In this document: one piece after another, positions 1 through 64,000 of the stretch | Layout: every line of letters starts with the position of its first letter | Position numbering within the stretch: position 1 is the stretch's first letter | From: Microbacterium murale | GTDB taxonomy: Bacteria; Actinomycetota; Actinomycetes; Actinomycetales; Microbacteriaceae | Assembly: GCF_014635185.1 (NCBI RefSeq) | Contig: NZ_BMCM01000001.1 | Span: 1,178,001 to 1,242,000, forward strand | Length of the DNA: 64,000 nucleotides | Direction of reading: 5' to 3' | Translations under genes and position numbers: made by a program | Notes under the pieces: model-generated | What the model was told of the DNA's origin: nothing | Seen by the model: only the letters and a program-made list of their open reading frames with translations | The model's database searches: none

Positions 1-358
1 TGGCAAGCAACGTTGGTCCGAGCGTCTCGAGGAGGTTGTCGAGCGCGGCGAAAGGAATCCAATGCCCTTGCCGCGGCCAGATAGCGAGGGCGCTGGGCAG
101 TGGACTTTCGAGCTCATCTACGATGAGTGATTCGGAGTTGCGTACTCCCGGTTCCACGCTGACTGGGAGGACGTGAGCCAGCGCACTCGCATCGTCAACT
201 TCGTCGACGAGCACGATGGCGTCGGAGTTGGCCCACGTTGCTTGTCGCAGCTGTCCCCGTGCGACCTCGCACGAAAACGTGTGACTGACGAGCTCGGGGA
301 CGGCGAACTGAGCCGCGAGTTCGAACCAGCGGTTATTGGCATCAGTTGGCACGTTCAT
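1..358 (-). CDS. Unknown protein, 3' end beyond the window
   Basis: An open frame of 119 codons starts with ATG at 358 and runs off the left edge without a stop. It begins MNVPTDANNRWFELAAQF and continues with an ordinary globular composition. The start lies 17 bases inside the end of the sigma-like gene upstream, so the two are probably translationally coupled and act together. I see no motif, signal peptide or membrane segment and do not recognise the family. The overlap and the clean frame argue that it is real; the function is unknown. Confidence 0.6.
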   Translation of the reverse strand, partial: MNVPTDANNRWFELAAQFAVPELVSHTFSCEVARGQLRQATWANSDAIVLVDEVDDASALAHVLPVSVEPGVRNSESLIVDELESPLPSALAIWPRQGHWIPFAALDNLLETLGPTLLA

Positions 359-1400
359 CCTCCCTGTCACTGTGAAGAGACGGGACAGCGCCCGCTTCGT
401 CCAGCACGAGCTCTACGACAGCAGCCATGATCTCACGGGAGTTCGGCTCTGCTCCGGCGAGCTCCTGCAGCCTCTCTCGTAGGCGCGTAGCGGCAGTGTA
501 GGCCGACGAGCGCGAGCACGCGAGAACCTCAGCGAGCCTGTCCATGTCACCTCGATGACAGATGACCGCCTTCTCCTTTTCGGTGAGCATCGGCACTAGG
601 CCTGCCGCGATGCGTTCTGACCGGATTCTCGTCGCGGTCTCGAAGACGGAGTCGTCGCTCTCCCGGGTGTCTTCGATGACCTCCCACTCGGTATTCACAA
701 CGGAGAGGGATGCGTCGCGTTGTTGCAAAGCGAGGGGGAACCGGTTCCCGCAGATCACCGTGATTTCCGCGACATGGAGGCGCCCGGCCAGGTCGAGCAG
801 TCGGTGCAGGAGCTCTTCAAGCTCACCTGGCGCACCAAGCACCACCTTGCCGCTGGGTTCGGTGCGTACCGCGACGTGGGTCGCGGCTGCGGCCGCTTCA
901 AGGTCGGACACAGGCACAGACCGCCCTTCATCTTCACCGCCTGTCAGGTACCAATGGTGAAGGGCCGAGGAGGGTGAGAACAGGTCGCTGCGCTCGAGCC
1001 GCTTCTCGATCCGATTGCGCAATGCTCCGAAGGGTAGCTTGCGCGCTTCGTCGACCAGCCAGTTCGTCGCCCAGGCATAAGTGATTCGTCGCGCGGCCGC
1101 GTCGTCGGACGCTGCGAGCACCGCGGTGACGTAGGACTTGCCCTTCGCGACGAAGAAGCCCTGTACCAGATCGTCAACGCTCTCCCGAGCGCGGATCGTG
1201 GCAAACTTCGCGATGAGCAAGGAGAACACGTCCCGCATCAGATCGAGCGCCGCTGGTCCCAGTTGACCGCCGCGCTGACTCGCCTCGTCTCTTATTCGTG
1301 TCGTTGACACTTTCCCCCTTCGCGCGTTCACCCAGACGCGCACGGCAGAACCGCAATCACACAGTAGGACGGCAGGGTCCGACATGCCGGTATCTAGCAT
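342..1400 (-). CDS. Sigma-factor-like / HTH protein of unknown function
   Basis: A 352-residue protein. Residues about 75-140 (DDLVQGFFVAKGK, then a basic stretch) resemble region 2 of sigma-70-type factors. Residues about 272-312 (LTEKEKAVICHRGDMDRLAE followed by SRSSAYTAATRLRERLQ) look like a region-4-type helix-turn-helix. The middle is not recognised. The start is uncertain: ATG at 1400 or 1385, or GTG at about 1310 behind a GGGGG stretch. Its end overlaps the unknown gene to the left by 17 bases, and an anti-phage dCTP deaminase lies upstream. A regulator for the linked gene is one possibility; a sigma role is inferred from layout only. Confidence 0.6.
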   Translation of the reverse strand: MLDTGMSDPAVLLCDCGSAVRVWVNARRGKVSTTRIRDEASQRGGQLGPAALDLMRDVFSLLIAKFATIRARESVDDLVQGFFVAKGKSYVTAVLAASDDAAARRITYAWATNWLVDEARKLPFGALRNRIEKRLERSDLFSPSSALHHWYLTGGEDEGRSVPVSDLEAAAAATHVAVRTEPSGKVVLGAPGELEELLHRLLDLAGRLHVAEITVICGNRFPLALQQRDASLSVVNTEWEVIEDTRESDDSVFETATRIRSERIAAGLVPMLTEKEKAVICHRGDMDRLAEVLACSRSSAYTAATRLRERLQELAGAEPNSREIMAAVVELVLDEAGAVPSLHSDREDERAN

Positions 1401-1807
1401 GGCGCGTTCGAACTGAACCTGAATCCATCGTCCTCGTCATGAACCAACCCCGGGAGGCGCACCTTCCAATCGAAACGGCCTGCGCAAGGCGCATGGTGTC
1501 GATGCCTGGCTTGGAGCCTCGGTCTGGTTCGCGGATACGGAACGCGAAAGTTGGTGTTTCAGCGCCGCAGCCAGAGCGCTCTCGAGCGCTCCGCCCGTAC
1601 TGCACGGAGTTCCAGTCGCTCAAGCAATTGAAGAGAGTTAGCGGCGGACATCTGGCCCTTCCGTCAGATCGCGGTCCCTAACGGAGGACGGTCGACTACC
1701 TGGCGGTGTGGCATCGACGACTGCCCGCGAATGACGCAGTGCGTCGCTGAACCAGCTGATCTCACGGATGTCGCTGGCCACTCTGGAGCGTTCTTCAGCG
1801 TGACTAC
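1401..1807. other. Intergenic stretch, no gene seen
   Basis: About 400 bases between the sigma-like gene and the dCTP deaminase, both on the minus strand. Short frames exist on both strands but have arginine- and serine-rich shadow composition and no convincing ribosome binding site. It may hold the promoter of the sigma-like gene; I could not place one. Confidence 0.4.
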
Positions 1808-3364
1808 TCATGACTCGCCTTCCTTCTTTTCGACCGCACCTTCGGATTCTGCTCTTTCTTCTGGCGCTTCGCTAGCTTCTGTCTCTACTTCAGTCCTACC
1901 AAGGACGTCGGACATGACGATTGTGATCGCCGCTTCGCGAGCTGCAGGGTTCGCCAGCGGCTCGGCGTCGGCCAGCGTGAATCTGGACTTCTGCTTGTCG
2001 AACTGAGCGAACTTGCCGTCCGCTGCCCGCCGTCTGTCCTGCCCAGAAAAGACACTGTTATAGATACTCCATGACGCGCCTCGGAATGACTCGACCAGAA
2101 CTTTCGTTTTCGATTCGCCAGGATCGGATGTAACGGAGTCGCCGTACATCTCACCGGCGAGTGACTTTGGGTAGGGATCGACATAAACGACGCGCTTGAT
2201 ACCGCTAGCCACAATGAGTCTCATGCACATGTGGCATGGGTACGCGGTGGTATAGAGGGTTGCCCCATTGACAGCGACACCAAGTCGCGCTGCCTGGGAC
2301 AGAGCAGACATCTCGGCGTGCACGATCCTTCCGAATTCGATCAAAGAGAGCAACCGCGTTCGTTTGATGGCGGCTTCTGTCGAGTCGAGCACTCTAGTAA
2401 GTCGGTCTTCGGTCGCGAGGTGGGCCATCTCCGTCGAGAGAAAACCCCCCGCTTCAAGCGACGTGAGCACCTCCCGGAGTGTTCGTCGCGTCTGGCGCTT
2501 ATTGAAGTCGTACCCCTCTGCGAAATCGCGCCCATCTTGCGCATCCCCCGCCCAGTACTCGCCTCCGCCATACTTTGGAACTTCATTTGAACCCGTCGTA
2601 AGCAACTCACCAGACTCGAGGGCGATGGCAGCGCCCACCTGACGTCCGGGGTCCGCGGATCGAGCCGCAGCCGTGAAGGCATGCGCCATCCCCACCTCGT
2701 CCCGACTAGGGGTTCGAAACGGCTCCCCGAAGAGCAGCCCGACCATCCTCGAAGTCTCGGTTGATACGTCGCGATCGAGATCTACGAGATAGTCGGCGCT
2801 AGCAAAGACATTGCGACCATGTTGACCGAACTCATTCTCGAGGTCGTTCTCGTCCCTCCGCATCAAGTTCTCGACGGCGGCGGCGTGATTTGTGCCTGCC
2901 GGGGATTCGTCCCTGAGCGATGCGACAAGGTTTCGCTGGCGGCGCTGTTGCCCTTGATGAACGCCTATCAGTACGAAGCGGTTCCCGTATGCGTGCCGGA
3001 GTAGCGCTACCTCATCTTGATGCTTGAGCGTTCGGAGCAACCATGCGAACCGCCTGTTGGGTTCGTCGGGAAGACGATCTGTCACGATCTTGCCAACGGC
3101 GAGAGCCGCGAGGACGTCTCCGCTTCCGGCGCGCTTCCGCAGAGCGTCTCCGGCGTCCATTCGAGCTGTGTAGTAGTCAACCGAGTCCGGGCTACCGGGA
3201 GCGACATCGAGCAGCCGGCTTAGCCGAATCTCCTCGCTGTCGTAGCCGTAGATGCGTAGCTCATCCTGGAGCGGGCCGACCAAGACATCTAGGTCGGTAC
3301 CGATCGGAGCCGCGAATCCTAGAACAATCTCAAAGTCGGCTGTCCCTACGACGTCAATTAGCAA
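1808..3364 (-). CDS. avcD: Anti-phage dCTP deaminase (AvcD family)
   Basis: A 518-residue protein in two parts. The N-terminal part begins with a hydrophobic strand and the loop GFAAPIGTDLD (residues about 16-26), as in the nucleoside-kinase-like half of AvcD proteins. The C-terminal part is a CMP/dCMP-type deaminase with HAE at 349-351 and PCHMC at 376-380, the zinc-binding and catalytic residues. Known members deaminate dCTP or dCMP on phage infection and starve replication. The start is TTG at 3364 with GGAGGA five bases upstream. The last 30 residues are an acidic tail. In Vibrio AvcID an upstream RNA, AvcI, silences the enzyme; the 471 bases upstream here could hold one, but I cannot identify it. 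Confidence 0.88.
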   Translation of the reverse strand: MLIDVVGTADFEIVLGFAAPIGTDLDVLVGPLQDELRIYGYDSEEIRLSRLLDVAPGSPDSVDYYTARMDAGDALRKRAGSGDVLAALAVGKIVTDRLPDEPNRRFAWLLRTLKHQDEVALLRHAYGNRFVLIGVHQGQQRRQRNLVASLRDESPAGTNHAAAVENLMRRDENDLENEFGQHGRNVFASADYLVDLDRDVSTETSRMVGLLFGEPFRTPSRDEVGMAHAFTAAARSADPGRQVGAAIALESGELLTTGSNEVPKYGGGEYWAGDAQDGRDFAEGYDFNKRQTRRTLREVLTSLEAGGFLSTEMAHLATEDRLTRVLDSTEAAIKRTRLLSLIEFGRIVHAEMSALSQAARLGVAVNGATLYTTAYPCHMCMRLIVASGIKRVVYVDPYPKSLAGEMYGDSVTSDPGESKTKVLVESFRGASWSIYNSVFSGQDRRRAADGKFAQFDKQKSRFTLADAEPLANPAAREAAITIVMSDVLGRTEVETEASEAPEERAESEGAVEKKEGES

Positions 3365-3835
3365 GCTTCCTCCAGCGTTTGATCTCAGTCTGGACCGATC
3401 AAGTCAGATGCTCGGCATTCCAGGTTTGCTCCGCGGGCCGTGTCTCGACGCCGATTCCGCGTGAAAACCGGTAACGACATCGTCGGTCCACCGCGGAGCC
3501 TCTCCTGTGAGGTGCCGGGCTTAGCGTGTGAGCAGAATCCAGGGTGAAGCTGACGACGGTCTGATTTGGGTTGGTTGGCGGCCATGACCCCTACGGAACA
3601 GCGAGGATCATCGTTGAAAACGACGGGCATGCTGCCGACCGACGAGGCGTGAATAGTTTTCGGTAGGGGGTCTCGGCGCATGGATCCTCCGCGCGTTGCG
3701 CTCTCCTGAAGGTCGACGTCACCTGGCCCGCAAACGATGGTGGTCGCAACCAGTCAACGCATCACCCAGGGCGGCGAACGCCCCTTGGGATTGCTGTGCC
3801 GCGGCGATACGCTGGCTACCGATCGGGAGGTCATG
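3365..3835. other. Divergent intergenic region between avcD and the LysE-type gene
   Basis: 471 bases with no convincing gene. It must hold the avcD promoter and the promoter of the exporter gene. It is the place to look for an AvcI-type antitoxin RNA. Short frames at 3385-3681 (minus) and 3252-3474 (plus) look like shadow translation. Confidence 0.4.
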
Positions 3836-4480
3836 ATGGACGCTTCGCTGTTGCTCGGATTCCTCGCGGTCGCTCTGCTCGCCTACGTCTCACCCGGACC
3901 CGACTGGTTCGTGGTCCTCCGCTCAGCCGCCCACCCACGCCGCAACGGACTGCTGAGCTCGCTGGGCCTCATCACCGGCCTTGCGGTCCATACAATCGCC
4001 GCCAGCATCGGCGTCTCCGCACTCCTGCTAGCAAGCGCGGAAGCATTCACATTCGTGAAGCTCGCCGGCGCCCTCTACCTCGGCTTCCTCGGCATCCGGG
4101 CCCTGCAATCCGCCTACCGCACCTGGAAGCACCCGCAGGAAGCCACCGACGAGACTTCGGAGCGTGAAGCGGGACCTGCGACGAAGGTGTGGGCATCGGC
4201 CTTCGCAGCGAACGTCCTCAACCCCAAGGCCGCGCTGTTCTTCGTCGCCGTCCTCCCGCAATTCGTTCACGAATCTGCGCCCGTGCTGCCGCAGATCCTG
4301 CTGCTCGGCGGCGCCGACATCCTCCTCGGATGCGTCTTCTGGGCAGCCTTCACCCTCACCGTCTCCCACTTCCGGACCCTGCTGCAGCGACGACGCGCAC
4401 GCATCGCCCTCGATGCCGCCTCAGGCACCGCCCTCGTCGGGCTCGGTGGCGCGCTCGCTCTTACCAGCCGCACCGCGTGA
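3836..4480 (+). CDS. LysE/RhtB family amino-acid exporter
   Basis: About 214 residues with five or six hydrophobic segments. The N-terminus MDASLLLGFLAVALLAYVSP followed by GPD is the LysE/RhtB signature, and FAANVLNPKAALFF in the middle is the second conserved motif. The family exports amino acids or related small molecules across the cytoplasmic membrane; the substrate here cannot be read. I chose ATG 3836 because GGGAGG lies five bases upstream; ATG 3833 is only two bases from it, and a start at 3737 would add an unlikely extension. It converges on the response regulator gene. Confidence 0.88.
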   Translation: MDASLLLGFLAVALLAYVSPGPDWFVVLRSAAHPRRNGLLSSLGLITGLAVHTIAASIGVSALLLASAEAFTFVKLAGALYLGFLGIRALQSAYRTWKHPQEATDETSEREAGPATKVWASAFAANVLNPKAALFFVAVLPQFVHESAPVLPQILLLGGADILLGCVFWAAFTLTVSHFRTLLQRRRARIALDAASGTALVGLGGALALTSRTA

Positions 4481-4676
4481 CCGACGGACACACCGCACTC
4501 GACCCGCCCGCGCCCCTCTTGGCTGGTGCTCGAACGCGGCCGGTGATGCGTTGACTGGTTGAGACCACCATCGTTATCGGTGAGTGCGGGTGTTGAGCGT
4601 CGGGCATGCCGCCAGAAAGGATGCCCGGAATCAGCATTCGGAAGGCGCTTCCGGCGGTCGCGGGTCTGTAAGCGTG

Positions 4677-5321
4677 TTAGGAGTCGCGAAGCAGCTCAAG
4701 GATTGCGAGCACGCGCCGGTTGTACGTAGTGCCGTGCGGAAGGTCGAGCTTGGTGAAGATCGAGTTGATGTGCTTCTCAACGGCGCTTTGGGTGACGAAG
4801 AGTTCCTGGCGCATGGAGGCGTTGGTGTGCCCCTGAGCCATGAGTGTGAGGACTTCGCGTTCTCGTTCGGTGAGGCGTGAGATGGGAGAGTCTGCGGGGC
4901 CGGCAAGGAGCAGTTGGCGGATGACCTCTTGGTCGAATGCGGTTCCGCCGTCTCCGACTCGTTCGATCGCTTCGAGGAAGGCGGTGATGTCTGAGACGCG
5001 ATCCTTGAGCAGGTACCCAACCCCACCGGCGCCGGTGAGTAGCTCGGTGGCGTGTCGGCGCTCGACGTACTGCGAGAGGACCATCACGGCGACCTGTGGC
5101 CAGGTCGATCGGATCGTTAGTGCGGCGCGGATGCCCTCGTCGATGAAGTCGGGGGGCATCCGGACATCAACGATCACCAGCTGGGGTTGCCGTTCCGACA
5201 CGGCGTCGATCAGTCCGGTGGCGGAGCCGACCGAGTCGATGATTTCGTGGCCCTCGGCGACGAGGAGCTGAGCGATCCCCTCGCGAAGCAAAGCGGAGTC
5301 TTCGGCAATGGTTATGAGCAC
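4677..5321 (-). CDS. LuxR/NarL-family response regulator
   Basis: A 214-residue two-component regulator. The receiver domain has the acidic pair E7-D8, phosphoacceptor D52 in LVIVDVRMPP, and K106. The DNA-binding domain starts near residue 149 with LTEREREVLTLMAQG and continues with TQSAVEKHINSIFTKL, a typical LuxR helix-turn-helix. Its start overlaps the end of the histidine kinase gene by 10 bases, so the two are a cognate pair. It is the last gene of the DedA-kinase-regulator operon. Confidence 0.95.
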   Translation of the reverse strand: MLITIAEDSALLREGIAQLLVAEGHEIIDSVGSATGLIDAVSERQPQLVIVDVRMPPDFIDEGIRAALTIRSTWPQVAVMVLSQYVERRHATELLTGAGGVGYLLKDRVSDITAFLEAIERVGDGGTAFDQEVIRQLLLAGPADSPISRLTEREREVLTLMAQGHTNASMRQELFVTQSAVEKHINSIFTKLDLPHGTTYNRRVLAILELLRDS

Positions 5322-6460
5322 AGTATGTCCACTCGGATAGTCGTAGGGCCACCGGCGGGACTGTCGAGGTCGAATGTGCCGGAGAGTGCGGTAACGCGGG
5401 AGGTGATGCCGGCGATTCCTTGCCCGGCTGGGTCCGCACCGCCCACGCCATCATCGCGTACCGTCATCGTCAGCCGTCCTCCCTGTTGGCGCACGGTGAT
5501 CTCGATGCTGTGTGCTGCGGCATGTTTGACCACGTTCGTCACGGCCTCACTTGCAACGAAGTATGCGGCCGATTCGACAGATTTGGGGCATCGCTCTGCC
5601 AGGTCGTAGTCAAGGTGAATGGGGAGATGCGTTCGCTCTCGGAGCGCTTCCAACGCAGGGCCCAGCCCGTCGCGGGCGAGCATTGCCGGATAGACGCGCC
5701 ATGACACGTCTCGGAGATCGTCGAGGATGTGCCGTGTCTCCGAAAGAGCACGCCCATAGAGGGCCGATTGCTCGTCGCGATCCGCCTGGCGTTCAGCTCG
5801 ACCGAGCAGAATCGACAGGGCCACGACGCGCTGTTGCACACCATCGTGAATGTCGCGCTCGATCCGACGCCGTTCGTCATCTATCGCGTCGACGACATCC
5901 GCAAGGGTCACGGTGAGCTGGGATACGCGGTTCTCGAGTTCATCGCTCCTCGGGCGAGTGAACACATTCCAGAGCTTCGGTTCCAGCTGCGCGACAGCGA
6001 TGAACCCCTGAACCGCGAGAAAGAGAAGGATCAAACCAGGCAGCACGAAGATCGCCACGGTGCGATAGGTGACCTGTCCTGCAGGCGCATCGAAAAGAGG
6101 TACTGCCTCTCCTGTTACTGCTCCCGCTGTGAGGCTGACAGCGACGACGACGCCCGCCACAATGAGTGCGAGGACCGTCCCACCAAGAATCCCCAGCAGC
6201 GATCGGACCGCAAGGTATCCCACAGCACGCCACCCTCGCGGTTCGCTCCAAAGACGCCCACCAATCAGGGCAGTGATCCGCGCCCGTTCGAGTCGGACGA
6301 TTGGTCCCGTCACGTCTCGGGAGAGCAACCCGCCGAGGACCGCGAGCACGTCGACGGGGATCAGCGCGGCCCCGAGCGCGACACCCGCCAGCCTCGACGG
6401 GATCCGCTTGAACCCGCCGCGCCTCAGCACCGCCACTGGCTCGTGCTGGTCCCGACTCAT
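5312..6460 (-). CDS. Sensor histidine kinase (HisKA_3, NarL type)
   Basis: A 382-residue membrane kinase. The N-terminal half has four hydrophobic segments (about 25-45, 82-112, 133-155) typical of the putative sensor domain of actinobacterial kinases. The H-box is RRRIERDIHDGVQQ with H205 as phosphoacceptor. The ATP-binding domain has the N-box EAVTNVVKHA and the G-box DDGVGGADPAGQGIAGI. It overlaps dedA by an ATGA junction and the response regulator by 10 bases. No large extracellular loop is visible, so it may sense the membrane or a membrane partner. Confidence 0.94.
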   Translation of the reverse strand: MSRDQHEPVAVLRRGGFKRIPSRLAGVALGAALIPVDVLAVLGGLLSRDVTGPIVRLERARITALIGGRLWSEPRGWRAVGYLAVRSLLGILGGTVLALIVAGVVVAVSLTAGAVTGEAVPLFDAPAGQVTYRTVAIFVLPGLILLFLAVQGFIAVAQLEPKLWNVFTRPRSDELENRVSQLTVTLADVVDAIDDERRRIERDIHDGVQQRVVALSILLGRAERQADRDEQSALYGRALSETRHILDDLRDVSWRVYPAMLARDGLGPALEALRERTHLPIHLDYDLAERCPKSVESAAYFVASEAVTNVVKHAAAHSIEITVRQQGGRLTMTVRDDGVGGADPAGQGIAGITSRVTALSGTFDLDSPAGGPTTIRVDILCS

Positions 6461-7113
6461 CCGGTCATCTTTTCACGCCGAACGCGGCGCACCCGGAGGA
6501 CGACGAAGAGAACAACTGCAGCGACGACCGCGACGACGACAGCCTTCTGGAGACCATCGGCATACGGCTCGACGGCCGCCCAGTTCTCACCTAGGTAGAA
6601 GCCCGAGAGCACGAAGATCGAGTTCCAGATCAGGCTTCCCGCTGTGGTCAGGAGCGTGAAGGGAACGATATTCATCCGCTCGATGCCCGCCGGGATCGAG
6701 ATCAGACTCCGGAAGATCGGAATCATCCGACCGAAGAACACCGCCTTGTAACCATGTCGCTCGAACCATGCCTCGGCTTTGTCGACGTCTGACAACCTCA
6801 TCAGAGGTACTCGGGCGATGAGTCGCCGCAGTCGGTCGCGGCCCAGCCACGCTCCAAGCCCGTAGAGAGCGAGCGCACCCACAACCGATCCCAAGGTTGT
6901 CCACACAAGAACTTCAACGAGGGTGAAGCTCCCCCGACTCGCAGTGAATCCGGCCAACGGCAGGATCACCTCACTCGGAAGGGGAGGGAAAAGGTTCTCG
7001 AGCGCGATCGCCAGACCGGCGCCGGGGCCACCGAGCGTTTCCATGAGATTGACCGCCCATCCGGCGATCCCGGTGAGGTCAGATGCAGAGTCAGTTACAG
7101 CGGTTAGGTCCAT
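6457..7113 (-). CDS. DedA family membrane protein
   Basis: A 218-residue integral membrane protein. ALENLFPPLPSEVILPLAGF near the N-terminus and GRMIPIFRSLISIPAGIERM in the middle are the DedA/VTT signatures, including the conserved E and the FGRxxPxxR-type motif. Members act as undecaprenyl-phosphate or phospholipid translocases. The gene is first in an operon with a histidine kinase and response regulator, overlapping the kinase by four bases. The C-terminus ends in a basic cytoplasmic tail. Confidence 0.93.
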   Translation of the reverse strand: MDLTAVTDSASDLTGIAGWAVNLMETLGGPGAGLAIALENLFPPLPSEVILPLAGFTASRGSFTLVEVLVWTTLGSVVGALALYGLGAWLGRDRLRRLIARVPLMRLSDVDKAEAWFERHGYKAVFFGRMIPIFRSLISIPAGIERMNIVPFTLLTTAGSLIWNSIFVLSGFYLGENWAAVEPYADGLQKAVVVAVVAAVVLFVVLRVRRVRREKMTG

Positions 7114-7320
7114 GAAAGCAACGCTAGAAATCCGCTTCCGCCAGGTCAGTAGAGCAAACCACCCAGTGCAGAGAGGCTCGCCGCAGCATTCGAGGTGTGG
7201 ATCTCCCCACCCCCTCCTCCGAACGCAGGCCGCCTACGGCGGTCCCTCACCCGGGGCATGATCGAGCCGCCAGAAAACGATCGCTTTCGGAATGTCGGTG
7301 GGTGGGGCAGACTCGGTTTC

Positions 7321-7704
7321 ATGACCGGTGGCCGACTGGCACGCCTCAGCCTTCGTTTCGACGCGATCTATTGCCTCGTCGTCGGCCTGGTCGTCGCGGG
7401 AACAGCTCCCCTCACCGCGAACGGAGTGGCGCTGTCTCCTCCGCTTCTCATCGGCGTCGGCGGTGCGACCTTCCTCTGGGGCGCGTACGTCTGGTGGGCG
7501 TCATGCCAGCGGCCGATCCGGACGGCCGCACGAGTGGTGATGATTGCGAACATCGCCGCCAGCCTGGGGTTGGCGACGACCGGTCTCGTCGCCGGGACCA
7601 CCGTGCTCACCCTGGCGGCCTTCCCTCTCTCCATCGACGTCGCGGCTTTCGCCGTGAGCCAGGGAACAGCCCTGCGACGCCTCAGAGATTCTACGATTGG
7701 TTGA
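7321..7704 (+). CDS. Small membrane protein of unknown function
   Basis: A 127-residue protein starting MTGGRLARLSLRFD, with four predicted hydrophobic segments and polar loops. I placed the start at ATG 7321 because translation from upstream starts gives a proline/arginine-rich lead with no membrane character. Similar four-helix proteins of unknown role are common in Actinobacteria. It stands alone, divergent from the dedA operon. Confidence 0.6.
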   Translation: MTGGRLARLSLRFDAIYCLVVGLVVAGTAPLTANGVALSPPLLIGVGGATFLWGAYVWWASCQRPIRTAARVVMIANIAASLGLATTGLVAGTTVLTLAAFPLSIDVAAFAVSQGTALRRLRDSTIG

Positions 7705-7872
7705 GGAAGAGCACGAACTCCGATGTGTCGTTCGTAAACGATCGATTCCGTAGGGCCGGCGGCTGCCGCTTGAGGACTGCCACACATGGCCCGTAGAAGC
7801 CCCGATCACAGGAGCTCTGGGGGCTCAGTTGTGGTACCAGACGCCTATCGTGATTTCGCACGAGCGCTCTGG

Positions 7873-8853
7873 CTATCGCAGCAACGCGACGATGTCCGCG
7901 ATTCGTTCGCGTGCCCATGCATGCTGTTTCGGGTCCTGGTGCCCCCTGAAACTGGGCTCGATCGTCATCACAAGCGCAAAATATAGTGAGTACAGTCGTC
8001 GGCGGCGCTGCTCAGGTTCGCTCCATTCTGAGAACCCGTAGCCCAACTGAAACGATGCCGAATCTCCGAATACTGGCAGCTCGTCCCCCAGGAATCCTGC
8101 CTCCATCAGGGGATCCGCATAGAGTGCACGTTCGTGATCGATCGCCGCAACGATTTTTCCGTCTCGCACCATCACGTTGCTAGGCCATAAGTCCCAACTA
8201 ACAAATCGAGGCTCTCTGACTTCCTCGAGGACCGCCGAATTTTTGATGACCAGCGAGCGGATCGTGTCGTAGGCCAACCCGAGGTCGACTCGGGCGCGGA
8301 TACCGTCATTCAGAGCTGCGTGGACCAAATCTAGAAACGCCTCACGCCAGGTGAAGAATCCTGGGCCGCCTATGGGACCAAAGTGCGGCCCGACGATGCC
8401 GTTCAACTCTCGATTCATCGTCCCGAGTTGTTCGTAGAGACGCTGCTTCGTCTCCGCCGACAACGCACCGGCTTCCAGCAACACGCCAAAATTATCCGCC
8501 TCTATGTAATGCATGAAGAACCAGAACCCATCACAGATCGTTCTTGTTGTATCGACGAAGTCCACAGACGGAATCCGCACGGTCGCACGACGACTCAGGA
8601 CATCCATCGCTGCAAGTTCGTTGAGCATCAAAGATCGCTCATACGTCATGACGTCCGTATTTGGGGAAGGGGCCACCTTGAGCACGACCTGCCGACTATC
8701 GCGCAGCGTAATTTTGTACGCGGCATTGAACCATCCGTGCGTCAACTCGATGGCGAACTGTTCGCCATTCAAAAGCTGCGCGTGACCGTACGCTCGCTGG
8801 ACCATCGCCCTAATGGCTTCCAAGTCTTGACGATTTTTAGTTCGGCTCTCCAT
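7873..8853 (-). CDS. APH-type phosphotransferase (aminoglycoside/choline-kinase fold)
   Basis: A 326-residue kinase-like protein. It has an N-lobe with VVLKVAPSP (ATP-binding lysine), a catalytic-loop region FVSWDLWPSNVMV, and the metal-binding AAIDHERALYADP. The catalytic loop keeps the aspartate and asparagine of the family's H-G-D-x-x-x-x-N pattern but has S-W in place of H-G. The start at 8853 is supported by GAGGAGGG. It lies 51 bases downstream of mftG on the same strand and probably belongs to the mftR-mftG transcript. The substrate is unknown; a small alcohol or sugar would suit the context. Confidence 0.82.
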   Translation of the reverse strand: MESRTKNRQDLEAIRAMVQRAYGHAQLLNGEQFAIELTHGWFNAAYKITLRDSRQVVLKVAPSPNTDVMTYERSLMLNELAAMDVLSRRATVRIPSVDFVDTTRTICDGFWFFMHYIEADNFGVLLEAGALSAETKQRLYEQLGTMNRELNGIVGPHFGPIGGPGFFTWREAFLDLVHAALNDGIRARVDLGLAYDTIRSLVIKNSAVLEEVREPRFVSWDLWPSNVMVRDGKIVAAIDHERALYADPLMEAGFLGDELPVFGDSASFQLGYGFSEWSEPEQRRRRLYSLYFALVMTIEPSFRGHQDPKQHAWARERIADIVALLR

Positions 8854-8903
8854 CTGGTGCCCTCCTCTCGATTGGTGGTGTCGTATCGGACCCTCGCAAG
8901 AAA

Positions 8904-10376
8904 TCAGAACCCATGGGCAATGAAGTCAGCCACACGCTCACCGATTAGGACGGCAGTCGCTGCGGTGCCTCGACGTGGAACTGTTGGAAGGATCGAAATA
9001 TCGGCTACTCGGAGGTTGCTTACGCCGTCCACCTTGCCGAACTGGTCGACAACACGGGGATGGCCTTCACTAGTCGGTGCGAACGGCGCGCTACCGCTCA
9101 AATGCTGGGCTGTGCCCAGGTGGGATCGTATCCATGCGTCCAAACGAGCATCATCTTCGAGCTCCAGTCGGTCGAGGTCTGTGTTTCGATCGGATATCTC
9201 ATCGAACTCCCGCAGTAACGCTGCACCCTGCCGCACAGCGTGTCGCAACTTCGAAACATCAGATGGGTGCGAGAGATAGTTGTACCTGATTCGGGGTTCT
9301 GGGCGGCCGGGCTCGAGGGTGATGGTTCCTCGCGATGAGCTTTCCTGCATGCCAACAAGGAGGGATCTTCGGTCATCCGGGTTGCCCCCCCGTAGCTCGG
9401 AAACAGATGACAGTAGCGGTATATATTCGGCGTACGCTGCGTCCAGCGAGCTTGCCATTATCGTCGAAGCTCGGGGGATAGCTCGACTGGTAAACCATGA
9501 CAGGCTCATCTGGGGATGATCGCTGAAGGACGCGCCAACTCCTTCGCTTTCGTGCACGATGGGCACGTCACCTCGCGAGAGCTCATTGCGCGGCCCGATT
9601 CCGGAGCGCAGCAGTAGTAGCGCAGATCCGATCCCTCCTGCACAGAGGATCATCTGTTGGCCATTGATGATTTCGCCGTTAGAAGTTTCAACGCCAACCG
9701 CGCTCGTTCCCCTGAAAACGATGCGCCGTATGTTGGTGCGTTCCCTGATCGTCACCGAGCCCAGCGGGTATGCCATCGCGGTGTTGACACGAATGCCGTC
9801 AACGACGTTCATCGGCAGCGGACCATACCCGGGTCTCATGGCGCCGTTCTTATCGTGTTCGAACGTGAAGCCAAGCTTCGCCGCAGCGCCCGCGAACGCC
9901 ATAGTGATGGGGTGATCCTGAGCAGGCCGAGAAACGGGCATGGGCCCAAATCCACCGTGGAGGGGCGAGCGGCCGAAGTCGAGGTCAGTCTCAAGCTTCC
10001 GCATGAACGGGAGGCTCAGTTCGTACGTCCACGCAGGCGCGTACCGTGCCCAGCCGTGAAAGTCGTCAGTGGTTGCTCGTACGAAGTAGCCGCCGTTGAT
10101 CGCCGTCGAACCGCCCAACACCCGGCCCCGAGCGATCGTCCAAGGTCGGTCGGGTTGCAGATGGGCAGGCCACGACCAGTTTGCGAGATGACCGGGCCTC
10201 GCCGCTTCGAGGGACGCCGCGCTCCGGAGCGCGGGCGGGTACGCGGCCGCGCTATTTGGGGCCAATCCGGCCTCGATTAGGATCACGGAGGCGTTCAACT
10301 CGTCAGCGAGGCGAGACGCGAGCGGCACGCCCGAACCACCTCCACCTACGACGATGAAATCAGCTGCCTGATTCAT
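8904..10376 (-). CDS. mftG: Mycofactocin-associated GMC-family dehydrogenase MftG
   Basis: A 490-residue FAD enzyme of the glucose-methanol-choline family. The dinucleotide-binding motif GGGGSG is at 11-16 with the ribose-binding glutamate in VILIEAG near 36. RGRVLGGSTAINGGYFVR is GMC signature 1 and LCAGGIGSALLLLRSGIG is signature 2. The C-terminal LGTAQHLSGSAPF carries the active-site histidine. In mycobacteria MftG links reduced mycofactocinol to the respiratory chain. The start overlaps the end of mftR by four bases. Name and role follow from sequence plus location beside mftABCDEF. Confidence 0.9.
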   Translation of the reverse strand: MNQAADFIVVGGGGSGVPLASRLADELNASVILIEAGLAPNSAAAYPPALRSAASLEAARPGHLANWSWPAHLQPDRPWTIARGRVLGGSTAINGGYFVRATTDDFHGWARYAPAWTYELSLPFMRKLETDLDFGRSPLHGGFGPMPVSRPAQDHPITMAFAGAAAKLGFTFEHDKNGAMRPGYGPLPMNVVDGIRVNTAMAYPLGSVTIRERTNIRRIVFRGTSAVGVETSNGEIINGQQMILCAGGIGSALLLLRSGIGPRNELSRGDVPIVHESEGVGASFSDHPQMSLSWFTSRAIPRASTIMASSLDAAYAEYIPLLSSVSELRGGNPDDRRSLLVGMQESSSRGTITLEPGRPEPRIRYNYLSHPSDVSKLRHAVRQGAALLREFDEISDRNTDLDRLELEDDARLDAWIRSHLGTAQHLSGSAPFAPTSEGHPRVVDQFGKVDGVSNLRVADISILPTVPRRGTAATAVLIGERVADFIAHGF

Positions 10377-10987
10377 GCCGGCCGGCCGGCGACGAAGGAG
10401 GTGCTGAGCATGTCGTAGGCCGCTTCGAGCAACTGCGTGAGATCTGAGTCATCATGTTGAAGCCATTGCTCATACGCGGAGATGGATACTCCCAGGAGCG
10501 CCCACGCCATCGCTTGCGGCTCGAGCCGGTTTGATGCAATACCCAGACGGCTCGCGACAAAGTCGCTGATGACGCGTCGCCACTCCTCGTAGCGCAGTGT
10601 CGAGTGTGCCACCAGGGTCGGGTTCGTCAGTATCAGCTTCATGCGTTGGCGATGGTACGGGATCTCCTCAGGCGGAAATCGATTGAACTCGATCACGGAT
10701 GCCTTCAGCGCCTCGATGAGCGGTAGCTCCGTAGGAATCGCAGCGAGGTACGCACGCATTCGGGCAATGAGTTCATCGAACTCGCCCCATGGCAGATCGT
10801 TCTTTGACGCAAAGTAGCGGAAGAACGTGCGCCGCCCGATGCCGGCCGCCGTGACAATGTCGTCGATGGTGGTCGCCTCGAACCCGCGTTCAACGAACAT
10901 CGCTAGCGCGATGTGGGACAGCTCAGCGTGCGACGTCGACGGTTGCCGCCCGGGTCGGGCCCGTGGCTCAGAGGAAATTTTGTCCAT
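10373..10987 (-). CDS. mftR: TetR-family mycofactocin system regulator MftR
   Basis: About 204 residues starting MDKISSEPRARPGRQPSTS. The HTH runs from HIALAMFVERGFEATTIDDI through GIGRRTFFRYFASKNDLPWG, the TetR fold in the form typical of MftR. Longer starts upstream would extend into the divergent promoter, so I chose ATG 10987 behind GGAAGAG. It is divergent from mftA across 86 bases that hold the palindrome GGCACTCGGTGCC. MftR proteins repress mft genes and respond to long-chain acyl-CoA in mycobacteria; ligand binding here is inferred. Confidence 0.9.
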   Translation of the reverse strand: MDKISSEPRARPGRQPSTSHAELSHIALAMFVERGFEATTIDDIVTAAGIGRRTFFRYFASKNDLPWGEFDELIARMRAYLAAIPTELPLIEALKASVIEFNRFPPEEIPYHRQRMKLILTNPTLVAHSTLRYEEWRRVISDFVASRLGIASNRLEPQAMAWALLGVSISAYEQWLQHDDSDLTQLLEAAYDMLSTSFVAGRPA

Positions 10988-10991
10988 GCTC

Positions 10992-11020
10992 TTCCATTCG
11001 GCACTCGGTGCCAATACTAT
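10992..11020 (+). promoter_or_regulatory. Candidate mftA promoter with embedded operator
   Basis: A weak -35 TTCCAT (10992-10997) is followed after exactly 17 bases by -10 TACTAT (11015-11020). The spacer holds the palindrome GGCACTCGGTGCC at 11000-11012, with 5-base arms and a 3-base centre. A repressor bound there would block the promoter. MftR, encoded divergently, is the obvious candidate. Confidence 0.5.
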
Positions 11021-11073
11021 CGGTTGCATCACGGAATCCGCCGGAGTCGTCGTTGTCACCGTAAGGAGCTCAC

Positions 11074-11184
11074 ATGAGTGCACTCGAACCGACCGTATCG
11101 CCGGTCGCCCAGACCGAACAGGTCGTGGAGTCGGAATCACTCGTCGAGGAAGTATCTATCGACGGAATGTGCGGCGTGTATTGA
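11074..11184 (+). CDS. mftA: Mycofactocin precursor peptide MftA
   Basis: A 36-residue peptide, short enough to be missed by ORF callers. It starts MSALEPTVSP and ends in VSIDGMCGVY. The terminal IDGMCGVY is the invariant core of MftA: MftC decarboxylates and cross-links the last Val-Tyr, and MftE then cleaves off the modified dipeptide. AAGGAG lies seven bases before the ATG. It is the first gene of the mftABCDEF operon and is followed immediately by mftB. Confidence 0.96.
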   Translation: MSALEPTVSPVAQTEQVVESESLVEEVSIDGMCGVY

Positions 11185-11456
11185 GCTCCCTAGATCTCGA
11201 ACGCGCGTGGTCGGTGCATCCTCAGGTCTCGGTGCGCCATGAGCCTTTTGGCGCGCTCGTCTACCATTTTGGGACACGCAAGCTGTCCTTCCTCAAGGAT
11301 CTGAAGCTGCTCTCCGCTGTAGAAGGTCTCGCCAACCACACGACGGCGCGGGCAGCATGCAGCGAGGCAGGCATCGAAGACTCGGATATGCAACGCTACG
11401 CGGTCGCTCTCGAGACGCTTGCTCGCTCGTCTGTGCTTGTGGAGAGGCAGCGATGA
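11181..11456 (+). CDS. mftB: Mycofactocin peptide chaperone MftB
   Basis: About 91 residues with the family pattern LERAWSVHPQVSVRHEPFGA followed by LVYHFGTRKLSFLKDLKLL. MftB is a RiPP recognition element that binds MftA and hands it to the radical SAM enzyme MftC. The start is uncertain: TTG 11181, overlapping the mftA stop as TTGA, fits translational coupling; GTG 11169 would add four residues. Its stop overlaps the mftC start (ATGA at 11453-11456). Confidence 0.93.
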   Translation: MSSLDLERAWSVHPQVSVRHEPFGALVYHFGTRKLSFLKDLKLLSAVEGLANHTTARAACSEAGIEDSDMQRYAVALETLARSSVLVERQR

Positions 11457-12727
11457 CCATCCTTGATGCTCCAACACCTGCGCGCACCCCTACCTCACCC
11501 GGACGACTGGTCGACCTGTTCGAGTACGGACTCGCCTCTCCCATCTGTCTCACTTGGGAGCTCACGTACGCATGCAACCTGTCGTGCGTGCATTGCCTTT
11601 CCAGTTCCGGGCGACGGGACCCCAATGAACTGAGCACCGAAGAGTGCAAGGCAGTGATCGACGAGCTTCAGCGTATGCAGGTGTTCTACGTAAACATCGG
11701 CGGCGGTGAACCAACAGTCCGGCCGGACTTCTGGGAACTCGTTGACTACGCAACTGACCATCAGGTCGGCGTGAAGTTCTCAACCAACGGGATCAAGATC
11801 ACGCCGGACGTCGCCACCCGGCTCGCGAATAGTGACTATGTCGACGTTCAGATCTCGCTCGACGGAGCAACGGCCGACGTCAATGATCACGTGCGCGGCC
11901 CAGGCTCATACGCCACCGCAATGCGGGCGATGCAGAATTTGGCAGACGCTGGTTTCACTGGGTTCAAGATCTCAGTCGTGTGCACGCGCCAGAATATCGG
12001 CCAGCTGGATGAGTTCAAGGCGATTGCAGACCGGTTTAAAGCTCAGTTGCGCCTGACGCGGCTCCGACCATCTGGTCGCGGAGCGGACGTGTGGGACGAG
12101 CTGCATCCGACGGCGACCCAGCAGCGCGAACTCTACGATTGGCTGGTCGCCAACGGCGACCAAGTCCTTACCGGTGACTCCTTCTTTCACCTTTCCGCAT
12201 ACGGTGCCGCCCTCCCGGGACTGAACCTCTGCGGTGCCGGACGGGTGGTCTGTCTCATCGATCCTGTGGGCGACGTCTACGCGTGCCCCTTCGCGATCCA
12301 CGACGAGTTCCTCGCCGGAAACGTCAGGACAGAAGGCGGCTTCCAAGAGGTCTGGCAGCACTCGGAACTCTTCGCTCGTCTCCGAAACCCGCAAAGCGGA
12401 GGCGCATGCACGTCATGCGCGTTCTTCGACTCTTGTAAGGGCGGATGCATGGCCGCCAAATTCTTCACCGGCCTGCCGCTGGACGGACCCGATCCCGAGT
12501 GCGTGCGTGGGTTCGGTGAGGAGGCACTCGCATCACGCGGCACTGAAGCTGTGATACCCCGCCCCGACGGAGACCACTCCCACCGAACGCAGCCTGCACC
12601 ACGGCGGACCGGACCCGTGCCTTTGACACTCACCGTTCGACGGGTCGACCGGCCCCCGGTCAGCGCCTGCGCCGAGGACCCGCTCGCAGATTTCCTGCCC
12701 ACACAACCCCGGAACTACGGTTCCTGA
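11453..12727 (+). CDS. mftC: Mycofactocin radical SAM maturase MftC
   Basis: A 424-residue radical SAM/SPASM enzyme. The cluster-binding motif CNLSCVHC supplies C41, C45 and C48. The SPASM region near the C-terminus has cysteines in LCGAGRVVCLIDPVGDVYAC, CTSC and CKGGC for auxiliary clusters. It converts the C-terminal Val-Tyr of MftA in two steps, oxidative decarboxylation and then C-C bond formation. The last 50 or so residues are a proline- and arginine-rich tail that I do not associate with the core enzyme. It overlaps mftB by four bases. Confidence 0.96.
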   Translation: MTILDAPTPARTPTSPGRLVDLFEYGLASPICLTWELTYACNLSCVHCLSSSGRRDPNELSTEECKAVIDELQRMQVFYVNIGGGEPTVRPDFWELVDYATDHQVGVKFSTNGIKITPDVATRLANSDYVDVQISLDGATADVNDHVRGPGSYATAMRAMQNLADAGFTGFKISVVCTRQNIGQLDEFKAIADRFKAQLRLTRLRPSGRGADVWDELHPTATQQRELYDWLVANGDQVLTGDSFFHLSAYGAALPGLNLCGAGRVVCLIDPVGDVYACPFAIHDEFLAGNVRTEGGFQEVWQHSELFARLRNPQSGGACTSCAFFDSCKGGCMAAKFFTGLPLDGPDPECVRGFGEEALASRGTEAVIPRPDGDHSHRTQPAPRRTGPVPLTLTVRRVDRPPVSACAEDPLADFLPTQPRNYGS

Positions 12728-12749
12728 ACGTAAAGCTTACGGAGTATCG

Positions 12750-13937
12750 ATGTCCAACACCTGGTTCGAGAGCGTTGCAGAGGCGCAACGCCGCGCCCAG
12801 AAGCGTCTGCCCAGCTCCGTATACGGTGCCCTCCTCGCCGGATCTGAAAAAGGGATCACATACGCCGACAACATGGCAGCCTTCGGCGAGATCGGTCTCG
12901 CTCCGCATGTTGTGGGTCACCACTCTCCACGTGATCTGTCCACGACCGTCATGGGAATCCCAATCGCCCTACCGGTGCTGATCTCTCCAACCGGCGTGCA
13001 GGCTGTGCACCCTGACGGCGAGGTGGCAGTTGCTCAAGCATCTGCAAACCGCGGGACAATCATGGGTCTCAGCTCCTTCGCGTCGAAACCGGTCGAGGAC
13101 GTGACCGCGGCAAACCCGAACACCTTCTTCCAGGTCTATTGGAGTGGCACACGCGACGCCATGATCCAACGTATGGACCGCGCACGCTCCGCGGGAGCAA
13201 AGGGATTGATCGCAACCCTAGACTGGTCCTTCTCACACGGTCGTGATTGGGGGAGCCCCTCGATCCCCGAGCGGATGGATCTCAAGACCATGGTCCGCTT
13301 TGCGCCGAACGTGGTGACACGCCCAAGCTGGTTGTGGAGTTTCGCCAAGTCAGGCCGTATCCCAGATCTCACCGCACCCAATCTCACACCGCCGGGCGGA
13401 GAGGCGCCTACGTTCTTCGGCGCCTACTTCGAATGGATGCAGACTCCTCCTCCCACCTGGGAGGACGTCGCATGGCTCCGTGACGAATGGGGTGGGCCGT
13501 TCATGCTCAAGGGCGTGAGTCGCGTCGATGATGCCCGGCGAGCAGCCGATATCGGCGTCGACGCTTTATCAGTTTCCAACCATGGCGGGAACAACTTGGA
13601 CGCCACGCCCGCTTCCGTTCGCATGTTGCCATCGATTGCCGACGCCGTCGGAGATCAGGTTGAAGTTCTCCTCGATGGTGGGATACGGCGGGGGAGCGAC
13701 GTTGCAAAAGCCCTCGCACTGGGCGCTCGGGCAGTGATGATCGGGCGCGCGTACCTCTGGGGCCTGGCAGCGAACGGTCAAGCCGGCGTAGAGAATGTTC
13801 TCGACGTCCTTCGAAACGGGCTCGATTCGGCCGTTCTTGGACTCGGACATGCTTCCATCAATGATCTCAACCGCGGCGATCTTGACCTGAGAGAAGGATT
13901 CGAACGGACGTTGGGTATGACGAGCACGGTTCGGTGA
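12750..13937 (+). CDS. mftD: Pre-mycofactocin synthase MftD (FMN-dependent)
   Basis: A 395-residue enzyme of the L-lactate dehydrogenase / glycolate oxidase family. SVSNHGGNNLDATPASVRML contains the active-site histidine, and LLDGGIRRGSDVAKALALGA is the FMN-phosphate-binding motif. In the pathway MftD oxidatively deaminates the AHDP intermediate to pre-mycofactocin, which carries the redox-active alpha-keto amide. The gene follows mftC after 22 bases and overlaps mftE by four bases. Confidence 0.95.
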   Translation: MSNTWFESVAEAQRRAQKRLPSSVYGALLAGSEKGITYADNMAAFGEIGLAPHVVGHHSPRDLSTTVMGIPIALPVLISPTGVQAVHPDGEVAVAQASANRGTIMGLSSFASKPVEDVTAANPNTFFQVYWSGTRDAMIQRMDRARSAGAKGLIATLDWSFSHGRDWGSPSIPERMDLKTMVRFAPNVVTRPSWLWSFAKSGRIPDLTAPNLTPPGGEAPTFFGAYFEWMQTPPPTWEDVAWLRDEWGGPFMLKGVSRVDDARRAADIGVDALSVSNHGGNNLDATPASVRMLPSIADAVGDQVEVLLDGGIRRGSDVAKALALGARAVMIGRAYLWGLAANGQAGVENVLDVLRNGLDSAVLGLGHASINDLNRGDLDLREGFERTLGMTSTVR

Positions 13938-14638
13938 AAGACAGCACCCGCCGGCTCGACACTCTCGCCTGGCCCGACATTCCCGCCGCACCCACGGTCA
14001 TCATTCCGCTGGGATCGACCGAACAGCACGGCCACCACCTTCCATTCGATACCGACACCGTGATCGCGACTGCCGTTTCCGATCGACTGAGCATGCAGGC
14101 GATCGTGCTGCCGGCAGTTGCCTATAGCTCTAGTGGTGAACACCAAGGGTTTCCGGGCACGGTGTCGATTGGGCAGGCGGCGCTCAGAGGGATCCTGATC
14201 GAGATGGTTCGCTCTCTCGCTTGCTGGGCAGGACGCATCGTGGTCGTTAACGGGCACGGCGGCAACGTGTCATGTCTCTCGCTGGTGATCCCTGAACTCA
14301 TCGCCGAGGGGCACGATGTCTCCTGGCTACCGTGCGTCACGCCGTCAGGAGATGCTCACGCCGGCTTCACCGAAACCTCGATTATGTTGCACCTCGCGCC
14401 AGACCGTGTGCACTTAGACCGTGCAGCGAGTGGGCCGACTACAGAGTTGAGGCTCCTCTTGCCAAGGCTCACCCGCTTCGGTGTGAGAGCTGTCTCGCTC
14501 TCCGGTGTTCTCGGCGACCCCCAAGGAGCGAACGCCGATGCCGGTCGACGATTGCTTTGCGAGATGGTTGATGCTGCAGTCCGACGAATCGAGATGGGAC
14601 AACTGGACCATCGCGGCTGTCTTACGGAAGCCGCATGA
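13934..14638 (+). CDS. mftE: Mycofactocin peptidase MftE (creatininase family)
   Basis: A 234-residue metallopeptidase. It has IIPLGSTEQHGHHLPFDTDT near the N-terminus and VVNGHGGNVS in the middle, the metal-binding motifs of the creatininase family. MftE cleaves MftC-modified MftA to release the AHDP moiety. Translation starts at GTG 13934, overlapping the end of mftD, and its stop overlaps the ATG of mftF. Confidence 0.95.
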   Translation: MKDSTRRLDTLAWPDIPAAPTVIIPLGSTEQHGHHLPFDTDTVIATAVSDRLSMQAIVLPAVAYSSSGEHQGFPGTVSIGQAALRGILIEMVRSLACWAGRIVVVNGHGGNVSCLSLVIPELIAEGHDVSWLPCVTPSGDAHAGFTETSIMLHLAPDRVHLDRAASGPTTELRLLLPRLTRFGVRAVSLSGVLGDPQGANADAGRRLLCEMVDAAVRRIEMGQLDHRGCLTEAA

Positions 14639-16056
14639 CGCTGCCGCTGCCGATTGGGTTTGTTGTCGCTCTCAATCACAGAACCAAAGTTCGAGATGGC
14701 GGGCGCACGCTGGTCGGTGGCTCGCCGACCCGGCTACTGCATCTCTCTCCCGCGGCCCGTGCGATGCTGATTGACGGGCGCGTCCGGGTCGCCGACCACG
14801 CTAGCGCGACGTTCGCTGACCGTTTGCTTGAAACGGGAATCGGTGACCCCGTCGCCGATGAACTGCCAGGTTTGAATCCCCAGCTCATAACGTGGGTGAT
14901 CCCGGTTCGAGACCGTCCCGCCGGATTGGACCGACTCCTCGAGAGCATCACGTCTTCGTATGGCGAAGCGAAGATCATCGTGGTCGACGATGGATCGATA
15001 GATCCCGCCGCCACCGAACGCATATCAGCGAGTCACGGCGCTGAAACCGTCCTGCTTACTCCAAACCTTGGTGTGGCCGCAGCTCGCAACGCAGGCCTGG
15101 CGAAGGTGACAACGCCCTTCGTCGCCTTCGTCGATTCGGATGTCACCGTCAACGCGGACACTATGCAGATACTGGCGAGGCATTTCGCGGACCCGCGGGT
15201 TGTGATCGTTGCTCCCCGCGTCGTCGGGGTTCCCTCCGACCGCGGGACTACGTGGGTGAACCGGTATGAAGACGCGCGATCTTCTCTAGACCTTGGTGGA
15301 CACCCTGGTACGGTCCGGCCCCGCGCCTTGGTTTCCTGGGTGTCGGGCACCACACTGCTTTGCCGTGTTGACGGGATCGGCGATGGATTCGCTGCCGACA
15401 TGCGATCGGGGGAGGATGTCGATATCGTATGGCGTGCCGCCGAGCAGGGCCGCCGTGTGCGGTACGAACCGGCCGCAACCGTCCTCCACGAGCACCGATC
15501 GACTGCCCTCGCTTGGATGAAGCGAAAGGCCTTTTACGGCACGGGCGCGTTTCAGCTTGGCAGGCGCCACCCCGGGAGCATCGCGCCCGCAATTCTTCCC
15601 CCGTGGGCGGTGGCCCTAGTCCTCTCCCTGATTGCCCAGCGGAGGTGGTCTCTTCCCCTAGCGGCAGCGATTTGCGTGGCGACAACGGCGAAAATCTCGC
15701 GCAAAGCCGGTCGGAGTGATCATCCCCGGCGGCTTGCCGCGGAGCTGACTATGAGTGGAGCGGCGGCTGCAGTTGTCCAGGGGATGGCCTTGCTGCTTCG
15801 GCACTGGTGGCCAGCAGTCGTCGTACTGGCGGTGTTCTCCAAACGACTTCGAAGGGCCGTTCTTCTCGCTCACCTAGCTGACGTCACGATCGAGTTTATT
15901 AGGCTGAGACCCAAACTTGACCCGGTACGGTTTGCCTCTGCCCGGCGGCTGGACGACTTGGCGTACGGAGCGGGCGTCTGGTTCGCGGCGATCCGCGGCC
16001 GCTCATACCGTTCTCTCATGCCTGACTTCCGTGATCAAGCGACGCGCTCACGCTAA
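14635..16056 (+). CDS. mftF: Mycofactocin glycosyltransferase MftF
   Basis: A 473-residue GT2-type glycosyltransferase. About 85 residues of family-specific N-terminus come first. The GT-A domain follows, with TWVIPVRDRPAGLDRLLESI, KIIVVDDGSIDP, and the DxD-like FVAFVDSDVTV. The C-terminal part has hydrophobic segments suggesting membrane association. MftF decorates mycofactocin with a beta-1,4-linked glucose chain. It ends the mftA-F operon and converges on the acyl-CoA ligase gene. Confidence 0.94.
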   Translation: MTLPLPIGFVVALNHRTKVRDGGRTLVGGSPTRLLHLSPAARAMLIDGRVRVADHASATFADRLLETGIGDPVADELPGLNPQLITWVIPVRDRPAGLDRLLESITSSYGEAKIIVVDDGSIDPAATERISASHGAETVLLTPNLGVAAARNAGLAKVTTPFVAFVDSDVTVNADTMQILARHFADPRVVIVAPRVVGVPSDRGTTWVNRYEDARSSLDLGGHPGTVRPRALVSWVSGTTLLCRVDGIGDGFAADMRSGEDVDIVWRAAEQGRRVRYEPAATVLHEHRSTALAWMKRKAFYGTGAFQLGRRHPGSIAPAILPPWAVALVLSLIAQRRWSLPLAAAICVATTAKISRKAGRSDHPRRLAAELTMSGAAAAVVQGMALLLRHWWPAVVVLAVFSKRLRRAVLLAHLADVTIEFIRLRPKLDPVRFASARRLDDLAYGAGVWFAAIRGRSYRSLMPDFRDQATRSR

Positions 16057-16073
16057 GAATCGGCTGGCAGCAT

Positions 16074-18074
16074 CTATTGGCGGGATAACTTCTCTCCGCG
16101 CCACTGGATGGCCAAGCCTTCAAAATAGTGAACGGCCGTGATGTCGTCCACCGCCGCTGCGCTCAGGACCGCTTCGACAGGCTGCCCTTGGAATATTCGT
16201 TTGAGCGGTATCTCAAGTCGTTTACCCGTCCGTGTGCGAGGAATTTTGGGGACAGCGATGATGTCGTCTGGAACATGTCGCGGGGAGAGCGTGTGGCGGA
16301 TAGCGTCACGGAGTTCCTTTGCGAGTTCTGTGGACATCGAAGCGCCGTCGGCGAGAACAACGAACAGTGGCATCCAATAGCCCGCATCATCGTCCTCAAT
16401 CCCCAGAACGAGGGTGTCCTGAACTGCAGCGACGTCGGTAAGGGCCGCGTAGATGTCTGCACTACCCATTCGGATGCCGTGCCTATTAAGCGTCGAGTCC
16501 GACCGCCCATGGACGGTGACGCTCCCTCTCCTCGAGACTGTGACCCAGTCGCCGTGGCGCCACACGCCAGGGAACATCTCGAAGTAGGCGTGCCGCTGCT
16601 TCTCCCCAGTCGGGTCGTTCCAAATCGCAATCGGCATGCTGGGCATGGGCCGGCTCACGACAAGTTCGCCCACGTGCCCGACTAATGGTTCGCCGCTATC
16701 GCTCCACGCCTCGAGCGCTACACCCAGACAACGCACCGACATCTCGCCCGCGACGATAGGGACAGTTGCAGCGCCGCCTGCGAATACGCCAGCAATATCG
16801 GTGCCCCCGCTCATAGACCAGAGAGGCAACTCACCGACCTCTTCGTATGCCCACCGCTGAAGAGGTGAGGACAGCGGGGCGCCGGTGCTGCCCATGGACC
16901 GGAGGTGACGCAGGTCGAATTCCTTGCCGGGGGAGATCCCCATCGATGAGGAAGCCTCTAAGTACCCAGGGCTGACTCCTAGGAAGGTCGCGCCCTCGTC
17001 TTGCGCCAGCTGCCAGAGCTTACGCGCATCCGGCCAAGTGGGGGACCCGTCGTAGCAAATCACGGTCGCGCCAACGCAGAGCGCACCAACTTGGATGTTC
17101 CACATCACCCAACTCGGGGACGTGTACCAGAAGACCCGGTCTGTCAGCTTGAGGTCCCAGTGAAGAGAAAGTTGCTTGATCATCTCCACTAGCACTCCGC
17201 CGTGCCCGTGAACCAGACCTTTGGGGGTTCCTGTGGTCCCGGAAGAGAAAAGCACCCACAAGGGTTGGGCGAACGGCACTCGTCTCGCTGGCGTGCTTCG
17301 GCGCTCCTTAACGAGTTGATCCCAGTCGACGAACTCCGGGTGTACCGCGCGAGCCGGATTGAGATGTCGAATCTCGATGACGGCCAGAACAGATGTCAGA
17401 GCCGAGCTCAGTGCTGCCGCCTCTGAGAGACGATCGTGATTCCGGCCGCCGAAGGTGTATCCATCGGCGATGAAGAGAACTTTTGGGGTTAGTTGCTCGA
17501 ATCGATCGATGACTGCGTTGGCTGCGTAGTCTTGCCCCACGGCCGTCCATGTTGCGCCGACCCAGGCGGTCGCGAGAAAGGCGATCACCGCTTCCACGCA
17601 GTGGGGAATGTACGCGGCAACGACGTCCCCTGGGCCGATTCCGAGGTCTGACAACGCCGCGGCGAGCGATTGGACACGCGCGTCAAGTTGCCTGCCTGTC
17701 AACGCGCGGCGGTCGCCGGCCTCGCTGAGACCAATGACCGCGGGGGAGTCTGGGGGGATTCGAGTCAGTACGTACTCGGCGAGGTTCACCTCAATGCCGG
17801 CGAACCAATCCGTTTCCGGCATCGTCCTCTCGTTGAGGACCTTGTCTGGAGAGCCGAACAGGTCGCCAAGACCATGAAAGTCCCACACGGCGAGCCAGAA
17901 TCTCTCAAGATCTTCGACGGACCATTCCCAGAGATCCGTGTAGTCCGGCCCGCCAACGAACCCGCAGTCCGCTCTGGCGTACGCGGTGAACGTCGTCAGT
18001 GTGGCCTCGTTGATTCTGTCGCTAGACGGCACCCATAGGGTGTCGGGATGATGGCCGTTGATGGCGGACATCAC
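16074..18074 (-). CDS. Acetoacetate--CoA ligase-like acyl-CoA synthetase
   Basis: A 666-residue ANL-superfamily ligase. The N-terminus is typical of acetoacetyl-CoA synthetases (DLWEWSVEDLERFWLAVWDF). The AMP-binding motif is LWVLFSSGTTGTPKGLVHGH, and the C-terminal catalytic lysine lies in RTRTGKRLEIPLKRI. It would activate a carboxylic acid such as acetoacetate or a related beta-keto acid to its CoA thioester. GTG 18074 and ATG 18071 are adjacent possible starts. The gene lies downstream of the ABC/SDR operon on the same strand, so it may handle acids made from alcohols oxidised with mycofactocin. Confidence 0.88.
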   Translation of the reverse strand: MMSAINGHHPDTLWVPSSDRINEATLTTFTAYARADCGFVGGPDYTDLWEWSVEDLERFWLAVWDFHGLGDLFGSPDKVLNERTMPETDWFAGIEVNLAEYVLTRIPPDSPAVIGLSEAGDRRALTGRQLDARVQSLAAALSDLGIGPGDVVAAYIPHCVEAVIAFLATAWVGATWTAVGQDYAANAVIDRFEQLTPKVLFIADGYTFGGRNHDRLSEAAALSSALTSVLAVIEIRHLNPARAVHPEFVDWDQLVKERRSTPARRVPFAQPLWVLFSSGTTGTPKGLVHGHGGVLVEMIKQLSLHWDLKLTDRVFWYTSPSWVMWNIQVGALCVGATVICYDGSPTWPDARKLWQLAQDEGATFLGVSPGYLEASSSMGISPGKEFDLRHLRSMGSTGAPLSSPLQRWAYEEVGELPLWSMSGGTDIAGVFAGGAATVPIVAGEMSVRCLGVALEAWSDSGEPLVGHVGELVVSRPMPSMPIAIWNDPTGEKQRHAYFEMFPGVWRHGDWVTVSRRGSVTVHGRSDSTLNRHGIRMGSADIYAALTDVAAVQDTLVLGIEDDDAGYWMPLFVVLADGASMSTELAKELRDAIRHTLSPRHVPDDIIAVPKIPRTRTGKRLEIPLKRIFQGQPVEAVLSAAAVDDITAVHYFEGLAIQWRGEKLSRQ

Positions 18075-18168
18075 ATAGGCTTTCCGTTGCCAGCGTGCGC
18101 GACCAAAGTTCTACTCGTGGTGCTCGGATTCTTCGTCCTGCCTCGATCGAACGTGGCTGCAATCATCA

Positions 18169-18675
18169 CTACCTCGCTAGATCCATGATCTGCCGGTTGC
18201 CCCATCCCCATGCCGGTCGATAGGTCGCCGCGGATATGAGCCAGCGACCACCATGCCGCACTAAGTGGAAGTCATAGGTACCGGCAACGATCCACAGCGA
18301 GGATGCAAAATCGGCATCCAGTCGTTGAGCCGCGTGGACGTACGCTGAGGCGTCCGCGTCGGTTTCGCTTGTGACGGTGACCAGAATATTTCCTAGGATG
18401 TGCTGGATCGCGGTGAGTCCGGTGAGAGTGCGGCGCCACCCATCGACGAGCGCCTCAACTGTTACCTCGCCGGCGGGCTCGCTTGTCAGCTTGCTCCAGT
18501 CGGCGCGAACCGTTGGGGTAAACACGGTCACAAGTTGTTCCCAGTCGCGCATGTCCACGAGGCCAACCATCCGGGTTACCGTCGTCCGAATGTTGAGGTC
18601 ATCCTCAAGCAGTCGGACTCGCGCAAGCAGATCCCCTAGTTCGGCTGCAGATGGGCTTGACTCAGGCATAGTCAC
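18169..18675 (-). CDS. SnoaL/NTF2-like family protein
   Basis: A 168-residue protein with the small cone-shaped-fold pattern: a helical start (LLARVRLLEDDLNIRTTVTR), a W/F-rich middle, and strand-forming C-terminal SSLWIVAGTYDFHLVRHGGR. Such proteins include polyketide cyclases, dehydratases and hydroxylase small subunits, so the reaction cannot be assigned. Its start overlaps the alpha/beta hydrolase gene by four bases. Confidence 0.8.
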   Translation of the reverse strand: MTMPESSPSAAELGDLLARVRLLEDDLNIRTTVTRMVGLVDMRDWEQLVTVFTPTVRADWSKLTSEPAGEVTVEALVDGWRRTLTGLTAIQHILGNILVTVTSETDADASAYVHAAQRLDADFASSLWIVAGTYDFHLVRHGGRWLISAATYRPAWGWGNRQIMDLAR

Positions 18676-19619
18676 ACGGACTGGATTGCGCGAACACGAT
18701 CGGCGACCGCCTGCATCGTCATTGCGGCGTCTGGTGCCGCGAAATCAAACCCGTGCGGCATGCCTGGTCGCACGTGGAACTCGAGTTGGACTCCTGCGTC
18801 GGCCAGCCGGGAGGCAAAAAGCAGAATCTCAGCTGCAAACAGGTCTAGCTGGCCTGTTTCCATATACACATCGGGAAGGCCGACCAAATTTTGTGCCCGC
18901 GCCGGCGCCGCATACGGTGACACCTCGGTGCCACCGGCGGCGTCGCCAAGAAGGGTTCTCCACGCGGTGAGGTTGTGTTCGTGGTTCCAGGTCGCGAGTG
19001 GCGCCAACGCCTCAGGCGTACGGTCTGTGCGGTCATCGAGCATGGGGTAGATCAACACCTGCAGCGCAGGGATGGGCCCTCCGAGATCTCGGCTCATTAG
19101 CGCCGTGCCCGCCGCCAGACCGCCGCCCGCGCTATCTCCCATCAGGATGATTCGCGCAGGGTCGAACCCTAGATGGGTGGCATTCTCAGCCAACCAAAGG
19201 AGCGCTTCATAGCAGTCTCGGACGGGGACGGGATGCGGATGTTCAGGAGCGATGCGGTAGTCGACCGCCAGGACCGGTACACCGGATCGGTCGGCCAGCC
19301 GGGCTGCGATTCCGTCGTATAAGTCGAGGTTGCCGTGATACATCCCACCACCGTGGAAGTAGAGAATGACGGAGCTTGACGCCTCATCCGGCCTGTACCA
19401 CCTCAGCTCGCGAGCGTCGCCGTCTGAAGTGGTGTAAACGAGAGATAGACGGGGAATATGGTCAGCCCGTGGGTGGTTGCGTTCGCCCGCTGCGATGCCA
19501 TCGTTGAAGAACTCGCGTGAAGATCTCCAGTCGGCGACGTCCAGGATGGCTGTGGGCTGCGGAGTGTCTGAGCTCGAACTTGCGAACAGGCGTTGAATGT
19601 CGGGGTCGTATCTCAGCAT
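18672..19619 (-). CDS. Alpha/beta hydrolase (HSL-type esterase)
   Basis: About 315 residues. ILYFHGGGMYHGN is the HGGG oxyanion-hole motif of the hormone-sensitive-lipase group. ILMGDSAGGGLAAG holds the nucleophilic serine, and GMPHGFDF near the end holds the histidine. I chose ATG 19619 because the preceding gene ends at 19676; a longer frame to 19736 would run into it. It probably hydrolyses an ester taken up by the importer or made in the pathway. Confidence 0.88.
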   Translation of the reverse strand: MLRYDPDIQRLFASSSSDTPQPTAILDVADWRSSREFFNDGIAAGERNHPRADHIPRLSLVYTTSDGDARELRWYRPDEASSSVILYFHGGGMYHGNLDLYDGIAARLADRSGVPVLAVDYRIAPEHPHPVPVRDCYEALLWLAENATHLGFDPARIILMGDSAGGGLAAGTALMSRDLGGPIPALQVLIYPMLDDRTDRTPEALAPLATWNHEHNLTAWRTLLGDAAGGTEVSPYAAPARAQNLVGLPDVYMETGQLDLFAAEILLFASRLADAGVQLEFHVRPGMPHGFDFAAPDAAMTMQAVADRVRAIQSV

Positions 19620-19675
19620 CCCCAGCTCACAATCAGGGTGGAGAGAGTGTAAGGCAGTGCTTGCTCCATCACGCC

Positions 19676-20845
19676 TTAACCCTTCAGCGCCTCTACGATC
19701 GCGGGAGGTAGCGGCTCGTCGTAGACGGCCTTCCACTGCATCTCTAGATTCTTTGCATCGACGGGAATCGCCGGGAGTGAGACGTAGGGCGGAGTCTCCT
19801 CTCCGAGCAACGCCAGCGCTCCGAGGCGCGCCTCGAGGACGCCCTGCTGATAGGGCTGGACTGAACCGATCGCGATGACGAAGTCGTCGCTGGAGGCCAT
19901 CTGTACGGCAACGTTGACCCCGAGTCCCCCCATCGTCATCGGAAGAGAGTCTCGACCCGCCGCGCGCGCGGCATTAATCGCACCTTCGCAAGGGAGATCG
20001 AAGAAGCACCAGACGCCCGCGAGATCAGGGTGTTCTGCGAGCATGGAGTTGACGTTTGACTCACCTTCGCCGCTGAAGTCTGGCCCAAGGATGTCGGCCT
20101 CCTCGACGATGTCGATGTCCGGGAAGTCTTCCTCGATTGTGGTGACGAACCCTTCGAGAGCTTGGACGTTGTTTGGCGCTTTGGCGCCGTGACGTAGCAC
20201 CCCGATCTCGCCCTCGCCGCAGATCGCGGCGGCGAGTTGATAGGCGTTGATTACGCCGTAGCCGTAGTAGTCGGACGCGACCACGGAAACGTAGTCCCCA
20301 GGCTCCATGCCTGCTGCTGGGTTGTCCATGAACACAACCTTGATTTCGGCGTCCGTGGCACGCTCGAACGCCGGAGCCAGCGCTGTGACGTCCAGCGACG
20401 GGATGGCGACCAGAATGTCCGGCTTGCGGGCTGTGATCGATTCGATGTCGCTGAACTGCTTGGTGACTTCTGCGTCCGCCGACGTCTGCGCGACTATCTC
20501 GATCCCCAAGCGCTCGAACTCTGAAGTGAGACCAGCGATTTGTGCATTGCTCCAGGTGTCTCCACTGAAGTGCATCGAGATGCCCGCCGTTAGGCGCAAC
20601 GCCTTTATCTCGTTGACTTGCTCGGAGGTCAGTTCGAGATCGGCGATATCCGCCGATCTCTCGCCATACGGGCCTTCGCCGAGGGCGACTCCGGACTCAA
20701 CGTATGCCGCGATACCTGCGTCGGATGCTGAGGTATCACACACACCGCTTGATGCCTCAGGGGGTGGAGCGGCAGTACAGGCGGTGAGAGATGCGAACGC
20801 AAGCGAGACGGCCGCAGCTGCTGCAAATGTGTTTGCTAGCTTCAT
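19676..20845 (-). CDS. ABC transporter substrate-binding lipoprotein (second copy)
   Basis: About 389 residues with a lipoprotein signal (MKLANTFAAAAAVSLAFASL, lipobox Cys at 23) and a periplasmic-binding-protein fold of the ribose type. It is strongly similar throughout to the first binding protein of the operon at 24400-25593; MHFSGDTWSNAQ, SIPSLD-like and VWCFFDLPCEGAI blocks match. The two cysteines in WCFFDxPCEG are shared. The start is ATG 20845 behind GGAG; the upstream extension is not coding-like. A paralogue in the same operon suggests a second substrate for the same permease. Confidence 0.9.
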   Translation of the reverse strand: MKLANTFAAAAAVSLAFASLTACTAAPPPEASSGVCDTSASDAGIAAYVESGVALGEGPYGERSADIADLELTSEQVNEIKALRLTAGISMHFSGDTWSNAQIAGLTSEFERLGIEIVAQTSADAEVTKQFSDIESITARKPDILVAIPSLDVTALAPAFERATDAEIKVVFMDNPAAGMEPGDYVSVVASDYYGYGVINAYQLAAAICGEGEIGVLRHGAKAPNNVQALEGFVTTIEEDFPDIDIVEEADILGPDFSGEGESNVNSMLAEHPDLAGVWCFFDLPCEGAINAARAAGRDSLPMTMGGLGVNVAVQMASSDDFVIAIGSVQPYQQGVLEARLGALALLGEETPPYVSLPAIPVDAKNLEMQWKAVYDEPLPPAIVEALKG

Positions 20846-20930
20846 GAAGTTCTCCACAGAATTCTTCGGCCCCGGAAGGGCCAGGACGGCGGTGCGACTG
20901 AGGGTGTGAGACGGGAGGTGACGCGAGCGT

Positions 20931-21743
20931 TTAGCGGATCCCGAATCCGGCGTCGACGGGGAACGGCACGCCTGTGATGTACCGTCCTTCTTCCGATGCA
21001 AGGAAGAGGATCGCGTTGGAGATGTCGACGACCTCGAGTACTTCGACGGGCAAAGCGTTCTGCATGTTGTCACCCCATGAGGGGTTCTCGGCCAGGAAGG
21101 ACTTGACGTGATCGTTGTCCAGGAGCTTGGTGTCTACCCCTGTTGGATGAATCGTGTTGACTCTGATCCGGTGGGGGGCGAGCTCATTGGCGAGGGTGCG
21201 CATGAGGCCTACGAGTCCGTGTTTGGCGGCTGAGTAGTGACCGAGGTTGATCATCCCCTTGGTGCCCGCGGATGAGCTGGTGATGGCGATGCTGCCACCG
21301 TTCCCAGCCGCGATCATCGACGGGATGGCCGCCTTGACCGTCTTCCAAACTCCGGTGAGGTTGACGGAAATCAGTTCGTCCCACTGGTCTTCAGTGATCG
21401 ACCATGTGTTCTCGACGAAGCACGTGAAAGCGGCGTTGGCGCTGACGATGTCGAGCCGGCCAAACTCGCCGACGCCTCGGTCGACGATTTCTTGCACTGC
21501 TGCCGCGTCGCGGACATCAGCCTGGCCGAAGATGATGCGTCCGCCTTCCGCTTCCACTAGTCGCACGGTCTCTTCGAGGTCTTCTGGTGTCGCCAGGTCG
21601 TAGGGCGCGGTCGGGATTGGCGCGCAGATATCGAATGCAATGATCGCAGCGCCTTCCTGGGCGAAGCGCACTGCGTGGGAGCGGCCCTGGCCTCGCGCCG
21701 CCCCGGAGATGAGTGCGACCTTACCTTCGAGTCGTCCGGTCAT
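20931..21743 (-). CDS. Mycofactocin-coupled SDR family oxidoreductase
   Basis: A 270-residue short-chain dehydrogenase. The start MTGRLEGKVALISGAARGQG has the glycine-rich loop and the ARGQGRSHA extension that marks the mycofactocin-dependent SDR subfamily, in which NAD(H) stays bound and is recycled by mycofactocin. The catalytic residues are in ITSSSAG and YSAAKHG. The start is ATG 21743 behind GAAAGGA. It lies between transporter genes, so it probably oxidises an imported alcohol. Confidence 0.9.
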   Translation of the reverse strand: MTGRLEGKVALISGAARGQGRSHAVRFAQEGAAIIAFDICAPIPTAPYDLATPEDLEETVRLVEAEGGRIIFGQADVRDAAAVQEIVDRGVGEFGRLDIVSANAAFTCFVENTWSITEDQWDELISVNLTGVWKTVKAAIPSMIAAGNGGSIAITSSSAGTKGMINLGHYSAAKHGLVGLMRTLANELAPHRIRVNTIHPTGVDTKLLDNDHVKSFLAENPSWGDNMQNALPVEVLEVVDISNAILFLASEEGRYITGVPFPVDAGFGIR

Positions 21744-21840
21744 GATTATTCCTTTCGGTTGTTCTTGCGGGGAACCGCCGGTCGCTTGGGCCGTCATATC
21801 GGCCTTGTTCCTGCGAGGCGATCGGGGTGAGAAAATGCTC

Positions 21841-22866
21841 CTAGCGGCGCTTCGCGAGTGCCACGGCGATGATGATAATGACGCCTTGGATGATCACTTG
21901 CTGGCTGACATCGGTGCCTGCCAGGATCAGTCCGTTGTTGATGAGGCCGATGAATATTGCTCCGATAGCGGAACCGATGATGCGGCCGTTCCCGCCGAAG
22001 AGGCTTGTGCCGCCGAGAACGACGGCGGCGATGACCGAGAGTTCATCACCGGTGCCCCATTGGTATCGACCGCTTTGCAGGCGACCGGAGTAGAGCATGC
22101 CTGCGATGCTGGCGACGACCGCTGAGATGAGGAGGACAGTGAAGGTCACGCGCCTTGTTCTCACGCCGCTGAACTTCGCTGCGACTTCGTTGCCGCCTGT
22201 GGCCAGGACTTGGCGTCCGAAGCGTGTCTTGTTGAGGACGATCACGCCGATGACGACAGCGACCAGTGCCCAGATCATGAGAATGGGAATCGGGCCGACC
22301 TCACCCGATCCGAAGATCGTCGTGAAGACACGATCGAGAATCGGGATGGGTTGAAAGTTGGAGACCCACTGCGCAACACCGGCTGCGATGCCGAGCATGG
22401 CGAGCGTTACGAGGAAGGAAGGGATGCCAAGCAGTGCTACAAGAGACCCATTGATAATGCCTACTGCGACGCCCACGCCTATCCCGGCCAGCACGCCCAA
22501 AAGAGTGTTGCCGGTGGCGGCGATGGTCAACGCGGTCATCACGCTGGACAGCCCGGCAACTGAGCCGATGGAAAGGTCGATCTGTGCGGCTGCGATCACG
22601 AATGTTCCTGCGACTGCAAGAACGACGATGATGGCGGTCTGGCGCCCGATGTTGAGCAGGTTGTTGGCGTTGAGGAAGCCATCGTCGCGGAGGAAAATCG
22701 CGAAGAGGATGAAGACGACGACGAAGCCAATGTAGATCGCGAAGTCTCTCCAGTCCAAACGGCGGAATGCTGCTGCCATGGGGTTGGAGGGTCGGCCCCC
22801 GTTCGGAGACTCAAGGCTGAGGTCTCCGTCGGCGACCGGGACGGTGTCAGTATGTTGCTTTGTCAT
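21841..22866 (-). CDS. Sugar-type ABC transporter permease (RbsC family)
   Basis: About 341 residues with eight or more hydrophobic segments. NVLLQ-type EAA features are weak, as usual in the RbsC family. GGTSLFGGNGRIIGSAIGAI and the conserved ATGGNEVAAKFSGV region identify the family. ATG 22866 follows the stop of the ATPase gene by one base; an upstream extension in this frame is serine/arginine-rich and overlaps that gene, so I rejected it. It forms the membrane channel of the importer. Confidence 0.92.
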   Translation of the reverse strand: MTKQHTDTVPVADGDLSLESPNGGRPSNPMAAAFRRLDWRDFAIYIGFVVVFILFAIFLRDDGFLNANNLLNIGRQTAIIVVLAVAGTFVIAAAQIDLSIGSVAGLSSVMTALTIAATGNTLLGVLAGIGVGVAVGIINGSLVALLGIPSFLVTLAMLGIAAGVAQWVSNFQPIPILDRVFTTIFGSGEVGPIPILMIWALVAVVIGVIVLNKTRFGRQVLATGGNEVAAKFSGVRTRRVTFTVLLISAVVASIAGMLYSGRLQSGRYQWGTGDELSVIAAVVLGGTSLFGGNGRIIGSAIGAIFIGLINNGLILAGTDVSQQVIIQGVIIIIAVALAKRR

Positions 22867-22867
22867 G

Positions 22868-24400
22868 TCAGTGCACTCCTTGTACGGCAAGTTGAAGAGC
22901 TTCCTCGTCGGGAATTTGAGATCGAAGGAGTTCCTCTTCGATGCGTCCGTCGCGCAGGACGAGCACCCGGTCCGAGACCGAGAGCAGTTCTTGAAGCTCT
23001 GAGGAGATGAAGATGACGGCGATGCCCTCGTCGGCCATGTCGAGGACGAGTTGCATGATCTCAGTCTTCGTGCCGATGTCGACGCCCTTAGTGGGCTCGT
23101 CGAGGATGAGGACGCGGGTCGGATTGCCGGATTGCTGTAAACCAAGCCACTTGGAGATGACGACCTTTTGCTGGTTTCCACCGGACAAGCGGCTGACGGT
23201 CTCTTCTATTGCTGAGGAGCGGATTTGGAGGCGGGTCATGAGCCGCTTGCAAAGATCTCGCCCTAGCAGGTCGTTGATGAGTGGGCCAAGCCGCAGGCGG
23301 CCGAGGCTTGGGAGCAGGAGGTTGCTGCGTACTGAGTGGCTAAGGACTAGGCCTTGCTGTGCTCGATCTTCGGGAACCAGCATGATCCCGGCATCGATCG
23401 CGTCTTGGGGTCGGCGAATATGTACACGGCGGCCGTCGACGAGCACTTCTCCAGCTGCAATGCGGTCGATCCCGAAGAGGGATTGGGCGATCTCTGTCCG
23501 TCCGCTGCCGATCAGTCCTGCGAGTCCGAGCACCTCTCCACGGGCGACATCGAAGGTGACGTCCTGCACGCGATCTCCGGATGAGAGAGAGCGCACGGAA
23601 AGCACGGGTTCACCTGCGATGACCTTCGAGGTGTCTCGGCTCAATCCCTGCAGTATTTCTCGCCCGACGATGGTTTCAACGACCTTCTCCGGTGGGACTT
23701 CCGACACTTTGCCAGTGAGTACGGTTCGACCGTCGCGGATTACCGTGAGCCGATCGGCGACACGTTCGATCTCAGCCATCCGGTGTGAGATGTACACAAC
23801 CGATATGCTCTGTTCCTTCAATCGCTCGATGAGCTGGAACAGCTGCTCGACCTCGGTATATGGAAGGCTGGCTGTCGGCTCGTCCATGATCAGGATGCGC
23901 GCGTCGACGCTGAGCGCCTTCGCGATCTCCGTCAGCTGCCAATAGCCGACAGGCAGGTCACTGAGCACGACGCGCGGATCGAGGTCGGTTCCCATGCGGT
24001 CGAATATCTCTTGAGCTCGGCGGACCATCGCCCTGTCGTCGATGACGCCGAACCGACGTGGTTCGCGACCGAGGAAGATGTTTCGGGCCACCGTCAGCGA
24101 TGGGATGAGACTGAACTCCTGGAAGACCATCCCAACTCCCGCCGCCGCGGCGTCGTGAGGGGAGGAGAAATCCACCCGTTTGCCCTCGATTACGACCTCG
24201 CCAGAATCCGGCCTGTGCACACCCTGCAGGATCTTCATCAGGGTGGACTTACCTGCTCCGTTCCCGCCGAGGAGAGCATGAACCTCTCCTCGGCGGACCT
24301 CGAAGTCGGCGCCCCGTAGCACCTCAAACTTGCCAAAGGACTTGCGGACACCGCGCATCGATATGGCCAGCGTTTCCGCGGCCGGATTCTGGCTTTGCAT
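22868..24400 (-). CDS. Sugar-type ABC transporter ATP-binding protein (RbsA family)
   Basis: A 510-residue protein with two tandem ATPase domains. The first has Walker A LLGGNGAGKSTLMKIL and Walker B ILIMDEPTASLP. The second has the degenerate Walker A GLIGSGRTEIAQ, signature LSGGNQQKVVISKW and Walker B VLILDEPTKGVD, the usual asymmetry of RbsA/MglA proteins. The ATG overlaps the stop of the binding-protein gene by one base. The protein energises uptake through the adjacent permease. Confidence 0.94.
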   Translation of the reverse strand: MQSQNPAAETLAISMRGVRKSFGKFEVLRGADFEVRRGEVHALLGGNGAGKSTLMKILQGVHRPDSGEVVIEGKRVDFSSPHDAAAAGVGMVFQEFSLIPSLTVARNIFLGREPRRFGVIDDRAMVRRAQEIFDRMGTDLDPRVVLSDLPVGYWQLTEIAKALSVDARILIMDEPTASLPYTEVEQLFQLIERLKEQSISVVYISHRMAEIERVADRLTVIRDGRTVLTGKVSEVPPEKVVETIVGREILQGLSRDTSKVIAGEPVLSVRSLSSGDRVQDVTFDVARGEVLGLAGLIGSGRTEIAQSLFGIDRIAAGEVLVDGRRVHIRRPQDAIDAGIMLVPEDRAQQGLVLSHSVRSNLLLPSLGRLRLGPLINDLLGRDLCKRLMTRLQIRSSAIEETVSRLSGGNQQKVVISKWLGLQQSGNPTRVLILDEPTKGVDIGTKTEIMQLVLDMADEGIAVIFISSELQELLSVSDRVLVLRDGRIEEELLRSQIPDEEALQLAVQGVH

Positions 24401-25593
24401 CAGTGCTCGTTGAGGGTGGTGAGGATCTGCTCGGGCAGCTCGACGTGATAGATGTCCTGCCATGACTGCTCGAGTGTGTCGCGGCTCACCGGCACCGCCG
24501 GGAGTTCCACGAACGCAGGCGCCTCCTTACCAAGGAGTGCGTATCCTGCGAGGATTGCCTCCGTGGTGCCCTGGTCGTAGGGCTGGGCTGCAGCGATACC
24601 GTGAGTGAAGCCGTCCTGCGCCATGTCGAGGGCGACATTGCTGCCGAGGTCAACCGTGGTCACGACAAAGTCGTCACGACCGGCGGAACGCGCCGAGTCG
24701 ATAGCTCCCTCGCAGGGAGCGTCAAAGAAGCACCACACGCCGGCGAGATCTGGATGCTTGGTGAGCCACGCATCGACATTCTTGCCCGTCTCCCCCTTCC
24801 AGTCCGGACCCAGGAGTCCCTGCGATTCCACGATCTTGATGTCGGGGTAGTCGGACTTGATGGTGTCTTCGAATCCCTCGATGCGCAGAACGTTGGTGGG
24901 TGCCTCCGCTGCATGGAATACCGCAGCAACCTCGCCCTCTCCGCAAAGCGCGCGGGCCATCTGATGAGCCCCAAGAACTCCGGCCCCGTAGTTGTCCATC
25001 GCGACGACGGAAACATAGTCTTCTCCTGCCACGAAGTCCTTGGCCGGGTTCTCCATGAAGACGAGCTTGACGCCCTGCTCGGCTGCTTTGCGGTAGGCGG
25101 GAGCGAGTGCCGTCGTGTCAAGCGACGGGATGGAGACAATGACGTCAGGGTCGGCTGCCAACGCGGTCTCGATGTCCGAGAACTGCTTCGCCGGGTCCGC
25201 CTGAGCATCGGTCTGGGCGACGATCTTGATGCCCAACTCTTCGAACTTTGCCTCGATCGCGTCAACCTGGGCATTGCTCCAGCTGTCGCCCGAGAAGTGC
25301 ATAACCACTGCAGCCTTGGCGCCCATGGATCGGATCTGCTCCACCTCAGCATCCGTGAGCTGGATCGTAGACGCGTCGGCCGACGTTTCACCGTACGGGC
25401 CGAGACCAATCACCGGGCCTTCTGAGTACGCGGCAATCGCCTCATCAAACGGCGAGGTGTCGCAATCTGCAGATGCGCCCGGCCCAGCCTCAGACGACGA
25501 GCAGGCAGTGAGGGCAACTGATGATGCGAATAGGGCAGTCAGCACGATGGCAGCGCGGCGGGACCGTGCCGCAGTTGCGAATTTGGAGTTCAT
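24400..25593 (-). CDS. ABC transporter substrate-binding lipoprotein (first gene of operon)
   Basis: A 397-residue ribose-type binding protein. The signal peptide ends in a lipobox with Cys at 31 (SVALTAC). The mature part starts after a short Ser/Gly/Ala linker. It is a clear paralogue of the protein at 19676-20845, with shared blocks such as VMHFSGDSWSNAQ and VWCFFDAPCEGAI. It is first in the operon, 71 bases or so behind the predicted transcription start. Confidence 0.93.
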   Translation of the reverse strand: MNSKFATAARSRRAAIVLTALFASSVALTACSSSEAGPGASADCDTSPFDEAIAAYSEGPVIGLGPYGETSADASTIQLTDAEVEQIRSMGAKAAVVMHFSGDSWSNAQVDAIEAKFEELGIKIVAQTDAQADPAKQFSDIETALAADPDVIVSIPSLDTTALAPAYRKAAEQGVKLVFMENPAKDFVAGEDYVSVVAMDNYGAGVLGAHQMARALCGEGEVAAVFHAAEAPTNVLRIEGFEDTIKSDYPDIKIVESQGLLGPDWKGETGKNVDAWLTKHPDLAGVWCFFDAPCEGAIDSARSAGRDDFVVTTVDLGSNVALDMAQDGFTHGIAAAQPYDQGTTEAILAGYALLGKEAPAFVELPAVPVSRDTLEQSWQDIYHVELPEQILTTLNEH

Positions 25594-25654
25594 TCTTCCT
25601 CGAATGTTCTATCAGCGGCGATCCACGCGGATACGTGATCCAACATCATCGTTA

Positions 25655-25699
25655 GATTATGTCGACTCTCAATATAAGTACGTCGACGGTCAACGTCAA
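25655..25699 (-). promoter_or_regulatory. Promoter and operator A of the ABC/SDR operon
   Basis: Read on the minus strand, -35 TTGACG (25694-25699) and -10 TATATT (25671-25676) are separated by 17 bases. Overlapping the -10 is TATTGAGAGTCGACATAA, nearly the same as the perfect inverted repeat upstream of 29525. The likely repressor is the ROK protein encoded at 28166-29383. Confidence 0.65.
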
Positions 25700-26202
25700 T
25701 AGCTTCGCTCGTGAACTTCCGCGGTGCTCGGACTGCCGCGGGACCCTGAACGGCAGCGTCGACGAGCAGATGCGCGGGGGAGTCCGTCGAACGCAGCACT
25801 ATCGGACGTCCCGCGCTCAATCCGCGCCTCGCCCAGTTGTCGACGCGGCACCTGACGCCGCCCAGCGTGGGTCACGGCGGAGCGGCGTCGCAAAGGGATG
25901 CCTGAGCCGGCGCTGGCCCCCGACCAAGTCGGACGAGGGCCAGTTCTCTCATCGGAACCGACGCGCGGGAAGGTGGATGGGCCCGCGAACCTGGATCGCT
26001 TCGCTGTCACCTCGAGCGTCAGGCTCGCGTCGTCGAGATCTTCTCTTGGCTGCCGCCGGCCCGCCATGGCGATCGCTCTTCGAATCGTTGGCGGACCCTG
26101 CGGACCGAACAAGAGTTCGCCGATGGCTTGAACGGACCGTCTTCACGGAGAAGGATTGGGTCGACCCGGTCGACCTCGAGTAGTGGCTCGGACAGCTTCC
26201 GC
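25700..26202. other. Intergenic stretch without a recognisable gene
   Basis: About 500 bases between the ABC operon promoter and the end of the aldehyde dehydrogenase gene. A plus-strand frame ends near 26183 with DRTRVRRWLERTVFTEKDWV, which looks more protein-like than the rest of its frame and could be the remnant of a lost gene. I cannot name it and see no start or ribosome binding site. Confidence 0.3.
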
Positions 26203-27630
26203 CTACACCGCGATCGTTTTTGTGTTCGTCAGCTGGAAGAACGCCTCGGGACCGCCCTCGCGGCCGAAGCCCGATTGCTTCATGCCCCCAAACGGGCCAC
26301 TGAGCCGCGGGAATGTCCCGTTGATCGCGATGGAGCCGGTCTGCACTCTTCGCGCGACGTCACGGCCCAGCGCGGGGTCTGAGGTGAACACCGCGCCGGC
26401 GAGCCCGTACTTCGAATCGTTCGCAAGGTCGATCGCCTCGTCGATTGTGTCGAACGGGATCACGACGAACACTGGTCCGAAGATATCGTCCTGCGCAACA
26501 TCCATGTCGTTGGTGACATCGGTCAGCACAGTGGGGGCGAACCAGTGGCCCTCGGAGAATTCGTCGAGACGTGCTCCGCCGTAAGCCAGCGTCGCGCCTG
26601 CGGCCAACGCCCCCGACACATACCTCTCCGCACGTTCGACCGCGCGCGCGTTGATCAAAGGGCCCCATTCCGTCGTCGGGTCGGACGGATCCCCGATACG
26701 CAGTTTCGCCAGTTCGGTACGCGCGCGGTCCACAAACGCGTCATGGATACTGCGGGCGACGATCACCCGGGTGAGGGCAACGCAGATCTGACCGCTGTAG
26801 AGAGCCCAGCTCTTCACCAGCTCGGGGACGACCTGATCCAGGTCGGCGTCCGCGGCGATGATGGCGGCCGACTTGCCACCGAGCTCCAGCACAACTCGCG
26901 CCGTGCGGTCTGCGACGGTGCGCATGATGGAGGCACCGACAGTGTTTCCGCCGGTGAAGTGCACCGCCTGCACGTCGGGGTGCTCGACCAGGTGAGCGCT
27001 GACCTCGGCATCGCCCGCGATCACGCTGTACACGCCCACGGGGAATCCCGCGACATCGGCTGCTTCGCTGATGAAGTAGCCCAGCAACCGATTCTCAGGT
27101 GGCAGCTTGTGGATGATCGTGTTGCCAGCGATTAGGGCCGGGACGATCGCCAGCGCGAGTTGCATGTGCGGGCCGTTGAAAGCCACCGAGACGACGGTCG
27201 GTCCGATGCCCTCGTGACGAATCTCGACCTCGCCCATGGAGGTGCTTCGCAGCTCGGAAAACTCGATAGAAGCAGCCGTCTCCAGCGCGAGCTCCCACAC
27301 CTCAGTTGCGCCATCCGTCAGGTCCTTGGCGTCTTGTACAGTCATGCCGCATTCGAGGACCCAAGCCGTGTTTATGCCGTCGTGTCGGTCCTTGAGCGCG
27401 TTGCAGAACCGCCGGACGATGTCTAGTCGTTCGTCCTTGGCGAGACCGCTCCAGGACGGGAACGCTTCCCTAGCGGATTCGACGGCTACGTCCGCATCGG
27501 CGATGGACGGGCGCGGGAGCCGGGCCACCACGCTCCCATCCGTCGGTGAGACGACGTCGGTGACATCATCGGAGGCGGGAACCGTCCAACGGCTGCCTAG
27601 GAATAGCTCTGTCGAGTGGGGAATCTGCAT
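26203..27630 (-). CDS. Aldehyde dehydrogenase family protein
   Basis: A 475-residue NAD(P)-dependent aldehyde dehydrogenase. The general base is E249 in LELGGKSA and the nucleophile is C283 in SGQICVALTRVIV. The oxyanion segment reads VAFNGPHM rather than the usual PWNFP. FGGMKQSGFGREGG near the end is the oligomerisation/NAD loop. ATG 27630 has TTGGAGC upstream. It would oxidise the aldehyde made by one of the nearby alcohol dehydrogenases to an acid. A candidate ROK-type operator lies about 170 bases upstream. Confidence 0.93.
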   Translation of the reverse strand: MQIPHSTELFLGSRWTVPASDDVTDVVSPTDGSVVARLPRPSIADADVAVESAREAFPSWSGLAKDERLDIVRRFCNALKDRHDGINTAWVLECGMTVQDAKDLTDGATEVWELALETAASIEFSELRSTSMGEVEIRHEGIGPTVVSVAFNGPHMQLALAIVPALIAGNTIIHKLPPENRLLGYFISEAADVAGFPVGVYSVIAGDAEVSAHLVEHPDVQAVHFTGGNTVGASIMRTVADRTARVVLELGGKSAAIIAADADLDQVVPELVKSWALYSGQICVALTRVIVARSIHDAFVDRARTELAKLRIGDPSDPTTEWGPLINARAVERAERYVSGALAAGATLAYGGARLDEFSEGHWFAPTVLTDVTNDMDVAQDDIFGPVFVVIPFDTIDEAIDLANDSKYGLAGAVFTSDPALGRDVARRVQTGSIAINGTFPRLSGPFGGMKQSGFGREGGPEAFFQLTNTKTIAV

Positions 27631-28165
27631 GCTTGCTCCAAGGTCGAACGTTGATTGTTTGGGTCGCTAACGCGTCAATTCGATCTGCATCGTGGAGAGC
27701 GAACGCGGTCAAGCGTTGGCGCACCAGGCATCTACAGCGTTCACAGATGCGTCACTGATCCTCGATGGCTTCTCGGCCACCCGTAGCGGACAGGCCCGAG
27801 GATTTTTACGTCGACAATCAATCTAATTGCGTCGATGATCGCCGTCAAGCCATCCACGTTCCGATCCGGAGGCCGGTAGTCGCAGGCGCCAGCATCCGGA
27901 GGCGGTGCGCGCCGTCGCTCTCGTCACCGCCCGAAGCTGAACTCCAACGTCGGTGGTGATTGAAGCCGGTCAGGTGAACGCACACGGCGCCACCCGGTCG
28001 GTCGATTTGCTTCAGCAGTACCGCGGTCGAGTGCCTCATGGGTCGGGTCGTTTTAGACGTCGAATCGCGCGCCAGGCACCGTTGGGGCCATCGAGTCCGA
28101 TGTTGCTCACCTATTCGAGGGGGCGACCCAGGCTGAGGAAGTGCTGCCTTCTAGCATCTCGCGGA
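27631..28165. other. Regulatory stretch between aldehyde dehydrogenase and ROK genes
   Basis: About 535 bases with no credible gene. It holds the upstream region of the aldehyde dehydrogenase gene, including candidate operator C at 27801-27824, and the 3' flank of the ROK gene. Short frames here are shadows. Confidence 0.4.
27801..27824 (-). promoter_or_regulatory. Candidate operator C upstream of aldehyde dehydrogenase
   Basis: On the minus strand this reads AGATTGATTGTCGACGTAAA and on. It keeps the TTGA, GTCGAC and TAA elements of operators A and B but loses the symmetric TGA-GAG-TCA centre. It is a weaker member of the set, and about 170 bases from the start codon. Confidence 0.35.
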
Positions 28166-29383
28166 CTATGCAATGACTCGGGCGTCAACGCGTTCCGGCG
28201 CGAGTGCTTGGTTTATCGCTGCCAGGGCCGCGCCTCGCAGACCTGCGTTGTCACCCAGATGTGAGCGTTCGAGTCGGATCTCGCGCGCTGACGCTGGTAG
28301 CGCATCGCGAATGATCCCTTCTTGCAGCCCTGCGAAGAAGGAGTCGCCGGCTTCGACGAGATATCCCCATACGGCAATCACGTCGGGGTTCAGCATGTTT
28401 ATCGCAGTGGCCAGCACCTTGCCGATGGTCAGGCCTGCGCGACGGACGATGCGGCTCGCTTCGGGTACGCCTCTGCTGGCGAGCTCGGCGACGTCTCGAG
28501 CTGTGTCGACCGCTATGCCTTCTGCGGTGAGTTGCTCGGCCAGTGCCTTCCCGCTTGCGACGGTGTTTAGGCACCCGACAGAACCACAGGCGCAGAGGCG
28601 GTCGTTGCCAGTGATCTTGATGTGCCCGATTTCCCCGAACTGCCCGGCGGCGCCTTGGACGATGGTTCCGTCGATAGCGAGTCCGGCCGCGATAACGGTG
28701 CCCACCTTCAGGCTGACCAGTACTTTCGGGTTAACCGTCATAGTCGTGAGCTCGCCGACAGCGATGCAGTTAACGTCCTTGTCGACCAATGCCATGCAAC
28801 CGAACTCGGCCTCGAGTCGAGTGCGCAAGCCTTCAACCCAGGTGGCGCCAGGTTTCCCCGCGTGCGCTTGATGCCCAATTTCAAGATCCCCGGGCAGTCC
28901 AATCCCTATCGCAAAAAGCTGACGAGGATCCGTTGTATCGAGCGCGTCGGCGAAGGCCTTCCGAAGTAGGCCCTCGAGATCGTCCAGTCCGTTAGCCTGC
29001 AGGTCCAACTGCACCTGAGTGGACCAAACCACGTTGCCCGCAAGGTCCGTCAGTGCAACCATGGTGCCGCTCATCCCGACGTGAGCCGCCAGGACACTGC
29101 CCGCCTTAGCGTTGAAAGCAAACCGGCCGGCTGGTCGTCCGCGTCCAGCTGTCGGCTCGTCGTCTGCGAAGTTGATCAGAGCCGCCCCGAGTAGCGTCTG
29201 TATGCGATCCGTCACAGTAGATCTCGCGACGCCGAACTCGCGAGCAAGCTCGCTGATCGTCTGCGCACGCCCGTCACGAATCTGTTCAAGCACCTCACCG
29301 GGGCTCACCTGCAGGGGTTGCGCCCTTCGGGCGTCACCCCGGACGGTGGCGGGAGAGCTAGGCACATCTGTATCGAACACCAT
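28166..29383 (-). CDS. ROK family transcriptional repressor
   Basis: About 405 residues. An N-terminal winged helix (ELAREFGVARSTVTDRIQTL) is joined to a ROK domain with the zinc motif CACGSVGCLNTVASG and GQFGEIGHIKI. These proteins sense a sugar, sugar phosphate or related ligand. ATG 29383 is chosen; a TTG at 29425 would add 14 residues. It is divergent from the operon at 29525, and the 140 bases between hold strong inverted repeats. It is the natural regulator of the aldehyde dehydrogenase, ABC importer and catabolic operons. Confidence 0.9.
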   Translation of the reverse strand: MVFDTDVPSSPATVRGDARRAQPLQVSPGEVLEQIRDGRAQTISELAREFGVARSTVTDRIQTLLGAALINFADDEPTAGRGRPAGRFAFNAKAGSVLAAHVGMSGTMVALTDLAGNVVWSTQVQLDLQANGLDDLEGLLRKAFADALDTTDPRQLFAIGIGLPGDLEIGHQAHAGKPGATWVEGLRTRLEAEFGCMALVDKDVNCIAVGELTTMTVNPKVLVSLKVGTVIAAGLAIDGTIVQGAAGQFGEIGHIKITGNDRLCACGSVGCLNTVASGKALAEQLTAEGIAVDTARDVAELASRGVPEASRIVRRAGLTIGKVLATAINMLNPDVIAVWGYLVEAGDSFFAGLQEGIIRDALPASAREIRLERSHLGDNAGLRGAALAAINQALAPERVDARVIA

Positions 29384-29446
29384 GAACTCATGGTAATAAG
29401 TCGAAGCGCTGCAGAACAGTCGCAACGCCTGAGCTATCGACGGCAG

Positions 29447-29488
29447 TTGACAAACTGCGTCAACATAAATATGTTGAGAGTCAACATA
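29447..29488 (+). promoter_or_regulatory. Promoter and operator B of the 29525 operon
   Basis: A near-consensus -35 TTGACA (29447-29452) is followed by a 17-base spacer and -10 TATGTT (29470-29475). Three half-sites overlap it: TCAACATA (29460-29467), TATGTTGA (29470-29477) and TCAACATA (29481-29488). Each neighbouring pair forms a perfect 8-base inverted repeat. A repressor bound here would cover the -10 and the start of transcription. A related GACTCTCA follows at about 29502-29509. Confidence 0.75.
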
Positions 29489-29524
29489 AATCGAGATGAT
29501 TGACTCTCAGAGACGAGGAGCAGC

Positions 29525-30361
29525 ATGGCGCTTACCCGGTTGCAAGTTATCCAGGCGCTGCGCGCCGAGGTGTCCGATGGGCGGGCCATCGTCGGCGCAG
29601 GCGCCGGTACGGGCATCTCCGCGAAGTTCATCGAAAAGGGCGGCGCTGACCTGATCATCATCTACAACTCGGGCCGATTCCGGATGGCCGGCCACAGCTC
29701 CATGTGCGGGTTGCTGCCTCTCGGTGACGCCAACGCGATCGTTCTGGAGATGGGGGAGCGCGAGGTGCTGCCCGTTGTGAAGCACGTGCCCGTGATCGCT
29801 GGTGTGAACGGTACGGATCCGACTCGCGACCTCGGTCTGTTCCTCACCAAGATCAAGGACGCAGGCTTCTCCGGGGTGAACAACTTCCCCACTGTCGGAC
29901 TGTTCGACGGCCGGATTCGTCGTGAACTTGAAGCATCCGGGATGGGTTTCGAGCGGGAAGTCGAGATGATCGCCGCCGCTCACGCACTCGATCTCTTCAC
30001 CGTCGTCTATGTGTTTACTCCGGAAGAAGCGGTCGCGATGGTAGATGCCGGCGCGGATGCCGTCATCGCGCATATGGGTCTCACCGTCGGAGGCAGCATC
30101 GGAATGGATGAGGACGGCGCTTTCAGCTTGGACGACGCCGTCGATCGAGTGAACGCGATCGGGGACGCGGTGCTCTCCAGACGCGGTGATGTCATTCTGC
30201 TCTGCCACGGCGGCCCGATCGCCACCCCCGCGGATGCCGAGTACGTCATGACGAGAACAAACAGCGTGGGCTTCGTCGGCGCTTCCAGCATGGAACGGCT
30301 TCCCGTTGAGGAAGCATTGATCAACGTGACCACCGACTTCAAGAACGCAAGGACGGCCTGA
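29525..30361 (+). CDS. Phosphoenolpyruvate hydrolase-like TIM-barrel protein
   Basis: A 278-residue protein beginning MALTRLQVIQALRAEV, then AIVGAGAGTGISAKFIEKGG and LIIIYNSGRFRMAGHSS, the conserved start of the PEP-hydrolase-like / TIM-barrel family. The same domain forms the C-terminal half of the plant Tm-1 protein, whose N-terminal half matches the gene at 31178 in this operon. The reaction is unknown; a phosphoenolpyruvate-mutase-type C-C or C-P chemistry is possible by fold. First gene of a five-gene operon with GAGGAG upstream. Confidence 0.88.
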   Translation: MALTRLQVIQALRAEVSDGRAIVGAGAGTGISAKFIEKGGADLIIIYNSGRFRMAGHSSMCGLLPLGDANAIVLEMGEREVLPVVKHVPVIAGVNGTDPTRDLGLFLTKIKDAGFSGVNNFPTVGLFDGRIRRELEASGMGFEREVEMIAAAHALDLFTVVYVFTPEEAVAMVDAGADAVIAHMGLTVGGSIGMDEDGAFSLDDAVDRVNAIGDAVLSRRGDVILLCHGGPIATPADAEYVMTRTNSVGFVGASSMERLPVEEALINVTTDFKNARTA

Positions 30362-30363
30362 CC

Positions 30364-31167
30364 ATGACCTCTGCCAACACCTTCGAATGGAACCAGGTCG
30401 GGGCGGGCCTTGCCGATTCGGTCACGCTGATCGCTGGCGGCGCTCGAGGAACGGGTGCGACTATCGCGGAGAACCTGCTCCAGCTCGGCGGCTCGGTGGC
30501 GGTTTGTGACATCAACCCGAAACATCTCGACGACGCCCGCGACCGATTCGCTAGCCACGGTGACCGCATCTTGATGCTCACCGCGGATTGCACCGTCGCC
30601 AGCGACGTAACTCGTGTCGCGGCCGAGACCTCGGATCAGTTCGGTCGTCTCACAAACATGGTCTACGCGGCAGGGGCATACCGGGCGCAGCGGCCCACCC
30701 TCGAGATCTCCGCCGACGAGTGGGACCTGATCGTTGACTCCAATTTGAAGGGAGCGTTCCTTACTGCTCAGGCTGTCATTCCACACATGATCAACGCTGG
30801 CGGCGGCGCCATCGTCAGCATCTCCTCTCTTGCCGGGCGAACCACCAGTCCTTTTCTCGGAGTTCACTACACCGCCGCGAAAGCCGGCATCCTCGGCCTC
30901 ACCCGCCACATCGCCAAAGAATTTGGTCATCAGAACATCCGCGCGAACTCCATCTGCCCCGGCGGCATCACCGGGCAACGGATGAATGACCTCCTTCACG
31001 ACCTGCACCGCGAATCCGACCTCGTCCAGCTCGCTGATCAAACACCTTTAGGGCGCAACGTCGAGGAGCTCGACGTTGCAGGTGTCGTCCTGTTCCTGTT
31101 GTCAGACCTGTCCAGGTTCGTCACTGGAGCAACGGTCGACGTCAACGGCGGAATCCTCACCATCTAA
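30364..31167 (+). CDS. SDR family oxidoreductase
   Basis: A 267-residue short-chain dehydrogenase. The cofactor loop is LIAGGARGTGATIAENL, and D in VAVCDIN suggests NAD preference. The catalytic serine is in IVSISSLAG and the Tyr/Lys pair in YTAAKAG. It begins three bases after the TIM-barrel gene. It is likely to oxidise a hydroxyl group of the operon's substrate. Confidence 0.92.
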   Translation: MTSANTFEWNQVGAGLADSVTLIAGGARGTGATIAENLLQLGGSVAVCDINPKHLDDARDRFASHGDRILMLTADCTVASDVTRVAAETSDQFGRLTNMVYAAGAYRAQRPTLEISADEWDLIVDSNLKGAFLTAQAVIPHMINAGGGAIVSISSLAGRTTSPFLGVHYTAAKAGILGLTRHIAKEFGHQNIRANSICPGGITGQRMNDLLHDLHRESDLVQLADQTPLGRNVEELDVAGVVLFLLSDLSRFVTGATVDVNGGILTI

Positions 31168-31177
31168 GCCGCCGCCG

Positions 31178-32416
31178 ATGACTACCGTCCTTCTGCTCGC
31201 TGCCCTCGACACTAAGGGTGCCGACGCGGCTTTCATTCAGACTCGCATCCGAGAGCACGGACTCAACGTAACTCTCGTCGACACGGGAGTTCTGGGACAG
31301 CCGTCGTTGACGGCCACGATCTCACGCGATCAGGTCGCCGCTGCGGGTGGCACAACGATTGCCGACCTCGTATCTGCGCAGGACCGCGGTCAGGCCGTCG
31401 CAATTATGGCGAAGGGTGCGGCCATTGAGGTCGAGCGTCTCATCCGTGAAGACGGTGCCGTGGGCGTGTTCGGCATCGGCGGCGGCGCTGGCACGTCGGT
31501 CGCCGCGGCGGCCATGCGCAACCTCCCGCTGGGGATCCCCAAAGTAGTCCTCAGTACTGTCGCGTCCGGGGATACGTCTGCCTACGTCGGCACCTCCGAC
31601 ATCGTCATGTTTCCGTCGATCGTCGATGTCGCCGGCGTCAACCGGATCAGCGCCATCACGTATACCCGGGCCGCCGACGCGTTCGCCGGAATGGTCAACG
31701 GGCAAAAGATTGAGCCCACCTCTGCACCAACCAGGCCGCTGATTGCGGCATCGATGTTCGGAGTCACAACCCCCGCGATCTTGCACGCACAGCAACTCCT
31801 GGAAAACGCCGGGTACGAAGTGGTTGTCTTCCATGCAACCGGCGTCGGTGGGCGCGCGATGGAAAGTCTGATTCGACAAGGGCTTGTCGACGCCGTCCTT
31901 GACCTGACCACAACCGAAGTAACGGATGACATCGTCGGAGGCATTCTCAGTGCGGGGCCGGAACGGTTGACCGCAGCTGCAGAAGCCGGCGTGCCCCAAG
32001 TGGTTTCTGTCGGCGCTACCGACATGGCCAATTTCGGCCCCCTGGACACCGTCCCGCCTCAGCACCGGGAACGCAACCTCTATCAGCACAACAGCGAGAA
32101 CACCCTGATGCGCATCAACCCCGACGAAGCTCGACAGGTGGGCGTGTCAATCGCTGTCCGGCTCAACCATGCCACTGCACCCGCCATCATTTTGCTGCCC
32201 TCCCTGGGCGTGTCGGTCATGGACGCCGCAGGGAAGGGCTTCGACGACCCCGTAGCGCGCCGCGCGCTCGAGGACGCCCTCGCCGAAACGCTCGAGAACC
32301 CTCTCGTGCAGATCAAAAAGCTGAATATACACATCAACGACCACTCATTCGCCGAACTCGCAGTTACCGATCTGATCGGCCTACTTTCCTCATCCACATC
32401 GACGGAGATGCCATGA
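31178..32416 (+). CDS. Tm-1-like ATP-binding domain protein (UPF0261)
   Basis: A 412-residue protein starting MTTVLLLAALDTKGADAAFI, the hallmark of UPF0261/Tm-1-like proteins. GIGGGAGTSVAAAAMRNLPL, VSTVASGDTSAYVGTSDI and VFHATGVGGRAMESL are further family motifs. In plants and fungi this domain is fused to a PEP-hydrolase-like TIM barrel, here a separate gene at 29525. Start codon ATG 31178 follows the SDR stop by about 10 bases; an upstream start at 31076 would overlap the SDR gene. The enzymatic activity is not established. Confidence 0.9.
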   Translation: MTTVLLLAALDTKGADAAFIQTRIREHGLNVTLVDTGVLGQPSLTATISRDQVAAAGGTTIADLVSAQDRGQAVAIMAKGAAIEVERLIREDGAVGVFGIGGGAGTSVAAAAMRNLPLGIPKVVLSTVASGDTSAYVGTSDIVMFPSIVDVAGVNRISAITYTRAADAFAGMVNGQKIEPTSAPTRPLIAASMFGVTTPAILHAQQLLENAGYEVVVFHATGVGGRAMESLIRQGLVDAVLDLTTTEVTDDIVGGILSAGPERLTAAAEAGVPQVVSVGATDMANFGPLDTVPPQHRERNLYQHNSENTLMRINPDEARQVGVSIAVRLNHATAPAIILLPSLGVSVMDAAGKGFDDPVARRALEDALAETLENPLVQIKKLNIHINDHSFAELAVTDLIGLLSSSTSTEMP

Positions 32417-33477
32417 CCCAAATTCACCGACCCTTCCGCCTCGCGCTCGTCGGGCCCGGGCGCATCGCCGAAGCCCACCTTGAAGCAGTGACCGCCGCCT
32501 CCGACGTCGCCCAGCTGATCGCGATCGCCGGAGTCCCCGACGAGATTCAACGCACCACGGAACTGCAGCAGCGCTTCGGTGCACGACGATCAGAGACCAC
32601 AGTCCAAGCGATCATCGAGGCAGACGACGTCGACGCCGTCATTCTCACTGTTCCCAACCATCTCCACGCGCCTCTCGCCATCCCCCTTCTAGAAGCCGGA
32701 AAACACGTACTCATCGAGAAGCCCCTCGCCACTCGCACCGCCGACGCCTTGGCCATCGCGGCGGCCGCGGACGAACACCAGCGCGTGGCGATGGTCGCTC
32801 ACTGCCGGCGCTTCTTCGACGGAGCGCAGGCCGCGCATCGATTCCTTAGCGAGCCGGGGCGCGGGCCAGCAAGCACCGTCCACTACCTCGGCGTTTACGC
32901 CGATCACGCCGCTACGGCCTGGTGGAAGTCAGCTGCTGATACCGGCGGACTCGCGATCGGGCTCAACGGTCCGCACAGCATCGACACGAGCATCTGGCTG
33001 ACTGGCTCGCGGCCTGTGCGCGTATACGCGCGAAATCTACGACTCCGAGACCTCTGGGAAGGCGAAGACGAGGCCACAATCATCGTCGACTTCGAAGACG
33101 GCAGCACCGCGGTCAGCCACCTCTCGCTGAACGCACGTCCAGCCGTCAATCAGCGCTGGATCAACACCGATGCGCATTCGCTCTACCTTGAGGACGATCG
33201 ACGACTCCGCATCAATGGCGAACAGATAGTGGACGAAGCGACAACTCCCTATATCCACGGGGACAACGGCTTCCGTAGCCAGCTCCGTGAGTTCCTCTCC
33301 GCCTTGGCTGAGGGCAGGCAACCGAGTTCCTCCGCCCGATCAACCCTTCCGGTCGTTCAGGTCATGGAAGCCGCTCATCTCTCTAATACCACTGGATTGC
33401 CCGTAGAACTCGACGTCTCAGTCGCCGGGATACCTTCCGACGAAGGTGCGGCTCCCGCCAAACCCGCCGTCGCGTAG
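32413..33477 (+). CDS. Gfo/Idh/MocA family oxidoreductase
   Basis: A 354-residue NAD(P)-dependent oxidoreductase. The Rossmann motif LVGPGRIAEAHLEA opens the protein, and HVLIEKPLATRTADA carries the EKP motif with the catalytic lysine. The C-terminal alpha/beta domain includes GLNGPHSIDTSIWL with a conserved D/H. Members oxidise or reduce sugars, inositols and related compounds. Its ATG overlaps the end of the Tm-1-like gene by four bases. Confidence 0.92.
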   Translation: MTQIHRPFRLALVGPGRIAEAHLEAVTAASDVAQLIAIAGVPDEIQRTTELQQRFGARRSETTVQAIIEADDVDAVILTVPNHLHAPLAIPLLEAGKHVLIEKPLATRTADALAIAAAADEHQRVAMVAHCRRFFDGAQAAHRFLSEPGRGPASTVHYLGVYADHAATAWWKSAADTGGLAIGLNGPHSIDTSIWLTGSRPVRVYARNLRLRDLWEGEDEATIIVDFEDGSTAVSHLSLNARPAVNQRWINTDAHSLYLEDDRRLRINGEQIVDEATTPYIHGDNGFRSQLREFLSALAEGRQPSSSARSTLPVVQVMEAAHLSNTTGLPVELDVSVAGIPSDEGAAPAKPAVA

Positions 33478-33534
33478 CCGCCCCGGCCATCCCTCCCGCA
33501 AAGCCACAACGCAGTCACGATCAAGGACGCTCAC

Positions 33535-34890
33535 ATGACTACCGCAACCGAAGAATCTCCCAAGAAGTCGCTCTACCGAGCGGCGGCCGCCTCTTGGACA
33601 GGCATGGCCCTCGAGTCATACGACTTCTTGCTTTACGGGTCCGCCGCCGCCCTCGTCTTCAACAAGATCTTCTTCCCTGAGTTCGACCCTCTCGTCGGCA
33701 CCATGCTCGCGTTCGTCAGCTACGCACTTGGTTTCTTCATCCGCCCCCTTGGCGGGATCGTCTTCGGTCACTTCGGCGACAAGATCGGCCGGAAGAAGCT
33801 GATGATCATCAGCATCCTTCTTATGGGGATCGGCACCTTTTGCATCGGCCTGCTTCCGACGTACGCCGCTATCGGCATCTGGGCAGCAGTGCTGCTCAGC
33901 CTCCTCCGCATGCTGCAAGGGTTCGCGCTCGGCGGCGAATGGGGCGGCGCGATGCTCATCATCGCCGAACGGGTCCCCGGCCGACGACGAGGATTTTGGA
34001 CCGGCATCCCGGAGGGAGGAATTCCGTTCGGCAATCTCCTCGCCACCGCTGCCCTCGCTATTCTTACTGCAACACTGCCCGAAGAAGCCTTCCTAAGTTG
34101 GGGATGGCGAATCCCATTCCTCGCTTCCGCAGTTCTCGTGCTCGCCGGCCTCTGGATGCGTCTGCGGATCACCGACGCTCCACTTTTCATCGAGGCTCAA
34201 GAGAAGCCCGCCGAGCAGCCGAAAGCGCCCCTCGGCGAGGTTCTCCGTCACTACAAGAGGAACCTGCTCATCGCCGCAAGTGCCCGCCTGACCGAGAACA
34301 TCTCTTACTACGTCATCACCGCGTTCGTCATCGTGTACGTCGTCACTAACGACGCCGACGACCGGGCGCTAGTACTTTTCGCCCTCATCGTCGGGAACGT
34401 CGTTCAGGTCGTCGCCACACCCCTCTTTGGAGCGCTATCGGACCGGATAGGACGAAAGCCGGTCATCCTCTTCGGAGCGATCGGGATGGGCCTCTGGATC
34501 TTCGCTTTCTTCCCCCTGCTCGACACTCAGTCACCAGCGCTAGTCGGCGTCGCAGTCGTCGTGAGCCTGATCCTGCACTCGGCACTCTACGGACCTCAGG
34601 CCGCCTACTTCGCCGAGCAGTTCGACACAAACGTACGTTACACCGGGATGTCAGTCGCTGCACAGGTGACCACCGTCATCGGCGGGGCAATCGCGCCCCT
34701 CGTCGCGACCGCGCTGCTGAGCCACTACATGAGCTCAGTTCCGGTTTCCATCTACGTAGCTGTCGCCGCTGTGCTGACTGTCATTGGAACAGCCTTCGCG
34801 AAGGAAACAAACCGACGCGACCTGGCCGTCAACCAACGGAGGACCTTGAAGGGCGTCCCCGCATCGGCCAGAACTGAAGCCCTAGGCTGA
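33535..34890 (+). CDS. MFS transporter, metabolite:H+ symporter (MHS) family
   Basis: A 451-residue membrane protein with about twelve hydrophobic segments. SWTGMALESYDFLLYGSAAA is the MHS signature at helix 1, and GHFGDKIGRKKLMIISILLM is the loop 2-3 MFS motif, repeated as GALSDRIGRKPVILFGAI in the second half. MHS members take up citrate, alpha-ketoglutarate, shikimate, betaine and related acids with protons. It ends the operon and is probably its uptake system. Confidence 0.92.
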   Translation: MTTATEESPKKSLYRAAAASWTGMALESYDFLLYGSAAALVFNKIFFPEFDPLVGTMLAFVSYALGFFIRPLGGIVFGHFGDKIGRKKLMIISILLMGIGTFCIGLLPTYAAIGIWAAVLLSLLRMLQGFALGGEWGGAMLIIAERVPGRRRGFWTGIPEGGIPFGNLLATAALAILTATLPEEAFLSWGWRIPFLASAVLVLAGLWMRLRITDAPLFIEAQEKPAEQPKAPLGEVLRHYKRNLLIAASARLTENISYYVITAFVIVYVVTNDADDRALVLFALIVGNVVQVVATPLFGALSDRIGRKPVILFGAIGMGLWIFAFFPLLDTQSPALVGVAVVVSLILHSALYGPQAAYFAEQFDTNVRYTGMSVAAQVTTVIGGAIAPLVATALLSHYMSSVPVSIYVAVAAVLTVIGTAFAKETNRRDLAVNQRRTLKGVPASARTEALG

Positions 34891-35054
34891 AGGACTGTAC
34901 GGCGAGGTGACCGCAGGCGTGGTCAATCTACTCGACAGCCGACGTTCTCACGTACCGCCGCCGCGAGCCCGCTCCCCACTCTCGGCATGCGGGTGCTTGC
35001 GCCTCACCACAGCTGGCGCGCCTGGTGGGGTCGTAATCGAAAGGGTGGGCAGTG

Positions 35055-35489
35055 ATGGACGTGGGCAGTCTTGATGCGCACGGACTACGAACGCGCCGCA
35101 AGGTCATGGGAGACGACCATGTAAATGCTTCAGTCAATGATGCCACCCCGTTCACTGAGGACATCCAAGTCCTCGTAACCAAATACGCGTGGGGTGACGT
35201 GTGGAGTCGGCCAGGCCTTTCTCTCCGAGACAGGAGCATCGTGACAGTATCCATGCTCGTCGCCCTCAATCGCCCCCAAGAACTGAGAGGCCACATTCGG
35301 GGTGCGCTGAATAACGGCGTGACAGTCACCGAGCTCCGAGAGATGCTTCTTCAGGCCGCTATCTATTGCGGCGCTCCCGCTGCGCTCGACAGCTTTCGAG
35401 TCGCGGTGAGCGTGTTGGACGAGCTAAACGACGGCAGAGAGACGTTGCAGCCTAGTCCGACCTCCGGGACGGAAGCCGTCGACCAATAA
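35055..35489 (+). CDS. Carboxymuconolactone decarboxylase family protein
   Basis: A 144-residue protein. LSLRDRSIVTVSMLVALNRP and ELREMLLQAAIYCGAPAALD are the CMD signatures. It resembles 4-carboxymuconolactone decarboxylase of the protocatechuate branch, but the family also includes AhpD-like peroxidase partners; only one cysteine is visible, so an AhpD-type CxxC role is unlikely. ATG 35055 follows GTG 35052; AAGGGTGGG precedes both. It stands after the MHS transporter on the same strand. Confidence 0.87.
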   Translation: MDVGSLDAHGLRTRRKVMGDDHVNASVNDATPFTEDIQVLVTKYAWGDVWSRPGLSLRDRSIVTVSMLVALNRPQELRGHIRGALNNGVTVTELREMLLQAAIYCGAPAALDSFRVAVSVLDELNDGRETLQPSPTSGTEAVDQ

Positions 35490-35609
35490 AAAACCGATCA
35501 AACGTCAAAAACGTTGCCACAGCTAGCCGGAATGGCGGTCCCAGTGGAGAGTCGTCGTTTGCCAGCGGCATGAGGACTCTTCTAGTTGCTTGATGGCGCG
35601 TGTATAGCT

Positions 35610-35652
35610 ACTTATAGGCATGTATAGCGAATCGCTATACATGCCTATAAGT
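35610..35652. repeat. Perfect 43-base palindrome
   Basis: Two 21-base arms (35610-35630 and 35632-35652) match perfectly around one central base. The inner part is TGTATAGCGA / TCGCTATACA. A third TGTATAGC lies at 35600-35608 or so. It sits between two convergent genes. It could be a terminator, but there is no T-run; a protein-binding or recombination site is as likely. Confidence 0.7.
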
Positions 35653-35662
35653 TCGTACAACC

Positions 35663-35702
35663 CCCGGGTGTGCACGCGACTGCCTGCATGCAGGCACCCG
35701 GG
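35663..35702. repeat. Nested palindrome
   Basis: CCCGGGTG (35663-35670) pairs with CACCCGGG (35695-35702), and between them TGCCTGCATGCAGGCA (35681-35696) is itself a perfect 16-base palindrome. Together with the 43-base palindrome 11 bases to the left this makes an unusual double hairpin between convergent genes. Confidence 0.6.
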
Positions 35703-35777
35703 GCCAGCTACTTGGCGAAGCGTTGGCGCTGGCGTTGGACACGCCGGCAGGCCGTCGAAGTTTCTCGGTCGATTCGA

Positions 35778-36737
35778 TCAAGCGGTCGCTGAAGACGAAT
35801 CCGGATCTGGCCCGTCGCCACTCGCCTCTCCGGCGTGCACACCGCAGAGCGTTGATACCCACATCTTGATCACGTACTGCCTCGCCGGAGACCCGCACAC
35901 CTCGCAAGTCACCGTGCTTTCCCACTCGGCCGCCCGAATAGCGTCCGTGAACGCCTCGTCGAAGCTCGACGGGTCTGCAGTCGGGTCGGCATAGAAGCTC
36001 AGCGCGCCGAACTTCGACTTCACCTGCTGCACGACATAGTTCGGAGCGATGGCGGACAGCTTTTCATCGAGCCGCCCCACTAGCGGGTACCAGCCGACTC
36101 CGACTTCGAGCAGCTCTGGCCAGCCGGGAGCGATCCGCTTGACGAGGCCTTGCAGTTCTGGTGGAAAGTCGTCCGTCATGTCACTTGTCTCGTTCTGTGG
36201 TCGCATGAAGTTCGCGAGCCCGGCGATGGTCTCGAACTCGGTTCCGCATGCGCGGCGTGCGGCGTCGCGGGCCTGTTGGCGACGCCGCGACCTCTCGCGA
36301 AACTCGCGACCGACCCGCAGGCTGCGCATGACGCCACTATCAAAACTGATCATTCCTCGTCGGCGCCACTCGATTGCTGCGTGGCCACGAAAGCCCGCAA
36401 TCGCGCGGCGCCGCTCCATGAAATCTAGGTTCCGTGGCAGAGGGCCAGGGAGCCCGTCGGAGTCCGGTAGGAGGTAGGTGAAGAGTTCGGCGAACGTGGG
36501 ACCCGATGCTGTGCGCCGGCGAGTTTGGGCGATGAAGATCGCTGCGGCCAGCGCCCACTGCTCCGCCGTGTCGTCACCGGTGAAGTCCTCGAACATGTAC
36601 ACCCATTCGGCTGGCGGCGGCGAGTCGATGTCCTGCCACCAGATCGGGTACGACTCAGGCATCTCATCCATCACAATCGCGGTCGCTTGCACGGGCCTTC
36701 CCGTGACGCGACCGCCTGTCATCGGGATGGGCAGCAC
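35778..36737 (-). CDS. Unknown protein beside XRE regulator
   Basis: Up to 319 residues. The N-terminal part is Trp/Arg-rich and ends in a basic stretch (REFRERSRRRQQARDAARRA). The C-terminal part has GWYPLVGRLDEKLSAIAPNY followed by VKSKFGALSFY and CEVCGSPARQ, a conserved pattern I have seen in unnamed bacterial proteins, with a CxxC that could bind zinc. The start is uncertain: ATG 36737, 36722 or 36671. It is divergent from the XRE regulator across a region with GTATGGC repeats and probably regulated by it. No function is assigned. Confidence 0.6.
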   Translation of the reverse strand: MLPIPMTGGRVTGRPVQATAIVMDEMPESYPIWWQDIDSPPPAEWVYMFEDFTGDDTAEQWALAAAIFIAQTRRRTASGPTFAELFTYLLPDSDGLPGPLPRNLDFMERRRAIAGFRGHAAIEWRRRGMISFDSGVMRSLRVGREFRERSRRRQQARDAARRACGTEFETIAGLANFMRPQNETSDMTDDFPPELQGLVKRIAPGWPELLEVGVGWYPLVGRLDEKLSAIAPNYVVQQVKSKFGALSFYADPTADPSSFDEAFTDAIRAAEWESTVTCEVCGSPARQYVIKMWVSTLCGVHAGEASGDGPDPDSSSATA

Positions 36738-36782
36738 ACGTGCAGAGGGAGCGGAGCGATCCGACGAGGACGAGATTGTTTC

Positions 36783-36822
36783 GTATGGCCTTCCGAATTA
36801 TGCCATACCGATTAGGCCATAC
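36783..36822. promoter_or_regulatory. Operator cluster between XRE regulator and unknown gene
   Basis: GTATGGCC (36783-36790), GCCATAC (36802-36808) and GGCCATAC (36815-36822) form two overlapping inverted repeats. On the plus strand TTGTTT (36777-36782) and TATGCC (36800-36805) are spaced 17 bases apart and could be the promoter of the regulator. Confidence 0.55.
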
Positions 36823-36851
36823 GCGGAATAGCTGGTCGAGACGCTTGATAG

Positions 36852-37136
36852 GTGCCCCGACGGAACGAAGAGATTGAAGCTGAGTGGAGCGCGTACTCCC
36901 AGCGCTTCGCGACCTCGCTTCGTTCTGCGCGCGAGCGCGCTGGCCTGAGCCAGGAAGACGTCGCATATCGGTCCGGCCTCACGCGCTACACCTATCAGAA
37001 GTACGAGAAGGGGGAGTCGCGCCCGGGAAACCCCGCGAATCCCACGCTCCGCACGCTCCTCGCGCTCTCGCAGGTGCTCGGAGCCTCGCTGGTGGATCTA
37101 GTCCCAGAGGGCGCCCCTGACCTTCGGAGCCGTTGA
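36852..37136 (+). CDS. XRE-family HTH regulator
   Basis: A 94-residue protein. The helix-turn-helix is LRSARERAGLSQEDVAYRSG followed by TYQKYEKGESRPG, the phage-Cro/C1-like fold. There is no extra sensor domain. It lies just inside the Tn7-like module next to tniQ and is divergent from an unknown gene. Such repressors commonly control mobile-element genes and their own promoter. Confidence 0.85.
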   Translation: MPRRNEEIEAEWSAYSQRFATSLRSARERAGLSQEDVAYRSGLTRYTYQKYEKGESRPGNPANPTLRTLLALSQVLGASLVDLVPEGAPDLRSR

Positions 37137-37225
37137 GGCGCGATTAGTGACCTGAAGGAACGGAGAGGCGCGCTCGTGTCGCGCGCCCCGAGCACCCACA
37201 CTCGTTCGCGTTGATGCCTTCGAGT

Positions 37226-39349
37226 TCACGCCAGGTCCACGCAAGCAGGGGATGGACACGATGGGCAGCTGCGACCTGAAGAGCGGCTTGCCACCGTCGC
37301 CTTCCAGAGGTGCCCTTTCGGGCATCGCCGAGCCGCCATGAGGGTCGACGTCGGCCTCAGCGTGCCCGGTGCGCGACTATTGCTGAGATCCCATTCGGCA
37401 GCGAGCTCAGGCCGCAACGTCGACAGGTCATTCGCGCCTGGAACCACTTGATGTCCATTGCAGAGCGGGCATCCGTTGCCACGCCGGCTTGTTCGGCTAT
37501 AGACCCTCGCCGCCCAGACGTGCCCCTCCACGCACTTCCACATGGCGCGGTGCTTCGAGTGTGCAGTCACCTCGTGAGGGCTGAGCACATTTGATGCGTC
37601 CCACTCCGGCACGAGGTCGGGTCGCAGCGTGGCGAGATCCGTCTTGCCGCGCACGACAAGTCTGCCCGCGCAGTAGGGACACCCCCTGCCGCTCGAACGG
37701 CTGTAAATTGCTGCTTCCCAGACGTGGCCTTTTTCACATTGCCAGGCCACCTTCTTGCGAGCATTGGGGCGTACCTGCTCGGGGCGCAGCTCGTTGCTGA
37801 TGTGCCACTGAGCGGCGAGGTCAGGGCGGAGTGTGCCGAGGTCCGTCGCCCCGGGTAGGACGAGCTTGCCAGCGCAGTATGGGCAACCATTGCCGCGGGT
37901 GCGATTTGCGATCGACGCCTGCCACCCGTGGCCGCACCGACCCGCCCACCAGGCCCTCCTCGTGGTACGGGCGCTGACGACGTGAGGCGTGAGCTTGCCG
38001 TTGCGACGGTAGTCCCACTCGGCCGCAAGGTCGGGACGCAGGGTTGCGAGATCGGTCTCTCCCGGGATGGCACGTTTCTTAGCGCAATAGGGGCAGCCGG
38101 AGCCGTTCCGCGCCCGGTTGTTGATCGTGGCCACCCAGCGGTGTCCTCTACTGCAGACCCACTTGACGCGGCGGTGGGAACCTGAGCTGACATGATCAGG
38201 TCCGCCCGCGTTAGCCCCAGGTGACTTGTCCCACTCCGCTGCAAGGTCGGGAAATTGAGTACCGAGGTCTGACTGCCCCCGCCAAACTATGAACCCGGCA
38301 CAGTGCGGGCAACCTGCTATCGCGCGCACGTATGGAGTTGTTTCCCAGGAATGGCCTTCATCGCATACCCACCATGCCGCCGCTGATGTCCGCCGTGGTT
38401 CCCATGGGTCGCGGGCCTCGTCGTTGCGACCCCAGTCCCATTCCCCCACAGCACGCGGGCGCCGCTGAATCCACAGTGGGTACGCCGCCGTCGAATCGAT
38501 GATCGCTGACGTGTCTACGATGTCCAGCGGCAGGTTCAAAGGGTCGATGCGAGTTGGACGGTCCGCGCGGCGGTGCGGGCGCAGCCACAGCACGATTCGC
38601 TCAACGAGCACCCGGATCGCTCCTACCATCGGCGGCAAGGCCTCGAGGATGACCGGACGTAGTTCTTCAGCAGGAAGCGCAGACCATCGAGCAACATTTT
38701 CGGCATTCGAAAGCGCGGCAAGTACTGCGATAGTCTCTGGGTACAACTCGGCTCGACCACGAACCTCGTGGTCTTCGCGGCACGCAGCCAACGCTGGCTT
38801 CCATCCGTCGGGCTGGGTCAACCACGCGTTGTCGCGCACCATCTCCCACACCCGCGCGTGCAACCGCGCGTCGACCCGGTCACTGGCGACCAGGCGTCTG
38901 AAAAGGCGCTCGGCGTTCGCCAGTTCGCGGTCGAATGGGACTATCCGCTGCGACTCCGGCGTCGTTCCGGGCCCCGTCCAGACAAGCTGGCCCGGGTGCC
39001 GCAGACACCAGTTCTCGCGATCGTGCGGTATCTGCTGCACACGATCGCCGGCGGCGCACAGTCGGCAGAGGAACCGGTCAGAGTACACCTGGTGAGACTT
39101 CGGTTGAGCGAGGCGCTTGAGGCGCAAGTAATGGCCTTCGGGACGGCCGGCAGCAGCCTCGATTGTGCTCGCCGCACCAGCTTCATTAACCCACACGCGG
39201 TAGATGTATGGCCGGGCTTCGGTCGTGAGTCCTCGCTCGACGTAGTCGAAGGGAACACCCGCAGCCTCGCATTGACGTTGGGCATACGATCGCGGCGACT
39301 CGAAGCGGTGCCATTTAGGTCGGATGGGCCATGCCCGGGCGTCGGTCAC
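37226..39349 (-). CDS. tniQ: TniQ-type targeting protein with six zinc-ribbon modules
   Basis: A 707-residue protein. The N-terminal part resembles TniQ/TnsD: a conserved F-E-S-P-x-S-Y start, and a zinc finger with C95, C98, C115 and H118 (FLCRLC then WCLRHPGQLVW). The C-terminal half, about 326-700, holds six modules of one plan: W-x-C-x2-GH-x-W, about 15 residues, CPxC, then DLxTLRPDLAAEWD. These match the DUF4379-type treble-clef zinc ribbon. The third module has its first cysteine shifted (RCGHGW). The overlap with tnsC by four bases makes it part of the transposition operon. TniQ proteins choose the target; the ribbon array may bind DNA. The TniQ call rests on context and the finger. Confidence 0.78.
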   Translation of the reverse strand: MTDARAWPIRPKWHRFESPRSYAQRQCEAAGVPFDYVERGLTTEARPYIYRVWVNEAGAASTIEAAAGRPEGHYLRLKRLAQPKSHQVYSDRFLCRLCAAGDRVQQIPHDRENWCLRHPGQLVWTGPGTTPESQRIVPFDRELANAERLFRRLVASDRVDARLHARVWEMVRDNAWLTQPDGWKPALAACREDHEVRGRAELYPETIAVLAALSNAENVARWSALPAEELRPVILEALPPMVGAIRVLVERIVLWLRPHRRADRPTRIDPLNLPLDIVDTSAIIDSTAAYPLWIQRRPRAVGEWDWGRNDEARDPWEPRRTSAAAWWVCDEGHSWETTPYVRAIAGCPHCAGFIVWRGQSDLGTQFPDLAAEWDKSPGANAGGPDHVSSGSHRRVKWVCSRGHRWVATINNRARNGSGCPYCAKKRAIPGETDLATLRPDLAAEWDYRRNGKLTPHVVSARTTRRAWWAGRCGHGWQASIANRTRGNGCPYCAGKLVLPGATDLGTLRPDLAAQWHISNELRPEQVRPNARKKVAWQCEKGHVWEAAIYSRSSGRGCPYCAGRLVVRGKTDLATLRPDLVPEWDASNVLSPHEVTAHSKHRAMWKCVEGHVWAARVYSRTSRRGNGCPLCNGHQVVPGANDLSTLRPELAAEWDLSNSRAPGTLRPTSTLMAARRCPKGHLWKATVASRSSGRSCPSCPSPACVDLA

Positions 39350-40395
39350 GCGGCTTCCACGAGGTCGCTGAGTTGCACTCTGTGTCGGACTCGCGTGGTC
39401 TGCCGCAAACCGTCGAGGACCGCGAATAGCCGCTCGCGGGTCACCCGTTCATCCGTGCGCTCGGATTCATCGAGAATCGATGCGACAAGTCGCTCGATGA
39501 TCATCGCGAGCACCGAAAGGCGTCCGTCGGCGGCGGCATGAAGAGCGGCAAAGTTCTTGGTGAGCATGCCCCGGCCGTGCTCGCACAGTGGAAGGTTGCG
39601 GTCGAAGATGGCGACCCAGCGACGCCACAGGGCGAGCCCTTCATCGCTTTGGATGTCGACCCTTCGCAGTTCGACCAAGTCGCATCTCATCGTGACCTGA
39701 AGGCCGTCGCCCGAACCGAACGCCTTGCCTCTGGTGAGATTGATCCCCACCAGCACGACTGTGGCCGAGGACTCGTTCTGTAGCGCCTTGATGACGCTCG
39801 ACGGTTCGCTTCCACCGAGATTGTGGGCTTCGTCGATCACAAGGAGCTTCGTGCGATGGACGTGCAGCAGCTCCACCGCTCGCCGCCGGAGGTTGTCCGT
39901 CGTGATCTGAGTCGGCAGGGTGATCGTCGGGGCGAGAAACCTGATTATCTGACTGAGCAGCGCCTTGCCCGTAGCGTGGTCGGTGACCTCCACCCATACG
40001 ACAGGGACTTCACCGTCAGCGGAGTAGTTCGGGAACTTCCTGGAGTGGTCGTTCTCAACTGAGCGCGCAAGAAGCAACGCGAGTTCAGTCTTGCCGTAGA
40101 ACATGGGCGCTGAAACCATAAGCCCCCGGCGCGAGTTCTTTCGGCGCGGGTTCGCGACGATGTGCTTGGCGAGGATTCTCGTACTCAGATCTTGCTCGGG
40201 TGTCGGTACTCGCAGTGTCAGCCGCAAATAATCGTCGCGGGCCTCGTCGTAGAGGCTGCGTTCGGATGCGCTCAGCGCGGCGTAGTCGGAGAATGAGATT
40301 GATGTTGGCATCGGGGGCAGCGCCGCAAGCGCTTCGCGGAGGCCGGCGAGTGTGGTCTTTCGGTCATGATGCAGGACGAGTGGCTCGATGATCAC
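39346..40395 (-). CDS. tnsC: TnsC/TniB-type AAA ATPase
   Basis: A 349-residue ATPase. The Walker A region is SAPMFYGKTELALLLARS, ending GKT but with alanine at the first glycine position. Walker B is KLLVIDEAHNLGG (D188, E189), and sensor I follows at VVLVGINLTRG. In Tn7-like systems TnsC bridges the target selector (TniQ) and the transposase. It overlaps tnsB and tniQ by four bases on each side. Confidence 0.9.
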   Translation of the reverse strand: MIIEPLVLHHDRKTTLAGLREALAALPPMPTSISFSDYAALSASERSLYDEARDDYLRLTLRVPTPEQDLSTRILAKHIVANPRRKNSRRGLMVSAPMFYGKTELALLLARSVENDHSRKFPNYSADGEVPVVWVEVTDHATGKALLSQIIRFLAPTITLPTQITTDNLRRRAVELLHVHRTKLLVIDEAHNLGGSEPSSVIKALQNESSATVVLVGINLTRGKAFGSGDGLQVTMRCDLVELRRVDIQSDEGLALWRRWVAIFDRNLPLCEHGRGMLTKNFAALHAAADGRLSVLAMIIERLVASILDESERTDERVTRERLFAVLDGLRQTTRVRHRVQLSDLVEAA

Positions 40396-42434
40396 GGGTG
40401 CAGCTCTTTCGACGTGACAATGTCGTACGACGACGAGTTCCAGTCGATGTCATCGACATCTACGGGATTGCTCCATTCGCGTAGTCCAATCGCGACAGGT
40501 TCGGTGAGCGGTGCGTCGGTGTCCGGCTCGCCGGTGGCTTTCGCGGACGCCTCTCGGAGGTAGCGCTTGCGTGCCTGCTTGTCGCCGCGCGCACGTCGTT
40601 CGATCTCATCGAGGAACTCCGACGTCTTCGGTACCTCTCCGGGTTCTCCGGAGCCAAAGCGCTCGATCAGTTTCACCTGTGTCTCCGCGACCATCCACGC
40701 GGCTCGCTCATCGATGAGCTTGTCCCAGCACTCGATCCACTCCCTGGATTCAGGATGCTGGACCCATACCGCATTCGAGTTGTAGGGATCAAAGTGAATG
40801 TCGAACTGGCGTGCCTGTCGTGATCCAGCGGGCGCGCCCGTCAGCGAACGATTGCGGAGGTCCGCCAAGAGAGGAGAGTCGTATACGCGGTTCTTGAACG
40901 TGATTCCTTCGTCACTGATGACACGAGGTTCACTGGGGAGTAAGCCGAAGAAGTCCTCCGCACGAAAGGGTAGCTGCACGCCCGGACCGACTTCGAACAG
41001 CGCGGAGTACATCTGATTCGGTGTCCACTTTCGCCCAGGGAACAGTGGAGATCTCAGCCCCCGGTGCTGCGAGTTCAGGAACACTGTGGTGATCCAGGCA
41101 TCGAAAGCGAGACGCACGGAGTCCAGCGTCAGAATCGGCACAGCGCTTTTCCCGCGATTGTGCACCGCGTTACCAGTGGAGCCGGCCAGCCATGTCGCGA
41201 AGTCCGAGGAGGTTGTGCCGAAGTTGCGTTCGACATGTGGCTTGACTGTCGGCGTGTTGGGCGGTGCGAGTACGAGATTGATCCCAAACGCGCGACAGGC
41301 GGCCTCGAAGGTTGCGGATCGAAAGTCTGCGCCACCATCGACGGTGATTGAGTGCGGGAAGATCCATGGCACGGCGAGTGATTCATCGTCGAGGTACGGA
41401 TTGATCCTCTTCATGAGTTCGACTGGAAGCGTTGCTGAGCCCGAGAGTGTTGCGGCGGCAGAACCGGGGACAGCCCGGCGACCGACGATCGCCCGGGCCA
41501 GCAGCAGCGCATGGTCGTAGCCGTTTGGCGAGTCGGCGTGGACTGCCCAGGCCATCGGAACCCGGCTGCTCACGCAAAAGAGCGCCGTCACCGTCGGACG
41601 GAAGTCGTTGCCCTTGTCGTCCCACACCTGTACGTCAAGCGTCGTGGAGTCGATCTCACAGACTGCGCCGAGCCGGTGTGCGTTGCCGGAGAAGTGCTCG
41701 CGGTCGGGGCGGTTCGACGCCGTGCGACGGGTGGTCGCCTTCGCGAAGCTGTATCGGCCCGCGTCGCGCTCGTTGATGAACCCTTGAAGGGTGGTGTCTT
41801 TGATCGCGCAGATCGCGTCGCCCGGATACATAGCTTCCAAGGTGCGACGGACGAGGGCGGCGCAGTGACGTCGGCTGCTCGTCGACATGTTCACCCGGCT
41901 ATCGAGTTCTCGGTCGATGACGGCGACCAGGCGAGGATCGGCCTTCGCGACCACCAGACGCTTCTTGCCCTTCGGATGCAGTCGCGCATCCACCGCAGCA
42001 ACGCCCTCTGATCGATAAGCCTTCCAGAAGTTGAAGAGAGCCTTCCGCGATCGGCCGAGAGATGTGCCGGCCAGCTCCTCGACCTTCGACGCGATCCGCT
42101 GTTCCTGCGTGGTTCGGACCAGGTCATACTGCGGACGCGGGGCCGTCGCAGTCGGATCCATCGGGATGCCTCGGAATACCTCCTGCAGGTGCTTTTCCAT
42201 GTCGAGTACGTCGGCTGGCCAATTGCCTGAGACTGCCCGAAGAGGCGTGCTCGAGTTGCGCCGGGCGGTGCCTGCGTGCGCGAGCAATTCCGGCATCGAC
42301 ACACTCATCCAATCGTCAGCGCTGCCGTCGCGACGGAGCCTCGCCTCGGTGCCGCGGCGGACGCCTTCCCAGACCCAGAGTTCCCCCTCGATAGTGACGG
42401 AGTCGCCGAGCTGGAGCTTGTATTCGTCAGGCAT
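40392..42434 (-). CDS. tnsB: TnsB/TniA-type DDE transposase
   Basis: A 680-residue retroviral-integrase-type transposase. Catalytic residues read as D262 (CEIDSTTLDVQVWDD), D366 (ITVDGGADFRS) and E402 (TVKPHVERNFGTT), with 35 residues between the last two as expected. The N-terminal 250 residues would hold the end-binding helix-turn-helix domains. A Mu-type C-terminal beta-barrel follows. TnsB binds the ends and joins the 3' strands to target DNA. It overlaps tnsC by four bases and starts just after tnsA. Confidence 0.94.
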   Translation of the reverse strand: MPDEYKLQLGDSVTIEGELWVWEGVRRGTEARLRRDGSADDWMSVSMPELLAHAGTARRNSSTPLRAVSGNWPADVLDMEKHLQEVFRGIPMDPTATAPRPQYDLVRTTQEQRIASKVEELAGTSLGRSRKALFNFWKAYRSEGVAAVDARLHPKGKKRLVVAKADPRLVAVIDRELDSRVNMSTSSRRHCAALVRRTLEAMYPGDAICAIKDTTLQGFINERDAGRYSFAKATTRRTASNRPDREHFSGNAHRLGAVCEIDSTTLDVQVWDDKGNDFRPTVTALFCVSSRVPMAWAVHADSPNGYDHALLLARAIVGRRAVPGSAAATLSGSATLPVELMKRINPYLDDESLAVPWIFPHSITVDGGADFRSATFEAACRAFGINLVLAPPNTPTVKPHVERNFGTTSSDFATWLAGSTGNAVHNRGKSAVPILTLDSVRLAFDAWITTVFLNSQHRGLRSPLFPGRKWTPNQMYSALFEVGPGVQLPFRAEDFFGLLPSEPRVISDEGITFKNRVYDSPLLADLRNRSLTGAPAGSRQARQFDIHFDPYNSNAVWVQHPESREWIECWDKLIDERAAWMVAETQVKLIERFGSGEPGEVPKTSEFLDEIERRARGDKQARKRYLREASAKATGEPDTDAPLTEPVAIGLREWSNPVDVDDIDWNSSSYDIVTSKELHP

Positions 42435-43250
42435 TTACGCTGCCCTTCCCTCAAGCGCTGAATCAGAGGTGGTGTAGACGGTCTCACTGCTGAAGACAAC
42501 AGCTAGATCGACGTCGAGCAAGCGACGCCAGGCCATGTTGTCAATCCATGCGCAGGCCAGCGGCGGGCACTCGGGGGAGACGATTCTGCAGAGCTCACCG
42601 CGTGGTCGACCGCCCCGTGCTGTTTCCAGGATGAGTGCTTCCATGGTGGGCGTGGGCAGGCAGCGGTCGTGGCGAGATGCCGAAAGGCAGTCGAGATTGG
42701 CTGTCGCCAGATGGCCGTAACCCGTGAGAACTCGGTAGCGCCAGCCGAGCGCTTCACAGATCTTTTCGGTCTCTTTGAACTGGACGCGGGCCTCATCGTC
42801 CACCCGCTCGGCAGGGCGCACATCGAAGAGCCCCAAGCTGCCGTCCGTGAACTGAGCCAAGAAATCAGGAACGTGCGAGAAACCTGGTAATTGGGAACCG
42901 TGCCCGAAGGCGATCGCCAAAGGCTGCGCCCACAGCCGGTCCACTTGCCCGCCGTAGTCCAGCCATAGAACTTCCCAACGCTCCTGCTGGGACTCGCACC
43001 ACACATGAGATCGAGTGCGCTGCCAGAAGTACATCGCTGGCGTGAACCGATGACGGACGCCTTTCGACTTCCGTATTCTCAGTGGATCGATGGCAGCCCA
43101 GTCCCCCTCGCCGAGGTCTCGACCGACCGCTGCCCATTCGTGTTGTCCGGCCGCAGCGCCCCGAGGGTTCGTGCGAGGGATCCAATGCAATTCCGATGAC
43201 GACGTGCGGCGTCGAGGGGTGATGTCCTTGGCTCCGTCTACCGGCCGCAT
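42435..43250 (-). CDS. tnsA: TnsA-like transposase endonuclease subunit
   Basis: A 271-residue protein. The nuclease fold runs from HVWCESQQERWEVLWLDYGG through QVDRLWAQPLAIAF, PGFSHVPDFLAQF and LGLFDVRPAE. The active-site pattern is E86/E90, D129 and D143-x-R145; the usual lysine is an arginine. TnsA cuts the 5' strands so that the element moves by cut-and-paste. The gene lies immediately before tnsB and nearest to the right end. I used ATG 43250; other starts are possible. Confidence 0.85.
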   Translation of the reverse strand: MRPVDGAKDITPRRRTSSSELHWIPRTNPRGAAAGQHEWAAVGRDLGEGDWAAIDPLRIRKSKGVRHRFTPAMYFWQRTRSHVWCESQQERWEVLWLDYGGQVDRLWAQPLAIAFGHGSQLPGFSHVPDFLAQFTDGSLGLFDVRPAERVDDEARVQFKETEKICEALGWRYRVLTGYGHLATANLDCLSASRHDRCLPTPTMEALILETARGGRPRGELCRIVSPECPPLACAWIDNMAWRRLLDVDLAVVFSSETVYTTSDSALEGRAA

Positions 43251-43394
43251 CGAGACCCTTTCGCAAATGAATCCATGTTCGGACGGTGCGAAGACAAGGG
43301 GGCAGTCGGAGCCCCTTCGCTCCTGTATCCACTGCTGATGCTCCTCCGCCTCGGCCCGTCACGCAGGAAGGTCCTCGGCGTTTCGTGACACACG

Positions 43395-43460
43395 GTGTCA
43401 CCGTAGCCGGGTCGTGTGTCATTTAAAGCGCGCTTGTGTCAGCTCAACGCGATTCCGACA
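43395..43460. repeat. Putative right end of the Tn7-like element
   Basis: Read inward from 43460 the sequence starts TGTCGGAATCGCGTTGAGC, then TGACAC at 43441, 43421 and 43400, so repeats begin 19, 20 and 21 bases apart. Regular TnsB-binding repeats of about this period mark Tn7-like ends. An extra inverted TGACAC lies at 43386-43391. The outermost base is uncertain by a few bases. Confidence 0.6.
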
Positions 43461-43469
43461 AAAAAACTC

Positions 43470-43513
43470 TTGACACGGCATCCGCTTCGTCGTAACGTAC
43501 AACCAAATGGTTG
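43470..43513 (+). promoter_or_regulatory. Leaderless arsR promoter with operator over the start codon
   Basis: TTGACA (43470-43475), a 17-base spacer and TAACGT (43493-43498) put the transcription start at about 43505, two bases before the ATG. The palindrome CAACCAAATGGTTG (43500-43513) contains the start codon itself. GTTGCACAAC follows. Autorepression by the ArsR protein is likely. Confidence 0.65.
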
Positions 43514-43899
43514 CACAACTAGAATTGAGCGAAGCGGAGACCGACCGTGTGTTCCACGCACTGGCGACGGCGACCCGACGCGATATCCTGCGCCGCACGA
43601 TCAATGAAGAGCAGTCGGTGTCGACCCTTGCGGTCGATTACGACATGTCCTTCGCCGCGGTGCAGAAGCACGTTGCCGTCCTCGAGGCCGCGGGCCTCAT
43701 CATCAAACGCGCCGAGGGACGCGAGCGGCTCGTCCGCGCGAATCCTGAGATGATCGCGCGCGCCCGGGCGCTGCTCGCCCGATATGAAGAGCTGTGGCGG
43801 GCCCGCATCTCCCGCCTCGACGATCTCCTGTCATCCGAATCTCCCCACCGAGATTCACCGAACAACCCACCGCAGAATTCACCGAAGAGAGGGAAATGA
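43507..43899 (+). CDS. ArsR-family winged-helix regulator
   Basis: A 130-residue regulator. RVFHALATATRRDILRRTIN then STLAVDYDMSFAAVQKHVAV is the ArsR winged helix; no metal-binding cysteines are visible. The C-terminal 25 residues are a Pro/Ser/Asn tail. It ends one base before the AHSA1-domain gene. ArsR/AHSA1 pairs are common in Actinobacteria and the regulator controls the pair. The gene has a leaderless promoter with an operator over its start. Confidence 0.92.
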   Translation: MVAQLELSEAETDRVFHALATATRRDILRRTINEEQSVSTLAVDYDMSFAAVQKHVAVLEAAGLIIKRAEGRERLVRANPEMIARARALLARYEELWRARISRLDDLLSSESPHRDSPNNPPQNSPKRGK

Positions 43900-43900
43900 A

Positions 43901-44887
43901 ATGCCTGTCACTGACATCAGCACTGATGCTGAGAACCTCACGATGACCGTCGCCGCCGACTTCGCCGCTCCGATCGAGCGGCTCTGGCACGCGTTCACCG
44001 ATCCGGCCCAGCTCGAGCGGTTCTGGGGTCCTCCGGGGTGGCCGGCCACCTTCACCGAGTTCGACTTCACGGTGGGCGGCAAGGCGCTCTATTACATGAC
44101 CAGTCCCCAGGGCGAGAAGTCTGGCGGTTCGTGGGAGTTCCTCAACATCCTCGAACCGCACGGCTTCGATGTCATCGACGCCTTCGCGGACGCCGACGGG
44201 AATCCGATCGAAGGCATGCCGGCGATGCGGATGACGTTCGGCTTCGAGTCGACGGACACCGGCAGCCGCATGATCAACACCAGCCATTTCGACTCGGCCG
44301 AGGCTCTCGAGCAGGTCGTCGCGATGGGCGCCGTCGAAGGAACCCGCATGGCGATGGCGCAGCTGGATGCCGTGCTACAGGACCTCCGCGAATACGCACA
44401 GGGCAAGGGCACGCGCGTCGAACTGCTCGACGACACGCACGTGCGGATCACGCGTCTGGTGAACGGTCCGCGCGAGCTGGTCTGGCGTGCGCACCACGAC
44501 GCCGAACTCGTGAAGAAGTGGATGCTGGGACCGGACGGCTGGGAGATGACGGAGTCCGTCGTCGGCACAGAGGTCGGCCAGTCGTACCGTAACTCCTGGG
44601 CTCCGGTCGGAGACACCGAGGGGGAGCCGTTCGGCTTCGAGGGCGAGGTGCTGCTCATCGACGCTCCGCGCCGTGCCGTCACCACCGAGCGGATGCAGGG
44701 AATGCCCACTCAGACGCTCAACGACCTCAACCTCTATGAAGAGGACGGCGCCACCCTTGTCACGGTGCTCATCGAGTACCCCGACAAGGAGACGCGCGAC
44801 ATGATCCTCGCCACCGGCATGGCCGACGGCATGGAGGAGTCGTTCGCACGGCTGGAGCGCGAGGTGCTTGAGCCCACGCGTTCATAA
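43901..44887 (+). CDS. SRPBCC/AHSA1 tandem-domain protein
   Basis: A 328-residue protein with two AHSA1-type hydrophobic-pocket domains. The first (about 12-155) has TVAADFAAPIERLWHAFTDP and FWGPPGWPATFTEFD. The second (about 165-325) has ITRLVNGPRELVWRAHHDAE and KWMLGPDGWEMT. GAGAGGG precedes the ATG. Such proteins bind lipids or small hydrophobic ligands and often appear with ArsR regulators; a specific role is not known. Confidence 0.9.
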   Translation: MPVTDISTDAENLTMTVAADFAAPIERLWHAFTDPAQLERFWGPPGWPATFTEFDFTVGGKALYYMTSPQGEKSGGSWEFLNILEPHGFDVIDAFADADGNPIEGMPAMRMTFGFESTDTGSRMINTSHFDSAEALEQVVAMGAVEGTRMAMAQLDAVLQDLREYAQGKGTRVELLDDTHVRITRLVNGPRELVWRAHHDAELVKKWMLGPDGWEMTESVVGTEVGQSYRNSWAPVGDTEGEPFGFEGEVLLIDAPRRAVTTERMQGMPTQTLNDLNLYEEDGATLVTVLIEYPDKETRDMILATGMADGMEESFARLEREVLEPTRS

Positions 44888-44979
44888 CTCCGCAAAGCCA
44901 GACCTGAACGGCCTCGGATCCGGTGGATTCGGGGCCGTTCAGCTGCGAGTGTGAGGAGTTGTGAACGGCAGCCGGAGGC

Positions 44980-46761
44980 TCAGCGCCCCATCGCCCGCTG
45001 TGCGGCGAGCCGGATCGGCGCGTTCGCTCCGCCGTAGCCGTCGTATCCTCCGCGCCGCTCGACCACCTCGAAGAACACATCACCGATCGTGCGCGTGTAG
45101 AAGTGGATGAACTCGCCCTCGGCATCGCGGTCGTAGAGCAGATCGAGCTCGCGCAGAGACGAGAGCAGCTCTTCAGAGAGACCGAACCGCGCCGACAGAT
45201 CGTCGTAGTAGTTCGCAGGGATGCGCAGGTGATCGATGCCGCGCTCCTTCGCGCGACGCGCGACCGTGAACACGTCGTCGCACCGCACCGCGATGTGCCT
45301 GGCTGGCGGCGCCGCCGTGGGAGGTGCGAGATTGATCGGCACGCGGACGATCCCGTCCGGAGTGCGCATGACCTGACTGCGGATCAGCCCCTGAGGTCCG
45401 GGCACATCTGCCGGCGGCTCCGCATGCAGCGACAGCGCGCTCGACATGAACAGCACCGCCTCGTCGAAGTCCTGCCACGCGTACGCGAGGTTGACGTGAT
45501 CGACTTCGCCGACCAGACCACCGACTGCCTCGGTGCCGCCATCGAACTCTTGCAGCCAGGAATCCTCGGCCGGCAGCGAACTCCAGAACACCTGAGTCCC
45601 GTCCGGCGCCGCGACACCGCGAAGGTCCTGCTCGCCTTCATACGTCCGGCGGAATATCTTCTGCGAACCCAGCGCGATCGCGCGATCGACGGCGGCCGCG
45701 GCATCCGGAACCTGCAGGCCGATCCCCGACAGCCGAGGTTCGTCGTGCCGCACCTGCTCGTTCAGGATCACGCGGGCGGAGCCCGCGCTCCACAGCCGAA
45801 CCGGCTTGCTGCGGTGGCGCCCCTCGAAGGCGAAGCCCAGCTGGGCGAGCAACTCGTCGACCTCGGCGAGATCCGTCCCGGCGACCTCCACGAAGTCGAG
45901 TGCCGACACCGGCTGAGCCGACCCGAGTCGGCCGTCGTCCCAGCCGTTTGCGGTCGCCGTCCGGTCGGCAAGCCACACCAGAGATCGCTGGGCATGCGCG
46001 GCCGTTCGCACTGTATCGGTCTGACGGAACGTGTCGTTGAACACCTCCAGCGACCAGGGGCCCGTGTACCCGGCGCGCACCACGTGCGTCATGAAGTCCA
46101 CCAGATCGAACGAACCCTCGCCGGGGAACAGTCGGTGGTGCCGGCTCCACGACAGCACATCCATGTCGAGCGCCGGAGCATCAGCGAGCTGCAGGAAGAA
46201 GATCTTCTCGGCGGGGATTCCCTCGATGCCGGCAGGGTCGTGCCCGCGCGAGAGGATATGGAAGCTGTCGAGGCAGATGCCGAGGTTCGGTCGATCCGCG
46301 CGCTGCACGATCGACCACGTACGACGGTAGTCATCCACGAATCGACCCCAGGCGAGCGCCTCATAGGCGAGGCGGATGCCGTGCACCGCTGCCCTGTCCG
46401 CAAGCTCACCCAGCTGCCGCGCTGCCACCTCGTCATCGTCGATCGTGGCCGTGCCCACGTTGCTGCACACCAGCATCAGATCGGTGCCGAGCCGGTTCAT
46501 GATCTCGAACTTCGCCTCGGCGCGACGAAGGGTGTCCGCGAACACGTCGTCGGAGACGCCCTCGGCATCGCGGAACGGCTGGAACATGTCGATCCGCAGC
46601 CCGAGCCGCTCGCACAGCGCGCGGATCTCCTCCGGCGACTCCGGCGCGGCGATGAGATCGGCATCCATGATCTCGACGCCGTCGAAGCCTGCTTCAGCGC
46701 AGGCGTGGAGTTTGTCTACGAGCCCTCCGGACAGGCAGACAGAAGCGATTGAGGTGTGCAT
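44980..46761 (-). CDS. quiC: 3-dehydroshikimate dehydratase (fused TIM barrel and HPPD-like domain)
   Basis: A 593-residue fusion. Residues 1-270 are a sugar-phosphate isomerase/epimerase TIM barrel with metal ligands in FDGVEIMDADL, LGICLDSFHILSRGHD and GPWSLEVFNDTF. Residues about 285-590 are a 4-hydroxyphenylpyruvate-dioxygenase-like VOC module with IDHVNLAY-type and FFEVVERRGGYDGYG strands. This is the architecture of bacterial QuiC enzymes that convert 3-dehydroshikimate to protocatechuate. ATG 46761 is the start; the frame extends far upstream only because it shadows the TRAP genes. Divergent from the TRAP/shikimate operon across two operators. Confidence 0.9.
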   Translation of the reverse strand: MHTSIASVCLSGGLVDKLHACAEAGFDGVEIMDADLIAAPESPEEIRALCERLGLRIDMFQPFRDAEGVSDDVFADTLRRAEAKFEIMNRLGTDLMLVCSNVGTATIDDDEVAARQLGELADRAAVHGIRLAYEALAWGRFVDDYRRTWSIVQRADRPNLGICLDSFHILSRGHDPAGIEGIPAEKIFFLQLADAPALDMDVLSWSRHHRLFPGEGSFDLVDFMTHVVRAGYTGPWSLEVFNDTFRQTDTVRTAAHAQRSLVWLADRTATANGWDDGRLGSAQPVSALDFVEVAGTDLAEVDELLAQLGFAFEGRHRSKPVRLWSAGSARVILNEQVRHDEPRLSGIGLQVPDAAAAVDRAIALGSQKIFRRTYEGEQDLRGVAAPDGTQVFWSSLPAEDSWLQEFDGGTEAVGGLVGEVDHVNLAYAWQDFDEAVLFMSSALSLHAEPPADVPGPQGLIRSQVMRTPDGIVRVPINLAPPTAAPPARHIAVRCDDVFTVARRAKERGIDHLRIPANYYDDLSARFGLSEELLSSLRELDLLYDRDAEGEFIHFYTRTIGDVFFEVVERRGGYDGYGGANAPIRLAAQRAMGR

Positions 46762-46768
46762 GGCAGTG

Positions 46769-46833
46769 AACGTACCAGTTTGTACATTAATTTCCCAGAG
46801 GTATTGCCGAATCAATGTACCAACCAGTACATT
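46769..46833. promoter_or_regulatory. Paired TetR-type operators between quiC and the TRAP operon
   Basis: AATGTACCAACCAGTACATT (46814-46833) is a perfect inverted repeat with 7-base arms and a 6-base centre. AACGTACCAGTTTGTACATT (46769-46788) is the same with one arm mismatch. The centres are 45 bases apart. On the plus strand TTGCCG and TACATT flank the second site as a possible promoter. The TetR protein at 51701 is the likely binder. Confidence 0.7.
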
Positions 46834-46872
46834 CAGTTCCAGTACCCGATCCACCGAGCACAAAGGCGTCTC

Positions 46873-47421
46873 GTGACCCCACAAGAGCAACCTCCCGCCA
46901 CCGGCATCCTGCACCGGGTGGCCCGCATCATCACCGTGATCGAGCTCACCATCGGCGCGGTCGCCGTGCTGATGATCCTCGTCCTGGTCTTCTACCAGGC
47001 CCTGCAGCGCTACCTGCCGTTCGAGAGCCTGGCGTGGACGGGCGAACTCGCCCGCTTCGCGCTGCTCTGGGCGACCTTCGCAGCGATGGGCCTCCTTGTC
47101 ACGAGTCGTGGCCACATCGCCTTGGAGCTCGTCGACTCGATCCGCAACCCCATGATCGTGCGCATCATCCAGGCGTTCGCACTGCTCGTGGTGGCCGCAG
47201 CTGCAATCGGTCTGTCGCTCGAAGCATGGGCGCTCATCTCGACGCAGGGCATCGTGAAGTCTCCGGTGCTGCGCCTCCCGATGTCGTGGGTATACATCCC
47301 GGTGTTCATCGGCACAGTCAGCACAACGGTGCGCGCGCTCATCTCCGCCGCCGATGTCGCCCTCCACGGGCCGAAAGCCGCCGACATCGAAGACGACCAG
47401 GTCGAGGTGGCAGGACTGTGA
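46873..47421 (+). CDS. dctQ: TRAP transporter small permease (DctQ)
   Basis: A 182-residue protein with four hydrophobic segments. LVFYQALQRYLPFESLAWTG followed by ELARFALLWATFAAMGLLV is the DctQ signature. GTG 46873 is chosen, with AAGG six bases before it; the frame upstream includes the operators and is not coding-like. It overlaps dctM by four bases. It belongs to a sodium-driven uptake system with the binding protein at 49639. Confidence 0.9.
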   Translation: MTPQEQPPATGILHRVARIITVIELTIGAVAVLMILVLVFYQALQRYLPFESLAWTGELARFALLWATFAAMGLLVTSRGHIALELVDSIRNPMIVRIIQAFALLVVAAAAIGLSLEAWALISTQGIVKSPVLRLPMSWVYIPVFIGTVSTTVRALISAADVALHGPKAADIEDDQVEVAGL

Positions 47422-48692
47422 CTCTTCTTCTCCTCGCCCTCGCGATCGCCCTCCTGCTGGCACTGCGCGTGCCTGTGCCCTTCGCCTTCCTCGGCCCGTC
47501 GCTGGTCTACATGGCCATGGAGGGGCAGTCGCTCGGCATGGCGCTGCGCACCGTGACCAACGCCGCCAGCAGCTTCCCGCTGCTCGCCGTGCCGCTGTTC
47601 ATCTTCCTCGGTGCGCTCGCCAACCATGCCGGGATCGCTGATCGGCTGTTCCGCTTCGCTCAGGCGGGGCTCGCGAACATCCGCGGCAACCTCGGCTACG
47701 TGACCGTCGGCACCAGCGTCGGCTTCGCCTGGATGAGCGGCTCCGCCGTCGCGGATGCCGCCGCCCTCGGCAAGGTGCAGATCCCCGCCATGATCCGTGC
47801 AGGCTACGGCCGCCGGTTCGCCACCGGGATCTCGGCGACTTCCGCACTCATCGCCCCGGTCATGCCACCGAGCATTCCCGCGGTGATCTACGCCGGACTC
47901 GCCGCCGTCTCCACCGGTGCGCTGTTCGCGGCATCCGTCATCCCCGCACTGCTCATGGCGACCGGTCTGTGCATCGTCGTCTGGGTGCTCGTGAGGCGGA
48001 TGCCGAACGTCAAGAAGGGTCGATTCGATCGTGCCGAGTTCGTCGCGTCGACGAAGGGAGTGATCCTGCCGCTCGTCGCGCCGATCATCATCCTCGGAGG
48101 AATCCTCGGCGGTCTCTTCACGCCCACCGAGGCGGCGGCGGTCGGTGTCGTCTACATCATCGTCGTGGGTCTGCTCCAGCGTTCGCTGAGTCTGAAGAGC
48201 TTCGTCAAGGCGCTGACCGAGACCGTCACGACGACCGCGTCGATCATGATCATCGTCGCTTCGGCCTCGCTGCTCGGCTACATTCTCGCCAAGGAGCGCC
48301 TGCCGCAGATGCTGACCGAGCTGGTGTTCGCGATCAGCGACAGCCCCACTGTGTTCCTGATCCTCGTCACCGTGCTCATGCTGATTCTCGGCACGGTGAT
48401 CGATGCGACGGCGATCCTCGTGCTGACTGTGCCGATCATCCTCCCGATCGGCAACCAGATCGGCGTCGATCCGATCGTGCTCGGCGTGCTCATGATCCTC
48501 TCGCTCATGATCGGCCTGCTCACCCCGCCGGTCGGAACGGTGCTGTTCGTGACCGCGGCGGTGTCGAAGACGCGCATCGGCGAGGTGTTCCGCGGGTGTC
48601 TGCCGTTCATCATCCCGCTGCTCGTGATCTGCGTGCTCATCATCGCGTTCCCGAGCGCCGTGATGTGGCTGCCGGGGGTGCTGGGCCTGTGA
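47418..48692 (+). CDS. dctM: TRAP transporter large permease (DctM)
   Basis: A 424-residue membrane protein with about eleven hydrophobic segments. VPLFIFLGALANHAGIADRL, ATGISATSALIAPVMPPSIP and GGILGGLFTPTEAAAVGVVY are conserved in DctM. GTG 47418 overlaps the end of dctQ, and the stop overlaps the shikimate dehydrogenase start. With DctQ and DctP it likely imports shikimate, quinate or 3-dehydroshikimate; the substrate is inferred from neighbours. Confidence 0.93.
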   Translation: MTLLLLALAIALLLALRVPVPFAFLGPSLVYMAMEGQSLGMALRTVTNAASSFPLLAVPLFIFLGALANHAGIADRLFRFAQAGLANIRGNLGYVTVGTSVGFAWMSGSAVADAAALGKVQIPAMIRAGYGRRFATGISATSALIAPVMPPSIPAVIYAGLAAVSTGALFAASVIPALLMATGLCIVVWVLVRRMPNVKKGRFDRAEFVASTKGVILPLVAPIIILGGILGGLFTPTEAAAVGVVYIIVVGLLQRSLSLKSFVKALTETVTTTASIMIIVASASLLGYILAKERLPQMLTELVFAISDSPTVFLILVTVLMLILGTVIDATAILVLTVPIILPIGNQIGVDPIVLGVLMILSLMIGLLTPPVGTVLFVTAAVSKTRIGEVFRGCLPFIIPLLVICVLIIAFPSAVMWLPGVLGL

Positions 48693-49642
48693 CGATCGGC
48701 ACCCCTCTCGCTCGCCGTCGAGCCGTGCTGATCGGCTTGATCGGCGAGGGCGTCACCCCGTCGCTGTCACCGCCGATGCACGAGTCCGAGGGCGCCAGGC
48801 ACGGGATGAACTATGTCTATCGCACGATCGATCTCGCGCCGGACGAGGGAACGACCGCGTCGCTGCGCACGCTGCTCGCCGCCGCGCGACGGCTCGGATT
48901 CAATGGCCTGAACATCACTCACCCCGTCAAGCAGGCGATCATTCCGCTGCTCGACGAGCTCAGCGACAGTGCGCGCGCGGTCGGCGCGGTCAACACGGTG
49001 GTGTTCACGGATGCCGGGACCATGGGCCACAACACCGACGTCACAGGTTTCGCGGCCGCCCTGAAAGACGCGTTCGGCGATGAGGAGCTTCGACGCGTCG
49101 TGCTCTTCGGCACGGGAGGTGCGGGCTCGGCCGTCGCCACGGCGCTGGCACAGCATCCGATCGGGGAACTCGTGCTCATCGATCAGGTGCGAGAACGCGC
49201 CGCCGGGCTCGCGGATCAGGTGCGCGCCCTGACGACGGCGACGGTCCGTGCGGGCGCCGTCGACGACCTACCCGCCCTCATCGCCGACACCCATCTGATC
49301 ATCAACGCGACCCCAGTCGGCATGGCCGCCCATCCAGGAACCCCGTTCGATACGGCGCTGCTGCCGGACGGAATCCGCGTCGCAGACATCGTGTACCGAC
49401 CGGCCGACACGGCGTTGCTGCAGGCGGCCCGCGCGCGCGGCATCCGCACCATGTCGGGGCTGGGGATGGCCATGCATCAGGCCGCCGACGCATTCGAGAT
49501 CTTCACGGGCGAGCGCGCAGACCGCACGGCCATGCTCGCCGACCTCGACCATCTGGTGGCCGCAGAGGCGGCCGCACCAGCTGGCCCCGCGACACCAGAC
49601 GCAACACCCGAAACAGCACCAGAAAGAGGAGAGAACCGATGA
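48689..49642 (+). CDS. Shikimate/quinate dehydrogenase family protein
   Basis: A 317-residue AroE-family enzyme. SLSPPMHESEGARHGMNYVY binds shikimate, GLNITHPVKQ has the catalytic lysine, and FGTGGAGSAVATALAQH is the Rossmann loop. The C-terminus adds an Ala/Pro-rich tail of about 25 residues. D in LIDQVRE at the end of strand 2 suggests NAD rather than NADP, as in catabolic enzymes. It would oxidise imported shikimate (or quinate) to the 3-dehydro form for the dehydratase. GTG start overlapping dctM. Confidence 0.9.
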   Translation: MTIGTPLARRRAVLIGLIGEGVTPSLSPPMHESEGARHGMNYVYRTIDLAPDEGTTASLRTLLAAARRLGFNGLNITHPVKQAIIPLLDELSDSARAVGAVNTVVFTDAGTMGHNTDVTGFAAALKDAFGDEELRRVVLFGTGGAGSAVATALAQHPIGELVLIDQVRERAAGLADQVRALTTATVRAGAVDDLPALIADTHLIINATPVGMAAHPGTPFDTALLPDGIRVADIVYRPADTALLQAARARGIRTMSGLGMAMHQAADAFEIFTGERADRTAMLADLDHLVAAEAAAPAGPATPDATPETAPERGENR

Positions 49643-50670
49643 ACGCAAGACGCACGCGGCGAACGATGTGGATCGCCCTTGCCGCAGCACCAGCGATGAT
49701 GCTGGTCGCCTGCTCCGGAACCGGAGGCGGCGCTACCGGCGACGGAGGCGATGCCGGCGCGACGCAGAAGCTCACACTCGCCCACAGCTACAACGAAGAT
49801 CAGCCGCAGCATCGCTGCGGCGCACAGGTGATCGCGGATGAGGTCGCTGCGGCGGATGTCGGATTGGAGATCGAGATCTTCCCGTCCAGCCAGCTCGGCG
49901 GCGACGCCGACCGCATCGCCTCCGTCGCCTCGGGCGACATCGACATCGACATCCAGGGCGCCTCGGCGCTCGGCGCCGTCTACGAGCCGATCAGCGTGCT
50001 CGACGCCGCCTATGCGTTCGACGACGCCGATCACCTCGCCGCCTTCATGGCCAGCGATGCCTCCGACACCGTCACCGAGGCGTTCGAGGAGGCATCCGGC
50101 GTTCATACCCTCGGCGCATGGTCGGCTGGCGCCCGCCAGTTCACGGCGAACACCGCCATCCGCACGCCGGAGGATCTCGAAGGTCTGCGCATGCGCTTCC
50201 CCGGGTCGCCGCAGTTCCTCATGAACGCCAAGGCGCTCGGCGCCACGGCGACTGAGGTCGCTTACGAGGAGCTCTACCTCGCGCTGCAGCAGGGCACGGT
50301 CGACGGCCAGGAGAACCCGATCACCAACATCGTGGCCTCGAACCTCAAAGAGGTGCAGGACTACGTCAGCATGAGCTCCCACCAGCTGAACACCAACCTC
50401 GTCATCATGGGACCGATCTGGGGCGAGCTCAGCGAAGAGCAGCAGGAAGCGCTGACGGCTGCGACCGAGAAGGCCGTCGCCGAGGTCACCACCTGCGTCG
50501 CCGAAGACGAGGAGACGGTCCTCGAGGAGTGGCGCACCGGTGGTGAGTGGGAGGTCATCGAGGACGTCGACCGCGACGCGTTCAGCGAGAAGGCGGAGGA
50601 GTACCTCTCGAAAACCCTCACCGGCGACTCGCTCGCTGTGTACGAGGCCATCCGCTCGACCTCCGAGTGA
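49639..50670 (+). CDS. dctP: TRAP transporter substrate-binding lipoprotein (DctP)
   Basis: A 343-residue extracytoplasmic binding protein. The signal peptide has a lipobox ending at Cys 25 (MLVACSG). LTLAHSYNEDQPQHRCGAQV and FTANTAIRTPEDLEGLRMRF, the latter with the carboxylate-binding arginine, are DctP features. VDGQENPITNI is also conserved. It overlaps the shikimate dehydrogenase gene by four bases and supplies ligand to DctQM. Confidence 0.93.
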   Translation: MNARRTRRTMWIALAAAPAMMLVACSGTGGGATGDGGDAGATQKLTLAHSYNEDQPQHRCGAQVIADEVAAADVGLEIEIFPSSQLGGDADRIASVASGDIDIDIQGASALGAVYEPISVLDAAYAFDDADHLAAFMASDASDTVTEAFEEASGVHTLGAWSAGARQFTANTAIRTPEDLEGLRMRFPGSPQFLMNAKALGATATEVAYEELYLALQQGTVDGQENPITNIVASNLKEVQDYVSMSSHQLNTNLVIMGPIWGELSEEQQEALTAATEKAVAEVTTCVAEDEETVLEEWRTGGEWEVIEDVDRDAFSEKAEEYLSKTLTGDSLAVYEAIRSTSE

Positions 50671-50679
50671 GCTGACTGC

Positions 50680-51654
50680 GTGGCGCGTTCGGTCCCGACG
50701 TTCACGGGCCAGGTTGACGGCGATGGACTAGGGGTGACCCTCATCCACGAGCACATCTTCGTCACCGACCCTGAACTCGACGTCAATATGCCTCATCCGG
50801 AATGGGATGAGCAGGCGTGCATCGAACGCGCCGTGCAGACCCTCTCGTCGTTGTACGAGCGCGGCGTGCGAACCGTCGTGGACCTCACGGTGATCGGGCT
50901 CGGGCGGGACGTGCGCCGCGTCGCCGAGGTCGCCGCGCGCGTGCCGGTGCAGATCGTGGCGGCGACCGGATGCTACGCGTCATCCGTGCTGCCCCCGTTC
51001 TTCTGCCTGAACGGGCCGGGGCTCGTCGTCGACGGCCCCGACCCGCTCATCGACCTCTTCATCGGAGACATCACGCGCGGGATCGCCCGAACGCAGGTGC
51101 GTGCCGGGATGATCAAGATCGCGTCGGACGGTGCGGGACTGACCCCGGACGTCGAGCGGGTGTTCGGGGCGGCCGCCGCGGCGCACCTGCGCACCGGCGT
51201 GCCGATCACGACGCATTCGGATGCCGCGGCGCGGGGCGGCACCGCGCAGCAGGACGCGCTGGCACGACTGGGCGTGCCGCTCGACCGCGTCGTGATCGGG
51301 CACAGCGGTGACTCGCTCGACCTCTCGTACCTCCGAGCGCTCGCCGATCGCGGCTCGTACCTGGGCTTCGATCGATTCGGCATGGAGCACGTGGGACGCG
51401 ATGCGGATCGCATCCGGATGCTGATCGCACTGCTCGATGCCGGGTACGTGGATCGCCTCGTGCTGTCGCACGATGCGGCGGTGTTCAGCCGCGTGACACC
51501 GCCGTCGTGGCGGAAGGAGCATGTGCCGAACTGGCATATGACCCACCTGTTCGACACCGTGCTGCCGCAACTGCGCGCGGCCGGCGTGGATGACGCCACT
51601 CTGCATCGGCTGATGGTGGTGAATCCGCGGCGAGTGCTGACGGGTGGGGCATGA
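50680..51654 (+). CDS. Phosphotriesterase-family metal hydrolase
   Basis: A 324-residue TIM-barrel amidohydrolase. Metal ligands are visible in order: HEH at 23-25, K in MIKIASDGAG, H in PITTHSDA, H in VVIGHSGD and D in LVLSHDAAVF. Start is GTG 50680, nine bases after dctP. In this context it may be a lactonase or esterase acting on quinate/shikimate conjugates; the substrate cannot be read. Confidence 0.88.
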   Translation: MARSVPTFTGQVDGDGLGVTLIHEHIFVTDPELDVNMPHPEWDEQACIERAVQTLSSLYERGVRTVVDLTVIGLGRDVRRVAEVAARVPVQIVAATGCYASSVLPPFFCLNGPGLVVDGPDPLIDLFIGDITRGIARTQVRAGMIKIASDGAGLTPDVERVFGAAAAAHLRTGVPITTHSDAAARGGTAQQDALARLGVPLDRVVIGHSGDSLDLSYLRALADRGSYLGFDRFGMEHVGRDADRIRMLIALLDAGYVDRLVLSHDAAVFSRVTPPSWRKEHVPNWHMTHLFDTVLPQLRAAGVDDATLHRLMVVNPRRVLTGGA

Positions 51655-51700
51655 TGTGTGCACAGCCAAACGCTCGCCGTGTCGAGGGAAACGAGAGACG

Positions 51701-52351
51701 ATGACGAACAGCGTGACCGAGCCGGTCGTGCGAAAGCGCGATGCCGAGCGGACCCGCGCCGAGCTGCTCGAAGTCGCCACCGAGGCCTTCGCCGAATCAG
51801 GCTACGCCGGCACGCGCGTCGACGAGATCGCCGAACGCACGAAGACGACGAAGCGGATGATCTACTACTACTTCGGCGGCAAGGAGCAGCTCTACCTCGC
51901 GGTGCTGGAGAACGCCTATCGCGGCATCCGCGAGAAGGAGCAGTCGATCCACGCGGGTGATCTGGCGCCGGTGGAAGCGCTGCGGCAGATCGCCGAACTG
52001 ACGTACGACCATCATCGCAATCACTCCGACTTCATCCGCCTGGTGTCGATCGAGAACATCCACCACGGCGAGTTCATCAAGCGTCTCGATGGCCTGCGCA
52101 CGGTGAACCAACCGGCCGTCGCCGTGCTGGAGACCGTACTCGAGCGCGGACGCGCCGAGGGGAGCGTGCGGGCAGACGTCGATGCGCTCGACGTGCACCT
52201 GCTGATCAGCTCGTACTGCTTCTTCCAGGTCGCCAACCAGCACACCTTCGGCTACCTCTTCGACCGCGACCTGCTCGCCGAGGATCGCCGGGAGCACTTC
52301 CGATCCATGATCGGCGACGTCGTCGTGGCGTGGTTGACGGCTGAGGTGTGA
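51701..52351 (+). CDS. TetR-family regulator of the shikimate locus
   Basis: A 216-residue TetR protein. The HTH is ATEAFAESGYAGTRVDEIAE through TTKRMIYYYFGGKEQLYLAV. ATG 51701 is preceded by GAGGGAAACGAGAG. It is the last gene in the TRAP-shikimate operon, which fits autoregulation through the paired GTACnnnnnnGTAC operators at 46769-46833. The ligand may be an intermediate such as 3-dehydroshikimate or protocatechuate. Confidence 0.92.
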   Translation: MTNSVTEPVVRKRDAERTRAELLEVATEAFAESGYAGTRVDEIAERTKTTKRMIYYYFGGKEQLYLAVLENAYRGIREKEQSIHAGDLAPVEALRQIAELTYDHHRNHSDFIRLVSIENIHHGEFIKRLDGLRTVNQPAVAVLETVLERGRAEGSVRADVDALDVHLLISSYCFFQVANQHTFGYLFDRDLLAEDRREHFRSMIGDVVVAWLTAEV

Positions 52352-52362
52352 CGACCGGCGGG

Positions 52363-53121
52363 TCAGATCATTCGGCGCAACGCCTCTTCCAGCGAGATGC
52401 CCTGAGCCTCGGCGCGGGTGCGAAGGCGGGACAGCTCAGTGGGCGATAGCGTCAGGTGGATCTCGACCGGCGCCACGTCGGCCGTATCGTCCAGACCGTC
52501 GAGCAGATCGGATGCTTCGGCCCACAGTGGCAGCGTCATCGGGGTGCCGGACCCTTCGACAAGCTCAGGGACCGGCTGGTGTGCGGGCTCAGGGAGCGAC
52601 GGGCCTGCTGCCGCGGCCACTGCGGCCGATGCGGCGACGGCGGCTCCGGCATCCGTCGCCATCGTGAACCCTGGTCCGCGTCGCGGTTCCTGCTTCGCCT
52701 GATAGGCCTTCGCCGCCGCGTTCGCGCGTTCGTCGGCGGCCTCGTTGAGGTCGTGGCCGGCATGCCCCTTGACCCACTCGAACCGCACGTCGCGGCCGCG
52801 CATCGCCTCATCCAACGACTCCATCAGCTCGCGGTTGAGCACCGGGGCGCCATCGGCCTTGCGCCATCCGCGGCGCTTCCATCCCGGCATCCACTTGGTG
52901 ATCGAGTCGATCACGTACTTGCTGTCGCACATGATCAGCAGCGGCTCGTCGGTCCCGGCTGAGGCACGCAGCAGTTCGAGCACGGCCTGCAGCTCGCCCT
53001 GGTTGTTGGTGCCGTGCGGTGACCCGCCCGCCGCCCAGTTCGCGTCGTCGATGTACCAGGCCCAGCCATTCGGGCCGGGGTTGCCCAGGGCGGAGCCGTC
53101 TGCGGCGGCGATGATCGTCAT
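52363..53121 (-). CDS. rnhA: Ribonuclease HI with C-terminal ribbon-helix-helix-like tail
   Basis: A 252-residue protein. The RNase H domain (1-140) has acidic residues in AAADGSALGNPGPNG, NNQGELQAV and CDSKYVID and ends with VKGHAGHDLNEAADERANA. An Ala/Pro linker follows (about 150-200). The last 45 residues (IHLTLSPTELSRLRTRAEAQ, then a short helix) look like a ribbon-helix-helix. The enzyme degrades RNA in RNA-DNA hybrids. A common intergenic-type repeat sits in frame inside the linker (PELVEG). Confidence 0.93.
   Translation of the reverse strand: MTIIAAADGSALGNPGPNGWAWYIDDANWAAGGSPHGTNNQGELQAVLELLRASAGTDEPLLIMCDSKYVIDSITKWMPGWKRRGWRKADGAPVLNRELMESLDEAMRGRDVRFEWVKGHAGHDLNEAADERANAAAKAYQAKQEPRRGPGFTMATDAGAAVAASAAVAAAAGPSLPEPAHQPVPELVEGSGTPMTLPLWAEASDLLDGLDDTADVAPVEIHLTLSPTELSRLRTRAEAQGISLEEALRRMI
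52552..52570. repeat. Short interspersed repeat inside rnhA
   Basis: CCCTTCGACAAGCTCAGGG, a near-palindrome that I know as a frequent dispersed repeat in many high-GC genomes. Here it encodes PELVEG in the rnhA linker. Confidence 0.6.
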
Positions 53122-53143
53122 CCTTCAACCGTATCGGCGATGA

Positions 53144-53635
53144 CTACTGCCATTCGATCGCCACGATCGTCGTGCGCACCACACCGCCTTCCGCCGGAGA
53201 CTCGTACCTGACCGGCATCCCAGGGTGCTTCACCGAGAACCAGAACGTCGCGGCTTCCGCTTCCGGGGTTTCGCGCACGTCATAGCGAAGGCAGTCGACC
53301 GTGCCGATCGGCAGCGACAGCGTCTCACTCGACAGCACGGTGCGATCTGCCGGGAACGCGGCGTGCGCCTGCAGATCCCGCCACGCCACCCGCGCACTGG
53401 AGATCTCGCCCTGGACGACTCCGTCCGCGCCGGAACTCCACCGATCGAGGGTCGCGCCGTCGGCATCCGTCTCGCGAAAACGGTTCACGCGGAACTGCTG
53501 AGATCCCTGCGGCTCTTCGACCAGAACGCGGATCGTCTTGCCATTGCCGGTCGCCGCACGGATCTCATCAGCGGTGAAGGGCGTCGCAAGGAGACCAGGG
53601 CCGATGACATGAGCGTCGGGTTCGGAATCGATCAT
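53144..53635 (-). CDS. Unknown conserved-looking protein
   Basis: A 163-residue protein starting MIDSEPDAHVIGPGLLATPF. No signal peptide, membrane segment or catalytic motif is seen. The pattern of hydrophobic and polar residues suggests a beta-rich single domain (CLRYDVRETPEAEAATFWFS). I chose ATG 53635 over 53680 because the extra residues are basic and lack a ribosome binding site. It is monocistronic, downstream of nothing obvious, 23 bases from rnhA. Confidence 0.65.
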   Translation of the reverse strand: MIDSEPDAHVIGPGLLATPFTADEIRAATGNGKTIRVLVEEPQGSQQFRVNRFRETDADGATLDRWSSGADGVVQGEISSARVAWRDLQAHAAFPADRTVLSSETLSLPIGTVDCLRYDVRETPEAEAATFWFSVKHPGMPVRYESPAEGGVVRTTIVAIEWQ

Positions 53636-53738
53636 GGTCCCATTCTGCCGTCGAGGCTCGCGGGCATGGGATGCGCTCACGCCCGATCTCGTCGAGGAAG
53701 TAGTCGGTGCTCTCCGGATAGCTCGTGTCAGGAAGACG

Positions 53739-54296
53739 CTACCGCAGCATCGAAAGGAGGTGAGCGGCGACCTGCGCGGGCGTGAGGGCGGTCATCGCCG
53801 GCAGATGCAGCACGTACCGCGCGAAGATCACCCCGACGATCGCGGTCGCCATGCGTCTGGCGCGTTCCTGTCCGAATTCCGTGGCCAGCGCGGTGAACAC
53901 GGTGTTCTGCAAGTACGACATCAGCGCGGGTGAGCGCTCATCACCGGTCGCGAGGCGGCGGGCGAATTCGACGAGCCGTGCACCGTTGTCGGGATGCTCC
54001 CACACCCGGACGAGTCCGTGCACGAGCCGGGCCAGGTCGATGTGTCCGTCCTCATCCGTCGCCGCCGCGACCACCTGATGCGGCGCCGCCCGCAACGACA
54101 CGGCCGCCGCGACGAGCGCGTCACGTGAGCCGAAATGGTAATTGACCAGGGAGTGACTCACGCCCACCTCGGCTGCCAGCGCTCGCGTGGATATCGAAGG
54201 CAGGTCGCCCGCCTCGAAGTGCGCATGGGCAGCATCCAACAGGCGTCGGCGAGCCGTGGCATCCCCGCGCGGACGGCCTGCGCGTTTATTGACCAT
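53739..54296 (-). CDS. TetR-family regulator
   Basis: A 185-residue TetR protein starting MVNKRAGRPRGDATARRRLL. The HTH includes ISTRALAAEVGVSHSLVNYH and FGSRDALVAAAV. It is divergent from an FAD monooxygenase gene with only 37 bases between starts, so it almost certainly controls that gene. Confidence 0.9.
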   Translation of the reverse strand: MVNKRAGRPRGDATARRRLLDAAHAHFEAGDLPSISTRALAAEVGVSHSLVNYHFGSRDALVAAAVSLRAAPHQVVAAATDEDGHIDLARLVHGLVRVWEHPDNGARLVEFARRLATGDERSPALMSYLQNTVFTALATEFGQERARRMATAIVGVIFARYVLHLPAMTALTPAQVAAHLLSMLR

Positions 54297-54333
54297 GCTC
54301 GCATCCTGGCACGCGCCGAGGGATCGTGGACCC

Positions 54334-55536
54334 ATGACCACCCACATCGACACCGACTGCGTGATCGTCGGCGGCGGACCCGCCGGGCTCATGATGGCGC
54401 TCCTTCTGCTGCGTCAGGGACTCGAGGTCACCGTCGCCGAGAAGCATGCCGACTTCCTCCGCGACTTCCGCGGCGACACCATCCACCCCTCCACCCAGGA
54501 CCTGCTCGCGGACCTCGGCCTGCTCGACGAGTTCCTCGCCCGGCCTCATGACGACATGCCTCGCGTGCGCCTGAGCTGGCAGGGCGCCGAGCTGACCCTC
54601 GCCGACTTCACCAGGCTTCCCACCCGCCGCAAGGTCATGACGTTCATGCCGCAGTGGGACTTCCTCGACCTGCTCGCGGACACCGCGGCGCAGCATCCGG
54701 GATTCCGCCTGCTCCGCTCGACCCGCATCGACGGTCTGACCCGCGAGCGCGGTGACGAGGCCGGGCGCGGCCGCATCACGGGCGTCACCGGATCCGGTCC
54801 AGACGGCGACGTCACCATCCGCGCGCGCCTCGTCATCGACGCGTCCGGTCGCGACTCCGAGATCCGCGCCGCCGCCGGGCTCACCCCGGTCGGCAGCGCC
54901 GCGGCCATGGATGTGCTGTGGTTCCGTCTCACCAGGTGCGCCGACGAGTCGTACCCCTTCATCCAGGCCGGCGACGGAATGATCATCACGATCGATCGCG
55001 GCGGATTCTTCCAGATCGCGCACGTCATCCCCGCCGGCACGTGGACCGGCTCGGACGACGACCTCGTACTGATGCGGGAGCGCATCGCGCGCATCTCGCC
55101 GCGCATGGCGGATGCCGTCGCCGCCGTCACGGCCGACGACGTGCACCTGCTGCGGGTACGGCTCGAGCGGCTGCGTCGCTGGTACGCCGACGGGATGCTG
55201 TGCATCGGCGACTCCGCGCACGCGATGTCGCCGGCGGGAGGGGTCGGCATAAACCTCGCGATTCAGGATGCTGTCGCCGCCGCCCGCATCCTCGAGCCGG
55301 TGCTGCGTGGGCGCCCGCCACGGGCGAAGGACCTGCGCCGCGTGCAGCGCCGCCGCACCTGGCCGGTGCGGATCACCCAGTTCGTGCAGCGACGGCTGCA
55401 GGGCCCGCTGATCGCGTCGCGCGCACCGGGAGCGTCATTGCCGTTCCCTCTGCGGATGCTGCGCGATCATCCGCGGCTCACCTACGTGACCGGCAGGTTC
55501 GTCGGGTTGGGAGCCCGGCCGGAGTCGATCGGGTGA
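54334..55536 (+). CDS. FAD-dependent monooxygenase (PHBH-like)
   Basis: A 400-residue class A flavoprotein. VIVGGGPAGLMMALLLLRQG binds ADP of FAD, with E in VTVAEKHAD. IDASGRDSEIR is the DG-like motif region and MLCIGDSAHAMSPAGGVGIN the second FAD motif. The first part FRGDTIHPSTQDLLADLG fits the p-hydroxybenzoate-hydroxylase class acting on aromatic or polyketide substrates. Regulated by the divergent TetR gene. Confidence 0.9.
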   Translation: MTTHIDTDCVIVGGGPAGLMMALLLLRQGLEVTVAEKHADFLRDFRGDTIHPSTQDLLADLGLLDEFLARPHDDMPRVRLSWQGAELTLADFTRLPTRRKVMTFMPQWDFLDLLADTAAQHPGFRLLRSTRIDGLTRERGDEAGRGRITGVTGSGPDGDVTIRARLVIDASGRDSEIRAAAGLTPVGSAAAMDVLWFRLTRCADESYPFIQAGDGMIITIDRGGFFQIAHVIPAGTWTGSDDDLVLMRERIARISPRMADAVAAVTADDVHLLRVRLERLRRWYADGMLCIGDSAHAMSPAGGVGINLAIQDAVAAARILEPVLRGRPPRAKDLRRVQRRRTWPVRITQFVQRRLQGPLIASRAPGASLPFPLRMLRDHPRLTYVTGRFVGLGARPESIG

Positions 55537-55548
55537 GGGTCGCAGATC

Positions 55549-55603
55549 GTTTCGACTCGCTCTGCTCGCTCAACGCGTTTCGTCTCGCTGCGCTCGCTCA
55601 ACG
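55549..55603. repeat. Tandem 27-base repeat
   Basis: Two copies (55549-55575 and 55577-55603) of GTTTCGnCTCGCT-CTCGCTCAACG differ at three positions. They lie between convergent genes. This looks like the abundant dispersed repeat of Microbacteriaceae genomes. Confidence 0.65.
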
Positions 55604-55613
55604 ACCCGCGGGG

Positions 55614-55829
55614 CTAGTCCTCCGGTTCGCCGTCGGTCTGCTCGGCGGCATCCTCAAGAACAGGAGCGACGGGGAACACGATCGACGTGGTCTGCGCACC
55701 CAGCCCGATCTCGAGCGGATCGACGGCGACGGTGTCGTCGAGCCTGTCGACGGCATCCTGATCCAAGGGCTCGCCGGGCAGCGATGCCCAGGGGCCCGGG
55801 TCGTCGGGTTTCTGCGTGAAAAGTCCCAT
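55614..55829 (-). CDS. Small acidic protein of unknown function
   Basis: A 71-residue protein starting MGLFTQKPDDPGPWASLPGE. It is strongly acidic and soluble-looking, and short of any known motif. Stop-to-start spacing of 7 bases with the PhnB-like gene suggests co-transcription. Small acidic proteins of this kind occur in related genomes. Confidence 0.7.
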   Translation of the reverse strand: MGLFTQKPDDPGPWASLPGEPLDQDAVDRLDDTVAVDPLEIGLGAQTTSIVFPVAPVLEDAAEQTDGEPED

Positions 55830-55836
55830 GAGCTCC

Positions 55837-56739
55837 TCAGAAGTCGGCGATGATGAGCTTCTTCATCTCCATCATCTTCGTGTACGAACCAGGGCGTTGC
55901 ATGAGTTCGCCTATGTTCTCCGGAACGATCTGCCAGCTCAGGCCATAGCGGTCGGCGAGCCAGCCGCACACCTCCGCCTCCGGCGCGGTGGTCAGCGCAT
56001 TCCAGTAGTGGTCGAGCTCGTCCTGATCGGCGACGCGCACTTCGAGCGAGACGCCACAGGAGAATGTGACGTCCTGCTCGACACCCGAGTCCATCATCGA
56101 GAACCACTGCCCGGCAAGCAGGAACTCGCCGAACATCACGCTGCCGGCATCCGCCGGGCCGGTCTGCGTCGGGTACTCGGCGATGAAGCCGACCTCGGCC
56201 TCGGGGAACAACGATGTGTAGAACTCCGCCGCCTCGCGTGCCTTGTTCTGTACCGGCCCGCAGAACATCAGCTGCGGGATCAGGAACGGCCGTGGCTCGC
56301 CCTCAGGGTTCGCCAGCAGCAGCTGCCAGTTGACGCCGTAGCGATCCTCGACCCACCCGTAGCACGGGCTGAACGGGTACTCACCGAGCTCCATCCGCAC
56401 TGCACCGCCGTCGGAGAGCTTCGCCCAGGTCTCGTCGAGGCTGGCGCGCGCGGCGTCGCGGTCGCCATCGAACCGCAGCGGATCGAAGTTGAGCATGAAC
56501 GACACGGACGCGTTCGGGCGGAACTCGTCACCGGCGTTGATCAGCGTGAGCAGATAGCCGTCGATCACGAGGTCGACGGTCAGGGTCCTGCCGCTGAAGT
56601 CGGCCTGCCAGTCGGGCACGTCCTCCGGGTACTGTGCACCGACGATCGCCGTGGCACCGGGGAAGACATCGGTGTAGAACTCGCCGGCCTCATCGGCGTT
56701 CTGATTGAACCAGAGGTTCGGCACGATCTTCTGCGACAT
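55837..56739 (-). CDS. PhnB-like VOC family protein (two domains)
   Basis: A 300-residue protein with two copies of the PhnB-type vicinal-oxygen-chelate fold. Copy one starts KIVPNLWFNQNADEAGEFYT and copy two LIPQLMFCGPVQNKAREAAE. Each has CGWVEDRYGV-like text (GWVEDRYGVNWQLL and CGWLADRYGLSWQIV). Metal binding is uncertain, because the usual H/E ligands are not obvious. Function unknown. Confidence 0.88.
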   Translation of the reverse strand: MSQKIVPNLWFNQNADEAGEFYTDVFPGATAIVGAQYPEDVPDWQADFSGRTLTVDLVIDGYLLTLINAGDEFRPNASVSFMLNFDPLRFDGDRDAARASLDETWAKLSDGGAVRMELGEYPFSPCYGWVEDRYGVNWQLLLANPEGEPRPFLIPQLMFCGPVQNKAREAAEFYTSLFPEAEVGFIAEYPTQTGPADAGSVMFGEFLLAGQWFSMMDSGVEQDVTFSCGVSLEVRVADQDELDHYWNALTTAPEAEVCGWLADRYGLSWQIVPENIGELMQRPGSYTKMMEMKKLIIADF

Positions 56740-56868
56740 GACAGCTCCTTTGCTGCGGACGGTTCGCCTGTCTGATCCGGCGCACCCTCATCGAATCCAG
56801 AGTGCGCCGCCGATGCCCGCGAAACAAGGGGCTTCTCACGGCCTGACGCACTTGTCTAGGGTGGGACG

Positions 56869-57954
56869 ATGCCTTCTTTCTTCGGCTCGATTGCATCCGC
56901 CGGTTCTGACGTGGGCTGGGCCGCGTGGGTGGAGGCGATCGTCGCCCTGCTCATCGCTGTCGCGATCGTGGCGGTGGTCGTCATCGGCGTCCGGTTCGGG
57001 GCCGGTCGCGCCCGTGGACGCTCGGCGTGGATCGGCGAACTCGAGCGCCGCATCCGCGTGCCAGGGATGATCCTCGCGTTCCTGATCGCGGTATGGATCA
57101 CGTGCGCGGTCACTGCACCATCAACTCTGTCGTGGTGGCCGGTGTTGCAGCGCATTCTGCTGATCGCGGTCGTGCTCGTCGGCGCATGGCTGCTGTCGAC
57201 GGTCGTCACGTTCGGCATGGAACGGCTCATGCAGTACGACAGCCGCCGCGACGCCACGAGCCCTGAGGCTCGGCGGCGCCAGACGCAGCTGACCGTCCTG
57301 AACCGTCTCGCTGTCGTGCTGATCTCGATCATCGCGATCGGTGCCGTGCTGTTCTCCTTCCCCGAGGTCAGAGCGGTGGGCACCAGCATCCTGGCGTCCG
57401 CCGGCGTCGTCAGCATCATCGCCGGGCTCGCCGCGCAGTCCACCCTCGGCAACCTCATCGCGGGTGTGCAGATCGCGTTCACGGATGCCATCCGCGTCGG
57501 CGACGTCGTCGTCATCGAGGGCGAGTGGGGCCGCATCGGCGAGATCAACCTGTCATACGTCGTCGTCTACATCTGGGACGAGCGGCGACTCATCCTGCCG
57601 TGCACCTACTTCACGTCCCAGCCCGTCGAGAGCTGGACGAGGCGATCGGAGAAGATCCTCGGCACCGTCTACATGGACCTCGACTGGCGGGTGCCGGTGG
57701 ATGCTGTGCGCGAGAAGTTCATGGAGATCATCGAGGCCTCGGACGCCTGGGACCGGCGCTCGGCGAACGTGCTGGTCACCGGATCAGAGGGCGGACACGT
57801 CACGCTGCGCTTCAAGATCTCGGCCGCGAACTCCGATGACCAGTGGGATCTGCGCTGCCTCGTGCGGGAGAAGATCATGACCTGGCTGCAGCAGGAGCAT
57901 CCGGAGGCCCTGCCCGTCACCCGGGTGACGTTGGAGGGCAGCTCGGATCGCTGA
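56869..57954 (+). CDS. MscS-family mechanosensitive ion channel
   Basis: A 361-residue membrane protein. Three hydrophobic segments lie at about 15-42, 62-82 and 90-112, then a pore-lining helix. IIAGLAAQSTLGNLIAGVQI and IRVGDVVVIEGEWGRIGEIN are the MscS core motifs. The C-terminal domain forms the cytoplasmic cage. It opens under hypo-osmotic membrane tension. Confidence 0.93.
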   Translation: MPSFFGSIASAGSDVGWAAWVEAIVALLIAVAIVAVVVIGVRFGAGRARGRSAWIGELERRIRVPGMILAFLIAVWITCAVTAPSTLSWWPVLQRILLIAVVLVGAWLLSTVVTFGMERLMQYDSRRDATSPEARRRQTQLTVLNRLAVVLISIIAIGAVLFSFPEVRAVGTSILASAGVVSIIAGLAAQSTLGNLIAGVQIAFTDAIRVGDVVVIEGEWGRIGEINLSYVVVYIWDERRLILPCTYFTSQPVESWTRRSEKILGTVYMDLDWRVPVDAVREKFMEIIEASDAWDRRSANVLVTGSEGGHVTLRFKISAANSDDQWDLRCLVREKIMTWLQQEHPEALPVTRVTLEGSSDR

Positions 57955-57965
57955 GCGAGGTACAC

Positions 57966-58018
57966 CTGTCGGTCGATTTCTACGGATGTCGGTCAGGATC
58001 GGCGATTTCGACCGACAG
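57966..58018. repeat. Intergenic hairpin repeat, copy 1
   Basis: Outer arms CTGTCGGTCGA (57966-57976) and TCGACCGACAG (58008-58018) pair perfectly. The loop holds the family core TACGGATGTCGG (57981-57992). It lies 12 bases after the mscS stop, where it could also act as a terminator. Confidence 0.6.
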
Positions 58019-58078
58019 ATGTGGATCTCGACCGACGAGTGTGCCGAAATGGGGAGTCGAACCTCGGTATGTTGTGGA

Positions 58079-58462
58079 TCACGGTGCCGTGGCCGCGCGA
58101 ACCGCCTCGACCAGTTGCCGCCACGGACCTTCGAGGGCCGACTCGGGCAGCTCGCGCTCAAGCTGCGCCGCGGGCGTGCGGGCCTGGATGCTCCAGACAA
58201 AGCGGTCTGCTCCGCGCGGGGGCGAGTCGGACGGGGACGGACTGGGCAGGGGCGAGCCGGACGACGAACGGCTGGACTCTGACGAATCCGGTGCATCCCA
58301 CGGACAGCGATCGATCAACTCGATCCAGCGGGGCGCCTCTTCGCGGGGCGGTTCGACCTGCCAGCGCCGCCTGATGCCGGCCACACCGCCGGTGCGGATG
58401 ACGATGATGAGGAAGCCGGGCTCCTCGTCCGGATGATCACTCGGCGGGGCTACGTCGCGCAT
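58079..58462 (-). CDS. Emfourin-type inhibitor of the M4 protease
   Basis: About 127 residues. GFLIIVIRTGGVAGIRRRWQ is the emfourin (protealysin inhibitor, M4in) start. The middle is Ser/Pro-rich. The start ATG 58462 lies inside the end of the protease gene, so the pair is translationally coupled, as in protealysin operons. The inhibitor binds the mature protease in a 1:1 complex in known cases. ATG sits directly after GGAGG, which is tight but usable. Confidence 0.85.
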   Translation of the reverse strand: MRDVAPPSDHPDEEPGFLIIVIRTGGVAGIRRRWQVEPPREEAPRWIELIDRCPWDAPDSSESSRSSSGSPLPSPSPSDSPPRGADRFVWSIQARTPAAQLERELPESALEGPWRQLVEAVRAATAP

Positions 58463-59489
58463 CCTCCAAGACTCCCACGGTGGTCCACGCTGCGCGAGTG
58501 GCTGTGGCGACCTCTTCATCGACGGCGGCGGCGATCGTCGCATCCGCGAATTCTCGGAAACTCGCCGTACTCACCAGACCGCCGGTCAGGGCCTTGTACC
58601 AGGTGAGACCCGCGCGCTCCCACGCGTTGCCGCCGAGCGTCGTCGCCGTGAGGGCGAACGCGCGGTTCGGGATGCCGGAGTTGATGTGCACGCCGCCGTT
58701 GTCCTCCGTCGTCTGCACGAAGTCGCTCATGTGCGCGGGCTGCGGATCCTTTCCGAGCTCATCGTCGTCGTACGCGGTGCCGGGTTCGAGCATCGACCGC
58801 AAGGCTGTGCCCTGCACCTCTTCGGTGAAGATGCCTGCGCCGATCAACCAGCTCGCCTGGTCTGCGGTCTGCCCTTCGCTGTACTGCTCGGTGAGCGCGC
58901 CGAACACGTCGGCGATCGACTCGTTGAGCGCACCGGGCTGGCCCTGGTACTCGAGGCCGGCGGTGTGCTGGATGACGCCGTGCGCGAGTTCATGGCCGAT
59001 GACGGTGATCGAACCGGTGAAGCCGCGGAACACCTCGCCGTCGCCGTCGCCGAAGACCATGCGCTCGCCGTCCCAGAAGGCGTTGTCGTAGTCGACGCCG
59101 TAGTGCACCGTCGCATCCAGAGGGGCGCCGGCACCGTCGAGGGAGTTGCGCTGGAATGCGCCGAGCAGCATCTCGAACGTCGCGCCGAGTCCGTCGAATG
59201 CCTCATTCACCGACGCGTCGTCGACGGCGGCATCGTCTTCAGCGCGTACGACGACGCCCGGCAGCGTCTCGGAGTTCTGCGCGTCGCTGATCGTGCGGTT
59301 CGGAGCATCCGACAGCTCGGCGACGAGATCACCCTGGTCGTCGATCGAGAGATTGATGCGCGCGCGGAAGGTCGGACGGCCGGCGAGCAGGGTCTGACGC
59401 GCGGCATCCGCCGCCCGGGGAAAGCGCCCCGACTCGGCCAGGCGGGCGAGGAGGTATGCCGGGATGATGCCGTACGCGCTGTCGTTCAT
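58437..59489 (-). CDS. Protealysin-like M4 metallopeptidase
   Basis: A 350-residue zinc protease. The motif is HELAH (H166, E167, H170), the third ligand is E190 in GALNESIADVFG, and VHINSGIPNRAF is the substrate histidine region. The N-terminus GIIPAYLLARL resembles the PPL motif of the short protealysin propeptide, with A for the second P. There is no signal peptide, so it is exported non-classically or acts inside. The gene overlaps the emfourin-like gene by 26 bases. Confidence 0.93.
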   Translation of the reverse strand: MNDSAYGIIPAYLLARLAESGRFPRAADAARQTLLAGRPTFRARINLSIDDQGDLVAELSDAPNRTISDAQNSETLPGVVVRAEDDAAVDDASVNEAFDGLGATFEMLLGAFQRNSLDGAGAPLDATVHYGVDYDNAFWDGERMVFGDGDGEVFRGFTGSITVIGHELAHGVIQHTAGLEYQGQPGALNESIADVFGALTEQYSEGQTADQASWLIGAGIFTEEVQGTALRSMLEPGTAYDDDELGKDPQPAHMSDFVQTTEDNGGVHINSGIPNRAFALTATTLGGNAWERAGLTWYKALTGGLVSTASFREFADATIAAAVDEEVATATRAAWTTVGVLEDARRSPAE

Positions 59490-59554
59490 ACCGGCGACGA
59501 TACGCCGGGGTGGAGACACTGTCACTCGCGGCGGCTTCTCCCAGCCCACTCGCG

Positions 59555-59568
59555 TAAAATCAGCCCAA
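59555..59568 (+). promoter_or_regulatory. Leaderless promoter of the zinc-finger SDR
   Basis: TAAAAT (59555-59560) is followed by seven bases and then the ATG at 59568, the standard spacing of leaderless actinobacterial transcripts. No clear -35 is needed or seen. Confidence 0.65.
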
Positions 59569-61085
59569 TGACCGATGCGCCCGCTGCCGACACCTCTGAA
59601 TTCGGCGACGGCCTCGACCCGACTGATCTCGAGACGGTGCTGCGCGTACTCGCCTCGATGGACCAGCTCGATGAGCAGCATCCCGACTACGTCGCCGTCC
59701 GCCGCGCGACCGCAGCGATGTTCAAGGCCGTCAAGCGCGTGCGCCGCAAGGAGATCCGCGACGCGATCGCCGAGGCCGACAAGGCCGTCGTCGCGAACAC
59801 CGCCACCGGCGCCCCCGACCGCATCGACGACGAGACCCGCGGCAACGATCTGAAGACGACGGTGGATGCTCCGATCGCGGGCGAGCTGCTCAAGCCCCGC
59901 AACTGCTACATCTGCAAGCAGCCGTATACGCTCGTCGACGCCTTCTACCACCAGCTCTGCCCCGACTGCGCGCGCTTCAGCCACGGCAAGCGCAACGCCC
60001 GCACCGACCTGAGCGGCAAGCGTGCACTGCTCACCGGCGGCCGGGCGAAGATCGGCATGCACATCGCGCTGCGGCTGCTGCGCGACGGAGCGCACACGAC
60101 CATCACCACGCGGTTCCCGCGCGACGCCGTTCGGCGGTTCTCGTCCCTGCCGGACTCGGCCGACTGGCTGCACCGCCTGCGCGTGGTCGGCATCGACCTG
60201 CGCGACCCCGCCCAGGTGATCGCGCTCGCCGATTCGGTCGCGGCCCAGGGGCCGCTCGACATCCTCATCAACAACGCCGCGCAGACCGTCAGGCGCTCGC
60301 CGGGTGCGTATTCCTTGTTGGCGGATGCTGAGATGCAGCCGTTGCCCGACGGACCGCTGCCCGAGATGGAGACCTTCGGGCACACGGTCGATCCGCACCC
60401 ACAGGCGCTGCAGGCGTCCGTCGACTCGAATCCGCTGCTCTCGGTCGCGGCTCTCGGCGGCACCGTGGCGGAGCAGGGTGGCCAGGCGCTGACGGCCGAA
60501 GACCTCGCCAGGCTCGCGATGGCACCGGGGTCGTCGTCGCTGGAGAAGCACGCCGACGGCAGCGCGATCGACGCCGGCGGACTCGTCCCAGACATCAACC
60601 GCGTCAACAGCTGGGTGCAGTCGGTCGAGCAGGTCGATCCGCTCGAGATGCTCGAGGTGCAGCTCGCGAACACCACCGCGCCGTTCCTTCTGATCAGCCG
60701 GCTGCGGGCGTCGATGGCCGCGTCCTCCGCGCACCGCAAGTACGTGGTGAACGTCTCCGCGATGGAGGGGCAGTTCTCGCGCCGTTACAAAGGCCCTGGA
60801 CACCCGCACACCAACATGGCCAAGGCGGCACTGAACATGCTCACGCGCACCAGTGCCGGCGAGATGCTCGAGACCGACGGCATCCTGATGACCGCCGTCG
60901 ACACCGGCTGGATCACGGATGAGCGCCCGCACCACACCAAGGTGCGCCTCGCCGAGGAGGGCTTCCACGCCCCGCTCGACCTCGTCGACGGCGCCGCGCG
61001 TGTGTACGACCCGATCGTGCAGGGCGAGGCAGGCGTCGATGTGCACGGGGTGTTCCTGAAGGACTACAAGCCGAACCCGTGGTGA
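59568..61085 (+). CDS. Zinc-finger-fused SDR family protein
   Basis: A 505-residue fusion. Residues 1-105 are a charged helical region. C113-C116 and C131-C134 (NCYICKQPY then LCPDCARFSH) form a likely zinc ribbon. The SDR domain starts with ALLTGGRAKIGMHIALRLL and DILINNAAQTVRRSPGAYSL; a long insert (about 250-330) follows before the NVSAMEGQFSRRYKGPGHPH segment. The usual catalytic Tyr-x3-Lys is not clean, so enzymatic activity is doubtful. Unknown function. Confidence 0.82.
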   Translation: MTDAPAADTSEFGDGLDPTDLETVLRVLASMDQLDEQHPDYVAVRRATAAMFKAVKRVRRKEIRDAIAEADKAVVANTATGAPDRIDDETRGNDLKTTVDAPIAGELLKPRNCYICKQPYTLVDAFYHQLCPDCARFSHGKRNARTDLSGKRALLTGGRAKIGMHIALRLLRDGAHTTITTRFPRDAVRRFSSLPDSADWLHRLRVVGIDLRDPAQVIALADSVAAQGPLDILINNAAQTVRRSPGAYSLLADAEMQPLPDGPLPEMETFGHTVDPHPQALQASVDSNPLLSVAALGGTVAEQGGQALTAEDLARLAMAPGSSSLEKHADGSAIDAGGLVPDINRVNSWVQSVEQVDPLEMLEVQLANTTAPFLLISRLRASMAASSAHRKYVVNVSAMEGQFSRRYKGPGHPHTNMAKAALNMLTRTSAGEMLETDGILMTAVDTGWITDERPHHTKVRLAEEGFHAPLDLVDGAARVYDPIVQGEAGVDVHGVFLKDYKPNPW

Positions 61086-61138
61086 GCCGGGCGGCGGTGA
61101 GGCGGGCGGGTGTGCCGGCATCCGCTCTGTTAGGCACG

Positions 61139-61204
61139 TCGGAGGGTGTTGCACCTGACGGACCTTTTCGGCTGAATCCTCCGACATCCGTAACATGCTC
61201 CGAC
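61139..61204. repeat. Intergenic hairpin repeat, copy 2
   Basis: Arms 61139-61151 and 61192-61204 pair at 11 of 13 positions. On the minus strand the core reads TACGGATGTCGGAGGATTCA (61173-61192). It lies between the convergent SDR and HxlR genes. Confidence 0.55.
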
Positions 61205-61229
61205 GGATGCAACAGGGCGGCCTCGCCAC

Positions 61230-61568
61230 TCAGTGCGCGGGGACCTCGAGGTTCGCTGACGCCCACTGGCCGAGCTGGCTGAGGATGGGCAGCAGCCCCT
61301 CGCCGCTTGCAGTCAGCGCGTATGACACCGTGACCGGAGGGCCGGCGTCGACGGTGCGGGCGACGAGTCCCGCCTGAGTGAGCTCGGCGAGTCGGTCTGA
61401 GAGCACGGTGTCGCTGATGCCGGCGACAGCGCGGCGCAGGGCGACGAAGGTCGAAGGTCCGCCGCCGAGGGTCGACACGATCATGCCGTTCCAGCGTTTT
61501 CCGAGCACGCTGAACGCCAGCGTGACTGCGGCGTCACACATCTGGATCTCGGTCTCGGCCTCGGCCAT
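61230..61568 (-). CDS. HxlR-family transcriptional regulator
   Basis: A 112-residue winged-helix regulator. AFSVLGKRWNGMIVSTLGGG and FVALRRAVAGISDTVLSDRL, then ELTQAGLVARTVDAGPPVTV, are the HxlR pattern. There is one cysteine (C11), in the position used for redox or aldehyde sensing in some members. It is divergent from an NAD(P)H oxidoreductase gene over a perfect inverted repeat. Confidence 0.92.
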   Translation of the reverse strand: MAEAETEIQMCDAAVTLAFSVLGKRWNGMIVSTLGGGPSTFVALRRAVAGISDTVLSDRLAELTQAGLVARTVDAGPPVTVSYALTASGEGLLPILSQLGQWASANLEVPAH

Positions 61569-61599
61569 GCCCCCATCATACCTGTGCTACGTTAACGCA

Positions 61600-61624
61600 A
61601 GTCGCTAAGAAAAACCTAGCGACT
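61600..61624. promoter_or_regulatory. HxlR operator
   Basis: AGTCGCTA (61600-61607) and TAGCGACT (61617-61624) are a perfect inverted repeat with a 9-base spacer, between the two divergent genes. Confidence 0.75.
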
Positions 61625-61644
61625 CCGAAAACGAAAGGTCTCGC

Positions 61645-62301
61645 ATGTCCCTGTTCCGTCTGGATGCCAGCATCCTCCCCGCCACATCCGCCAGCCGCTC
61701 GCTCGCCGATCTCGTGGAGGCGGAATGGACGGCATCCCACCCCGACTCGATCGTGACCAGGCGCGACCTCGCGGCCGACCCGGTTCCGGCGACGGTGTGG
61801 GCGGATGCTGTCACGTCGAAGTTCGTGGCAGAAGACCAGCGCAGCGCGCAGCAGAACGAGGCCCGCGCCCTCGCGACCACGGTCGCCGACGAGCTGATCG
61901 ACGCCGACGCCCTGCTGTTCGCCGTGCCGCTGTACAACTACGGCGTCTCCCAGCACTTCAAGACCTGGTTCGACCTCGCCTACACCGATCCCCGCATCGA
62001 CCCGGAGGGCACCGCGTTGAACGGCAAGCCCGCGACGCTGGTCACCGTGCTGGGCGGCAACTACGCGCCCGGTACGCCCAAGGAGGGCTGGGATCACTCC
62101 ACCGGCTGGCTGCGCCGCGTGCTCGAAGACGTCTGGGGCCTCGACCTGCGCGTCGTGCAGCGCCCGTTCACCCTCGTCGGCGTCAACCCGGCGATGGATG
62201 CGTTCACGGATGTCGCGAACGAGCTGAAGGACGAGGCCGAGAAGTCGGCACGTGTGTACGGGCAGGAGCTCGCCGCGACGCGCGGTACCAAGGTCGCCTG
62301 A
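61645..62301 (+). CDS. FMN-dependent NADH-azoreductase-like oxidoreductase
   Basis: A 218-residue flavodoxin-fold protein. FRLDASILPATSASRSLADL is the AzoR-like phosphate-binding start, and LLFAVPLYNYGVSQHFKTWF the FMN-binding strand. It reduces quinones or azo compounds with NAD(P)H. The neighbouring HxlR regulator probably induces it on electrophile or quinone stress. GAAAGG lies seven bases before the ATG. Confidence 0.9.
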   Translation: MSLFRLDASILPATSASRSLADLVEAEWTASHPDSIVTRRDLAADPVPATVWADAVTSKFVAEDQRSAQQNEARALATTVADELIDADALLFAVPLYNYGVSQHFKTWFDLAYTDPRIDPEGTALNGKPATLVTVLGGNYAPGTPKEGWDHSTGWLRRVLEDVWGLDLRVVQRPFTLVGVNPAMDAFTDVANELKDEAEKSARVYGQELAATRGTKVA

Positions 62302-62320
62302 AGCGCCGGCGAATCCGGCC

Positions 62321-62403
62321 GACACTCTGGGGGTCGGATTCACGGATGTCGGACGATCTTCGCCGATCAGTCCGACATTCGTAATTCCGACCCCCAAGGT
62401 GTC
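62321..62403. repeat. Intergenic hairpin repeat, copy 3
   Basis: Two 34-base arms (62321-62354 and 62370-62403) pair at 29 of 34 positions. The core CACGGATGTCGGAC is at 62341-62354. It lies between the convergent NAD(P)H oxidoreductase and epoxide hydrolase genes and may end transcription from both sides. Confidence 0.7.
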
Positions 62404-62418
62404 CGACAAAAGTCGCGC

Positions 62419-63576
62419 TCAGCGCAGCTCGCGGAAGAACTCCCGCACGTCCGCCAGCAGCATCTCGGGCTCTTCCAAGGCGGCGAAGTGCCCACCACGA
62501 CCCTCGACATCCGTCCAGCGGACGATGTTGTTCGCCTTCTCCTCGGCGAAGCGCAGGCCGACGTCGTGCGCGAACACGATCACCGCGGTAGGCACTCCGG
62601 AGTTGGAAGGTTCCTCGCCCCAGCCGGCATCCTGCGTATACCCGACGTACGCCGCCGATCCGCCGGTCGCGGTGAACCAGTACAACGAGGCGTTGTCGAA
62701 CAGGAACTGCTCGCCGATGAGGTCGGCGACCGGCACATCTGCGGGGTGCGTCCACTCCTGGAACTTGTCGTGGATCCACGCGAACTGGGCGACAGGACTG
62801 TCCGCCGTCATCGCGCCGATGAGCGCCGGCCGCGTCGACTGGATGGCGATGTAACCGAACTCCTTCTGCATGAACTCGCCGACCCGGCGCATGCGATCCA
62901 GCTCGATCGGGGTCAGCGTCGCCGCGGTCGCTTCGTCGACTTCCCCGACGAATGAGCCGACGGATCCGTTCGCGTGCACGCCGATCACTCGGTCGGGCGC
63001 GAGGCGCCCCATCTCCGGAGCGACTCCCGCGCCCACATCCCCGCCCTGCGCCGCGAAGCGGTCGTAGCCGAGCCGGGTCATCAGCTTGAGCATCACCACG
63101 GCGATGTCACCGGGCTTCCAGTCGCTGCCGACCAACGGCATCGAGAATCCGAAACCCGGATGCGACGGGATCACGACATCGAATGCGTCGGATGCTTCTC
63201 CGCCGTGCGCGACCGGATCAGTCAGGGGGCCGATCAGCTGCTCGAACTCGAGGAACGATCCGGGCCAGCCGTGCATCAGCAGCAGCGGCGTCGCGTCAGG
63301 ATGCGGTGACCGCACATGCACGGCATGGATGTTCTGCCCGTCGATGTTCGTGATGATCTGCGGCAGGGCATTGAGCCGCTCTTCGGTCGCGCGCCAGTCG
63401 TGGTCAGCCCAGCGGGCGATGAGGGTCTGCAATTCGGAAGACGGGATGCCGGTGCTGCGGTCGTCGACCGGAAGCGGCGGTGCGAACCGTGCGTTCACGA
63501 GTCGCGAGCGGAGGTCTGCGACGGCGGAGTCGGAGATCTCGATACGGAAGGGCTGGACGGTCTCGTTCGTGTTCAT
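62419..63576 (-). CDS. Epoxide hydrolase family protein
   Basis: A 385-residue alpha/beta hydrolase. The N-terminal EHN region (FRIEISDSAVADLRSRLVNA, with DWRATEERLNALPQI) is specific to the epoxide hydrolase group. LLLMHGWPGSFLEFEQLI has the HGWP motif, and AQGGDVGAGVAPEMG holds the nucleophile aspartate in GGDVGA. GHFAALEEPEMLL carries the C-terminal histidine. ATG 63576 is preceded by GAGGATGAAG. It is divergent from a WYL regulator. Confidence 0.92.
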   Translation of the reverse strand: MNTNETVQPFRIEISDSAVADLRSRLVNARFAPPLPVDDRSTGIPSSELQTLIARWADHDWRATEERLNALPQIITNIDGQNIHAVHVRSPHPDATPLLLMHGWPGSFLEFEQLIGPLTDPVAHGGEASDAFDVVIPSHPGFGFSMPLVGSDWKPGDIAVVMLKLMTRLGYDRFAAQGGDVGAGVAPEMGRLAPDRVIGVHANGSVGSFVGEVDEATAATLTPIELDRMRRVGEFMQKEFGYIAIQSTRPALIGAMTADSPVAQFAWIHDKFQEWTHPADVPVADLIGEQFLFDNASLYWFTATGGSAAYVGYTQDAGWGEEPSNSGVPTAVIVFAHDVGLRFAEEKANNIVRWTDVEGRGGHFAALEEPEMLLADVREFFRELR

Positions 63577-63637
63577 GACTTCATCCTCTCGATCTAAAAG
63601 GCCATAATGTGTCCTGATAGAGAATGAGGATGAAGCC

Positions 63638-64000
63638 ATGACTCGCACCACCGGCCGCACGCTCGCCCTCCTCTCGCTGCTTCAGGTACGCCGCGAGTGG
63701 AGCGGCTCCGAACTGCGCGATCGTCTCGAGGTGAGTGACCGCACGCTGCGCCGCGACATCGATGATCTGCGCGAGCTCGGCTATGGCATCGAGGCGACCC
63801 GCGGGCGGCACGGCGGCTACCGACTAGGAGCGGGGGCCGAGGTGCCGCCGCTCGCACTCGCACCGGATGAGTCCGTCGCGATCGCCGTCGGACTGCGGGC
63901 GGCGACCGGCAGCGTGGTCACCGGAATGGAGGATGCCGCGGCACGGGCACTCGCGAAGCTCGAGCAGTCGCTGTCGCCGGCGACCAGACAGCAGATCGCC
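63638..64000 (+). CDS. WYL-type HTH regulator, cut by the window edge
   Basis: 121 residues are visible. TLALLSLLQVRREWSGSELR then VSDRTLRRDIDDLRELGYGI is the HTH of DeoR/WYL regulators, followed by the linker to a sensor domain. It is divergent from the epoxide hydrolase gene over 61 bases and likely regulates it. GAGGATGAAG precedes both ATGs. Confidence 0.9.
   Translation, partial: MTRTTGRTLALLSLLQVRREWSGSELRDRLEVSDRTLRRDIDDLRELGYGIEATRGRHGGYRLGAGAEVPPLALAPDESVAIAVGLRAATGSVVTGMEDAAARALAKLEQSLSPATRQQIA

What the first reader, a model, noticed from the sequence alone, without database searches (positions are those of the whole stretch)
37226..39349. TniQ-type protein with six tandem zinc ribbons
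The sequence shows an N-terminal TniQ-like finger (C95-x2-C98, C115-x2-H118) and six copies of a W-x-C-x2-GH-x-W ... CPxC module in the second half. Known TniQ and TnsD proteins are usually without such an array. Because TniQ-type proteins select the target, the ribbon array could read a specific DNA or nucleoprotein. This would be a Tn7-like targeting mode I do not know as described.
Basis: partly seen in the sequence, partly recalled or inferred. Interest (0 to 1): 0.82.

Follow-up and report, generated by a model that had tools for sequence, protein, structure and literature searches.

The report
Zinc-ribbon target selector of a transposon
This bacterial jumping gene carries a target-choosing protein built from a familiar transposon core plus a row of six small zinc-binding modules, and close relatives whose ends could be found all sit at one spot, just in front of the same regulatory gene.

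Summary
Observation confirmed. The minus-strand ORF 39349-37226 (707 aa) has a C95-x2-C98/C115-x2-H118 finger and six DUF4379 zinc ribbons (E 1e-81), as last gene of a tnsA-tnsB-tnsC-tniQ operon. Pfam TniQ does not ring directly, but profile-profile comparison with plain TniQs of the genus gives E 4e-19, so the core is TniQ/TnsD-related. The element is delimited: C1:1173609-1221460, 47,852 bp, TGTCGG ends, AAAAA repeats; window 1-43460 lies inside it. Its right tip lies 46 bp before the ATG of a near-universal arsR gene. Of 21 selectors with at least 55% N-terminal identity, 14 have a resolved right end, all at this gene, 13 of 14 at 45-46 bp; 0 of 22 divergent loci hold the site motif. A complete 15,588-bp relative with AGGGT duplications has only two ribbons, so ribbons 3-7 appear dispensable for choosing this site. 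Best reading: a TnsD-type site-specific selector, probably of the uncharacterised actinobacterial Tn7-like clade, with ribbons as target-contacting extension (DNA contact inferred, not shown). New variant of a known kind.

The parts
37226..39349 (-). tniQ/tnsD-type target selector, 707 aa, GTG start
38996..39067 (-). N-terminal CCCH finger, C95-x2-C98 ... C115-x2-H118, same arrangement as Tn7 TnsD C124/C127/C152/H155
38300..38464 (-). ribbon 1 (residues 296-350)
38084..38269 (-). ribbon 2 (residues 361-422)
37874..38053 (-). ribbon 3 (residues 433-492), C-GH variant
37670..37843 (-). ribbon 4 (residues 503-560)
37460..37639 (-). ribbon 5 (residues 571-630)
37256..37429 (-). ribbon 6 (residues 641-698)
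39346..40395 (-). tnsC (TniB/AAA ATPase), 349 aa
   Evidence: PF05621 49.6 bits, cut-off 22.4
40392..42434 (-). tnsB (DDE-type transposase), 680 aa
   Evidence: PF09299 29 bits, cut-off 21.7
42435..43250 (-). tnsA endonuclease, 271 aa
   Evidence: NF033179 114.9 bits, cut-off 110; PF08722 24.7 bits, below its cut-off of 26.5
43386..43460 (-). right end: tip TGTCGG at 43460 and four TGACA/TGTCA words (43386, 43396, 43417, 43437), candidate TnsB sites
43461..43465 (.). 5-bp target duplication AAAAA (the other copy lies left of the left end, outside the window)
1..43460 (.). part of the 47,852-bp element inside the window; left end at genome position C1:1173609, 4,392 bp before window position 1
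43493..43518 (+). conserved target block TAACGTACAACCAAATGGTTGCACAA (putative -10 region, near-palindrome and start codon of arsR), +30 to +55 from the middle of the duplication
   Evidence: coordinates read
43507..43899 (+). arsR-family regulator (name recalled from the sequence), the attachment gene, outside the element
43901..44887 (+). double SRPBCC-like protein after arsR (name recalled); homology between element-bearing loci ends near its end in most pairs, a few pairs share more flank

Best explanation
The gene encodes the TnsD-type target selector of a Tn7-like transposon. Its TniQ core (residues 1 to about 280, CCCH finger) couples to TnsC, and its C-terminal extension, here six DUF4379 zinc ribbons in place of the helix-turn-helix extension of Tn7 TnsD, helps to hold the target. 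The target is the promoter/start region of a chromosomal arsR gene; the transposon inserts with its right end facing the gene, 45-46 bp before the ATG and just outside the putative -35 box, with a 5-bp duplication. Shown by sequence: the operon, ends, duplication, fixed spacing, repeated independent use of the site, and TniQ homology. Inferred: that this protein (not another) picks the site, that it couples to TnsC, that its core and first two ribbons contact the conserved block, and that the further ribbons only add affinity or another function.
For: Operon and families. Core is TniQ-related with the Tn7 TnsD finger arrangement. Element limits and 5-bp repeat in the window genome and in G602 (AGGGT, 15,588 bp). 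Right tips of 13 elements in 13 genomes face the same arsR, 12 of 13 at the printed distance 44-45 (true spacing 45-46, see report), one at 59; a 14th (G482) printed 45. arsR pair in 139 of 149 genus genomes. In 45 of these arsR loci an ACA tip lies at the printed 44/45 in 16, against 9 hits over the other 26 positions 38-65. Identical or nearly identical elements in front of 72%-identical arsR flanks: 11,900 bp at 100% (G514/G442) and 5,486 bp at 98.9% (G602/G417). Site motif in 12 of 12 close-clade loci given plus the window, 0 of 22 divergent loci. The conserved block (+30 to +55) falls in the +23 to +58 footprint of Tn7 TnsD. Ribbons keep their positional identity: same-index 0.59-0.75, different-index 0.44, seven six-ribbon proteins.
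Against: No DNA-binding or transposition data. Solved DUF4379 relatives are mitoribosomal proteins, so the ribbon could bind RNA or protein. The N-terminal models were too poor to confirm the TniQ fold. Ribbon number changes from 2 to 7 at one site, so most ribbons are not needed for its choice. The AAAAA duplication is low-complexity. In G442 the 5-bp neighbours of the two ends seen (ACGAC, GGAAG) differ, and the outer left end of the unit shared with G514 was not found. Of the 16 tips, 4 have no six-letter repeat three times nearby, one (L126) has a repeat that looks unrelated, and 4 belong to elements already counted here (L101, L120, L122, L124). Five of 21 close-clade elements have no resolved right end, and two more (G513, G426) have arsR only about 37 and 27 kb beyond tnsA.
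Confidence: 0.73

Rival explanations
1. The TniQ core alone reads arsR; the ribbons do something else, for example non-specific DNA clamping, binding TnsC or TnsB, or RNA binding.
For: 2 to 7 ribbons at the same site; conservation falls from ribbon 1 (0.81) to ribbons 5 and 6 (0.70) while the core is 0.79 (eight proteins); solved ribbon relatives sit in ribosomes; array pI 9.7.
Against: Among the ORFs with a core score better than E 1e-36, the only two without at least two ribbons are L087 (cut by a contig end) and L094 (a 242-aa ORF); ribbons 1 and 2 are as conserved as the core.
Confidence: 0.2
2. The elements sit at arsR because one ancestral insertion was inherited, not because the site is chosen again and again.
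For: The resolved cases all come from genomes of one genus, or of contigs assigned to it here, and arsR is near-universal in it.
Against: 100% and 98.9% identical elements beside 72% identical flanks; three different end types at the same spacing; 29 of 45 arsR loci viewed have no tip at that spacing.
Confidence: 0.04
3. A separate selector (guide RNA, TnsE- or TnsF-like protein) picks arsR and this protein is only an adaptor.
For: Short TniQs do act as adaptors in other systems (PMC10293859, section 11 read).
Against: The compact G602 element holds tnsA, tnsB, tnsC, one ribbon TniQ and, among ORFs of at least 200 aa, otherwise only a 3,168-aa ORF and ORFs overlapping it or the tns genes. Cas genes were not searched for by profile.
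Confidence: 0.07

Closest known systems
Tn7 TnsD (Escherichia coli)
   Same: CCCH finger in the N-terminal region, CxxC...CxxH; insertion at a fixed distance from one conserved gene; recognition region +23 to +58 (PMC2918618, passages seen)
   Different: Extension is tandem DUF4379 ribbons, no match to the Pfam TnsD or TniQ model at E <= 1; target is the 5' end of arsR, not the 3' end of glmS
Actinobacteria-dominated clade 2 of Tn7-like transposons (Benler et al. 2021, PMC8649781)
   Same: Tn7-like transposons of Actinobacteria with repeat arrays at the ends; the paper says none of clade 2 has been experimentally characterised (passages and section 6 seen)
   Different: The words zinc and ArsR occur 0 times in its main text; I placed no tree against that clade, so membership is likely but not tested
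TnsF of Tn6022 (Faure et al. 2023, PMC10293859)
   Same: Tn7-like target selector containing several zinc fingers
   Different: TnsF is a separate protein with tyrosine-recombinase-like domains that acts with a short TniQ (one TnsF-TniQ fusion is mentioned there); here DUF4379 ribbons are fused to the TniQ core
DUF4379 proteins (PF14311), e.g. trypanosomatid mS66 and mt-SAF33
   Same: Same ribbon module by sequence and structure
   Different: Mitoribosomal proteins; no TniQ core known to me
Tn7706 of Rhodococcus (PMC12915292, passages seen)
   Same: Actinobacterial Tn7-like element with tnsA, tnsB, tniQ, tniB
   Different: The term zinc-ribbon occurs 0 times in its main text; I did not analyse its TniQ. 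Around the ribbon matches on two Rhodococcus plasmids that I opened no tns gene is annotated (that annotation is incomplete)

Membership tests
Tn7-like transposon | tnsA, tnsB and tnsC genes together | tested here: met
   the same set in the relatives' loci except L025, L085, L087 and L094
Tn7-like transposon | TGT ends with arrays of repeats as candidate transposase sites | tested here: met
Tn7-like transposon | 5-bp target duplication | tested here: met
   AAAAA in the window genome, AGGGT in G602; not found for G442
Tn7-like transposon | Cut-and-paste transposition by TnsABC plus a selector | not testable with these tools
   needs an assay
TniQ/TnsD superfamily (homology) | Core homologous to TniQ proteins | tested here: met
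   hhalign prob 99.1, E 4.1e-19, 226 columns; 9 of 11 compared proteins give a PF06527 match at E <= 1, best 3.1e-8, the first member only 0.021 and below cut-off. Most of the 11 had been found with the ribbon-TniQ profile; their Pfam match is independent of it
TniQ/TnsD superfamily (homology) | CCCH finger CxxC...CxxH | tested here: met
Pfam PF06527 TniQ as a model | Score above the curated cut-off | tested here: not met
   No match at E <= 1 in 12 of 12 members; I therefore call it TniQ/TnsD-related, not a PF06527 member
Tn7 TnsD proper | TnsD C-terminal (Pfam PF15978) region | tested here: not met
   No Pfam TnsD match at E <= 1; that half is ribbons
TniQ fold | Hel1 - finger - connector - Hel2 structure | tested here: inconclusive
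   Model weak at residues 39-137; second model pLDDT 57 and no PDB match at E <= 0.001
DUF4379 (PF14311) | Ribbon module above cut-off | tested here: met
CRISPR-associated transposon | Cas genes and a guide array in the element | not tested
   No Cas profile or array search was made

The most novel reading that the evidence does not exclude
The ribbon array is a modular recogniser that reads the arsR operator region, possibly with ArsR bound to it, module by module; a natural series of 2- to 7-ribbon selectors at one site would then be a ready-made set for learning and re-programming zinc-ribbon DNA recognition by a Tn7-like transposon.
Probability: 0.13. Interest if true: 0.82.

Novelty: new variant of a known kind. 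Interest (0 to 1): 0.56.

Why it matters
It supplies, for what is probably a large and experimentally untouched actinobacterial clade of Tn7-like transposons, a delimited element, its ends, its duplication and a defined attachment site at single-base resolution, so the target selector can be tested directly. It also suggests that the target-holding half of a TnsD-type protein can be a tandem zinc-ribbon array of variable length, with a natural two-ribbon version as minimal form.

Tried and rejected
Direct TniQ match of the N-terminus by Pfam and NCBIfam, and a PDB profile search: none. Two structure models: ribbons good, N-terminus poor; the second gave no PDB match at E <= 0.001, and no TniQ chain appears in the rows shown. 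Searches for the left end inside the window failed because it lies outside. Left flank of the element (3,000 bp) against 29 arsR loci (L102-L130): no match, perhaps because an older end stands beside it; an empty site matching the left flank was therefore not shown. tRNA attachment: no tRNA gene in the window, one in 3 of the 29 other loci scanned (L072, L073, L098). Attachment sites of the divergent ribbon selectors were not resolved. G333 (one of the 11 genomes) was dropped: no Tns genes and no profile match in its locus L025. Viral contigs: no relative. Around the ribbon matches on 3 plasmids opened (two Rhodococcus, one Piscirickettsia) no tns gene is annotated; 4 other actinobacterial ribbon arrays have no TnsA/B/C or core hit in the stretches fetched (7-17 kb). 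Reading the arsR pair as cargo was rejected because it is in 139 of 149 genus genomes.

Counting note: scripts measured to the base before the ATG, so their 44, 45 and 59 are true spacings of 45, 46 and 60; labels that same base as position 61. The 45 arsR loci are the 30 best-scoring and 15 more taken down its list, not a random sample. The 21-member clade was drawn only from ORFs with at least two ribbons.

Full report
WHAT IS THERE. The minus-strand ORF 39349-37226 encodes 707 aa. Pfam finds six DUF4379 ribbons (E 9.8e-82) and lists no family for the first 290 residues at E <= 1. The gene closes an operon: tnsA 43250-42435 (NF033179, over cut-off), tnsB 42434-40392 (Mu-transpos_C, over cut-off), tnsC 40395-39346 (TniB, over cut-off). 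At E <= 0.001 it is the only ORF of this genome with DUF4379 matches.

IS THE CORE TniQ? Pfam's own TniQ model does not ring for any of 12 ribbon selectors at E <= 1. A profile of 11 N-termini (A2) finds, besides ribbon selectors, plain TniQ-type proteins of the same genus, among them one of the second Tn7-like element of this very genome (C6, E 1.4e-10). Of eleven such plain proteins (A6), 9 give a PF06527 match at E <= 1, best 3.1e-8; the first member has only 0.021, below the cut-off. A2 against A6 gives hhalign probability 99.1, E 4.1e-19 over 226 columns. The finger C95-x2-C98/C115-x2-H118 is invariant in the window protein and 11 relatives and matches the CCCH motif of Tn7 TnsD, whose mutation abolishes attTn7 binding and transposition (PMC2918618, passages). 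I call the protein TniQ/TnsD-related. Structure prediction did not settle the fold: residues 39-137 have pLDDT under 50, and a second, N-terminal model has mean pLDDT 57 and no PDB match at E <= 0.001.

HOW COMMON. In a family sample 11 of 398 genomes match residues 1-314; one of them, G333, has no Tns genes in its locus and I dropped it. With the profile, 54 of 296 genomes of the genus match, plain TniQs included. Among the loci fetched, 46 TniQ-type ORFs carry 2-7 ribbons and 13 carry none, of which two (L087, L094) are cut or short. A named scan gives 12 loci, 7 of 12 titled Microbacterium; since the G258 contig length equals that of Microbacterium sp. K24, I take the genus of the window to be Microbacterium. 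In a class sample 8 of 394 genomes match at E <= 1e-6. In a phylum sample of 246 genomes, 20 PF06527 matches show no ribbons within about 1.5 kb (0 of 20). DUF4379 rings in 5 of 246 genomes of a phylum sample; in the four other than the window genome no TnsA/B/C or core hit lies in the fetched stretch. So the fusion looks like one recruitment within this family, but sampling is partial.

THE ELEMENT. The right tip is TGTCGG at window 43460, with TGACA/TGTCA words at 43386, 43396, 43417 and 43437. A matching left end lies at C1:1173609, 4,392 bp before the window. Both are bordered by AAAAA; the right side has six A's, so this repeat alone is weak. The element is 47,852 bp. A second complete element, G602:C133:11205-26792 (15,588 bp), has the non-trivial duplication AGGGT on both sides.

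THE SITE. Right of the tip stands an arsR-family gene with an SRPBCC-like neighbour (names recalled from the sequences, not from a profile search). DNA of the pair matches in 139 of 149 genus genomes, so it is chromosomal. Thirteen elements, the window's included, have their tip in front of it. Printed distances are 44 (4 of 13), 45 (8 of 13) and 59 (1 of 13). The scripts measured to the base before the ATG, so the true spacings are 45, 46 and 60; in the window the tip is 43460 and the ATG 43507, hence 46 bases between. A fourteenth element, G482, is split over two contigs; its tnsA/tnsB half faces arsR at printed 45. In 45 arsR loci (30 best-scoring and 15 more) an ACA tip stands at printed 44/45 in 16, and 9 times in all over the other 26 positions tested. 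Twelve of the 16 have a six-letter word at least three times in the 110 bp before the tip; one of these (L126) looks unrelated, and L101, L120, L122 and L124 are elements already counted here. Three types of end repeat occur there: TGACAC, TTGCAC and AGTCCGA.

CHOSEN AGAIN AND AGAIN. In G442 and in the window genome older ends stand directly left of the left end, so elements pile up at this site (the latter read by eye). In G442 the 5-bp neighbours of the ends seen do not match each other, so the outer left end of that mobile unit is unknown.

SELECTOR AND SITE GO TOGETHER. Among ORFs with at least two ribbons, N-terminal identity to the window's splits into 21 at 55% or more and 24 at 38% or less (local alignments; L096 was not matched). 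Of the 21, 14 have a resolved right end, all at arsR; two (G513, G426) have arsR about 37 and 27 kb beyond tnsA with an AGTCCGA-type end there and no other cluster of the six repeat words that I scanned in between; five are unresolved. The exact site motif occurs in 12 of 12 close-clade loci given (of 20 besides the window) and in 0 of 22 divergent loci of about 18-20 kb. The targets of the divergent ones were not found.

WHAT THE RIBBONS MAY DO. The conserved target block lies at +30 to +55 from the middle of the duplication, inside the +23 to +58 region bound by Tn7 TnsD. The G602 element carries one TniQ, 432 aa with two ribbons; neither the ribbon profile on its ORFs of at least 110 aa nor a six-frame pattern finds another. 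The nearly identical 5.5 kb in G417, with the same 432-aa ORF, shows that this form moved recently. So two ribbons appear enough, unless a longer selector acted in trans. Among eight full-length selectors ribbons 1 and 2 (mean identity 0.81, 0.78) are as conserved as the core (0.79), ribbons 4-6 less (0.70-0.71). Ribbons keep their place in the array (seven six-ribbon proteins: same index 0.59-0.75, other index 0.44). The array is basic (pI 9.7). Solved relatives are trypanosomatid mitoribosomal proteins, so RNA or protein binding stays possible. I infer that core plus ribbons 1-2 hold the arsR block and that the others add affinity or another role.

LITERATURE. Full-text searches: TniQ with zinc ribbon and Tn7-like (none); Tn7-like with TniQ and target (67 papers, 40 listed); DUF4379 (three, not on transposon targeting by title); TnsD with zinc finger, attachment site and Tn7-like (seven); treble clef/zinc ribbon/homing (one); TniQ with Actinobacteria and Tn7 (eight); Tn7-like with Microbacterium (two, not on this by title); Tn7-like with ArsR and insertion site (one Salmonella paper, listing only); TniQ with treble clef (none); TnsD/TniQ/zinc ribbon (35 papers holding two terms, 20 listed, none of these 20 with zinc ribbon). 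In the listings and the passages read I saw no description of this array or site. PMC10293859: outline, sections 8 and 11 and passages; supplements could not be read, so a mention there is possible. PMC8649781: passages and section 6. PMC2918618 and PMC12915292: passages.

VERDICT. A real and well-delimited feature. It works, most likely, like Tn7 TnsD; it differs in the ribbon extension and in the site. New variant of a known kind.

Noticed in passing
G000:C6:210000-229000 (L026): A second Tn7-like element in the same genome with tnsABC, two plain TniQ-type ORFs and two ORFs (167 and 168 aa) homologous to the window ORF 36737-35778.
   Followed up: partly
window 35778-37137; L015 1-430: ORF of 319 aa without Pfam match and an XRE-like helix-turn-helix frame next to tniQ; the start of the G258 contig looks almost the same DNA although its TniQ is only 55% identical, which suggests a mosaic (read by eye).
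   Followed up: partly
G000:C1 just left of 1173609; G442:C5:206931: Right ends of older elements directly beside the left ends: tandem occupation of the same attachment site.
   Followed up: partly
L102, L114, L115, L116, L118, L121, L164, L167: arsR loci with transposon-end-like repeats at the fixed spacing in genomes where I found no, or did not look for, an adjacent ribbon TniQ: solo ends, remnants or other elements.
   Followed up: partly
window 35600-35660: Long palindrome around TATAGGCATGTATAGCG/CGCTATACATGCCTATA (read by eye).
   Followed up: no
window 29525-34890: Cargo that reads like a metabolic gene cluster with a transporter lies inside the element, and another such cluster lies just outside at 45-50 kb (judged from ORF translations, families recalled).
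   Followed up: no
L145, L146: Close relatives sit in records titled Planococcus sp. and a Planctomycetota MAG; probably mislabelled or contaminating contigs.
   Followed up: no
G602:C133:11205-26792: The compact relative carries one 3,168-aa ORF as almost its only cargo.
   Followed up: no
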